Assembly (NCBI RefSeq): GCF_004766315.1
Contig: NZ_PVSN01000074.1
Coordinates: forward strand, 1-43,673
Direction of reading: 5' to 3'
Origin: Weissella confusa
GTDB lineage: Bacteria; Bacillota; Bacilli; Lactobacillales; Lactobacillaceae
DNA: 43,673 bases
Of this stretch, positions 1 through 43,673 are shown piece by piece. Each line of letters opens with the position of its first letter. The stretch's first letter is position 1. Below the pieces are notes generated by a model. It saw only the letters and a program-made list of their open reading frames with translations, was not told where the DNA came from and did not search any database. The translations under genes and the position numbers were made by a program.

Positions 1-539
1 ACGGTTCCAGTTAAAGCATCGGTCATGATAAGCGGATGGTAACCGACGTTCAAGTAGTGATAATTAAAACCAATTTTTTCTTGATGACCAAAGGTCTCAA
101 AGTAGGTTGAATCCAAATCTAGCACCAGTTCAGTATTGGCTGATCTTTCATCAATTAAAGAGACAATACGACGATTTAATTCTTGTAGCTCATCAATGTC
201 TTCGTTCGTGAGATGTGATAGAAATCTGGAAATAGTTGGTTGAGATGCCATGTTTTGCGCATAAACAAGTCGATGTTCGATATCTTGGGTCAAGTAATCT
301 GCAACGTCGTCGTTGCGATAACCTTCGATAACTTGAATGAGCATTTGCAATAACAATTCTACCTTAGCATAGCGTGGATTTTTGCGATTATCGTTGAATT
401 CAACGTTATTAAAGAGCCTGGAAATTACAGGCGAATTCAGAAAAATACTAAGCAGCACGTTGCCACCATCCGAGGTAATTGGTGCCCCATTGTCTGAAAC
501 TGCAACTAAATGGTTGCTAGGTAATACTTTTGGAGTCAT
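1..539 (-). CDS. IS1380-family transposase, N-terminal part
   Basis: This is the start of a DDE transposase that would catalyse cut-and-paste movement of its IS. Translating the minus strand from the ATG at 539 gives MTPKVLPSNHLVAVSDNGAP, then an uninterrupted frame to the window edge. Around residue 140 it has LDLDSTYFETFGHQEK followed by GYHPLIMTDALTG, the segment holding the first catalytic Asp of IS1380-type transposases and the typical GYHPL block. The rest, including the second Asp and the Glu, lies outside the window, so it cannot be said whether this copy is active. Family placement is from recognised motifs, not a search. Confidence 0.8.
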   Translation of the reverse strand, partial: MTPKVLPSNHLVAVSDNGAPITSDGGNVLLSIFLNSPVISRLFNNVEFNDNRKNPRYAKVELLLQMLIQVIEGYRNDDVADYLTQDIEHRLVYAQNMASQPTISRFLSHLTNEDIDELQELNRRIVSLIDERSANTELVLDLDSTYFETFGHQEKIGFNYHYLNVGYHPLIMTDALTGT

Positions 540-642
540 AATTTTAGACGCTCCAATTTTTGAGTATTTGGTTTGTTTTCCACTAACAAAATATCATAAA
601 AAAGAGCTCCTATGGTTTTCACCCAACGGGTGAAAGCGCAAA

Positions 643-686
643 ACCCGCTGAAACGGTATTAACTTGCTGTTTCAGCGGTTTTTTGT
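643..686 (+). terminator. Strong hairpin inside the IS end
   Basis: CCGCTGAAAC (645-654) pairs perfectly with GTTTCAGCGG (669-678), followed on the plus strand by TTTTTTG. It lies between the IS terminus and the transposase start. Hairpins here often shield a transposase from outside transcription (inference). A second small palindrome, TTTCACCCAACGGGTGAAA, lies just inside it at about 617-635. The rest of the gap from the IS end (709) to the metK terminator (807) is AT-rich and shows nothing recognisable. Confidence 0.6.
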
Positions 687-806
687 TTGTCTTGATGAAT
701 AATCCGGGTTTAAAATATCCCGTTATTTTCAATTAAGAGCACTCAGTCAGCCGTCCTTATTTTAAAATTACCCCTATTTTTTAATTAAGGATTCAAATAA
801 CAATTT

Positions 807-846
807 AAAAATGGTCGCTAAGCACATTCTGCCTAGCGACCATTTT
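807..846 (-). terminator. Rho-independent terminator of metK
   Basis: AAAATGGTCGCTA and TAGCGACCATTTT form a 13-bp stem with a 13-nt loop. On the minus strand the stem is followed by a short T-rich run. It lies 15 bp past the metK stop codon. Confidence 0.85.
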
Positions 847-860
847 CTTTATCTTATCTA

Positions 861-2054
861 TTACTTGTTAAAGTACGCCTTCAAAGCATCAACCTTATCC
901 AAACGCTCCCATGGCAAGTCCAATTCAGGACGACCGAAGTGACCGTATGCAGCAGTTGCTTCGTAACGAGGCTTGCGCAAATCCAAGTCCTCGATAATTC
1001 CGGCTGGACGCAACTCGAACAAGTCACGGATTGCGGCTACCAATTCGTCATCAGAAACCTTACCCGTACCGAACGTGTTCACGTTAACTGAAACTGGCTT
1101 TGCCACACCGATAGCGTAGGCAACTTGGATTTCAACCTTTTCGGCCAAACCAGCTGCAACGATGTTCTTGGCGATGTGACGTGTTGCGTAGGCAGCTGAA
1201 CGGTCAACCTTGGTTGCGTCCTTACCTGAGAAGGCACCACCACCGTGACGAGCGTATCCACCGTACGTATCAACGATAATCTTACGACCAGTCATACCGG
1301 CATCACCCTTAGGTCCTCCGATTACGAAGCGACCAGTTGGGTTGATGTAGTAACGCGTCTCGTCGTCAACCATGTCGGCTGGCAAAACTGGGCCGATGAT
1401 GTACTTACGAACATCGGCACGCAATTGCTCCAATGAGATTGACTCACGGTGTTGCGTTGACAAAACGACAGCGTCGATACGGATTGGCTTGTCGTTTTCA
1501 TCCAATTCAACCGTCACTTGTGCCTTGGCGTCAGGCAACAAGTATGACAACTCACCTGAACGGCGAACGTCAGCTTGCTTCTTAACCAACTTGTGAGACA
1601 AAACAACTGACAATGGCAAGTATTCGTCCGTTTCGTTCGTGGCGAAACCGAACATCAAACCTTGGTCACCGGCACCGATTTGGTCCAATGGATCAACGCC
1701 ACCATCTTCACGGTGCTCAATAGCTGAGTCAACACCTTGCGCAATGTCAGGTGATTGCTCGTCCAACGTTACCCCAACGTGGATATCGTCAGCCAAGAAA
1801 CCAGCTTCCTTGTCATCGTAACCGATGCGCTTCAATGTGTTACGAACAATTTCGTTAATGTTAACGTAGGCCGTCGTTGACATCTCACCGAAGACGTTAA
1901 CGTAACCAGTCGTTACTGACGTTTCAATGGCCGTACGTGCTTGTGGATCTTCAGCCAAAACGGCGTCCAAAATGGCATCTGAGATTTGGTCTGAAACCTT
2001 ATCTGGATGTCCTTCTGAAACTGATTCTGACGTGAACAAACGCTTTTCTGACAT
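861..2054 (-). CDS. metK: S-adenosylmethionine synthetase (methionine adenosyltransferase)
   Basis: MetK makes S-adenosylmethionine from methionine and ATP in the cytosol, supplying methyl groups and polyamine precursors. The 397-residue product is of normal length. It opens with the signature [19 protein letters not shown], has [10 protein letters not shown] around residue 115 (the conserved GAGDQG motif) and [19 protein letters not shown] around residue 260 (the P-loop-like GGGAFSGKD motif). An in-frame upstream extension to 2114 exists but lies inside the riboswitch terminator. The ATG at 2054 is preceded by AGGAGA at a suitable distance, so it is taken as the start. The gene stands alone between its own leader and terminator and is probably controlled by the SAM-I riboswitch in that leader. 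Confidence 0.97.
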
Positions 2055-2090
2055 ATAATCTAATCTCCTAAAATAAAAAAACTCTTGTGA

Positions 2091-2136
2091 AATTAAATAA
2101 CCCCGACATACCACTCGTAGGCGGCATGTCGGGGTT
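2091..2136 (-). terminator. Riboswitch-controlled terminator upstream of metK
   Basis: On the minus strand AACCCCGACAT pairs with ATGTCGGGGTT across a loop, followed by ATTTAATTT. The loop side contains CGCCTA, complementary to TAGGCG, the 3' strand of aptamer helix P1 plus two bases. An antiterminator can therefore form only when P1 is open. That is the expected OFF-switch logic: with SAM bound, P1 forms and the terminator folds. Confidence 0.85.
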
Positions 2137-2149
2137 CAGTCGATATGCG

Positions 2150-2237
2150 CCTATCTGCTAGAAAGTACCACATCGCCCGAAACGGGTAAGTTGGCGTCAG
2201 ATCAAAGGGTCTAGTCCCTCCCTGAACTCTCGATAGG
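2150..2237 (-). promoter_or_regulatory. SAM-I riboswitch (S-box) aptamer
   Basis: Read on the minus strand, the leader holds the S-box core: CCTATC-GAGAG, GGAGGGAC, tagACCCTTTGA, GCCAAC, and TAGCAGATAGG at the 3' side. CCTATC (2232-2237) pairs with GATAGG (2150-2155) as P1. TCAG and CTGA form part of P2, and the AGGGAC/ACCC blocks are in their usual positions. The P3 arm is short, with CCCG-TTT-CGGG as its tip. It senses S-adenosylmethionine and lowers metK transcription by termination (established for the family; inferred here). Confidence 0.88.
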
Positions 2238-2272
2238 AAAGTCGAATTTATTTACTTTTTAATACTTAAATT

Positions 2273-2301
2273 ACTATACGTGGTTTTGAACAATCACGCA
2301 A
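2273..2301 (-). promoter_or_regulatory. Promoter of metK leader
   Basis: On the minus strand TTGCGT (2296-2301) and TATAGT (2273-2278) are separated by exactly 17 nt. Transcription would start about 30 nt before the aptamer P1 helix. Box matches are good but not perfect. Confidence 0.65.
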
Positions 2302-2321
2302 GCTAAAAAGTTAACTTATTT

Positions 2322-3110
2322 TTAGTTGCCCATTGCGCTGACGTCGCTGTCAGTTACTGTCACGTTGCCAAGGGCTTGTCGAACAGCATCAAGATTGTGC
2401 GTCGCCAACCAATTATCAACATCGATTGAGAAGTCGTGCGCACTATCCCCATTACCCGCGCTATAACGGCCAGTAATTTGGCTCACACCGCCATCCCCGG
2501 CCAATGAATATTGCACGCCGATACCATTTACGCCAACGCCAAGGTGCAAGCTTCCTTTACCAGATCCAACACCACCAACTGTTCCAGCCGTAATGCCGTT
2601 TACATCAGTGGCCGGCTTGTTATATCCCGCCATAACCACCTGAGCAATAATCTCAGCACGGTCAGTACGACTTAGGTCCGTTGCGACAACCCCAGGCGTG
2701 CTTCCTGAAAAGTCTGACGCCTTGGTTGAACTTGCTGAGCTGGCGCTTGATGAACTTGCGCTACTACTTGAAGAAGAAACCGCGCTCGAAGCTTGGCTTG
2801 AAGACGCCTTTGACACTGACTTAGCTGAAGATGCAACCTTGGCTGGTTCATCGTTAGTCTTAGGATGCGTCAACTTGTACGTCAGGGCGCCAGCCACAAC
2901 GGCAACAACGACAGCCAACAACAAGAACAATGCTTGCTTGCCCTTGCCACTAGACTTCTTTGCAACAGCCTTCGGAGCTGACGCAACCGGTGCTTCTACC
3001 GGCGCCTCTTCAGGTTCAAAATTACGTGCAGCAGCTGCACGATATTCTTCACGGCGCGCAACGCGACCATGTTCTTGGCGGAATTTATCTTCCCATTCTT
3101 GACCAGTCAT
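2322..3110 (-). CDS. Single-pass membrane protein with Ser-rich linker, function unknown
   Basis: I do not recognise this 262-residue protein. The N-terminal 55 residues are charged and cytosolic-looking (MTGQEWEDKFRQEHGRVARR). A membrane segment lies around residues 59-80 (ALFLLLAVVVAVVAGALTYK). A Ser/Ala linker covers about 95-130 and a folded extracytoplasmic domain about 145-262. The layout (cytosolic basic stretch, one helix, low-complexity linker, outer domain) is that of an envelope-anchored protein. It starts at ATG 3110 after GCAGGAGG and lies 18 nt downstream of map, so the two are probably cotranscribed. Nothing in the outer domain suggests an enzyme. Confidence 0.8.
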   Translation of the reverse strand: MTGQEWEDKFRQEHGRVARREEYRAAAARNFEPEEAPVEAPVASAPKAVAKKSSGKGKQALFLLLAVVVAVVAGALTYKLTHPKTNDEPAKVASSAKSVSKASSSQASSAVSSSSSSASSSSASSASSTKASDFSGSTPGVVATDLSRTDRAEIIAQVVMAGYNKPATDVNGITAGTVGGVGSGKGSLHLGVGVNGIGVQYSLAGDGGVSQITGRYSAGNGDSAHDFSIDVDNWLATHNLDAVRQALGNVTVTDSDVSAMGN

Positions 3111-3128
3111 GGATTTCCCTCCTGCAAA

Positions 3129-3911
3129 TTATAGATACTTCGCATCGAATTCAGGGTCCTGACTCGTCAAAATCTTCGGACCCTCTTCGGTAATTGCAAT
3201 CACGTGCTCATATTGGGCTGACCATGAGCCATCCAACGTCGTCACCGTCCAACCGTCTTCTTCAGACGTTTCAACTTCCCACGTTCCCATGTTGACCATT
3301 GGCTCAATCGTAATGGTCATACCAGGCTTCAAACGCAGTCCGCGACCCGCAACACCATAGTGGAACACATTTGGATCTTCGTGCATCGTTGGTTGAATAC
3401 CGTGACCAACATAATCACGGACATTACCATAGCCGTTTTCATCTTTAACAAAGGCATTGATTGCAGCCCCGATGTCACCCAAACGGTTACCAACTTGCGC
3501 TTGTTCAATGCCGATGTACATTGCTTCTTTGGCAACATCCATCAAGTGTTGGGCTTCAGGTGAGACTTCACCAACGGCATATGTCCAAGCTGAATCTGAA
3601 TAATAACCATCCAATTCAACCACCGTATCAACGGTGACGATGTCGCCTTCCTTAAGGAAAAGTGCCTTACGTGGAAACGCGTGCGCAACCTCTTCATTCA
3701 CTGAAACCGTCGTGGCGTATTCATAGCCTTCAAAACCGATTTGCGCAGCACGTCCACCGTGACTCTCGATGTATTGGCGACTGAATTCTTCAATCTCCCA
3801 GGTCGAAATGCCTGGCTTAATAATGTCACGTAGTCCTTGGTGCATACCGGCAATGATGGCCCCAGACTTACGCATTCCCTCGATCTCACGAGGTGACTTA
3901 ATCGTAATCAT
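3129..3911 (-). CDS. map: Type I methionine aminopeptidase
   Basis: Removes the initiator methionine from new proteins in the cytosol using a two-metal centre. The 260-residue length fits the short type Ia form. The five metal ligands are visible: D95 and D106 (VDTVVELDGYYSDSAWT), H170 (YVGHGIQ), E203 (TIEPMV) and E235 (AQYEHVIAI). The substrate-contacting H77 lies in VAHAFP, where E. coli has HGIP. It starts at ATG 3911 after AGAGAG. It is the first gene of a probable two-gene unit with the membrane protein that follows after 18 nt. Here it stands apart from the ribosomal-protein operon where map often sits, common for map copies in lactic acid bacteria (from general knowledge). Confidence 0.95.
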   Translation of the reverse strand: MITIKSPREIEGMRKSGAIIAGMHQGLRDIIKPGISTWEIEEFSRQYIESHGGRAAQIGFEGYEYATTVSVNEEVAHAFPRKALFLKEGDIVTVDTVVELDGYYSDSAWTYAVGEVSPEAQHLMDVAKEAMYIGIEQAQVGNRLGDIGAAINAFVKDENGYGNVRDYVGHGIQPTMHEDPNVFHYGVAGRGLRLKPGMTITIEPMVNMGTWEVETSEEDGWTVTTLDGSWSAQYEHVIAITEEGPKILTSQDPEFDAKYL

Positions 3912-3962
3912 AATAATCTCTCTTCACTAATCTTCTATTTTTATTCTACACGTACCACTTAC

Positions 3963-3989
3963 AAAAAAGCCACGCAAACGCGTGGCTTT
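3963..3989 (-). terminator. Rho-independent terminator after the 92-residue gene
   Basis: On the minus strand AAAGCCACGC, loop GTTT, GCGTGGCTTT, then TTTTG. A tight 10-bp stem 10 bp after the stop codon. It also separates this gene from map downstream. Confidence 0.9.
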
Positions 3990-3998
3990 AAGAGTTTC

Positions 3999-4277
3999 TC
4001 AGTAAATAACCGTTGCCAGTTGTGACGTCAAAAATAGATCAACGTAAGCACGGTCCAACAACATCTTCGTATCATTCATTGACATGAATAGGAATTGCAA
4101 GTAACCACGTACCAATTCATCATCAGGCAAAGCTGACAACTTTGGCAAGCGCTCTGATAACTCTGGCGCTGACAAAATCATTTGCTCATTCGCACGCGCA
4201 ATACGTGGAATGCTCTTGCGAATCGTTTCTGCCATTGAAGCAACCATCGCATCATCAATTTGAAGTGTAATACCCAT
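3999..4277 (-). CDS. Small conserved-type cytosolic protein, function unknown
   Basis: A 92-residue protein I cannot assign. It is mostly helical by composition, with no signal peptide or membrane segment (MGITLQIDDAMVASMAETIR at the start). It starts at ATG 4277 after GTGAGGA with normal spacing, has its own terminator immediately after the stop, and stands between map and the divergent msrA. The clean RBS and terminator support a real gene. Confidence 0.75.
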   Translation of the reverse strand: MGITLQIDDAMVASMAETIRKSIPRIARANEQMILSAPELSERLPKLSALPDDELVRGYLQFLFMSMNDTKMLLDRAYVDLFLTSQLATVIY

Positions 4278-4418
4278 TTCTATGTCCTCACTTAACTTTT
4301 GTCAGTAGTTATTATAACCAAAAAAGTTGCAATAACGATTTTTCAAGGGAAAGTCTTGAAATATTGCTTTTGTTTTTGCACCAACTGAGTAGAATAAGAA
4401 CCAAACGGAGGGGATATT

Positions 4419-4943
4419 ATGGCAATTCAAACAGCAATTTTTGCAGGCGGATGTTTCTGGTGCATGGTCGAGCCATTCGAAACCATGGCTGGCATTCAAA
4501 AGGTACGCTCAGGTTACACTGGCGGTTTCGTCGCCAACCCAACCTATGCACAAGTCGCATCACATCAAACTGGTCACACAGAAGCAGTTAAAATTTGGTT
4601 CGATGATGATGTTGTTTCATATGGCGATTTGGTTGAGCTATATTGGCAGCTCGCCGATCCAACGGATGCCATGGGCCAATTTGCTGACCGCGGTGACAGT
4701 TACCGCCCAGTGATTTTCGTGGCGAACGACGAACAACGTCAGATTGCTGAAGCATCAAAGCGCGCCTTGAATGACTCCGGTCGCTTCGACGCACCAATCG
4801 TTACAAGCATTGAAGACGCCCAGCCGTTCTACGATGCTGAAGAAGAGCATCAACAATTTTATAAGAAGAATCCTTTGCGCGAGTACATGATGATGGTGCC
4901 ACGCAAAGCCTACCAAAAGAAATATTGGTCTGATAAGAAGTAA
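4419..4943 (+). CDS. msrA: Peptide methionine-S-sulfoxide reductase
   Basis: Repairs the S-diastereomer of oxidised methionine in proteins, using thioredoxin as reductant. The 174-residue product has the signature GGCFWC with catalytic C12, followed by GYTGG and [17 protein letters not shown], which carries the conserved H/E binding residues. The ATG at 4419 follows GGAGGGG at 6-7 nt, a strong RBS. C15 is also present in the GCFWC box; whether it serves as resolving Cys is not clear. The gene stands alone, divergent from the 92-residue gene, and ends in a strong terminator. Confidence 0.96.
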
Positions 4944-4945
4944 TC

Positions 4946-4988
4946 AAAAGCCGGTCTCGTCTGCATTGACGAAACCGGCTTTATTTTT
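4946..4988 (+). terminator. Bidirectional terminator between msrA and the 5'-nucleotidase gene
   Basis: AAAGCCGGT-c-TCGTC pairs with GACGA-a-ACCGGCTTT, followed by ATTTTTAA on the plus strand and by a short T run on the minus strand. It can serve both convergent genes. Confidence 0.88.
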
Positions 4989-6537
4989 AATAAATCACAT
5001 GGAAATTAGTTGGTTGGGCAATCTTAATATCTGGGTGACTCATAATGTAATCACCAATCAAATCAGCCGTTTCTTGTTGCACTTCACGAACCACCTTATC
5101 TAGTGAGAAGGATGCAAAATTGCCCGCACCACCTGCACGGTAGTTATTCATTGCAACTTCGTATTCGCCAGCCAAATCAATTGGTTCCCCATCAACAAGC
5201 ACTTCAATCACGCGTTCACCTTCACGACGGCGCAAATCAAATGTGTAATCAATGCCACTCCAAACATCATAGTTATAGTGTTCAACCTTAGGCTCCAAAA
5301 ACGCCGGGTTAACGGTTGGTTGACCGTTATCATCCAAAACAAAGTAGCGTGCATTCACTTCAAGCGCATCCACAATATCTTGTCCCGTCAACTTTTCGAC
5401 AACTAGCGTATTTGGATAAATGTAATTCGTCATGATGTCACGCAACGTCACTTCATCAGCCAATCCCTTCACTTCGTTGTTAAACAACGCCGTATTAGCA
5501 ATCGTCGTTTGTGTGGCATCCATTTGAACTTGGTTAACCAAGGCAATGAATGGGTGACTGTGCAAACGCGCTTCGAAGTGATCCGTCACTTGCATGTTGT
5601 GACCAACGTGACCGACCGCCGTATCAAGCCAGTGGTTTGTCGCAACGTGAACCGGCTCAACAACTGCCTTCACCGCATCGTTCTCAGGAAACACCGCTGT
5701 CGCAATCAATTGCGCATCACGGTTGGTAATTTGACGCTCGTCGTTCAATGTGAATGTCATCAAACCAACTTGGTCAGCGCGATAGCCAGGTTGCGTTGTC
5801 GCAACATGATTGATAACCGCTGCCAGCGTACGATGTTGGTGACCAGTCACGACAGCATCAACACCTGGCACTTGTAGCAATTGGTACCCTTGGTTTTCAC
5901 CCGTCAAGCGTTCCAACGGTTCACCAGTCTCCAAATCTTCAGCAAAGCCACCGTGATAAGCCAATATCAACACATCCACTTGTGAACGCAATTCGTCAAC
6001 ATAACGCGTGGCTACTTCGACCGGGTCAGCAAATGTTAGCCCATGGATGTTAGCTGGCTGCTCCCAATTTGGCACGTACTTGGTAATCAAACCAACGACA
6101 CCAACCTTCACCCCACCACGTTCAATAATCGTGTATGGACGACCGATAAACGGCTCACCACTTGTTTCATCAAGCACATTAGCATTCAACAACAAATCGT
6201 TTTGTCCTAAAACGCGTTCAAGATAATCACGACCATAATTAAATTCGTGATTACCCAAAATGCGCACGTCGTAACCCATCGTTTCAGCCAAGTCATCATA
6301 CAAACTTACCGCTGATTGATCGACTTTCTCAATGTAATTCGTTAATGGTGACCCTTGAATAAAATCACCATTTTCAATTGTGATGATGACATCTTCTGGG
6401 GCAGCTTGTTCACGCAACGTTTCAATAACTGTCGCTGCGCGGGTCAAACCCAACCCATCATTTTGTAATGGTCGACGGAAATCATCAGCCCGAAAATAAC
6501 CGTGGACATCAGAAGTCGAAATAATAGAAACTTGCAT
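4987..6537 (-). CDS. Bifunctional metallophosphoesterase / 5'-nucleotidase, no signal peptide
   Basis: Calcineurin-like phosphoesterase of the UshA/YunD type, hydrolysing nucleotide 5'-monophosphates or cyclic phosphodiesters. The N-terminal metallophosphatase domain shows the metal ligands D10 and H12 (SDVHG), D58 (ENGDF), N96-H97 (GNHEFNYG), H195 (YHGG) and H233/H235 (TGHQHR). The C-terminal half (about 300-516) has the 5'-nucleotidase substrate-binding features such as NNYRAGGAGNF. There is no signal peptide or anchor, so it should act in the cytosol, unlike secreted UshA. ATG 6537 follows AAAGGAG. It is the last gene of the phosphonate-type ABC operon, 55 nt after phnE, suggesting that imported phospho-compounds are dephosphorylated inside (inference). 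Confidence 0.9.
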   Translation of the reverse strand: MQVSIISTSDVHGYFRADDFRRPLQNDGLGLTRAATVIETLREQAAPEDVIITIENGDFIQGSPLTNYIEKVDQSAVSLYDDLAETMGYDVRILGNHEFNYGRDYLERVLGQNDLLLNANVLDETSGEPFIGRPYTIIERGGVKVGVVGLITKYVPNWEQPANIHGLTFADPVEVATRYVDELRSQVDVLILAYHGGFAEDLETGEPLERLTGENQGYQLLQVPGVDAVVTGHQHRTLAAVINHVATTQPGYRADQVGLMTFTLNDERQITNRDAQLIATAVFPENDAVKAVVEPVHVATNHWLDTAVGHVGHNMQVTDHFEARLHSHPFIALVNQVQMDATQTTIANTALFNNEVKGLADEVTLRDIMTNYIYPNTLVVEKLTGQDIVDALEVNARYFVLDDNGQPTVNPAFLEPKVEHYNYDVWSGIDYTFDLRRREGERVIEVLVDGEPIDLAGEYEVAMNNYRAGGAGNFASFSLDKVVREVQQETADLIGDYIMSHPDIKIAQPTNFHVIY

Positions 6538-6556
6538 GTTTACTCCTTTAAACAGA

Positions 6557-6584
6557 GAAGGCCATCGAGTAATCGATGACCTTC
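6557..6584 (-). terminator. Hairpin between phnE and the nucleotidase gene
   Basis: On the minus strand GAAGG-t-CATCGA pairs with TCGATG-g-CCTTC, followed by TCTGTTT and then the nucleotidase RBS AAAGGAG. It looks like a weak or partial terminator that could lower expression of the last gene relative to the transporter. Confidence 0.55.
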
Positions 6585-6591
6585 TAACCTA

Positions 6592-7386
6592 TTAGACTAG
6601 GCGCTTACGCAATTGACCTGACAAGAAGTCAATTACCGTCACCATGATGATGATTCCTAGCAAAATGATACCAACCTTTGGCCATTGACGCGTTTGCAAG
6701 GCAAAAATCAATGGCGCACCGATACCACCGGCACCAACCATACCCAAGATAGCCGCTGAACGAACCGCGATTTCAAATCGGTATAGTGTGTAATTCATAA
6801 ATTCAGGCATAACTGCTGGCAACGTTGCCAACGTCAAACCATCAAGCGCTGATCCGCCAGCTGCCACGATGGCTTCGTTCGGTCCGCGGTCGATGTTTTC
6901 AACAGCTTCTGAGAACAACTTTCCCAACATACCAATTGAGTGAATCGAGACCCCCAATACACCAGCGTAGGCACCAGGACCAACCGCCTTGATGAACATG
7001 ATGGCCATCACGATTTCTGGGAACACACGGATAACCGTCAAAATCACCTTACCCAACGTTGAACGTGGCGTGAAGAATCCCTTCTTTGTGCGGGCTGCCA
7101 AGAAGGCAAATGGTACTGACAAAATAGCTGATATGAACGTTCCCAAGAAGGCAATGGCCAGCGTTTCAACCAACGCTGTGATCAAGTCTTCGCCATCCCC
7201 TGTATAAACGTAAGACCAATCTGGATGGAACAATCCGGTGAAAATAGCCTTCGTAATCAATAGTGCTTGTGGCTTAACTGATGACATTGGAATCCCAGAA
7301 AAAGCCCAGGCAAACAATGCCACAACCAACACTGTAATAATCCAAGGACGATAACGGCGCCAAGGACTTTGCTTAACTACTTGCAT
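6592..7386 (-). CDS. phnE: Phosphonate-type ABC transporter permease (second copy)
   Basis: Inner-membrane permease of a PhnDCE importer, 264 residues, with about six hydrophobic segments. The cytosolic coupling (EAA-type) loop is visible around residues 160-180 as EAVENIDRGPNEAIVAAGGS, typical of PhnE. It pairs with the other PhnE to form a heterodimeric channel driven by PhnC. Its start codon overlaps the stop of the upstream phnE by one base (TAATG), implying translational coupling. The natural substrate (phosphonate, phosphite or a phosphate ester) cannot be read from the sequence. Confidence 0.92.
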   Translation of the reverse strand: MQVVKQSPWRRYRPWIITVLVVALFAWAFSGIPMSSVKPQALLITKAIFTGLFHPDWSYVYTGDGEDLITALVETLAIAFLGTFISAILSVPFAFLAARTKKGFFTPRSTLGKVILTVIRVFPEIVMAIMFIKAVGPGAYAGVLGVSIHSIGMLGKLFSEAVENIDRGPNEAIVAAGGSALDGLTLATLPAVMPEFMNYTLYRFEIAVRSAAILGMVGAGGIGAPLIFALQTRQWPKVGIILLGIIIMVTVIDFLSGQLRKRLV

Positions 7387-8168
7387 TATGCCAACGCCTC
7401 CCGCAATCGATTTGAAATGCCGTCAACAATCACCACGACAACCAAGATGGCCAAGATAACCACGGCCGTGCGATCGTATCGGAACATTGAAAGTGTCTGA
7501 CTCAAGAACAATCCAACACCACCAGCTCCCAAATATCCAAGCACCGTTGAGGCACGGACATTGATTTCCAATGTGTATAGGAAGTAACTCAAGAATTGGT
7601 TGAACACTTGTGGAATAACCGCAAACACAATCGTTTGCAAGCTGTTCGCACCGGCAGCCGTCAACGCTTCAATTGGTCCTTCATCGATTGTTTCAATTGC
7701 TTCATAGAACAACTTCGAAATCATACCAAAACTGAAAATCGTCAAAGCGCCGACACCGGCCATCGGACCGATACCAACGATCGCAACGAACAACGCTGCC
7801 AACAACAAGTCAGGCAAGGCACGCACCAAGTTCAAGAAGAAACGAACAATACCACGGACAATCGTGTTCTTCATCAAATTACGGGCTGCCAACAAACTGA
7901 ACGGCACCGCAATAATCGTTCCCAACAAAGTTCCGACCAAAGCCATTTGAATGGTCTGTAGGATTGGTGTAATCACCGCCGTGACATATGACCAATCCGG
8001 ATTCATCATCTTAATCAAGATATCCATGAATTGTTCCCAACTGAAGTCAGTTGAAACACCCGTCATGCGTCCTGATCCAAACAAAATTAATACAACTAGA
8101 AGCGTTGCCAGTAGACCCTTGACGTGCCATTTTTCGCTGAAACGCTGTTCAGGTAAACTTACATTCAT
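7386..8168 (-). CDS. phnE: Phosphonate-type ABC transporter permease (first copy)
   Basis: Permease of 260 residues, homologous in layout to the next gene: a hydrophobic segment around residues 18-35, several further membrane segments, and a coupling loop EAIETIDEGPIEALTAAGAN. Tandem phnE genes that form a heterodimer are usual in Firmicutes phn operons. The start at 8168 is only 3 nt after the phnC stop codon, and its own stop overlaps the next phnE. No C-P lyase genes are nearby. Confidence 0.92.
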   Translation of the reverse strand: MNVSLPEQRFSEKWHVKGLLATLLVVLILFGSGRMTGVSTDFSWEQFMDILIKMMNPDWSYVTAVITPILQTIQMALVGTLLGTIIAVPFSLLAARNLMKNTIVRGIVRFFLNLVRALPDLLLAALFVAIVGIGPMAGVGALTIFSFGMISKLFYEAIETIDEGPIEALTAAGANSLQTIVFAVIPQVFNQFLSYFLYTLEINVRASTVLGYLGAGGVGLFLSQTLSMFRYDRTAVVILAILVVVVIVDGISNRLREALA

Positions 8169-8171
8169 CGT

Positions 8172-8939
8172 CTATTCTCCATCTGTTGCTTCAGCGTAAA
8201 TACCGTCAAAGTCATTCTTGTTAACTTCTGCGATCGGCTTGTCATAAACAAGTTGACCAGCACGCAAACCAATGATGCGCGTTGCGTATTCCATTGCAAG
8301 TGGCACACTGTGCAAGTTAACAACCACTGTCATGCCCATTTCCGTGTTCAAACGCTTCAAGTCATCCATAACCATCTTGGTTGTTTTTGGATCAAGTGAT
8401 GCGATTGGTTCGTCGGCCAAGACAACCGTTGGTGATTGCATCATGGCACGTGCAATGGCAACACGTTGTTGTTGTCCACCTGACAACTCGTCCGCACGCG
8501 TGTAGTACTTGTCGAGCATGTTAACCTTATCCAAGTTCTCGGCTGCTTTCGCCTTATCTTCCTTAGAGAATAGACCAAACGTACTCTTGAACGTTGAGTA
8601 GTAACCCACGCGTCCGGCCAATACGTTACGCGCAACTGATGCACGCTTTACCAAGTTAAAGTTTTGGAAAATCATGGCGATGTTACGACGCAATTCGCGA
8701 AGCTTACGTCCCTTCGCAACCGTGATATCTTCACCATCAATCAAGATTTCACCTGACGTCACATCGTGTAGTCGGTTGATAGCACGCAACAACGTACTCT
8801 TACCGGCTCCTGAAAGACCAACAATCACAACGAACTCACCTGAAGCGATGTCCAAGTTAATGTTATCCAAACCAACCGTCCCGTTCGGATAAATCTTTGA
8901 AACGTTGTTAACTTTAATCGTGCCTTTTTTGGCTGTCAT
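8172..8939 (-). CDS. phnC: Phosphonate-type ABC transporter ATP-binding protein
   Basis: ATPase of the PhnDCE importer, 255 residues. Walker [10 protein letters not shown] (41-49), Q-loop FQNFNLV (91-97), ABC signature LSGGQQQR (152-159), Walker B VVLADEP and switch H210 are all present, so it should be active. An in-frame extension to 9038 exists, but ATG 8939 has GGAGAG just upstream and matches the usual PhnC N-terminus, so it is preferred. It follows the broken phnD after about 140 nt containing a hairpin, and is followed almost without gap by the two phnE genes. Confidence 0.94.
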
Positions 8940-9015
8940 AATAACTCTCCACTCTTGTTTAACCTTGTTAACCAAATCCAGCGAAATCTGCTGAACCGTT
9001 TTACATGATATGTAC

Positions 9016-9059
9016 GAAGAAAGGACCTCACTGGGCAATGCCAGTAAAGCCCGTTCTTC
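9016..9059 (-). other. Intercistronic hairpin between phnD and phnC
   Basis: GAAGAA (9016-9021) pairs with TTCTTC (9054-9059), with an inner stem ACTGG/CCAGT. On the minus strand no T run follows, so it is not a good terminator in the operon direction. Such hairpins often protect the 3' end of a highly expressed binding-protein mRNA segment (inference). Confidence 0.45.
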
Positions 9060-9081
9060 TCGTTTTATTTAGAAATCAAGC

Positions 9082-10014
9082 TTACTTGATGTCTTCAATT
9101 TGCTTTTGGTAGTCGCGCACGATGTCAAAGTTTGAATCCTTTGACTTCGCAACACCGGCCCAGCTGTAGACATCGTTCAAAACCTTCTTACCCTCAGCCG
9201 TCTTTGATACCTTGATCATGGCGTTTTGGATAGCCTTTGAATCCTTAGCTGAGATACCCTTACGCAAAGCAATTGTATCGTTAGGAATCTTTGACGTGTA
9301 CATCAAAGCACGCGTTTGCTTGAAGACATCTGGGTTGTCCTTCTTAACAACGTTACGGGCATCATCGAAGATAAATGCTGCGTCCGTGTCGCCGTTCAAG
9401 ACTGACAAAACACCTTGGTCGTGACCCTTAACCGTAACTAGGTCAGAGTTCTTTACAACGTTCATACCCTTCTTCTTCAAGTCAACGACTGGGAACATGT
9501 AACCCGCGTCTGAAGTCGTATCTTGAACGGCAATCTTCTTACCCTTCAAGTACTTAACTGACTTGATCTTTGAATCCTTCTTTACCAAGACAATCGCGCG
9601 GTAGTAATCAACAAGCTTGTCCGTGTTTGAACCGTCGCCCTTCTTGTCGTTAATACCGTAACGCTCTGATTGCAAGATAACCTTGGCACCGTATTACTCG
9701 TGTGCGTGTACGTATGGGTCAGGTGGCAAGAATCCCATATCCACCTTCTTTGAACCCATCGCCTCAACAACCGTGTTGTAGTCAGTTGAGATAGTTACGT
9801 GCACTGGAATCCCCAATTGCTTCTTTAGCAACTTTTCCAATGGCTTAGCCTTCGCTTGAATCGTGTCAGCTTGTGATGATGGAACGAATTGGACGTTCAA
9901 CTCCTTCAAGCTAACCTTCTTTGATGCGGCATCAACTGATGCAGCAGGCAATGCGGTAACAAGTGTTGATGCTGCAATCGTAAGTGCAGCCCCTGCAACA
10001 AGCTTTTTAAACAT
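9082..10014 (-). pseudogene. phnD: Phosphonate-type ABC transporter substrate-binding protein, broken by an in-frame stop
   Basis: Two pieces in the same frame make one PhnD of about 310 codons. Codons 1-106 (10014 to 9697) carry a Sec-type signal and the first lobe, ending FLPPDPYVHAHE. Codon 107 (9694-9696) is TAA, and the frame goes on YGAKVILQSERYG to the normal end at 9082. PhnD-like proteins usually have Gln at this place, so a CAA-to-TAA change is the simplest explanation. The second lobe (KGHDQGVLSVLNGDTDAAF) is intact. The signal peptide has an AxA-type end (ASVDAASKK) and no lipobox cysteine, odd for a Gram-positive binding protein. First gene of the operon; without read-through the importer would lack its receptor. 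Confidence 0.88.
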
Positions 10015-10059
10015 GTCCCTCTATACTCCTTAATGTATGTCCCCTTAAAGGTTGAATTA

Positions 10060-10088
10060 AGGATAACACCGAACTTTCTTCATGACAA
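10060..10088 (-). promoter_or_regulatory. Promoter of the phn operon
   Basis: On the minus strand TTGTCA (10083-10088) and TATCCT (10060-10065) are spaced by 17 nt, upstream of GGAG and the phnD ATG at 10014. A seven-base inverted repeat, ACCGAAC at about 10068 and GTTCGGT at about 10151, flanks this region and might be an operator, though the spacing is wide. The rest of the gap to 10284 is AT-rich without other clear signals. Confidence 0.55.
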
Positions 10089-10284
10089 TATGCATTTTGT
10101 TCATATTTATAGTTAAACCTTTTAAAAAAATATATGTATTGACTACTAATGTTCGGTAAGTAGAATGTCGATTTATTTATCCGTAAATTGGGACTTCAGT
10201 CGTGCTGCAAAGCTTATTCGCAGACTCTTTGTATCATACATATGCAATGTTACTTATTTTTAATTAGTCGTTAAAAAGCAGTTA

Positions 10285-10313
10285 TTCGTATGTCGAATAT
10301 TCCGCTTTATAAT
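10285..10313 (+). promoter_or_regulatory. Promoter with short dyad ahead of the exported-protein pair
   Basis: TATAAT at 10308-10313 is a perfect -10 box; the -35 region (TTCGTA) is poor. Overlapping it is ATTCG-TATGT-CGAAT (10284-10298), a 5-bp dyad that could bind an activator or repressor. The gene starts 25 nt after the -10 box. Confidence 0.5.
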
Positions 10314-10337
10314 TCAAAACATGAAAGGGGTTACATT

Positions 10338-10766
10338 ATGAAAAAATCATGTCGACGCTTCACTAAGCGTACACTTATCACTCTAGCAGCTTTAACTGCT
10401 GTTTCTACTGTCGGATTTGCAGCTTTGCAGCTACCTAATATCTCGAATTTCAACGGTAACCAAGCTGTAAATGATATATCCGACCTTACAAAAACCTTGG
10501 CTACTACAGCCAACACACTGGGGGACACTGCAAGCAGCCTCCAAGGCGAGAAACAAGAACACGCCAATGACAATAAAGCTGCTACCGATGCCGTTATTAA
10601 AGCGAACACACAAATTGCGAACGCCAACTCTTACGCATCAAACGTTAGAACAGCTGTTTCTGAAGCTGATACTGCAAAGAACAACGCAAGTAGCGCTATC
10701 GCACATGCTGAAAGCGCAATAAGTTCTACCGCACAACCTACCACTACAACTTCTAAAGTTAACTAA
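10338..10766 (+). CDS. Small exported or membrane-anchored coiled-coil protein, function unknown
   Basis: Not recognised. The 142-residue product has a basic N-terminus (MKKSCRRFTKR), one hydrophobic segment (about 12-32) and an outer part rich in Ala, Asn and Thr that looks helical (LTKTLATTANTLGDTASSLQ). It ends in a Thr-rich tail. The ATG at 10338 has AAAGGGG at the right distance; an upstream ATG at 10290 lies before any RBS and overlaps the promoter. It is followed after 5 nt by another exported protein, so the two likely act together. Confidence 0.7.
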   Translation: MKKSCRRFTKRTLITLAALTAVSTVGFAALQLPNISNFNGNQAVNDISDLTKTLATTANTLGDTASSLQGEKQEHANDNKAATDAVIKANTQIANANSYASNVRTAVSEADTAKNNASSAIAHAESAISSTAQPTTTTSKVN

Positions 10767-10771
10767 TAGCC

Positions 10772-11464
10772 ATGATGAAAAGGCGGATATCAGCGATTAT
10801 CGTGACTGCAGTCATCACACTGATTGCGACAACGACTATATTTGCTAGTGCTTATTACAGAATTCTGACCTTCAACGGCGATATAAATGACGCCAACCGC
10901 ATTCGCGATTTAACAGCGACCATGACCGCTCAAACTGAACAGCTGAACAAGACGGTCGCTGCCCTGCAATCTGCTGAAGGTAGCTCTGATTTATATGCTG
11001 TATATTTCAACAGCATGCCACAATACGGTTCGTACACACCAATTGCAACGCCACCATTTCAAAATGTTAGGCAAATCTATTGGTCCAGTAGTTATAATAA
11101 GTTGGTTTCAAGCAATGGTAACCAAACATTTATTTGGTACGGTAACGTTTGGTTACCGGTTACTAATGACACCAACGGTAAGGTTACTGGCACTAATATG
11201 TCTGTATCAGATGCTATGAATCTTCTAAAGCAAAATTATTATACAGATCATTTAACTAACATAGGACGAAATGGCGCCACCACTCCAGGTGCAACCGTTC
11301 CTGTTGATTTCCAGAGCCAAACTTATTATGTAACTCTCTCAAACGTCCATTGGGACACTAACGCCAACACGTTAGTGGCAATCGCCGTTTGGCGTAATCC
11401 CATACCAGCTTCAGTGAAGTATGAAATGACACCATATAGCGGAAAATGGGTAACTAATTTTTAA
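10772..11464 (+). CDS. Exported protein of unknown function, partner of the preceding gene
   Basis: Not recognised. The 230-residue product has a hydrophobic N-terminus (MMKRRISAIIVTAVITLIAT), a short helical stretch (about 35-68, LTATMTAQTEQLNKTVAALQ) and a beta-rich, Tyr/Trp/Asn-rich domain (about 72-230). The start may be 10772 or 10775; the RBS is weak, so translation is probably coupled to the upstream stop 5 nt away. Its helical stretch resembles that of the upstream protein in character, which would fit a hetero-oligomer on the outer face of the membrane (inference). Confidence 0.7.
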   Translation: MMKRRISAIIVTAVITLIATTTIFASAYYRILTFNGDINDANRIRDLTATMTAQTEQLNKTVAALQSAEGSSDLYAVYFNSMPQYGSYTPIATPPFQNVRQIYWSSSYNKLVSSNGNQTFIWYGNVWLPVTNDTNGKVTGTNMSVSDAMNLLKQNYYTDHLTNIGRNGATTPGATVPVDFQSQTYYVTLSNVHWDTNANTLVAIAVWRNPIPASVKYEMTPYSGKWVTNF

Positions 11465-11467
11465 ACC

Positions 11468-11512
11468 AAAAGACGCCGATCAGGTCTATCCAACCTGGTC
11501 GGCGTCTTTGTT
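11468..11512 (+). terminator. Bidirectional terminator between convergent genes
   Basis: AAAGACGCCGA-t-CAGGT pairs with ACCTG-g-TCGGCGTCTTT, followed by GTTT. The 16-bp stem serves the exported-protein pair and the convergent oxidoreductase gene. Confidence 0.88.
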
Positions 11513-12468
11513 TAGAATGTCAAAATCGTACGTCCCTTATGCGTATGTGCCGCAAACGCATCAAGTACATCTGGCAACTTTTCGAAAGGCACTTGTTCAA
11601 CTGGCAACTCATGCATCACATGCCAATCAGTTGCAAAACGTTGCCACAATAATTGGCGCGTTGGCATATCAGCCGCCACTGAATCGACGCCTAAGATGCT
11701 AACGCCACGCAAAATCAGCGGGAACACTGACGTTGGCAAATCAACGCCACCGGCATTACCCGTCATGGCGATTGCACCATTGTAGTGCAGCATAGCAATC
11801 AACTTAGCTGCTAACTCACCACCAACCGTATCGATGACATAATCATACGTTTGCGACAAAAGCGGCTTATTCGGTAATGCCAAAACACCATCGGCTGTCG
11901 TCTCATCTTCACTACCGCGGTGCACAATCGGCGTCACATTTTGGTAGCCGCTAGCTTGCAACAGCGCTAGTGCCACGCTACCAACACCACCGGCTGCCCC
12001 GGTAACCGCAATCTTGGGTTGATCAGCAACGCGCATCCCCAACCCTTCCAACTTCACAATAGCCAAACCAGCTGTAAAACCAGCCGTTCCAATTGCCATA
12101 GCATCTTGCAGAGAAAGACCATCCGGCAACTTCACCGCCCACTCTGCTGGCACTTGCACTTGCGTCGCAAAACCACCATCGTGACGAACGCCTAAGTCAT
12201 AGCCAGTTACTAGTACTTCATCCCCAACTGCAAATAACCCTGATTTTGATGCTACTACCGTCCCACTAACATCGATTCCCGGCACCATTGGATATTGGCG
12301 AATCACGCCACCCTTGGGCAAACTCGCCAAGTAGTCTTTGTAGTTCACACTCGAAAAAGCCGTTTGAATTTGTATCTCCCCAGCTGATAGTTCAGGCAAT
12401 TCGTGTTCGACAAAATCGCCTTGCACAACGCCTTTGGTATCAGTCATCACATATGCTGTTACTGTCAT
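11512..12468 (-). CDS. YhdH/YhfP-type NADPH-dependent quinone oxidoreductase (MDR family)
   Basis: Zinc-free medium-chain oxidoreductase of the YhdH/AcuI group, whose members reduce acryloyl-CoA or quinone-like enones with NADPH. The 318-residue length is usual. Visible features are VNYKDYLA near the N-terminus (NYKD is a group signature), MVPGIDVSGTV, and the nucleotide-binding loop VTGAAGGVGSVA (about 150-161). The structural zinc cysteines of alcohol dehydrogenases are absent. ATG 12468 follows GGGGGA; the longer open frame to 12687 runs through the tdk terminator and is rejected. Substrate unknown. Confidence 0.88.
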   Translation of the reverse strand: MTVTAYVMTDTKGVVQGDFVEHELPELSAGEIQIQTAFSSVNYKDYLASLPKGGVIRQYPMVPGIDVSGTVVASKSGLFAVGDEVLVTGYDLGVRHDGGFATQVQVPAEWAVKLPDGLSLQDAMAIGTAGFTAGLAIVKLEGLGMRVADQPKIAVTGAAGGVGSVALALLQASGYQNVTPIVHRGSEDETTADGVLALPNKPLLSQTYDYVIDTVGGELAAKLIAMLHYNGAIAMTGNAGGVDLPTSVFPLILRGVSILGVDSVAADMPTRQLLWQRFATDWHVMHELPVEQVPFEKLPDVLDAFAAHTHKGRTILTF

Positions 12469-12517
12469 CTCGTTATCCCCCAAAACCTGTTTCTTCCAAT
12501 ATATAATGAATAAACAA

Positions 12518-12547
12518 AAGCCACTGTCGCAAAACCGGCAGTGGCTT
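12518..12547 (-). terminator. Terminator of tdk
   Basis: On the minus strand AAGCCACTG-CCG, short loop, CG-ACAGTGGCTT, then TTGTTTATT. It lies 7 bp after the tdk stop. Confidence 0.88.
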
Positions 12548-12553
12548 GATTCA

Positions 12554-13156
12554 CTAATTTTGTTTACGGAAGCGGGCCGCAATAGCTGCCTCATCCGGGT
12601 GATAGTAGTGATAACGAGAAACTGGTAAATAAGCTTCATCCCCACCAATTTCAATCTGTTCACCTTCATACACCGGCTTACCGTCATGAATACGTAAATT
12701 CATCGTCGCCTTTTTCGTCCCAAACGAATCGAGCGTCTTCATTTCTTCCAGCTTATCCGCAAAAATCAACAATGCCTCAGACCCCGGGAAAAGGTGATTT
12801 GAGAAATCATTTTTCAAACCGAACGCCATCACCGGAATGTCCAAATCATCCACGATGTGCGCTAATTGCATGACTTGTTCACGCGTCATAAATTGCGCTT
12901 CATCAATCAACACAATCGCTGGTTGTTCACTTTGACGCGCCACCATTTCGAAAAGGTTGTCCGTCGTATGAATAATACCAGCGTCTTGCTTAAGGCCAAT
13001 GCGCGATGAAATTTCACCGACATTCGTGCGGTCATCCAATGCTGAAGTTAGGAGCATCGGCTTACGTCCCTGCACCTCATAATTATGGGCCACCTTCAGA
13101 ATTTCAATCGACTTTCCCGAAGCCATCGTGCCGTATACAAACGTTAATTGCGTCAT
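12554..13156 (-). CDS. tdk: Thymidine kinase (type II)
   Basis: Phosphorylates thymidine with ATP in nucleotide salvage. The 200-residue product has the P-loop GTMASGKS (9-16), the Walker B-type segment with catalytic Glu IDEAQF (84-89) and the lasso region GKPVYEGEQIEIGGDEAYLP. The structural zinc site is lost: the CxxC of the family is replaced by S144 and T147 (LDSFGTKKAT) and the third Cys by S180 (VSRYH). ATG 13156 has AAAGG at 9 nt; a TTG three codons upstream lies within the RBS region and is rejected. Single gene with its own terminator. Confidence 0.93.
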   Translation of the reverse strand: MTQLTFVYGTMASGKSIEILKVAHNYEVQGRKPMLLTSALDDRTNVGEISSRIGLKQDAGIIHTTDNLFEMVARQSEQPAIVLIDEAQFMTREQVMQLAHIVDDLDIPVMAFGLKNDFSNHLFPGSEALLIFADKLEEMKTLDSFGTKKATMNLRIHDGKPVYEGEQIEIGGDEAYLPVSRYHYYHPDEAAIAARFRKQN

Positions 13157-13222
13157 AGCGTCCAACCTTTCACTCTCAATGATGCTGTGTCTTCATTAAG
13201 TGTACTAGATTAGTCAACTAGC

Positions 13223-14368
13223 CTATTGCGCTTGTTCTACCGTATCAGTTGATGCTGCCATCGTCGGCACGCCAATCGCAACAGCTTCTGCATCAGAAAT
13301 CTTACCAGCGTACAAGTTACCTGTTTCCGCTTCATCCAAATTCAATGAACGACGTAGGACATTCGTCGCACGTTGTTCTTCTTGCCGTGACACAACTTCT
13401 GTAGATCCCGATGCCAAGTTGTATCCCTGCCCTTGAATATAATCTGACTTGATATTCTTGGTGGCATTTAAATACTTCGTGCCAATCGTTGTCATATCGC
13501 CAAACGTCAAATCAGTCTTCACTGATTTAGATAGTGATGTCATGAAGCCATCCGTCAACAACGATGCGGGATTGGCCTTAGCCTTATCAACAACCGCTTC
13601 CAGCACCAACCGTTGACGTTGTTGACGGCCATAATCACCGCGTGGATCATCGTAACGCATCCGTGAGAAAGCCAATGCTGCCTTACCATCCATCTTGGTA
13701 TACGTCTTCGTCTTACCATCTTCACCAGTGTGCGTAAATGTACTGCTGTTCTTTACGAAACTGTACAGATTTCCAGGCGTTGCATGCGCAGTATCTGGAT
13801 TAAAGTCAAACGTGAGCGGTGATTTAACTTTCACGCCACCAATTTCATCAACAACTTGCTCCAAACCGCCCATGTTAACGAGTGCGTAATAGTCAATCGG
13901 AATATTCAACCAATCTTGCACCGTTTCAATTGCGGTCTTGGCTGATCCCAATTCATACGCAGCATTAATCTTTTGTGGGAACGTATCTTCATACCCAGGC
14001 ACAGCAACCAAAGTATCACGCGGAATCGACATAATCGTCGTTTCCTCTTTTTGCGGATTAATCGTCATAATCATCATTGAATCCGTGCGTCCCTTGTCAT
14101 CACGACCGAGTTCACCCGTATCAGTCCCCATCAACAAAACGGAAATTGGCTTACCATCTCGAATTGCTGCGGATACATCACGTGACTTTTTCATACCAGC
14201 ATCTTGATAAGTCTTGTCGACCACCGTCTTTGCACGCATCGACGTAAAGCCCACAACACCGACCAACGCCAACAACGTCACGACGACCCCCGCACCGATT
14301 AAACGTCCCCAGCGCACACCATGGCACTTTCTAACACGTGATTGTTCACTTTCATTTCGCTCTGTCAT
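13223..14368 (-). CDS. LytR-CpsA-Psr (LCP) family cell-wall glycopolymer ligase
   Basis: LCP enzymes transfer teichoic acid or capsule polymers from a lipid carrier to peptidoglycan on the outer face of the membrane. The 381-residue product has a short basic cytosolic tail, one membrane helix (about 24-45, LIGAGVVVTLLALVGVVGF) and an LCP domain with LLMGTDT, GRTDSMMIMTINP, SIPRDT and the Arg-rich RMRYDDPRGDYGRQQRQR, which carries the catalytic and pyrophosphate-binding Asp and Arg residues. ATG 14368 follows AGGAG at 10 nt; a GTG two codons upstream is too close to it. Its promoter shares tandem sites with the adjacent two-component operon, so it is probably a target of that regulator. Confidence 0.93.
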   Translation of the reverse strand: MTERNESEQSRVRKCHGVRWGRLIGAGVVVTLLALVGVVGFTSMRAKTVVDKTYQDAGMKKSRDVSAAIRDGKPISVLLMGTDTGELGRDDKGRTDSMMIMTINPQKEETTIMSIPRDTLVAVPGYEDTFPQKINAAYELGSAKTAIETVQDWLNIPIDYYALVNMGGLEQVVDEIGGVKVKSPLTFDFNPDTAHATPGNLYSFVKNSSTFTHTGEDGKTKTYTKMDGKAALAFSRMRYDDPRGDYGRQQRQRLVLEAVVDKAKANPASLLTDGFMTSLSKSVKTDLTFGDMTTIGTKYLNATKNIKSDYIQGQGYNLASGSTEVVSRQEEQRATNVLRRSLNLDEAETGNLYAGKISDAEAVAIGVPTMAASTDTVEQAQ

Positions 14369-14406
14369 GTTCACTAAACTCCTCTACTTAAACTAATATA
14401 GGCTTA

Positions 14407-14438
14407 AGCATACGGAGTAGTTGTATCTAACTTGTATC
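14407..14438 (-). promoter_or_regulatory. LCP promoter with tandem GATACAA regulator sites
   Basis: On the minus strand GATACAA (14432-14438) and GATACAA (14421-14427) are 11 bp apart start to start, one helical turn. Eight bases later comes TATGCT (14407-14412) as -10 box. There is no -35 hexamer; the direct repeat occupies its place, as for promoters activated by OmpR-family regulators. The same layout is found upstream of the response regulator at 17190-17221. An alternative -10, TATATT, lies nearer the gene. Confidence 0.75.
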
Positions 14439-14446
14439 GCAAAAGA

Positions 14447-14472
14447 AAAAGCTCGCAATTTTGCGAGCTTCC
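14447..14472 (-). terminator. Terminator of the two-component operon
   Basis: AAGCTCGCAA pairs with TTGCGAGCTT with almost no loop beyond AT, and on the minus strand TTTTTC follows. It lies a few bases after the stop codon of the accessory gene. Confidence 0.88.
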
Positions 14473-14474
14473 TT

Positions 14475-15098
14475 CTAAACAAGTGTGATTACTAAACTGG
14501 CATTTGATTTTGCTAGTCGATAATTAATGCCTGATACAAATTGTTGACTTATTTCACCATCAGCCAGGCTTTCCTGATGACGCAACGTCACGTTAATGTT
14601 GTTGCGCCAATTTTGCGCAATCGTTTGCAACGGCAAATCAATACTGTCACCGAACCATTGCAGATTCAAAATTAAATTGTTGCTGGGTACAAATTCAAAA
14701 TCGATCTCATTTGTTTTACTCATCGCACTAACATAATAAGTTGTCACAACCTCACCATTGGTTGAGTGATACACCCGTTTTTCAACATCAAGTATCTGTA
14801 AATCATTAGGAATGTCGCCGACAACTGGTGCCAGTATTTTCTTTAAATCAACCCCGCCTGCTTCGTCGACGTCACTTTTAAATTTAATCGGATTGGCGTA
14901 TTCAGTCACAGCGGTCAAGGCCTCAGCGTTGCTTAGTGGCATTTGCTGCTTATTGGGCAAACTATATGCCGTCTGATGTGGTGCCTGCTGACTATAATGA
15001 TTATCTTGCCAGTGCACAAATAGTTGGAGCATGCCAATTACTAGGAAGAAAAAGAGAATCGCCAAGCCGAGCACAAGCCAATTTTGCTTTTGTTTCAT
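14475..15098 (-). CDS. Membrane-anchored accessory protein of the two-component operon
   Basis: Not assignable to a named family. The 207-residue product has a short basic N-terminus, one membrane helix (about 8-28, LVLGLAILFFFLVIGMLQLF) and an outer domain. Its start overlaps the kinase stop by ATGA, so it is translationally coupled to it. Position, topology and size recall YycI/YycH-type regulators of WalK, but no sequence motif was recognised that proves homology. A role as sensor or modulator of the kinase is inferred from the coupling. Confidence 0.72.
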   Translation of the reverse strand: MKQKQNWLVLGLAILFFFLVIGMLQLFVHWQDNHYSQQAPHQTAYSLPNKQQMPLSNAEALTAVTEYANPIKFKSDVDEAGGVDLKKILAPVVGDIPNDLQILDVEKRVYHSTNGEVVTTYYVSAMSKTNEIDFEFVPSNNLILNLQWFGDSIDLPLQTIAQNWRNNINVTLRHQESLADGEISQQFVSGINYRLAKSNASLVITLV

Positions 15099-16492
15099 CG
15101 TTCAATATCTTGCGCCGGCACCTGAATGCTGACGGTCACTCCTTCCCCAGAATTATTCTTTAAGGCTACACGCCACCCTAAAGCTGTACTGATTCTTTTG
15201 ACAATCGACAACCCTAAGCCAAGATGGTCATCTTCACCAAGCTCACTATCTGTCACGAACGGTTCAAACACATCATCAACGGCTTGTTCATCTAATCCAT
15301 GACCATTGTCAGTTATCGTAATTGTCAGTCCCGTTTCATCCAAGTCTTCTGCCACCGTAATTCGACCACCTTGTTGCGGTAATGCTTTGACGACATTATC
15401 CAACAGATTGACCAGCATTTCTGAAACCAAGCCCATATCTGTATGCAAACGATAGTCGGCCTGATGTGCATACTCAAATTGGAACCCGTGAGCTGTTTGT
15501 TGTCGAATGCCAAGTGCAATATCTGTCACCTTTTCGTGCAACATCTGACTACTTATAGTTTCACGCTGCAAGGTCACGTGATCATATTGAATCAACTGAC
15601 TGATACGGCTACCAAGCTGCTTTAATCGCGTACTTTCATCCACAATATAACGCACCGCCTCTTGCTTCACCTCTTCAGTGACATTCGATTCAGCGATAAG
15701 CTCGGCATACCCCAAAATAATCGTCAGCGGCGTATTAATTTCGTGAGTCAAATGACTCGCAAACTCTTTTTGAAACGCCGCATTTTCACGTTCAGATGCC
15801 ACCATTGCCTGAATTTGATGTGCCATCTGATTAAAATCATTTACCAATTCTGTCAATTCATCATGACGCATCGGCTTCAAGGGCTGATATCCCATCGGAT
15901 CTGTCTGAAACGACTGACTGGCCTGACGCAATTGATGGACTGGCACCAAGATTTGCTTCGTTAAGATATAAATAATTGCCGTCGATACTAAGAACAACAC
16001 CAACAAGTTAACCTGCACATCACGAAGCAATCGCTTTTGCGCTACATAGACCGAATTCAAATCCGTAAACGTGCTAATGTAATACGTCTTACGCAACAGT
16101 TGCACCTTGATTGTCGCCACGACATACTTTTGATTACCATCTAACAAATATTGAATCTGTTGTTTATCACTATCTAGCAAATTCAAACGGTCAGCTTGCT
16201 TAACTGCCATGTCCTCGTGGTAAATCAGCTTTTGCTTCGCATCCCAAATCAACACATTATCTTGCGTTGTGCCGACGAACTTAATGACTTGCCCTTCTTT
16301 AATACCTTTATCTTGTTGATAGTCCAGCTGTTGCACTTGTCGCGCCGTCTGCTTATTAAGAACCGCAGCACTTGATTCCTTTTCCTGCAGACCACTTTCA
16401 AAACTGCGATGCAATACCAACACACTATTGATCGATAGTGACGCCACCAAAATGACAATGAAAGCAATGAACAATTTAATCGAAATTTTCAT
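15095..16492 (-). CDS. Sensor histidine kinase
   Basis: Membrane kinase of 465 residues that autophosphorylates and passes the phosphate to the adjacent regulator. Membrane helices lie at about 6-27 and 160-178, with a roughly 130-residue outer sensor domain between. HAMP follows (about 180-232). The HisKA box FASHLTHEINTPLTIILGYAE gives phospho-acceptor H250. The ATPase domain has the N box (LVNLLDNVVKAL), G1 (DNGHGL) and G2 (GLGLSIVKR). Start and stop overlap the neighbouring genes by ATGA on both sides, so three proteins come from one tightly coupled mRNA. The signal is unknown; the LCP gene next door suggests cell-envelope state. Confidence 0.94.
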   Translation of the reverse strand: MKISIKLFIAFIVILVASLSINSVLVLHRSFESGLQEKESSAAVLNKQTARQVQQLDYQQDKGIKEGQVIKFVGTTQDNVLIWDAKQKLIYHEDMAVKQADRLNLLDSDKQQIQYLLDGNQKYVVATIKVQLLRKTYYISTFTDLNSVYVAQKRLLRDVQVNLLVLFLVSTAIIYILTKQILVPVHQLRQASQSFQTDPMGYQPLKPMRHDELTELVNDFNQMAHQIQAMVASERENAAFQKEFASHLTHEINTPLTIILGYAELIAESNVTEEVKQEAVRYIVDESTRLKQLGSRISQLIQYDHVTLQRETISSQMLHEKVTDIALGIRQQTAHGFQFEYAHQADYRLHTDMGLVSEMLVNLLDNVVKALPQQGGRITVAEDLDETGLTITITDNGHGLDEQAVDDVFEPFVTDSELGEDDHLGLGLSIVKRISTALGWRVALKNNSGEGVTVSIQVPAQDIER

Positions 16493-17151
16493 AGCGTCTC
16501 CATTCGATAGCCAACGCGGAACACCGTCGTAATCCGGTCAGCTAGGCCCAGCTTTTTACGTAGTCGTTGCACATGCAAATCGACAGTTCGGGTATCCACC
16601 ATGTCATCCGCAAAATCCCAGATGTTTTCATAAAGTGTTTCACGCGCTAAAGTGACCCCTTGGTTGCGCACGAAATAAACCAACAGTTCAAATTCCTTAT
16701 TCGTTAAATCCACCAACTCACCATCCCGACGAACCGTTTGTTGGGTGACATCAATTACCAAATTATCATACTTAATGATTTCATCGGCATGGCCATACAC
16801 GCGACGCATGACCGCTTCAACCCGACTCTTCAGTACTTCCAGGTGGAATGGCTTTGTGATGTAATCATCCACTCCCAGTTGCAGACCCTGCACAACATCC
16901 GCTACCTCAGTTTTAGCTGTCAAAAAGATGACTGGTATTTCCTTATCTGTGATATACGGCAAAACGTCATAACCACTCATCTTAGGCAACGTGATATCCA
17001 ATAACACTAGATCAATCTTTGTCGATTGCAGGCTTACAACGGCATCTTCACCAGTGAACGCTTGTACGATATCATACGTATTCATCAAACTCATTTTGAC
17101 AAGCTGGTTAATTCGCACACTGTCGTCGACTATTAGAATTGTTCGCTTCAT
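16489..17151 (-). CDS. OmpR-family response regulator
   Basis: Transcription regulator of 220 residues. The receiver domain has acidic D9-D10, phospho-acceptor D52 (LVLLDITLP), T78 and K100 (ITKPF). A C-terminal winged helix (about 125-220) ends TVDLHVQRLRKKLG...TVFRVGYRME. It is first in the operon with kinase and accessory gene. Its own promoter carries the tandem GATACAA repeat also found at the LCP gene, which fits direct-repeat binding by OmpR-type dimers and autoregulation. I cannot map it to a specific system such as WalR or LiaR from the sequence. Confidence 0.94.
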   Translation of the reverse strand: MKRTILIVDDSVRINQLVKMSLMNTYDIVQAFTGEDAVVSLQSTKIDLVLLDITLPKMSGYDVLPYITDKEIPVIFLTAKTEVADVVQGLQLGVDDYITKPFHLEVLKSRVEAVMRRVYGHADEIIKYDNLVIDVTQQTVRRDGELVDLTNKEFELLVYFVRNQGVTLARETLYENIWDFADDMVDTRTVDLHVQRLRKKLGLADRITTVFRVGYRMETL

Positions 17152-17189
17152 GACAACTGCCTTCCTTCACTAATTCGTAATGACAGTCT

Positions 17190-17221
17190 ATCATACCTCA
17201 CGTTTGTATCTCAGTTGTATC
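17190..17221 (-). promoter_or_regulatory. Promoter of the two-component operon with tandem GATACAA sites
   Basis: On the minus strand GAGATACAA occurs twice with an 11-bp period; the GATACAA cores are 17215-17221 and 17204-17210. Eight bases later is the -10 box TATGAT (17190-17195). Repeat unit, period and distance to the -10 box are the same as at the LCP promoter. Confidence 0.78.
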
Positions 17222-17232
17222 TCACGCAAAGA

Positions 17233-17258
17233 AAAAGCGCTCGATTTCTCGAACGCTC
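17233..17258 (-). terminator. Terminator of the VIT transporter pair
   Basis: On the minus strand GCG-TTCGA and TCGA-GCGC form an imperfect stem followed by TTTTTC, 10 bp after the stop codon of the second VIT gene. Confidence 0.75.
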
Positions 17259-17268
17259 GTTGTCTCTT

Positions 17269-17952
17269 TTAGAAGAACAATCCAATTGTGTAGTGAATAG
17301 CGATCGTTAGTAAGCCGATGACCACATTACGCTTAACTGCTCGGCTAGCAAAGCCCTTCCCAATCAACGCACTCAAGTAACCTGTGAGTGCCACCGCTAC
17401 TGTCGTCGCTAGAATAGTTGCCCAGAATTGCCAACGAATTGGGGCAAAATACAATGCTAGCAATGGGAACGCCCCACCAATCGCCGCACAGAATAATGAT
17501 GAAAACGCGGCTGCCCAAGGACTGACATAGTGACCCAATTGCACATTATATTTCGTTGATAGAATCGTTTCCAAAGGCGACTTAGCCATCAATTCAGTAG
17601 CGATTTCTCCAGCCGTCGCTTCAGAAACCCCACGGTCTAGATAGAATTGACGAATGTCTGTCGCCACACCATCTGGATCAACACGCAAACGTTGTGTCTC
17701 AAGGTCAACGACGACCTTTTCCGCGTCCGCTTGTGAGCTAACTGATGCATACTCACCAGATGCCATCGACAAGGCACAGGCCAACAAGTCAGCCAAACCA
17801 GCAATCAAAATCGTGAACTGATTGGTCGTGGCAGCGCCAACCGAAAATAGAACACCAACAACTGTTAGAATTCCGTCATTTGAACCGAGCACACCGGCAC
17901 GAATGGCGTTCAAACGCTCTTCCATCGTTTGATGTGTCTTAACTTTTTTCAT
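17269..17952 (-). CDS. VIT1/CCC1-family metal transporter
   Basis: Member of the vacuolar-iron-transporter-like family, which moves Fe2+ or Mn2+ across membranes. The 227-residue product begins with the family signature RAGVLGSNDGILTVVGVLFSV, has ALSMASGEYASVSSQADAE at about 60-80, a charged cytosolic helical pair, then three C-terminal membrane segments. The MASGEY block in helix 2 is part of the family ion path. ATG 17952 follows AGGAGG. It lies 15 nt after a paralogous VIT gene, and next to usp-mntH, which points to manganese or iron balance, probably export (inference). Confidence 0.9.
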   Translation of the reverse strand: MKKVKTHQTMEERLNAIRAGVLGSNDGILTVVGVLFSVGAATTNQFTILIAGLADLLACALSMASGEYASVSSQADAEKVVVDLETQRLRVDPDGVATDIRQFYLDRGVSEATAGEIATELMAKSPLETILSTKYNVQLGHYVSPWAAAFSSLFCAAIGGAFPLLALYFAPIRWQFWATILATTVAVALTGYLSALIGKGFASRAVKRNVVIGLLTIAIHYTIGLFF

Positions 17953-17967
17953 AGTTGCACGCTCCTC

Positions 17968-18651
17968 CTATCGACCAATCAACGTTCCAATGTAGAACGT
18001 CACAATCATTGTGAACACACCAGCGACGACATTGCGTAGCGTCGCTTTCTTCTCATTTGCCCCCGACAAGTGGGCCGCTGAATAACCCGTAATCGCCAAT
18101 GCAATCAAAACGGCCACTCCAGTTGCAGCAACACGAATACGTGGTGGTAATAAGGTGATAGCCAGCATTGGCAATAATGAGCCCAGTGGAAATGACACCA
18201 TCGAAGCAATCGCTGCTCCGACAGCTGACATCTCGTGGTGCAACGTAAAGCCATAACGCTCACGAACCGTCGTTCCAAGCGGATCCTTCGCCATCATTTC
18301 TTGTGTCGCCTTGTTTGCTAGGCGTTCAGAAATACCTTGCGCCTCATACTTCTTTTGTACGAACGCAAACTCGTCATCATAACGGTTATTCAATGCATCA
18401 TTCTGCACCGCTTCCGCCTTAATTTGTGCGTCATTTTGCGAGTGTACCGAAACATATTCTCCCATCGCCATTGAAACCGTACCGGCTAGCGCTCCAGCGA
18501 AACCGGCAATAAAAATAGCGAATGAATTCGTCGTTGCACCGGCCACACCAATAACAATCCCGGAAACCGACAAAATCCCATCATTCGCACCCATCACGGA
18601 CGCACGAATCAAATTATTTCGTTGTGCTAATGTTTGTTTATCCTTTGCCAT
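17968..18651 (-). CDS. VIT1/CCC1-family metal transporter (paralogue)
   Basis: Paralogue of the following gene, same layout: RASVMGANDGILSVSGIVIGV, then TVSMAMGEYVSVHSQNDAQ, a cytosolic helical domain (about 80-135) and three C-terminal membrane segments. About 227 residues from the ATG at 18651. A GTG three codons upstream (18660) is also possible since the RBS (AGAAAG) is weak for either. Two adjacent VIT paralogues could form a heterodimer or differ in metal preference. A terminator separates it from usp, so it may be independently transcribed. Confidence 0.88.
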   Translation of the reverse strand: MAKDKQTLAQRNNLIRASVMGANDGILSVSGIVIGVAGATTNSFAIFIAGFAGALAGTVSMAMGEYVSVHSQNDAQIKAEAVQNDALNNRYDDEFAFVQKKYEAQGISERLANKATQEMMAKDPLGTTVRERYGFTLHHEMSAVGAAIASMVSFPLGSLLPMLAITLLPPRIRVAATGVAVLIALAITGYSAAHLSGANEKKATLRNVVAGVFTMIVTFYIGTLIGR

Positions 18652-18681
18652 CTTATTCACTTTCTACTTTTTAAAACTAAA

Positions 18682-18722
18682 AAGCGCCTTTGATTATGTA
18701 TCACACACAACCAAAAGCGCTT
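18682..18722 (-). terminator. Terminator of the mntH-usp unit
   Basis: On the minus strand AAGCGC-t-TTTG pairs with CAAA-g-GCGCTT around a 19-nt loop, followed by TTTAGTTTT. It ends the unit 8 bp after the usp stop codon. Confidence 0.8.
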
Positions 18723-18730
18723 AACCTTGC

Positions 18731-19189
18731 CTAACGACGGGCAATCAATGATGAAATCTTAGCGTGTCGCGCAATGTACACTGCTTGTGATCCCAATGAT
18801 GGCCACATACCTTGCTTTGAGTGCGCGCCGACAATCAGTAGGTCAGCCTTAATTTCAGGTGCCAACTCCATTGCGAGTACTTCACCAGCTTTAGCACCAT
18901 CGGCCAAAACCGTCTCGACATCAGTCACACCTTGGGCAACAGCGTATGCCTTATACGTTTGCAAGTTTTTTTCTAAATCTTCACGACGCTTATTCACAGC
19001 TGACAAGCTCAAGACATCTGTTGTTGAAAGATCCCCAAGTTCCAACACAGTTGCAATCGTCAACTTCGCTTGATCTTCTAGCGCCTGGTGGACAGCACTT
19101 GCTAATGCAACTTGTCCTTGTTCTGATTCATCAACCCCAACCAAAACGTGTTGGTAGGCTGTTTGAATATCTGATAGTTCCAAAGCCAT
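18731..19189 (-). CDS. Universal stress protein (UspA family)
   Basis: Cytosolic nucleotide-binding stress protein of 152 residues. The core has HVLVGVDESEQ at the N-terminus and the ATP-binding type motif GAHSKQGMWPSLGS near residue 121, followed by VYIARHAKISSLIARR. Its start follows GGGGGA and lies 18 nt after mntH, so it is in one unit with the Mn transporter. Usp genes beside mntH are a recurring pair in lactobacilli (general knowledge); the functional link is not established here. Confidence 0.92.
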   Translation of the reverse strand: MALELSDIQTAYQHVLVGVDESEQGQVALASAVHQALEDQAKLTIATVLELGDLSTTDVLSLSAVNKRREDLEKNLQTYKAYAVAQGVTDVETVLADGAKAGEVLAMELAPEIKADLLIVGAHSKQGMWPSLGSQAVYIARHAKISSLIARR

Positions 19190-19207
19190 TTCATTATCCC
19201 CCGAAAA

Positions 19208-20596
19208 TTAAAGTAACTTGCCCACAATTTGAATTACCAATTGAATGTTCAAACCAGTCAACAACAAGAAGACCAACCAGGCAACAATCGTCATCCACTT
19301 TGAAATGATGAACTCTTCACCCATAATCTTCTTTGAACTCGTCATCCAAATGAGCGGTGCCATTGCAAATGGCAAAGCAACTGACAAGAAGACTTGTGAG
19401 TACACAAGCAATTGATCAAGCTTATCTTCAGCACCACCGTAAATCAATGTAAAGGCGACAACTGGAATCAACGCCAATCCACGCGTAATCACACGACGTA
19501 GCCACATTGGCACGCGCAAGTGCAAGAATCCAGCCATGATAATTTCACCGGTTAACGTACCCGTAATGGTAGAGTTTTGACCTGAAGCCAACAACGCAAC
19601 GGCAAACAACGTTGAAAGAACTGGCGATGCAATCGCCCCCGCAATCGTCTTGTCACCCAAAGCGTTATACATTTGTCCGAATGTTCCAACTGAATCTGCG
19701 TGGCCAAAGAACATCGCAGCCCCCAAAATCAACAACATTGAGTTAATAACAAAAGCCATTGAAAGTTGGATGTTTGAATCCCAAGCCATAAAGCGAACAG
19801 ATTCCTTCAATTCTTCCTTGTTCTCGCGGTTAACCTTACGCGTTTGGGCGATAGATGAGTGCAAATACAAGTTGTGCGGCATAACCGTCGCACCAATAAT
19901 ACCCAGCGTCATAACCAGTGGTGAATCCGCCCCTGCCACACCGTGTGTGTTAACAACTTGAATCTTTGGCAAGTAACCACCAAACATCGCTGCAATATCA
20001 GGACGAGATAGGACAACAAGATACAAGAATACAAACAAGATTGTCATAATCAACGTAATAACAATCGCTTCAATCTTTCGGAACCCAAAACGCATCAACA
20101 ACAATAGCAACAAAACATCAAATGCCGTTGTTAAGACAGATACAATCATTGACCAACCGAACAACAAATGGAGCGCGATGGCGCCACCGATTACTTCGGC
20201 GATATCAGTGGCCATCAATGCCAACTCCGTAATGATCCATAGCGCAATACCGCCACCCTTGCTGGTGCGGTTTCGTGTTACTTGCGCCAAGTCTTCACCA
20301 GTGACCATTCCCATCTTTCCAGCCATATACTGAAGCATCATGGCAATCAATGATGAAATCAACACAATTGACAGTAGCAAGTAGTGATATGTTGCACCAC
20401 CTGTTACTGACGTTACCCAATTACCGGGATCCATGTAACCAACCGCCACCAAGGCACCTGGTCCTGAAAACGCCCAGAGCTTACGCAAAAAAGAACCGTT
20501 CTTTGGCGGCACAATTGACCCGTTAACTTCTGCCAAGCTGGCATCGTCTGCGGCGTTTTGAATCAACCCGTTCTTACCGTTTGTCACACTTTCCAT
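19208..20596 (-). CDS. mntH: Nramp-type Mn2+/Fe2+ transporter
   Basis: Proton-coupled divalent-metal importer of the inner membrane, 462 residues, with about eleven hydrophobic segments. Both metal-site motifs are visible: DPGNW (56-60) in helix 1 and MPHN (239-242) in helix 6. ATG 20596 has GGAGG at 7 nt. Lactic acid bacteria depend on high Mn2+ for oxidative defence, so this is probably an Mn importer. Downstream it is coupled to a usp gene; two VIT transporters follow. Upstream it has three ATTTAGC repeats that could be the binding site of an Mn-responsive repressor. Confidence 0.95.
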
Positions 20597-20660
20597 GACA
20601 AAACCTCCAAATTATAAACTTGGATTGCGGTCTCAGTACTATTCAGTTTTACGCTTATCG

Positions 20661-20698
20661 CTAAATATTTAGTGGTATTCGTATGCTAAATGCTAAAT
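20661..20698 (-). promoter_or_regulatory. ATTTAGC repeats upstream of mntH, candidate operator
   Basis: On the minus strand ATTTAGC occurs twice in tandem and once 18 bp further on (within AAATATTTAGC). The last copy is part of the perfect palindrome CTAAATATTTAG. A weak promoter, TTTAGC-N17-TATTTA, would overlap these repeats. Placement fits a metal-dependent repressor of the DtxR/MntR type, but the sequence does not match a consensus I can recall with confidence. Confidence 0.45.
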
Positions 20699-20842
20699 AA
20701 AAGTCATAAAGAATTTCGTCCAACTTGGCTGTTGAAAGCTTATGACAATAATTTAACCGAGCCACTACAACCCATCTCCTACAATTTAGCATTGTTTTCA
20801 AGTAATAAGAAAAACCTCCTCTAAAAAAGACAAGGAATCATA

Positions 20843-20974
20843 ATGAGTAAACAAATAAATACCATTATCAAAAGTAAGCCTATTTTTACGGAAGCCTCGG
20901 CGCTAAAAATGACAATACGTACCGCTGTGAGAATGCAAATCGCTTGCATTCTCACAGCAGAGAGCGTTTACTAA
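20843..20974 (+). CDS. Possible 43-residue small protein
   Basis: ATG at 20843 with CAAGGAA at 6-7 nt opens a frame of 43 codons to TAA at 972-974 of that kilobase. The product starts MSKQINTIIKSKPIFTEASA and has no membrane segment. The distal third is made by a 15-bp perfect hairpin, which is unusual for coding sequence. It may be a small regulatory or leader peptide, or a chance ORF over a structured RNA. The neighbours are the divergent mntH and the EcsC-like gene on the same strand. Confidence 0.35.
   Translation: MSKQINTIIKSKPIFTEASALKMTIRTAVRMQIACILTAESVY
20924..20958 (+). other. 15-bp perfect hairpin in the mntH/EcsC intergenic region
   Basis: GCTGTGAGAATGCAA pairs exactly with TTGCATTCTCACAGC around the loop ATCGC. 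No T run follows on either strand, so it is not an ordinary terminator. It might be an RNA regulatory element or the remnant of a small mobile repeat. Confidence 0.7.
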
Positions 20975-20989
20975 TATCATATTAGTAAA
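20967..20989. promoter_or_regulatory. 23-bp palindrome, operator-like, upstream of the EcsC-like gene
   Basis: TTTACTAATAT and ATATTAGTAAA are perfect 11-bp inverted arms around a single C. The AT-rich dyad is located 66 bp before the TTG start of the EcsC-like gene. It looks like the binding site of a dimeric repressor; no matching regulator gene is in the window. Confidence 0.6.
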
Positions 20990-21054
20990 AATACGTTGAA
21001 ATACGATTCAGAATTTATTTCATGTAATTCAACAGAAAAAGGAGAACCACCAAT

Positions 21055-21878
21055 TTGACGGACAATAACCAATTACCCCAACCAGACAATGCCCTTCTAC
21101 AAGCAATTCAAATGGCGTTCGAAATTCCTGGCGTTAAGGTCGACAGGAAAACATTCCTAATAGCAAAATTTAACATGACTACTGATCAAGTAAACAATGG
21201 TGGACCTCAAGATTATTTTCAAAAGGAAAAAATAGACAAGATCGCTGAAAACAGTATCAATTTCAATGTATTTTCATCTACTGCCCTCTCAACCGCTGCG
21301 GATTACCTGGAGGATTTGCCATGGCTGCAACAATTCCAGCCTATATCGCTCAGAATATGGGATTTAGTTTAAGGTTGGCCCAAGAATTGGCATATATTTA
21401 TGGATACAAGGACATCTTTAACAGTAACGGCGATTTAACTGAAGAAGGACAAACACAACTAATTTTATCTTTGGGAATCATGTTTGGGGTTCAAGGCGCT
21501 GGCGCTGTCTTGCGAGTAATGGCTCAAAATGCCGCTAAGTATGTTTCAAAAAAGATACTAACCTCTGCCCTCACCAAAACGTGGTGGTATCCATTGCTGA
21601 AAGAAATCTCAAAAGTCGTTGCAACGAAAACTTTAACTAAGAAAGGTTTAGCAGGTATCGCCGAAAAAGCAGTTCCATTAGTAGGTGGTTTAGTGAGCGG
21701 TTTGGTAACATTCGCTTCTATGGCTCCAGCCGCCGAACAATTAAAAACCGAGCTTGCCAAAGGACTACATTATACACAGGATATTTTTGACGCTGACTTT
21801 AAAGAAATATCAAAAATGACCGATCAAACTGATACACCTTCAGAAACAGACCTGGACAACGATGAATCAGCAGATTAA
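21055..21878 (+). pseudogene. EcsC-family-like protein, frameshifted
   Basis: Two overlapping frames make one EcsC-like protein of about 274 residues. The first part starts at TTG 21055 (AAAGGAG at 9 nt) with IPGVKVDRKTFL, typical of the N-terminus of this family, and runs in frame 1 to about 21300. Then the frame moves: GLPGGFAMAATIPAYIAQ...RLAQELAYIYGY, the family core, is read from the other frame, using sequence upstream of the ATG at 21321. Restoring one G in GCTGCGGATTACC (to GCG GGA TTA) joins both parts, so a 1-nt deletion at about 21300-21303 is the likely lesion. The C-terminus is acidic and Asp/Thr-rich. The biochemical role of the family is poorly known. Confidence 0.8.
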
Positions 21879-21957
21879 TAGTTTTCCATATATGTAGTTA
21901 CACCATTAACAATCAAGTACAGAAAATAATTCCCGTACGCAAAACTAGAGAACAAAG

Positions 21958-21989
21958 AAACCTTATCTCCATTTGATAAGGTTTTTTCA
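21958..21989 (+). terminator. Terminator of the EcsC-like gene
   Basis: AAACCTTATC pairs with GATAAGGTTT, then TTTC. A 10-bp stem about 80 bp after the stop codon, facing the tRNA operon terminator. Confidence 0.85.
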
Positions 21990-22002
21990 TATAAAAATGC
22001 AA

Positions 22003-22033
22003 AAGAAAAGACGTTCGATTTCTCGAACGTCTT
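22003..22033 (-). terminator. Terminator of the tRNA operon
   Basis: On the minus strand AAGACGTTCGA pairs with TCGAACGTCTT, followed by TTCTTTTGC, 28 bp after the last tRNA-Leu. Confidence 0.85.
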
Positions 22034-22060
22034 ACTTGTAACCCGAAGGTCTTTAGATTA

Positions 22061-22144
22061 TGCCGTCGGTGGGGGTCGAACCCACACTCCCTTGCGGGAA
22101 CTGGATTTTGAGTCCAGCGCGTCTGCCTATTCCGCCACAACGGC
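22061..22144 (-). tRNA. tRNA-Leu(CAA), copy 2
   Basis: 84-nt long-variable-arm tRNA on the minus strand. Acceptor GCCGTTG/CGACGGC with discriminator A, anticodon loop CTCAAAA giving CAA, variable arm CCCGCAAGGG. CCA is not encoded. Identical to the copy at 22199, so the two arose by tandem duplication. Last gene of the seven-tRNA operon. Confidence 0.96.
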
Positions 22145-22198
22145 ATGATTATTATTAGATAAGACCTGAGGCCTGCTTGGAAACCCGGAGATTTCCGA

Positions 22199-22282
22199 TG
22201 CCGTCGGTGGGGGTCGAACCCACACTCCCTTGCGGGAACTGGATTTTGAGTCCAGCGCGTCTGCCTATTCCGCCACAACGGC
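22199..22282 (-). tRNA. tRNA-Leu(CAA), copy 1
   Basis: Same 84-nt sequence as the copy at 22061, 54 nt upstream of it in transcription order. All stems pair; anticodon CAA; CCA not encoded. Confidence 0.96.
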
Positions 22283-22326
22283 ATATCTAATATTAATCGG
22301 ATGATAGAAAGTTCAAAACTTTCAAG

Positions 22327-22400
22327 GGCGGTAGATGGGAATCGAACCCACGCATGTCGGTACCACAAACCGATGTGTTAACCACTTCACCACTACCGCC
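22327..22400 (-). tRNA. tRNA-His(GTG)
   Basis: Eight-bp acceptor stem GGCGGTAG/CTACCGCC including the His-specific G-1:C73 pair; anticodon stem TCGGT/ACCGA with loop TTGTGGT giving GTG. CCA not encoded. Confidence 0.95.
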
Positions 22401-22413
22401 ATTATCTATCAAG

Positions 22414-22484
22414 CAGGGGTAGAGGGAATCGAACCCCCACCAACGGTTTTGGAGACCGTCGTTCTACCGTTAAACTATACCCCT
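22414..22484 (-). tRNA. tRNA-Trp(CCA)
   Basis: Acceptor AGGGGTA/TACCCCT with discriminator G; anticodon stem ACGGT/ACCGT, loop CTCCAAA giving CCA. 3' CCA end not encoded. Confidence 0.95.
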
Positions 22485-22511
22485 ATAATGGAATGTATTA
22501 TTAAATTCCAA

Positions 22512-22584
22512 TGGCGCGGGAGGGAATCGAACCCCCGACACTACGAGCTTCAATCGTATGCTCTACCAACTGAGCTACCGAGCC
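22512..22584 (-). tRNA. tRNA-Phe(GAA) with an acceptor-stem mismatch
   Basis: Anticodon stem TACGA/TCGTA with loop TTGAAGC giving GAA; T-loop GTTCGATTC is normal. The acceptor is GGCTCGG against CCGCGCC, so position 4:69 is U-C, where A69 would pair. Otherwise complete; CCA not encoded. Confidence 0.92.
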
Positions 22585-22591
22585 ATTTAAA

Positions 22592-22665
22592 CGGTCACAA
22601 CGGGATTCGAACCCGTGATCTTTCGCGTGACAGGCGAACGTCCTAACCAACTAGACCATGCGACC
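22592..22665 (-). tRNA. tRNA-Asp(GTC)
   Basis: Acceptor GGTCGCA/TGTGACC (one G-U) with discriminator G; anticodon stem TTCGC/GCGAA, loop CTGTCAC giving GTC. CCA not encoded. Confidence 0.95.
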
Positions 22666-22667
22666 AA

Positions 22668-22740
22668 TGGACGTTACAGGGATCGAACCTGTGACCCCCT
22701 GCTTGTAAGGCAGGTGCTCTCCCAGCTGAGCTAAACGTCC
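22668..22740 (-). tRNA. tRNA-Val(TAC)
   Basis: Acceptor GGACGTT/AACGTCC with discriminator A; anticodon stem CCTGC/GCAGG, loop CTTACAA giving TAC. First gene of the operon, about 47 nt after the -10 box. CCA not encoded. Confidence 0.95.
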
Positions 22741-22786
22741 ATTATGTTTTGTGCTTTGCGATGTCCCTCGCTCAACAACAAAAATT

Positions 22787-22815
22787 ATTATACATACCTT
22801 CTGAACACTTTGCAA
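22787..22815 (-). promoter_or_regulatory. Promoter of the seven-tRNA operon
   Basis: On the minus strand TTGCAA (22810-22815), 17-nt spacer, TATAAT (22787-22792). The same two boxes and spacing precede tRNA-Cys at 34180-34208. Confidence 0.85.
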
Positions 22816-22831
22816 CCCCTTTTTTAAAATA

Positions 22832-22865
22832 AAAAGCACACAATGCATTTTCATTGTGTGCTTTT
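22832..22865 (-). terminator. Terminator of the giant lectin-repeat gene
   Basis: AAAAGCACACAATG pairs with CATTGTGTGCTTTT around a 6-nt loop; TATTTTAAAAAAG follows on the minus strand. It lies 30 bp after the stop codon at 22895. Confidence 0.9.
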
Positions 22866-22871
22866 CGTATG

Positions 22872-22893
22872 AAACGTTGATATATCAACGTTT
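22872..22893. repeat. 22-bp perfect palindrome at the 3' end of the giant gene
   Basis: AAACGTTGATA followed directly by its reverse complement, with no centre base. It lies between the stop codon at 22895 and the terminator. In RNA it would form a small extra stem; as DNA it resembles an operator, which makes little sense at this place. Confidence 0.65.
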
Positions 22894-22894
22894 A

Positions 22895-25800
22895 TTATTG
22901 TTCATCTTCCTTCTTTTTTGTTGGCAAGAAGAACCATCCAAGGAACATACTGAACAACAAAACAGTTGCAAGTGTAAATGGTTGAAAGTTCCAATCACCA
23001 CTAAATCGACCAGCTAGATAGTCTGGACGATCCCAGAATCCACTACGAGCATCATTAGTCTTCGTTTCATCATCCGACTTAATAATGCGGTCTTGGATGC
23101 GAGCACCACGGGTTGCCTTACCTTCAGCCAACAAACGTTGACCAACATAAGCTGCAACACCTTGGACTGGTGCTTGCGTTGGCAATTGCTCACCAACTTG
23201 AGTTGCCACCGCTTCAGTCGCTTGTGCAATACCTGATACTTGGGTTGGCAATACAACCGTCTCAGTAACCGTGTATGGCAACATCGCTGTTTGTGGTACT
23301 GATTGACCACTACCCAGCGCTTGAACGATTGTCGCCGTCGTTGAAAGACCATTAGCAATATCCTGTGCTTCACGCAAAAGTTGTTCTGCACGTTGCGTTG
23401 CTTGGTTACCAACAACTTGGTCAACACCAATTTGGTTCGTTGCTGCGTCGATTTGAGCTGGCGTTTCCGCTGTCTCAATTGCTACCAACTGAGCACGAGC
23501 ATCTTCAAGGGCTGATTGCACCTTGTTCAATTGATCCTTGGCTTCAGCCAACTTGTCAGCAAGTTCTTGATTACCAGGATGGTTGTTAACCAAATCTTGC
23601 AATTGATCCACAATATCTTGAACACGAGAAGCATCATCACGCAACTCGTTAATCTTGTCGCGAACAGCATCTTCTGCTTCTGACTTGGCATCTGCCATAT
23701 CATCAGCAACCGCCTTCTTAGCGTCAGCGACATCCTTATCTGCCGCCTTAACCGCATCGGTTGCCTTTTCACCAGCTTCTTGGGCGACATCATTGATTGC
23801 CTTAGCATCATCAGCTGTCTTAGCTTGGTTAACATCGATTAATTGATCAACAATCGTGTCCTTGGCATCCTTTGCGTCAGCCAATTGTTGCTTGGCATCA
23901 TCCAACGCCTGTTGAACCTCAGGTGTATTTGGATGATCCTTCGCCAATTGCGTCAACTCATCAATATCCTTCTGAATTTGCTTGATTTCATCATCAACAC
24001 GGTCCAATTGTTGTTGGATCGCATCCTTGGCCGCTTCCTTAGCATCAGCCAGATCATCTACTGCCGTCGTCTTAGCATTCGCCAAGTCTTGGTCAGCTTG
24101 CTTACGATCAACATCAGCAGCCGTTGTCTTATCAGCAATGTCATCAGACAAATCAGAAACTTCAGCCAAAGTTGTGGCTTGAGCCAGAGCGTCCTTGTCA
24201 GCTTGCGCATCCTTATAACGCCCCTGCGCCTCAGTCAATTGCTTATTGGCATCAGCCAACAAATCGGCAATCAATGTATCATCTGGATTCTTCGCTGCAA
24301 TATCCGTCAATGTTGCGACATCATCATTGATGTTTGCCAATGAGTCTTCGATAGTAGCAATGTTATCCGCAATCGACTTGTCAGCTGCATCCTTAGCTGC
24401 CGCCAAGTTTTCGTCACTCTTCGTTTGCGCGTCCTTAACGTCCTGGTCAGCCGTCGTCTTGGCTGTGTCGGCCGTCGCTTCAGCTGTTTCAGCCGTTGAC
24501 TGCGCTGTTGCCACATCGGCTGGAATCTTGGCATCGTTAACGGCTGCCAATTGGTCTTGCGCATCTGACAAAGCATCTTCAGCCGTCGTCAATTGGTTTT
24601 GTGCATCCGCCAACTTATCCGCAATTTCAGTGTCATCCGGGTTCTTCGCTACCAAATCCTTCAAGTCCGCAATGTCCTTATTGATGGCCACGATGTCATC
24701 CGTGATGTTGTCGATTGACGTATTGATGGCCGGTCTTAGCTGCCGCTTGGTCAGCTGCCAAATCCTTGGCGGCTTGTACTTGGGCATCCGTCAAATCGTT
24801 ATCCGCCGTCTTTTGCGCCGTTGCTGCGTTTGAAACTGCCTTATCAGCAATTGCCTCTTGGGCAGCAACATCAGCCAACGTTGTTTGACTGTCGATAGCA
24901 TCCTTTGCGTCTTGTGCTGCTGTTTGGGCGGCTTGGGCATCCGTCAAACGCTCTTGTGCGTCTGCCAAGTCTTGGGCAATTTGATCATTCGTTGGATTAT
25001 CCTTGGCAATTTTCTCCAAATCAGCGATATCTTGCTCAATTTGCAAAATATTGTCACCAATCGTTACCAATTGTTCCGTGATTTGGTCCGTGGCTGCTTC
25101 CTTAGCTGCTGCCAAGTTCTCAGCACTCTTCGTTTGTGCGTCCGTCAAATCTTGATCCACATTTGTTTGTGCCGTCGTACCAGCCGCCTTATCGGTTGCC
25201 GCTTGATCAACCAAGTCTTGCACATCGGCCATTGTTGTTTGGTTAGCAACATCAGCCAATTGCGTCTCCGCGTCAGCCTTAGCCGCTTGGGCATCCGTCA
25301 ATTATTCCTTCGCATCAGCCAACTTTTGCGCAATTTCACTATCATCAGGATTCTTAGCCGCGATATCCGTCAATTGCGTGATGTCATCCGTAATCTTTGT
25401 GATGTTATCCGTAATTGACGCAATGTCTTGGTTAATCGTATCTGTCGCTGTCTCCTTAGCGTTGGCTAGGTTTTCAGCATGCTTGTCTTGGGCATCGACC
25501 AACGCAGCAGCGGCATCCTTTTGGGCCGTGTCAGCAGTTGTACCAGCTGTCGTTACCTTTTCTTCAGCTGCCGCCACTTCTGCAGGTGTCGTTGCATCAG
25601 CAATCTCCTGCAATTGATCTTGCGCCGTCGTCAACGCTGTCTTAGCATCCGTCAAATCTTGTTGTGCCTTAGCCAAATCAGCCGCAATTTGCGTATCGTC
25701 AGGATTCTTAGCCACCAAATCCTTCAAGTCAGCGATATCATCATTAATGGCATTGATATCATCTTGAATGCCTGAAATCGTTTGGTTAACAGCCGTCTTT

Positions 25801-28800
25801 GCAGCTGTTTGGTCAGTTAGCAAATCTTCTGCTGCGGCATCCTGTGCTTGCTTCAAATCAGTATCCGCTTGCGTATTCGCACCATCGGCACTCTTAGCAG
25901 CGTCAGTGGCGGCATCAACTTGGTCTTGGACCTCGGCCAACGTTGTTTGATCATCAAGCGCATCCATTGCTGCTTGGGCATCCGCCTTATCTTGCTCAGC
26001 CTGGGCAAATTGGTCCTTGGCATCAGCAAGCTTGTCGGCAATTTCCGTGTTAGTTGGATTATCCGTCGCAATTTGCGTCAACTCGTCAATGTCCTTATTG
26101 ATGGCTGCAATGTTGTCATCAATCGCCGTCAATTGGTCATCGATTGTCACCTCAGCTTGTGCCTTGGCATCCGCCAAATTATCAGCACTTTGCTTTTGGG
26201 CATCTTCAACGTCAGTTTGCGCTTGGTTTTCATTCTCTTGAACTTCGGAAACTTGATCAGCTGCGTCAGCCACTACATCGGCAACATCAGCCAACGTCGT
26301 TTGATCCTTAACCTTATCCAAATCAGACTGTGCTTGCGTCTTGGCCGCTTCGGCTTCATCCAATTGCGTTTGCGCGTCATCCAACAATCCCGCAATCTTC
26401 TCATCATCTGGATTCTTATCAGCCAAATCTTGCAACGTCGCAATATCATCGGTGATGTTCTTGATGTTGTCATCAATCGTCGCGATGTTATCCGTAATCG
26501 TCGTCTCAGCCTGTGTCTTTGCGTCCGCCAAGTTTTGGTCAGACTTTGTTTGAGCGTCCGTCACATCTTGTGCTGATGCTTCAGCTGCCTGAGTTGCCGT
26601 GTCACCATCAGCTGTTGCTTGATCACGAGCAGCTTCGACTTCAGCTGGCGTCGTTGCATTTTCGATAACCGACTTTTGACTCGTCGCATCAGTCAATGCA
26701 TCTTGCGCCGTCTGCAATTGTTCCTTCGCATCAGCCAACTTATCCGCAATCTCAGTATCATCCGGATTCTTAGCGGCAATATCCGTCAATTCGGCAATGT
26801 CATCATTGATATCAGCAATTTGATCCTTGATATTGTCGATTGTGTTATCAACTGCCGTTTGCGCAGCTGCTTGGTCTTCAGCCAAATCACCACTGGCTTG
26901 AGCCTTGGCGTCCGCCAAATCTTGATCAGCCGCCTTACCAGCCGTATCAGCATCACTAACGGCGTCTGTTGCAACTTGCTCTTGCTCAGCAACGTCAGCC
27001 AATGTCGTTTGTGAGTCAATGGCATCCAATGCCTTTTGGGCGTCGTCCTTAGCTGTTTCAGCGGTCGTCAATTGCTCCTTGGCATCAGCCAACTTATCCG
27101 CAATCACCGTGTTATCAGGATTATCCGTCGCAATTTTCTCCAACGCTGCGATATCGTCGTTAATCTTAGCGATATCATCATCGATGCTTGTGATTTGGTC
27201 AGTAATCGCTGCCGTCGAATCCTCCTTGGCATCGGCCAAGTTGCTATCTGATTGCGTTTGCGCATCCGTCAAATCACCTTGGGCATTTGTCAAAGCATCC
27301 GCTGCGGCCTTTTCATCAGCCGTACCAGCGTCAACTTGATCCTGCACATCAGCCAATGTCTTGGCGTCATCAACCGTATCCAATTGGTTTTGAGCATCCG
27401 TCAAAGCGTCCTGAGCATCCGTCAACTGTTGTTGCGCATCTGCTAGCTTATCAGCAATGTCTTGGTCATCAGGATTGTTATCGGCAACTTGTTGCAATTG
27501 GTCAACGATATCCGTAATCGACTTAACATCATCGGTGATTGCATCGACGTTATCTTGCAATGACTCCTTGGCGGCCGTCTTCGCATCGGCCAAGTTGCTA
27601 TCTGATTGCGTTTGTGCATCTGTCACATCCTTGTCAGCCGCTGCTTGGGCAGTATCACCCGCTGTCGCTGCTTCAGTCGCCTTATCTTGCGCAGCCGTCA
27701 CTTCAGCCGGCGTATCAGCATTTTCAATGGCTGCCTTTTGATCAGTTGCCGTCGACAAAGCATCTTGCGCATCAGCCAATTGTTGCTTTGCATCCGCCAA
27801 CTTGTCGGCAATCGTTGTGTCGTCAGGATTATTGGCTGCAATATCCGTCAATTCGGCAATATCATCATTAATTTGATCAATGTTGTCGTTAATGTCGCTA
27901 ATCGCTTGATCAACTGCGGTTTGTGCAGCCGCTTGGTCAGTTGCCAAATCAGAAGCTGCCAAGTCCTTCGCATCGGCCAAATCCTGGTCAGCTTGGTCCT
28001 TGTTACCAGTCGTTGAGGTTACGGCATTCGTCGCAATTTGCTCTTGTGCATCAACATCAGCTGGCGTTGCAGCACTATCAACAGCCGTCAACGCATCTTG
28101 GGCGGCCTTTTGAGCCGTCTCAGCTTCAGTCAATTGTTGTTGCGCATCCGCCAACTTGTCCTGAATCGTCGTGTTATCAGGGTTATCTGCTGCAATTTGC
28201 GTCAATTCAGCAATATCGCTGTTAATACCATCGATATTCTTTTGGATTGTCTCCAAATCAGCATTAATCGCGTTCTTGGCGTTTGTTTGCGCATCAGTCA
28301 AGTTTGCCACTGCTTGTTCGTCAGCTGTCTTTTGATCAGCTTGCGCATTCTCCAAATCTTGTGCTGCCTTATCAGCGTCTGTTTGACCCGCATCAACTGC
28401 TGTCTGGACATCAGCCAGCGTCGTTGCGTTATCAGCATTATCCTTTTGCGTTTCAGCATCGGCCAATTGTGTCTTGGCATCCGTCAATTGTTGCTTTGCA
28501 TCAGCCAACGCATCAGCAATCACTGTATCGCCAGGATTGTCGTTTGCCGTTTGCTGCAAGTCATCAACAATCGTTTGGATATCGTCAATGTTCGACGTGA
28601 TATCTGCAATGTTTTGATCCAGTGCCGTCTCAGCCGTTGCTAATTGGTCCTTGGCATCGGCCAACTTATCAGCGATGTCTTGGTCATCTGGGTTCTTAGA
28701 TGCGATATCTTCCAATGCCTTAATGTCATCTTGAATATCACCAATTTGGTCTTCAATTGTTGAAATCGTTGAATCAACCGTCTTTTGCGCAGCCGCTTGG

Positions 28801-31800
28801 TCAGCAGCCAAGTCAGAGGCTGCTGCCGTTTGAGCATCGGCCAAATCATCCGCCGCTGTCTTTGCATCTGTATCAGAAGTGCTCTTGGCAGCATCGGCAG
28901 CATCAGTTTGCGTTTGCACATCAGCAATTGTCGTTTGATCAGCAATCGCATCCTTGGCAGCTTCAGCAGCTTCCTTTTGCGCTTGGGCATCGGCCAACTG
29001 CGCTTCAGCATCCTTCAACTTGTCAGCAATTGTTGTATTGTCTGGGTTATCAGTCGCGATTTGCTTCAAGTCATCAACATTGCTTTGAATGCTATCGATA
29101 TTATCTTGAATGTCCGCAATGTCTGCATCGATTGCTGTCTCGGCAGCTGTCTTAGCATCTGCCGAGTTATCCGCCGACTTATCAGTTGCCGTGTCCAATT
29201 GTGTTTGCGCATCCGTCACAGCCTTATCAGCTGCGGCTTGATCAGCTTGGGAGGCATCAGTAATCGTCGTCACATCTGCCAACGTCTTCGCATCATCAAC
29301 TGCCGCCAATTGGTCTTGTGCATCTGCCAAAGCATTGTCAGCAATCGTCTTTTGATCTTCAGCATTTGCCAAAGCATCAGCAATCGCCGTATCACCAGGA
29401 TTCTTATCAACCAAATCTTGTAGTGATTCGATTGTATCTGCAATCGCTGCTTGGTCCTTTTCGATTTGATCAATATTTGCTTGAATGTCCGTCTTGGCTT
29501 CAGCTTGCGCATTGGTCAAGTTATCCTCAGATTGAGATTGTGCAGCCGTCACATCCGTACTTACAGCATCAGCCGCTGCCTGGGCGACATCCTCATCCTT
29601 TTGACCTTGCGTTGTCAAAGCATCAACACCCGCTACGGTCGTTGCAGAATCTACAGCCTTCAATTGTGCCTCGGCATCCGTCAAAGCGTTATTAGCAATC
29701 GTTTGTTGTGCCTGAGCATCAGCCAACTTATCCGCAATCTCTTGATCATCAGGATTGTTGTCCGCCAGCGTTTGCAGCATTGCGACGTCTGATGCGATTT
29801 GTGCCACGTCTTCGTTGATAGCGTTGATGTTGTCTTGGATGGCATCCTTGGCAGCTTCTTGAGCGGCCTTCAAGTTGGCATCGCTCTTAGCTTGGGCAGT
29901 CGTCACGTCTTGTGCTGACTGCGTGCCAGCCGCTTCAGCATCGGTTTGATCACCGGCTGCAACTGCCGTAACTGCCGTAACAGCAGCTGGCGTCGTTGTA
30001 TCAGCAATCGCTTCCTTTTGCGCTTGTGCGTCTGTCAACGCTGCGTTGGCGTTATCCAATTGCTTCTGCGCATCAGTCAATGCATTTGCAATATCCGTGT
30101 CACCAGGGTTGTTATCCGCCAACGTTTGAATCGTGGCGATATCCTGTGTGATTTGGTCAATTTGATCTTGAATAGCTGCGATGTTGCTATCAACCGTGGT
30201 TGTTGCTGCCTCTTGGGCAGCCTTCAAATCAGCTGCTGCCAAATCCTTTGCGTCAGCTAGGTCCTTGTCAGCTGCTGTTTGTGCTGTGTCTGCAGTAGTC
30301 GTTGCCATTGTCGCAGTGTCTTCCAAAGCCGTTACGGCTGCTACTGTGGTTGCCGCATCAATGGCCGCTTGCGCATCCTTGATAGCTGTTTGTTGCGTTG
30401 TTGCTGTTGTCAATTGATTCTTGGCATCAGCCAACTTCGCTTGGATTTCATCATTATCTGGATTATCAGCTGCAATCTGCGTCAAAGCAGTGATATCGTC
30501 ATTGATTTGCGCAATGTTATCCGTCACTTGCGTCAATTGATCACCAATTGCGGTTTCGGCAGCTGATTTTGCGGCTGCCAAATTAGCGTCAGCCTTCTTT
30601 TGCGCATTCTCCAAATCAGTTGTTGATTGTGTCGTTGCATCAGTAATTTCACCTGCAGCGGCCGTCGCAGCATCACGTGCTGCCTGCACCTCTGCTGGCG
30701 TTGTTGCATCTTGCGCATCCGTTGCTGCTTGTGCCAACGCTGTCAATTGATTATTTGCTGTCGTTAATTGTGTCTGCGCATCATCTAACGCAGCCTGAAT
30801 ATCCGCATCCCCAGGATTATCATCGAGCAATTGTTGGATGGCATCAATATTTGATTGAATCGTCTTGATGTTAGCATCTGCATCATCAAGTTGTTGTTGA
30901 ATTGCCGTTGCAGCAGCTGCCTTATCATCCGCAAGCACCTTTTCAGCTTCAGCTCGAGCCGCCGTTACCGCATCATTTGCAACAACCAGCATACCTTGCA
31001 CATCCTTACCAGCCGCATTAACCGCCGTTTGTTGGGCGATAACCGCTTGCACTGACGTCAAATCCGGCACTTCTTGGGCAGCCGTATCAACCGTCACCTG
31101 TGCGGCTTTGGCATCTGCCAACGCCTTTTGTGCATCGGCCAACGCTGTCGCAATTGTTGTATTACCTGAGTAATCCTTAGCTAATTGCTCCAATGCGGCC
31201 ACGTCGTCAGCCATCGTGTTCGTGGCCGTCGTATTGTCACTCGTAACCGCAGTCGCAGCAGACGTTGCAGCTTCCTTAGCCAAGGCCAAGTTTGACGCCG
31301 CACGCGTTTGTGCATTCGCCAAATCAGTATCAGCGATTTGTTGCGCTGATGCCGCAGCTGCACTGTTTTGATCAGTACCAACTACAAGATTGTTGGCATC
31401 TGCCATCGACATCGTGCCACTATTCAAACTTTCAAGGGCCGTTTGGGCTTGTGAGAGCACCGTCTGCGCATTCGTCAAACGCGTCTTAGCATCAGCCAAC
31501 CAGTTGGCGATATCTGTGTCGTTAGGATTGTCCGCCGCGATTGCCTCAAGTTGCGTAATGTCACTCTGAATTTGGGCAATGTTGTTGTTAATCGAGTCAA
31601 TATTAGCTTGAACGCGCTTCTTTTGCGCATCCAATACTGCAGCATTGTAGGCTGCCAATGCCGTTTGATAATCGGCCAACGTTTGCGCATTATTTACAGC
31701 CGTCAATGCATCTTGCACTGATTGATCACTTGCAACAACACCGGCATCTTGTGGCGTGTCTTCATACGCAACTGTGTGCGCAATGTTGTCTGAACCAAAA

Positions 31801-33989
31801 CTACCAGCAGCAATTGATGTCGCCTTGTTACCATCAACGAATGATACCTTGCCGTCTTGCTGCTTGATGCTTTGTTCGGCATAATCCGTGAACGCATTCT
31901 GATTAACAACATCCGTTGACCCGTCTGGGTACGTCGTGGTCATGTTAACGGCCTTTTGAGCGTATGCGACCGTGAAACTTGGCACGGCCAATGCACCGGC
32001 ACTAGTCATGTTGAAGGCACCAACAATCGTGTACGTGCCATCACCGTTGTCCTTGTAGTACATTGACTTCGTTGAATCGGTATCCAACACTGTTCCGTCA
32101 CTAGCCGTAATCTTAGCCGTAAATCCATCTGGCACCTTAATCGTGTTCGCTGAATAAGCCCCGTCTGTGACACCAGTCAAAGACGTTGCAGAACCACCGA
32201 TAGCCGTTGAAAGTGCCGTCTTTCCGGCATCATTCAACCCATCTGGTTGTGTATAGCTAATAGTTGCTGTTTGAGCCGCTGGCGTCAATTGGACGCAGAC
32301 TGTCTTATCAGATGATCCAAATGTTGCTGATGACAGGTCAGCACCGAGCTTGGTCGTGAGCCCCGAATCTGAATAAACGCCCGATACAGCACCGGTATAT
32401 CCAACCTTCGTTGCGTTTGACAAAGCTGTCGTATAGTCAGCATAATCCGCTGCAGCCGTTGCTTTTTGGCCATCATAATTCGTACCAGCCGTTCCAAGTT
32501 CAACAGAAGGCACGGTTGAAATAACCTTACCGTTCTGGTCAACGAAGACCGTCGGCAGCTTGGAATTCTTGGCATATTGCACGTTAATAATGTTGTTAGC
32601 ATCCGTATCAGAAACCGTCAACGGCTCAGTTGTTGATTTCGATGTACCATACGTAGTTCCAACATACGTGTACCCAGAAATAGTCGGTGCCGTAAATGTG
32701 TGGGCCGTGCCAGTTGGGTTCGTTGATGCACCAGAAGTCACCATTGCCAATGTATCGTTGACGTTAGACTTGATTTTAGTACTAGTGGAAAGCGTGTTAC
32801 CCGACTTGTCTTGGTAATTCACAGTTGTGTCAGCTGTTGGCAACGTTAGGTTAAACGACTTAATCGTGACACCTTTTTGAGAATACTTAGATCCGTCGGC
32901 AGCTTTAAATCCTAATGACATCGTAGAATTCACGCCATCAGTAATCGTTATAGTTTTAGTAGCTGAGTACGAACCATCATCGGCTTTAATCGTTAACGTT
33001 CCGACACCATTCGAATAGGTATACGTCGCCGTCATAGGTGCTTCTAGGTTAGAATCAGATGCCCCATTCCAGGTTGAACTCGTTGAAGCCGATGAACCGT
33101 CAAATCCCATCAACCCGCCAGAACCACCATTTGAAGCTGTGAATGAAGGATAACTATCTGACGATGATACTGCTTGCAACGTCCCTGATGAATTAGTCGT
33201 ACGGAACCCAGCTACTTGTGTTCCATCCGAGCCACTTAACAGCACACCTCCATCCGTTGGATTAACAATGTTCGATGAATCCCCATCGTTTTTCCAAAAA
33301 TCAATCCCCCACTCAACGGCATTTGGGATACCCTTAGCACCTGTTTCAGAATCACTTCCAATTCCAAGTTGTCCACCGGCTCCACCGGTAGTTCCTAACG
33401 CGCCCGGTGCAATCGGCGCAAGCACCATTCCCAAGAAATCTCCAGCTCCATTGGAAGCACCAAATCCACCACTTCCACCAGTGTTATACTTCGTCAAGTT
33501 CAAATTGAACTTCATTGTCCAACCTGCAGTCATATCGAGTTGCTTGTTAAACGCAATAGCACCTTGCTGACTGCCTGATGCTCCAGACGTCAAAGATGTA
33601 AAGGTTGCGCTTCCGCTACCAAGCTTTCCGTTAAGAGATCCCGAAGCATTAGTCGCCGAACCTGACAACGTAAAGTTCGACGTCACCTGTTGTTGCGTTG
33701 ACGTGAACGCGTGGTTTCCCCCATTCGCGTCCGTCACAGCATTAACCGCATCAGCCGAAGCTGAGCGCGTCTCAAATAAGATATCCCCAATATTTGTAAT
33801 TGGCGACGAACTCTTCTTCACTTTCACTGATGAGCGTGGTTCGTTGTTACCAGTCTCATTTTGAATTTCATCAACAACTTCCGGACCAACAATACTTGCC
33901 CCAACTGTCAGTGCAGTCATCCCCGCGATAACCCACGCGGATCTCTTTTTCGGCGTTTCTGACGCCTTTGCAAATTCGTTTTTATTCAT
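22895..33989 (-). pseudogene. Giant lectin-like repeat surface protein, broken by a stop and a frameshift
   Basis: One gene of about 3,698 codons if two lesions are repaired. ATG 33989 follows GAGGCGG; a GTG at 34010 is less likely. Residues 17-35 form a hydrophobic export signal. Residues about 75-385 look like an L-type lectin domain (NAVEWGIDFWKNDGD, DFLGMVLAP), then a MucBP-like stretch (TVNYQDKSGNTLSTSTKI), further beta-rich segments to about 790, then about 24 repeats of 118 residues and a C-terminal membrane helix (FTLATVLLFSMFLGWFF) with tail KKKEDEQ. No LPXTG. Codon 2896 (25302-25304) is TAA where E-Q-L repeats predict CAA. At about 24730 an extra G (AAGACCGGCC for AAGACCGCC) shifts the frame, after which it is open to 22895. 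Probable role: adhesion to host or food glycans (inference). As read, translation gives 2,895 residues without anchor. Confidence 0.85.
23450..31650 (-). repeat. About 24 tandem 118-residue (354-bp) repeats
   Basis: Each unit has the anchor NP-D/G-D-x-x-IADKLADAKxQL, then an Ala/Asp/Gln helix, TTLADV or TTPAEV, a second helix ending DLADAK, and DNIxxIxxDIxxLxxIA before the next anchor. Two adjacent units counted by hand are both exactly 118 residues between anchors. Twenty-four anchors were counted over the broken gene. One unit near 28650 is much shorter (anchor followed by ETALDQNIADITSN), a likely recombination product. The two ends of the array are more divergent than the middle. Confidence 0.88.
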
Positions 33990-34179
33990 TGTTTCCGCCT
34001 CAATAGTCACTCAATATTTTTGTGTATACTCAACCCTAAGAATTTCGATACTTTCCCTACCTTGAATAATACGGGGCTGGTTTTTCTTTTCAGTGATAGA
34101 AAACAGAATTAAAGTGGTTAAATTTTTGTCCTTATCGCGTGAGCAAATTTCTTGACATCTCTGAAAGTTCCTTATTGAA

Positions 34180-34208
34180 TTGCAAGATGTTCACATTTCG
34201 CCTATAAT
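34180..34208 (+). promoter_or_regulatory. Promoter of tRNA-Cys
   Basis: TTGCAA (34180-34185), 17-nt spacer, TATAAT (34203-34208), 34 nt before the tRNA. A TTGACA at about 34152 is too far upstream to be its -35 box. Confidence 0.85.
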
Positions 34209-34242
34209 ATGTATTCGTGGTATAAAACTTTAAATATATTTT

Positions 34243-34313
34243 GGTAGTGTAGCCAAGTGGTAAGGCACCGGTCTGCAAAACCGCCATCGCGGGTTCGATT
34301 CCCGTCACTACCT
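34243..34313 (+). tRNA. tRNA-Cys(GCA)
   Basis: 71-nt tRNA: acceptor GGTAGTG/CACTACC with discriminator U, D arm GCCA..AGGC, anticodon loop CTGCAAA giving GCA, T loop GTTCGATTC. The outer anticodon-stem pair 27:43 is C-C, a mismatch; the other four pairs are sound. CCA not encoded. It lies alone on the plus strand between two giant minus-strand genes. Confidence 0.94.
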
Positions 34314-34320
34314 CTAAAGA

Positions 34321-34366
34321 AAAGACCCAATCGGAAGTGTCGCTCCGATTGGGTCTTTTCTTTTTG
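34321..34366 (+). terminator. Terminator of tRNA-Cys
   Basis: AAAGACCCAATCGGA pairs with TCCGATTGGGTCTTT, followed by TCTTTTT, 8 nt after the tRNA. Confidence 0.9.
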
Positions 34367-34379
34367 TCGTGAAATTAAA

Positions 34380-34420
34380 ACAAGCTCCCGAGAAATCATT
34401 TTGAGATCTCAGGAGCTTAT
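34380..34420 (-). terminator. Terminator of the Ala/Ser-repeat giant gene
   Basis: On the minus strand AAGCTCC-t-GAGA pairs with TCTC-g-GGAGCTT around a 13-nt loop, then GTTTTAATTT. On the plus strand ATTTTTAT follows, so it may also act as back-up for tRNA-Cys. Confidence 0.85.
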
Positions 34421-34429
34421 TTTTATCGT

Positions 34430-37400
34430 TTACTTATCATCGTTCTTCTTGCGCTTGATACCAATCAAACCACCCAAGGCAGCTAGCATTGATGCCACAG
34501 CACCAGCAATCAACCCACGCTTCTTAACATCCGTTCCGTCAGTTGGCTCACTTGTTTCCGTTGGCTCGGCCGTCACATTAATCGGCGTTGCACGGATAAT
34601 CTTCTCATCAGCCTTAGTACCAGCGTCGTATGGCAAAGCATTTGCCTCACTAGACGTTGCCGGTGTTTCTGACACTACCGATGTCGCTGAACCTGAATCT
34701 GTTTGCGTCGTTGGTTCTGCCACGTAGGCCGCTACGCCTGGTGTCACAACCGTCGTTTCGATTGATTGTTCTGCACTTGGTGCAACTGCATCAGTCGTTA
34801 CAACGTTTGATTCTTGCGTTTGCGTCACAACTTGATCCACAGGTTGTGGTGTCGTTGTTGCGGTCGCACGGTCGTAAGCCGTTTGGGCTGTTGCCATCGC
34901 GGCGCTTGCGACATTGGCCAATGATGTTGCTTCAGCAAATGCTGATGTCGCAACGTCTGCGGCACTTGAAGCAATTGCTGTTTCGCTAGCAGCCACAGCA
35001 GCAGCGCTCGTTGCAGCTGACGCAGCGCTCATTGCTTCGCTGGCAGCACTGGCGGCCTTAGTAGCATATGAATCAGCAGCTGATTGATCACCAGCTTGGG
35101 CAGCCGATGTTGCCAATGAGGCATAAATCGAGGCAGCTGATTCAGCAGCTTGGGCCGTACTGTGCAACGCATTTGCTTCAGAAGCGGCGGCGCTGGCAGC
35201 TTGGCAGCGCTTTGAGCCACTGCACTCGCACTTGACGCAACACTAGCAGCACTGTCCGCAGCTGATGCGGCACTGGCAGCTTGTGATGCAGCCGAAGCGA
35301 CCGTTGCATCAGTCGTCTTCGATGCCAAGTTAGCAACGGCACTTGCTTGTGAGCGACTTTGGTTAGCCACACTGCCAATTGCTGTTGCAGCACTTGAAGC
35401 GGTCTTAGCATACGAACTTGCGGCCGACGCATCAGTGGTTGCCTGCGTAGCGGCTGAACTCGTTGTTGCTGTTGCTGAGCTGGCAGTCTTAGCAGCATCC
35501 CCAGCTTGGTTCATTGCCGCTTCCTTATCAGCGGCTGACTGTGCGGCAGCTGCTCTTGATGTTGCAGCAGCTGCGCTAGAAGCCATCTCATTAGCGGCCG
35601 ATGCCGTTGAAGTTGCACTTGACGCAACTGACGCAGCGCTTGAGTCAGCTTCAGAAGCTGACTGCGCAACACTAGCGGCACTTGAGGCAACCGCCTGGGC
35701 TGAACTTGCGACAGCGGCAGCGCTGGTAGCTTGGCTAGCTGCTGAACTTGCAGCGCTAGAATCTCCAGCTTGCGCATATGAACTTGCGGCGACTGCAGCT
35801 GAGCTAGCAATGTCATTGGCGTTCGAAGCAACCGTTGCGGCGCTTGAAGCAACCGCATTAGCACTTGAGGCCGTACTTGCCTGACTTGCAGCAACTGAAG
35901 CAGCACTTGAGGCCGTACTTACAGCACTTTGCGCAACACTAGCGGCGCTTGAAGCTGTTGAGGCAGCTGACGTTACCGCACTGTTGTTTGGATACTTGGC
36001 AGCATCTGATCCAGCATTCGTTGCAACACTTTGTGCCTTTTCGGCAGTTGAACTAGCTTGTGAAGCTGTCTTATCAGCTTGGCTAGCGGCCTGACTTGCG
36101 CCAGATGCAACTTGACTTGCAGTTGATGCTTGTGAAGCTGCATTACTGTTATTCGCATCTGCTTGGCTCGCAGCGCTGGCAGCTTCATCAGCAGCTGATT
36201 GCGCTGCTGTAGCTGTCGAAGCGGCTGTTGCAGCGCTCTTTGCCACGCTATTCGCTTCATTAGCAAGACTAGCAGCTGAACTTGCCACGCTGGCAGCACT
36301 TGAAGCAACACTATTAGCAGATTCTGCAACCGAAGCAGCACTAGTTGCCACCGAGGCAGCGCTTGACGCAGCGCTGTTATTTGGATACTTACCTGCATCC
36401 GCTACCGCACTCGAGGCTGCTGAACTTGCTACTGTTGCCGTTGAGGCGGCACTTGAAGCAGCACTAGCCGTTGAATTGGCCGCTTCAGCAGTTGCATCTG
36501 CATCACTAGCCGTCTTGTCGGCTTGTTCTGACGTAGCAGAAGCTGCCGAACTTGCGGCTGAGGCTGCTTGGCTAGCTTGATCTGCCTCTGATTGGGCAAC
36601 TGCTGCCGTCGAGGCGGTTGCTGCTTCGCTAGCAGCCGTCTCATTAGCACTCGTGGCCGTTTGGGCAGCACTTGACGCAACACTATTCGCACTTGAAGCA
36701 GCATCATTAGCAGCACTGGCAGCCGTGGCGGCGCTTGAGCTGACTTAGCAGCCGTGGCCTTTGATTGGGCAATCGCTGCATATGAACTTGCAGCGCTCTC
36801 GTCGCCGACTTGTGCATATGAACTAGCCGTCGAGGCTGCTGAACTTGCTACCGCATTAGCCGATGTCGCTTCCGAAGCAGCCGAACTCGCAGCTGTGGCA
36901 GCTGACGTTACCGCACTGTTATTTGGATAAGTCGTGGCATCGTTAGCAGCACTTGACGCTGCATCAGTAGCATCTGAAGCTGCTGAGCTTGCGTTATTAG
37001 CCACTTCATCGGCAACCGACGCTGCACTTGAGGCAGCACTTGTTGCGGAATCAGCAGCATCTGAAGCAATATCCGTTGCTGTGTTTGCAAGACTAGCTGA
37101 TGAAGCCGCCTTAGCCGCTTCGTCTGCTTGTGATTGCGCATTAGCAGCAGTCGACGCCGTTGTTGCGGCACTTGAAGCCGTTGACAAGGCTGCGCTGGCA
37201 GCTTCACTCGCACTATCGGCCACGGTTGCGGCTGATGTTGCTGTACTTTGGGCTTCAGATGCGACGCTCGCAGCTGAGTTAGCTACTGATTGCAGTGATG
37301 TCACAGCATCGGCAGCACTCGAGGCTACTGCGGCGTATGAACTTGCAGCACTCTCATCACCTGCTTGAACGGCTGAAGAGGCAGCCGTTGCAGCGCTGGC

Positions 37401-40400
37401 AGCTGAGTTAGCTGCTTCACTGGCAACTGCGTTTGCATTTGATGCAACCGATGCTGCGCTTTCCGCCTTCGTTGCAGCACTACTTGCTGTTGACGCTGCG
37501 CTTGACGCAACAGCATTGGCGCTATCAGCTTCACTAGCTGCAGCAGATGCAACTGAAGCAGCAGATGTTACCGCACTATTGTTTGGATACTTTGCTGCTG
37601 AACTTCCAGCATCCTTCGCAGCTGAGTTAGCCGTACTTGCAGCTTCTGATGTTCCCTCAGCAGTTTCTTGCGTATCGTCAGCTACCGAATTAGCGACACT
37701 CGCACTGTTTGAGGCTGTTTCAGCTTGATCGGCCGTTGCAGATGCAGCACTTGATGCGACATCAGCCAAACTTTGAGCATCATCCGCCTCAGACTGTGAA
37801 TCTGCGGCAATCAATGCCGTTTCAGCAGCTTCCGAGGCAACTGCATTCGCACTACCTGCAACGCTCGCAGCACTACTTGCTGTTGATGCTGCCTCACTAG
37901 CAGCACTCGAAGCAGTCATCGCTTTGCTATTAGCACTCTCGGCAATTGCTTGTTGGGCAACCGCTTGGCTAGCAGCTGCATCTGCGGCTGAACGGGCTTC
38001 GCTAGCGGCAGACAAGTCACCTGCTTGCGCATATGATTCGGCAGCACTAGCTGCGCTGCTTGCCAATACTTCTTGACCGGCAGCCGCCTTGGCTGCTTCT
38101 GAAGCCTGACTAGTGGCATCACTTGCAATCTTACTTTGGGCATCCGCGACGCTCGCAGCGCTGCTTGCTGTTGACGCAGCATCATCTGCCACGCTTGCGG
38201 CATTCGTTGCCGTTGAGGCAGCTGATGTTACCGCACTGTTGTTTGGATACTTTGCTGCATCTGCATTTGCACTTGTTGCTGCGCTATCCGCCTGACTAGC
38301 AACCTTATCAGCCGTTGAAGCAGCTGATTCCGTCGCGCTTGCGTTATCTGCCGTTTGACTGGCAACAACGCCAGCGGCACTAGCAGCATTACTTGCGGCT
38401 GCGGCGGCTGACTTCGCGTTGTTATCCGCCGTCTCGGCGCCAATTGCTTGATCCGTTGCAGCAGCGGCCGTACTTGCCGTTGTTGCGGCGCTCGAGGCTG
38501 CTGATTCTGCTGCGGTTGCAATTTCTGCTTGTGATGACGCGATAGCTTCAGCACTTGAAGCTAAGCTAGCCATCGAACTAGCAACAGCTGATGCACTCGA
38601 GGCTGTCGACAAGGCACTGGCAGCTGCTTCTGATTGCTCAGCAGCTTCGTTTGCAGCACTCGTTGCCTTGTCCAAATCACCGGCCTGAGCTGCTTCGCTC
38701 GCGACGCTGGCGGCTGAACTTGCCAAACTAGCAGCGTTACTTGCAGCTGTTGCAGCTGATGAAGCAGCCGTTGAAGCTGAATCTGCTGTTGCGGCAGCAC
38801 TTGAAGCAATCGAGGCAGCCACACTGGCAGCTTCATTTGCGTTCGATGCTGTTGTCGCAGCCGAATTCACATCATCAATCGCCTTATTCAAAGCGGCGTT
38901 TTGCGCATATGCTGAAGAATCTAGCAACGCATTTGCAGCTGAAGAGTCTGCTTGCGCATTTGAATTAGCTGTCGAAGCTGTTACTGCGGCACTTGAAGCA
39001 TTATCAGCCGACGCATTCGCATCAGCCGTTTGCTTACCAGCATCGCTGGCAGCCTGACCGGCATTTTCAGCATCAGCATTCGCTGAGTTTGCATCCTCAG
39101 TTGCACGGTTAGCCTCGTCTTGGGCTTGGGCTGCCGTTTGAGCATCCGCCAACGCTGACTTAGCCTTTTCAGCTGCCAAACTAGCCGTCGTAGCAGCCGA
39201 TGAGGCAGTTGTTGCAGCACTTGAAGCCGTTTCGTTAGCTGTTGTTGCAACAGCCATCTCAGATGCTGCCGCTGATGACGCTACCGAAGCAGCTTGAGCG
39301 GCTGTTGATGCCGCCGTTGAGGCTGCTTCAGCATTTGATTGATCACCAGCTTGAGCATATGAGCTTGCGGCGCTTGCCTGATCAGCGGCAACCTTTGCTT
39401 GCGATGCTGCTGTTGAAGCGTACTCACTTGCTGCCGTTGCGGCACTATTAGCATCTAGAACCGCTTGACTAGCTGTTGCATTGGCTGCTATTGCCGTTGA
39501 CTCTGCATCACTAGCAACCGCTGCAGCTGACTGAGCCGTGCTATTTGCCGTTGAAACGGCAGTGTTATCTGGATAACTTGACGCAATATTCGCAGCTGCT
39601 GAAGCGGCTGATTGGGCGACAGAATTGTAATTAGTTGCCGACTCAGTTGCTGTATTCGTCGCATCGGCATTTGAGGTAGCATCTGACGCGGCAACGGTCG
39701 CATTGTCCGCATCGCTACCAGCTTGCTTAGCCTGGTCGTTAGCGGTTGTTGCATCACTTCCTGCCGTTCCGGCAGCATCCGCTGCTGCAGTTGCTTGGTC
39801 ACCGGCTTGGGCGTATGAACTTGCATCAGCTGTCGCATCGCTCGCTTGTGACGCTGCTGTAGCCGCTTCACTTTGAGCTGATTGGGCAGCAATCAAAGCA
39901 TCACCAGCAGCATTCGCAGCTGAACTTGCCACCTTAGCGGCTGATTGGGCTTCAGACAATGCTTGTGCTGCTGCGGCCGAGTTCGTTGCGGCAGCTGATG
40001 AATTACCAACTTGCGCTGCTTCACTGGCGGCCTTAGCATACGCATCGGCTGCAGCTGCGGCCGAACTTGCGACTGAAGCAGCTGAACTTGCGATTGCATT
40101 TTGGGCTGTCGCAGTTGCCAACTGTTCATCCGCGACACTTGCGGCTGATTGCGCCGTACTGTTAGCAACCGACGCTGTCATCGCTGCCGATTCAGCAGCA
40201 ACAGCAGCTGATTGCACAGCACTATTATTTGCGTAAGCAGACTCTGCGGCCTTAGCGCTTGCTGAAGACGCTACTTGATCAGCCGTTGACTTTTGAGTCG
40301 CAGCTGAACTTGCCGCGTCATTAGCTTGTGAGGTCACATTCGCGACATCACTAGCTGTTTGTGACACATTATTTGCCGTGTCGCCAGCTGATGAGGCCGT

Positions 40401-43400
40401 CGTACCAGCCGCCTTCGCATCCGACGCTGCACTGTCAGCATCATCTTGGGCTTGGGCGGCTGTTTGCGCATCTGCTAACGCTAACTGAGCCACGGCAGCT
40501 GCCGAACTAACAACACCGGCGGCTGAACTTGCCACAGTGGCAGCGCTATTAGCCAACGAAGCAGCGCTTTCAGCTGCTAGCAATTCAGATGCAGCTTGTG
40601 ACGCTGCAGTTGATGCGGCAGCCGATGCTGAACTTGCGGCTGATGAGGCCAATGATGCATTAGCCAAATCACCCGCTTGGGCATATGAACTGGCTGCACT
40701 AGCTTGATCAGTTGCAATTTGTGCTTGCTTATTAGCTTCGCTAGCAGCCGATGTTGCGTTCGACGCAGCATCATTAGCGGCACTGGCTGCTGATTGGGCA
40801 ACGACATTAGCTGATGACACAACTTGTGCAGCTGAGTCAGCAACGCTGGCCGCGCTTGATGCTGTGCTATTTGCCGTCGCAATCGCACTGTTAGCTGGGT
40901 ACTTCGTTGCGATGCTTTGTGCTTCGCTCGCTGCTGATTGCGCAATTGCATTATCAGCAGTGGCATTCTCAACACTGACATTCGCGCTATCGGCTGCTGT
41001 ATTGGCGCCACTCGCTGCTGACGTTGCATTCGTTGCATCGTCCGTTGCTTCTGAAGCCGATGAACCAGCGGTTGCCGCATCGCTACCGGCCGTTCCGGCG
41101 GCATCGGCTGCTGCAGTGGCATCACTACCAGCCGAAGCATAAGAAGTTGCATCAGATTGCGCACTCGATGCTGTGGTTGCAGCTGAACTTGCCAAAGAAT
41201 TAGCTGAGCTTGCTGTATCCGCTGCTGTTTGTGCGTCTGCTTGGGCACTTGCCGCTGTTGAGGCAGCTGAACTTGCCAACGCAGCATATGATGAAGCAGC
41301 TGAACTTGCCACTTGGGCTGCGCTTAGATCACCCGCTTGGGCAGCTTCACTCGCTTGAGAAGCAGCCTTGCTTGCTGCTTCGGTTGCCGATGAGGCAACC
41401 GTCGCGGCTGAATTAGCGGTGTCCGTTGCTTCACTTGCCGCATTTTGGGCATTTGAGGCAACTGTGGCCGCTGATTGCGCAATACTGTTCGCTTCGCTCG
41501 CTTGAGAAGCAGCTGTTGATGCCGCACTGGCGTTAGATTGCACGGCACTGTTGTTTGCATAGGCTGAATCGGCAGCCATAGAAGCTGCCTCGCCTGCAGC
41601 AGTTGATGCAGTTTCAGCTGCAATCGCGGCTGAACTTGCCGTTGATTGTGCTGCATTATTTGATGCAGCCGTCTCCGAACTTGTCGATGCTGTTTCAGAG
41701 GCAACATCACCGGCCGTAGCAGCTGAACTTTGTGCATCAGTTGCACTGTTCAAAGCACTGTCGGCGGCATCCTGGGCTTGAGCAGCCGTCTTCGCTTCAG
41801 CTAGTGCCTGTTGTGCTTCAGACAATGATTCACTAGCTACGGCGTCCGCACTTGCAGCAGCGCTGGCAGCTTCACTAGCCTTTATCATTTCTGCATTAGC
41901 CGTCGAAGCTGCACTGGCTGCTGCTTCACTAGCGGCACTAGCTGCTGCTGCAGCTGAACTTGCGGCCGAACTAGCATTAGTTGCCGCACTCAAATCACCT
42001 GCTTGCGCATATGAGGCAGCTAATGATGATTGTTCAGCAGCTGTTGACGCAGCTGCATCCGCAATGTCCGCTTGCTCATCAGCCTCTGATGCCGCTGCAA
42101 TCGCTGCGTCTTGTGATGTTTTAGCATCCGATGCGGCTTGAATTGCATCGGCCTTGGCTGAATTTGCCTTATCGGCTGCCGACTGAGCCATCGATGCAGC
42201 CGTTGAAACCGCCGCATTATCCTTGTATGCACTCGAAGCCAAAATATCAGCTGCTGATTGGGCAGTTGTATCAGCATTCGACGCTGTTGACGCGGCTTGT
42301 TCAGCTGAAGATTGCGCATTATCAGCATAGCTAGCAGCTGAATCAGCATCATCTACGGCTTGATCAGCGCTGGCGGCAGCACTATCTGCCGAAACAGATG
42401 CTGCAATGCCATCTGTCGCTGCTCCCGCTGCATTATCCGCAGCGCTGACAGCAGTTGCCATTTCAGACAAGGCCGTACTTGCTGCCGTGGCGGCGCTATC
42501 AGCGGCACTTGAAGCCTGATCGGCAATCGTTGCATATGAACTTGCAACTGAAGTAGCATCCGATGCGGCACTAGCGGCCAATTGCGCATCACTCATCGCA
42601 GCAGCCGCTGCGGTTTGTGCACCGGTTGCGGCCGTGGCGTAACTTGCAGCGGCCGACTTATCACCCGCGTTTGCAGCACTTGAAGCCAATTCAGCATATG
42701 AACTTGCGGCTGTTGCGGCCGAACTTGCCGTTGAAGCAGCTGTTGAAGCCGCTTCTTGTGCGGCAGCTGCGGCACTGGCAGCATCAGATGCAGCCGTAGC
42801 AGCACTATTTGCCGTTGTAAGGGAGTCGTTCGCTGCCGCAGCGGCACTAGTAGCCGCCGTAATTGCACTTTGTACTGCGCTGTTGTGCGCATAGGCTGAG
42901 TCGTTTGCCAAGTCGCTAGCCTGTGAGGCATACGATGAGGCAATTGCGGCTGTTGAAGCCGTCACTTGTGCCGTTGATCCAGCTGCACTAGCGGCGTTTT
43001 GAGAATCTGTTACTGATGAACAAGCTGTGTTAGCTGCTTCTCCAGCAGATGCCGCATTTTCAGAAGCCAATGTCGCTGCGTCGTTCGCATTGTTTGCTAA
43101 ATCAGTTGCGGCTGCGGCATCAGTTGCCTGTGATTGAGCAACCACTGCCTGATCAGCGGCTGATTGCGCTGTCGCTTCGGCATTATTAGCCAAATCAGTT
43201 GCTGATTGCGCGGCTGATGCAGCTGCGGCGCCTTCTGATGCGGCTGTTGATGCAGCTGCCGATTGATTTGCAGCTGAACTTGCGGCTGATGCAGCTGAAC
43301 TTGCCGTCACGGCATCACCCACATTAGCTGCCGAACTCGCAACTGACGCTAATGAAGCAGCTTCTGATGCAGCTGACTGGGCAACTGCATTCGCGCTATC

Positions 43401-43547
43401 CGCCGTTTGTTGCGCAGCACTAGCCACTGATGCAGCTGACTTCACGGCGTCGTTGTCAGCATAAGAATCAGTCGCAGCAATACTTTGCGCAACACTATTT
43501 GCTGAACTTGCCGTTGACGCTGCCGAATTAGTGATATCAGCAGTTGA
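34430..43547 (-). pseudogene. Giant Ala/Ser-rich repeat surface protein, 5' end cut off by an IS and two frameshifts
   Basis: A frame of Ala/Ser repeats runs from the IS junction at 43547 (GGG TCA ACT GCT GAT) leftwards; inside the IS it meets TAA, so the start is missing. At about 36740 (SKATAAKSAQA then nonsense) one nucleotide is lost and the repeat continues in another frame through 35029-36351; at about 35200 (AVAQSAAK then nonsense) one more is lost and the last part reads to 34430. The protein would exceed 3,030 residues, with about 13 units of roughly 220 residues, each with an anchor like KYPNNSAVTSAAS or AYANNSAVQS and a SYAQAGDxSAA block. The C-terminus has a Thr/Pro/Glu-rich stretch, GVAAYV, a membrane helix (GLIAGAVASMLAALGGLIGI) and tail KRKKNDDK; no LPXTG. 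Resembles serine-rich-repeat adhesins in composition; glycosylation is possible but no glycosyltransferase or SecA2 gene is nearby. Confidence 0.82.
34950..43547 (-). repeat. About 13 long Ala/Ser repeats (roughly 220 residues each)
   Basis: Anchors of the form Y-P/A-N-N-S-A-V recur; one interval counted by hand is 220 residues. Variants include SAYAHNSAVQSA, SAYKDNAAVSTA, SSYPDNTAVSTA and KYPNNSAVTSAA. A second block, SYAQAGDLSAA or near, falls about 70 residues after the anchor in most units. Units nearest the C-terminus (KYPNN type) are most alike. Confidence 0.8.
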
Positions 43548-43673
43548 CCCGGATTATTCATGCACTAAATTTTTAACCACAGCTAAATCAGTAAAATACG
43601 ATAAATCACCTTGAAACTGCCAGTACCTTGGCACGGTTTCAGGGTGTTTTTTTCGATTGGGCGTTTTTTGAGA
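43548..43673. mobile_element. End of an insertion sequence interrupting the giant gene
   Basis: The repeat-protein frame stops abruptly at 43548, where CCCGGATTATTCAT begins. The same 14 bases, inverted, end the IS1380-type element at 708. The following sequence differs from that end, so this is either the other end of the same IS type or a related element. It is AT-rich with a hairpin (TGAAAC..GGTTTCA type, about 43610-43640) and runs off the window; no coding part is visible. Confidence 0.75.

Follow-up and report, generated by a model that had tools for sequence, protein, structure and literature searches.

We identified in Weissella confusa a giant gene whose intact product would be a fibrillar lectin adhesin, in which a tip related to L-type lectins precedes a very long stalk of helical 118-residue repeats, a repeat that we found only in the W. 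confusa/cibaria group. The explanation that best accounts for our observations, and that we consider probable, is an adhesin on a fixed rod of 28 units with a recombining tip. Once exported, the intact protein would stay anchored to the membrane through one hydrophobic helix at its C-terminus. Its 28 acidic units would build a semi-rigid rod in which three-helix bundles follow one another, and this rod would carry the lectin and a MucBP-like domain past the cell wall for glycan binding.

The adhesin gene as assembled and its intact copies

The window, i.e. the whole stretch of DNA that was analysed, comprises 43,673 nt (positions 1 to 43,673, forward strand) of contig NZ_PVSN01000074.1 from the W. 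confusa assembly GCF_004766315.1, a draft of 95 contigs. The features of the adhesin gene and of its upstream neighbour are:

34430..43547, minus strand, giant Ser/Ala-rich protein, the upstream neighbour, in three frames
33756..33989, minus strand, N-terminus with a long export-signal-like segment (by eye)
32541..33750, minus strand, divergent tip segment, lectin plus MucBP-like (third-codon-position identity, dS)
32841..33734, minus strand, L-type-lectin-like domain, residues about 93–390 (PF18483 under its cut-off; PDB profile, 4m01 and 7yl4; motifs)
32601..32825, minus strand, MucBP-like domain, residues 396–470 (PF06458, 19.7 bits, E 0.0015)
31641..32540, minus strand, uncharacterised middle region, residues about 491–790
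25305..31622, minus strand, stalk piece 1, 118-residue helical repeats with 19 loop motifs
25302..25304, minus strand, in-frame stop TAA inside the repeat array (open frames)
24696..25301, minus strand, stalk piece 2, 201 aa with one loop motif
22895..24787, minus strand, stalk piece 3, four loop motifs and the C-terminal region
22922..22978, minus strand, C-terminal hydrophobic stretch FTLATVLLFSMFLGWFFLP, then TKKKEDEQ (by eye)

The original prediction had placed the gene at 22895..33989, which our analysis bears out: it runs from an ATG at 33989 to a final stop at 22895, and GAGGCGGA, a ribosome-site-like sequence, lies immediately upstream of this ATG. It had also described one continuous protein, which does not hold for the window's own genome, where the gene is broken as assembled: three minus-strand open frames (25302–34010, 24696–25301 and 22895–24787) are separated by one in-frame stop (TAA, 25302–25304) and one frame change near 24.73 kb. 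The second piece matches the intact gene at 97.4% over its residues 1–190, after which the frame changes. Compared to the intact same-species gene (genome G416, 4252 aa), the window copy additionally lacks two in-frame stretches, one of 66 residues (198 bases) and one of four complete units (1416 bases), whose junctions have 20 and 24 bases common to both sides. Another intact copy, of 4209 aa, is present in a sister species. Each intact copy carries 28 loop motifs, versus 24 in the window, and 28 units were found in three genomes, in one of them spread over two frames.

There is a substantial chance, if not quite an even one, that the strain carries an unbroken gene and that the breaks come only from assembling a 9-kb repeat array, consistent with the position of the losses at junctions with 20–24 common bases, the 95 contigs of the assembly and a gene that is also split once in another assembly (G023/JQAY01). 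However, the stop seems to be a substitution and not an indel, because the alignment of 24246–28634 with genome G013 has a single gap, which is explained by the frame change, and a non-repetitive gene at 9082–10014 also appears to carry an in-frame stop. We lean somewhat against, while regarding as possible, a gene that is truly broken in this strain, i.e. a pseudogene, with its neighbour being lost too. The stop, the frame change and both in-frame losses all lie within the adhesin gene, the upstream neighbour is divided among frames and interrupted by an insertion element, and all that a W. cibaria genome (G021) shows is a stop-containing remnant on a contig of 7 kb; yet the frame of 4252 residues is intact in G416, the stalk dN/dS is 0.096 (G416 versus G013), and long repeats can be misread in a 95-contig draft.

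The helical repeat stalk

The period of the stalk is strict: over residues 771–2902, identity reaches 0.37 at a lag of 118, and among lags 90–259 only 118 and 236 exceed 0.22. We counted 24 NP-loop motifs over the three pieces (19+1+4), including one whose unit is reduced to 52 residues, in agreement with the roughly 24 repeats of 118 residues, and the long acidic stalk, of the original prediction; the net charge is −318 across the 2132 residues 771–2902, and all three helices of the unit are acidic (mean net −4.3 to −6.3). Conserved residues lie mainly in the heptad core and the loops. For the hydrophobicity periods, 73 of 79 unit entries were used, the six that were dropped being a spurious motif within the lectin and five units that were atypical or shortened.

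An AlphaFold2 model of three units (pLDDT 97.8) consists of serial three-helix bundles with common 78-residue helices. As modelled, helix C of each unit would continue as helix A of the next over about 78 residues while helix B folds back, so that the stalk is predicted to be neither one coiled coil nor a string of separate beads; the expected helical nature of the stalk is supported. A geometric estimate of about 7 nm net rise per unit would give a rod of about 0.2 micrometre for 28 units.

The repeat had been thought to lack a named family, and HMM searches gave no specific match to any Pfam or NCBIfam family. When the 24 units were scanned singly, seven families were listed at E 0.01, none of them FIVAR, GA or DUF1542; these three were also missing from the list for the whole pieces at E 1, and no spectrin model was listed for single units or whole pieces. 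Several candidates were rejected. The NCBIfam model ASRP reached 53.2 bits where 300 are required and Surf_Exclu_PgrA 23.3 where 70 are required, and SMC models stayed far below their cut-offs, similarities that indicate generic coiled-coil likeness. HEF_HK (PF19191) passed its cut-off of 24.1 bits on the whole first piece, with 33.9, but without any individually passing stretch, and it was missing from the list obtained when the 24 units were scanned one by one.

A first alignment for the structure model (A3, 47 rows) was discarded because it had grown to 612 columns as rows slipped by entire units; of 44 candidate rows, the 19 that kept the register were used. The search for PDB relatives of the repeat returned two matches at E 0.001, neither with an individually passing stretch. 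In a separate list of matches, a trypanosome surface protein, ciliary proteins and designed bundles rank above spectrin repeats; structures of Ebh were not among the 50 matches listed there, which excludes nothing.

It seems unlikely that the stalk itself is the binding surface, with the lectin as an accessory, and not a spacer. By analogy, the helical-bundle F- and FG-repeats of Embp suffice for fibronectin binding (PMC7587433); however, each of the three helices of the unit is acidic here, and the units are without known ligand and just 38% alike between positions, with conservation concentrated in core and loops.

A fixed stalk and a divergent tip

The lectin assignment of the original prediction was supported by a profile built from 12 such lectins, which matches the L-type lectin structures SraP (4m01, E 3.5e-10) and YwfG (7yl4, E 3.2e-8); the window lectin as a single sequence found no PDB relative. 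PF18483 scored 53.7 bits (E 3.2e-14) at residues 105–384 when the N-terminal 398 residues were scanned, below its curated cut-off of 78.3, and was not listed when the whole piece of 2902 aa was scanned. Judged by homology, the tip is related to SraP and YwfG. The window allele carries the site residues AGD, GGQLGIG and GIDFWKN, and AGD, GGQLGIG and GIDFxxN are present in all four lectin alleles, aligning with the calcium- and sugar-site residues D117, G136, D152 and N156 of YwfG (placed by eye on the alignment); the stacking aromatic position reads W, Y, Y and N across the four. The following domain is MucBP-like only, PF06458 scoring 17.4, 19.7 and 18.2 bits in three scans against a cut-off of 23, and between 31851 and 32822 no Pfam family exceeded its cut-off. 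A lectin profile matched just 2 of 251 genomes of the family, the window's own included, in a draw that showed neither G013 nor G023, and our literature search found no publication naming both Weissella and L-type lectin.

Stalk and tip differ sharply in how they vary. All 83 stalk units compared (83/83) match best at the identical array position in another genome. Between two same-species genomes, the lectin dS is 1.22, against 0.03–0.10 in the stalk, 0.07 in two flanking genes and 0.03–0.16 over middle region and stalk together, suggesting that the tip was exchanged through recombination. Third-codon-position identity to G416 is 0.545 (210/385) over residues 91–480 and 0.953 (524/550) over residues 481–1030; the borders of the divergent segment are approximate, gradual at residues 80–95 and sharp at residue 490. 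Less favourable to this reading, the neighbouring gene shows a divergent patch at residues 651–790 in the same genome pair (third-position identity 0.84, 0.60 and 0.38), indicating that patchy exchange is not confined to the adhesin gene, and the G416, G013 and G023 lectins are themselves just 77–84% identical to one another. G013 has a different version of the middle region (dS about 1.5). Strong diversifying selection at one locus, without import of divergent alleles, is a very improbable source of the tip divergence: the lectin is the most variable part within the first 1000 residues of the same-species pair, but synonymous divergence is raised as well (dS 1.22 versus 0.03–0.16 in stalk and middle region), the lectin dN/dS is 0.17 and the 3′ border is sharp.

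The tip thus appears to be exchanged between strains by recombination on a stalk that stays fixed in unit number and order, a pattern by which strains would keep their reach and could change what is bound. Tentatively, and with slightly less than even confidence, we extend this to a fixed reach with an exchangeable grip, in which 28 position-specific units are constant across at least three species and the lectin and MucBP-like head is traded as a cassette, the middle region also being different in one species. If so, the sugar held by a strain would change without change to the fibre. Bacteria of the W. confusa group occur commonly in the gut and in fermented food, and their attachment is little studied. 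The same stalk with different heads would provide a natural control pair, and if heads are exchanged on a fixed fibre, head specificity is directly testable with the four lectin alleles side by side.

Anchoring, export and relation to known systems

The N-terminus resembles a long export signal, with a positively charged stretch, a hydrophobic core WVIAGMTALTVGASIVG and a long tail following the ATG at 33989 (by eye); the KxYKxGKxW signal model gave 8.6 bits where 23.6 are needed. As originally proposed, the putative membrane anchor is without LPXTG: by eye, the protein ends in one hydrophobic stretch that is followed by a KKK tail and not preceded by an LPXTG, and a profile search of its own genome placed no PF00746 anchor on the window's contig (C9). 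That genome has five sortases and five PF00746 anchors (contigs C21, C57, C27, C14 and C32). Ebh and Embp are likewise not known to carry LPXTG. An accessory Sec export cluster was not found in searches for SecA and Asp1: a single SecA exceeds its cut-off in each of four genomes, and Asp1 matches in two of five genomes, one of three over the cut-off, fall where a glycosyltransferase model matches too, leaving no true Asp1.

SraP, the serine-rich adhesin for platelets of S. aureus, also has an N-terminal L-type lectin in its binding region. Its stalk is Ser-rich and glycosylated, and it uses accessory Sec and LPXTG, unlike the helical repeats here. YwfG of Lactococcus lactis and Msa of L. plantarum share the L-type lectin, in YwfG followed by a mucin-binding-protein domain, and the calcium and mannose residues of YwfG align with the adhesin lectin. 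YwfG has Mub repeats and a Gram-positive anchor (PDB chain name), whereas the adhesin has no LPXTG and a 28-unit helical stalk.

The design had been called unusual, which holds only in part. Giant stalks of helical bundles with a putative C-terminal transmembrane region are already described for Ebh (S. aureus) and Embp (S. epidermidis), with repeats of about 120 residues forming three-helix bundles with a common helix in an elongated rod (PMC7587433); what is new is the stalk family, a so far undescribed repeat among adhesive stalks, and the fact that it is paired with a lectin. The modelled layout of serial bundles with common helices resembles theirs as a likeness of layout, not homology: their FIVAR, GA and DUF1542 domains were not listed for the 24 units, the model has one bundle per 118 residues where Ebh/Embp have two per 125, and 28 units with a lectin tip compare to 10 F- and 40 FG-repeats in Embp. 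Periscope proteins also project a ligand-binding domain on a repeat stalk; they are characterised by variable length (PMC8201768, PMC9704523), whereas here 28 units recur in three genomes and the tip varies. Serine-rich repeat proteins come with GtfA/GtfB clusters (PMC6973325), and a GtfA/GtfB-like pair here adjoins the neighbour, directly upstream of this Ser/Ala-rich giant; the adhesin itself is not Ser-rich, and only one SecA and no true Asp1 are present. The neighbour is cut by the insertion element at the window end, and its N-terminus, on contig C26, is lectin-like by alignment alone, with no PF18483 match.

Phage and plasmid origins were rejected, as neither viral contigs (one peptide pattern) nor plasmids (E 1e-10) yielded a confirmed relative. 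By DNA, the 20 listed of 77 plasmid records match only the last 42–46 bases of the query, a tRNA-Val gene.

The lectin gene and its distribution

Read from its sequence, the giant lectin adhesin gene is real and very large, and is broken as assembled in the window, which constitutes the entire contig C9 of a 2.2-Mb, 95-contig draft genome. The span 22895–33989 assigned to it by the original prediction was borne out, but not as a single open frame, since the window holds an in-frame TAA and a frame change:

33989, minus strand: ATG start of the gene (counted from an alternative GTG upstream, at 34010, the first piece is 2902 aa long)
25302–25304, minus strand: in-frame TAA ending the first piece
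to 24696, minus strand: second piece, continuing in the same frame as the first
24787 to 22895, minus strand: third piece, after the frame change near 24.73 kb

Uninterrupted copies of 4252 aa and 4209 aa are found in a genome of the same species (G416) and in one of a sister species (G013), respectively, and the copy in W. confusa JQAY01 (G023) consists of two frames, one of 874 aa followed by one of at least 3245 aa that is still open where the extracted sequence ends. Compared to G416, the window copy is missing a stretch of 66 residues and another of four complete units; the junctions share 20 and 24 bases.

A profile of the stalk unit matched at least four of 397 genomes of the same family, its own included, and G023, which carries the repeat, is not among the matches listed; of 398 genomes of the phylum, only its own matched. 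No match was obtained with the profile against viral contigs, or with a three-unit protein query against plasmids. Within the genus, the N-terminal 633 residues found matches in 6 of 28 genomes, again including the gene's own. Pieces of the lectin gene also occur in scrambled order in a 66%-complete genome (L005, G003:C18), probably through misassembly. Two public records bearing the same title, Weissella confusa DSM 20196 (L021 and L022; JQAY01 and JAAOED01), are only about 82–92% alike over the region. Each represents a different genome in the species-level set, and one of the titles is therefore probably wrong.

The lectin tip

Scanned alone, residues 105–384 scored 53.7 bits (E 3.2e-14) against the L-type lectin model PF18483, short of the 78.3-bit cut-off, and the stretch from about residue 396 to 470 was MucBP-like at 19.7 bits, below the cut-off of 23; a scan of the whole first piece gave MucBP at 17.4 bits, with PF18483 unlisted. 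Against solved structures, a profile built from 12 lectins matched the L-type lectins SraP (4m01, E 3.5e-10) and YwfG (7yl4, E 3.2e-8); the single window sequence matched no lectin structure. The calcium and mannose residues of YwfG, as given in PMC9815576, align with AGD, GGQLGIG and GIDFxxN of the tip. These three motifs are kept in all four alleles, with W, Y, Y or N at the stacking position.

A fixed stalk and a divergent tip

Over residues 771–2902, self-identity reaches 0.37 at a lag of 118 and, among lags of 90–259, exceeds 0.22 only at 118 and 236. The window carries 24 loop motifs (19, 1 and 4 over the three pieces), G416 and G013 carry 28 each, and G023 has one in its first frame and 27 in its second. 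Of the 27 motif-to-motif distances in G416, 25 are exactly 118 (the others being 119 and 115), as are 26 of the 27 in G013 (the other being 111). Within the first piece of the window copy, the second half shows a three-unit super-period, with an identity of 0.55 at lag 354 vs 0.41 at lag 118, that the first half lacks (0.33); the intact arrays show it more weakly, with 0.456 and 0.430 for three units vs 0.39 for one. Family models applied to whole pieces indicated coiled-coil likeness, and no Pfam family matched more than 2 of the 24 window units at E 0.01, in agreement with the earlier proposal that the repeat lies outside named families; this helical stalk family is undescribed.

Comparing 83 units from G416, G013 and G023, we found the best cross-genome match at the same array position for every unit, with an identity of 0.919 at the same position vs 0.383 at other positions, and all 27 array positions present in the three genomes form clades. 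Stalk dN/dS is 0.096 for G416/G013 and 0.088 for G013/G023.

Within the species, tip divergence was assessed in one pair, the window and G416, for which the lectin shows a dS of 1.22 and a dN of 0.20 (dN/dS 0.17), compared to a dS of 0.23 in the signal, 0.16 in the middle region, 0.03 and 0.10 in two stalk stretches, and 0.071 and 0.066 in two flanking genes. Third-position identity is 0.545 (210/385) over residues 91–480 and 0.953 (524/550) over residues 481–1030, and the divergent tip has a sharp border near residue 490 and a gradual one on the 5' side. A tenfold increase in synonymous change is beyond what selection alone produces, so the divergent tip was likely imported by recombination, as judged from this same-species pair. 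The middle region of G013 also differs, with a dS of about 1.5 to the other genomes. The combination of a fixed stalk with an exchanged tip would be the part worth following. Adhesin allelic variation is known as a cause of host specificity in other systems (PMC4640099).

The nearest known kinds are Ebh/Embp, SraP, YwfG and the periscope proteins. Among the papers listed from the open-access literature on Weissella adhesion and giant lectin adhesins, L-type lectins with bundle adhesins, spectrin-like bacterial adhesins and lectin-domain allelic variation, we found no description of this protein, and no open-access work joins Weissella and L-type lectin. The main text of an in-silico survey of adhesins in Weissella from 2015 (PMC4621295) does not contain the words 'lectin', 'giant' or 'repeat'.

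Anchor and neighbourhood

The C-terminus consists of a single hydrophobic stretch and a KKKEDEQ tail, with no LPXTG; the genome encodes five sortases and five PF00746 anchors, all of the latter elsewhere than in the lectin gene. The upstream neighbour, a giant Ser/Ala-rich protein, carries a signal of the KxYKxGKxW type (44.8 bits, cut-off 23.6); it aligns with the lectins at its N-terminus and gave no match to PF18483. Between the window and G416, its third-position identity is 0.98–1.0 in residues 1–650, falling to 0.38 within residues 651–790. Two GtfA/GtfB-like glycosyltransferase genes precede it, the first scoring 146–149 bits against TIGR02918, below the cut-off of 574.6. A second SecA was not found in any of four genomes, nor a true Asp1 in five.

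A seven-tRNA cluster (22060–22741) and a tRNA-Cys gene on the opposite strand (34243–34314) bracket the lectin gene, and the tRNA-Cys gene is separated from the neighbour by a perfect inverted repeat, terminator-like by eye. The neighbour is interrupted at about 43548–43673 of the window and 1–670 of contig C26 (L049), where the contigs break, by a putative insertion element, which we presume it to be from its transposase. Positions 1–708 of C26 and of the window are 99.4% identical. In L020 (G021:C84), two GtfA/GtfB-like genes are followed directly by a lectin gene remnant containing stops. Near 76.1 kb of G013:C7 (L043), close to a match to the GtfA glycosyltransferase model, an open frame of 5567 aa carrying a sortase anchor is a predicted further giant surface protein of the sister species. 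Elsewhere in the window, the gene at 9082–10014, presumably encoding a phosphonate-type binding protein by its look, seems to hold an in-frame stop, because its two frames align without an indel to a single 310-aa frame in W. confusa (L019, 14112–15044).
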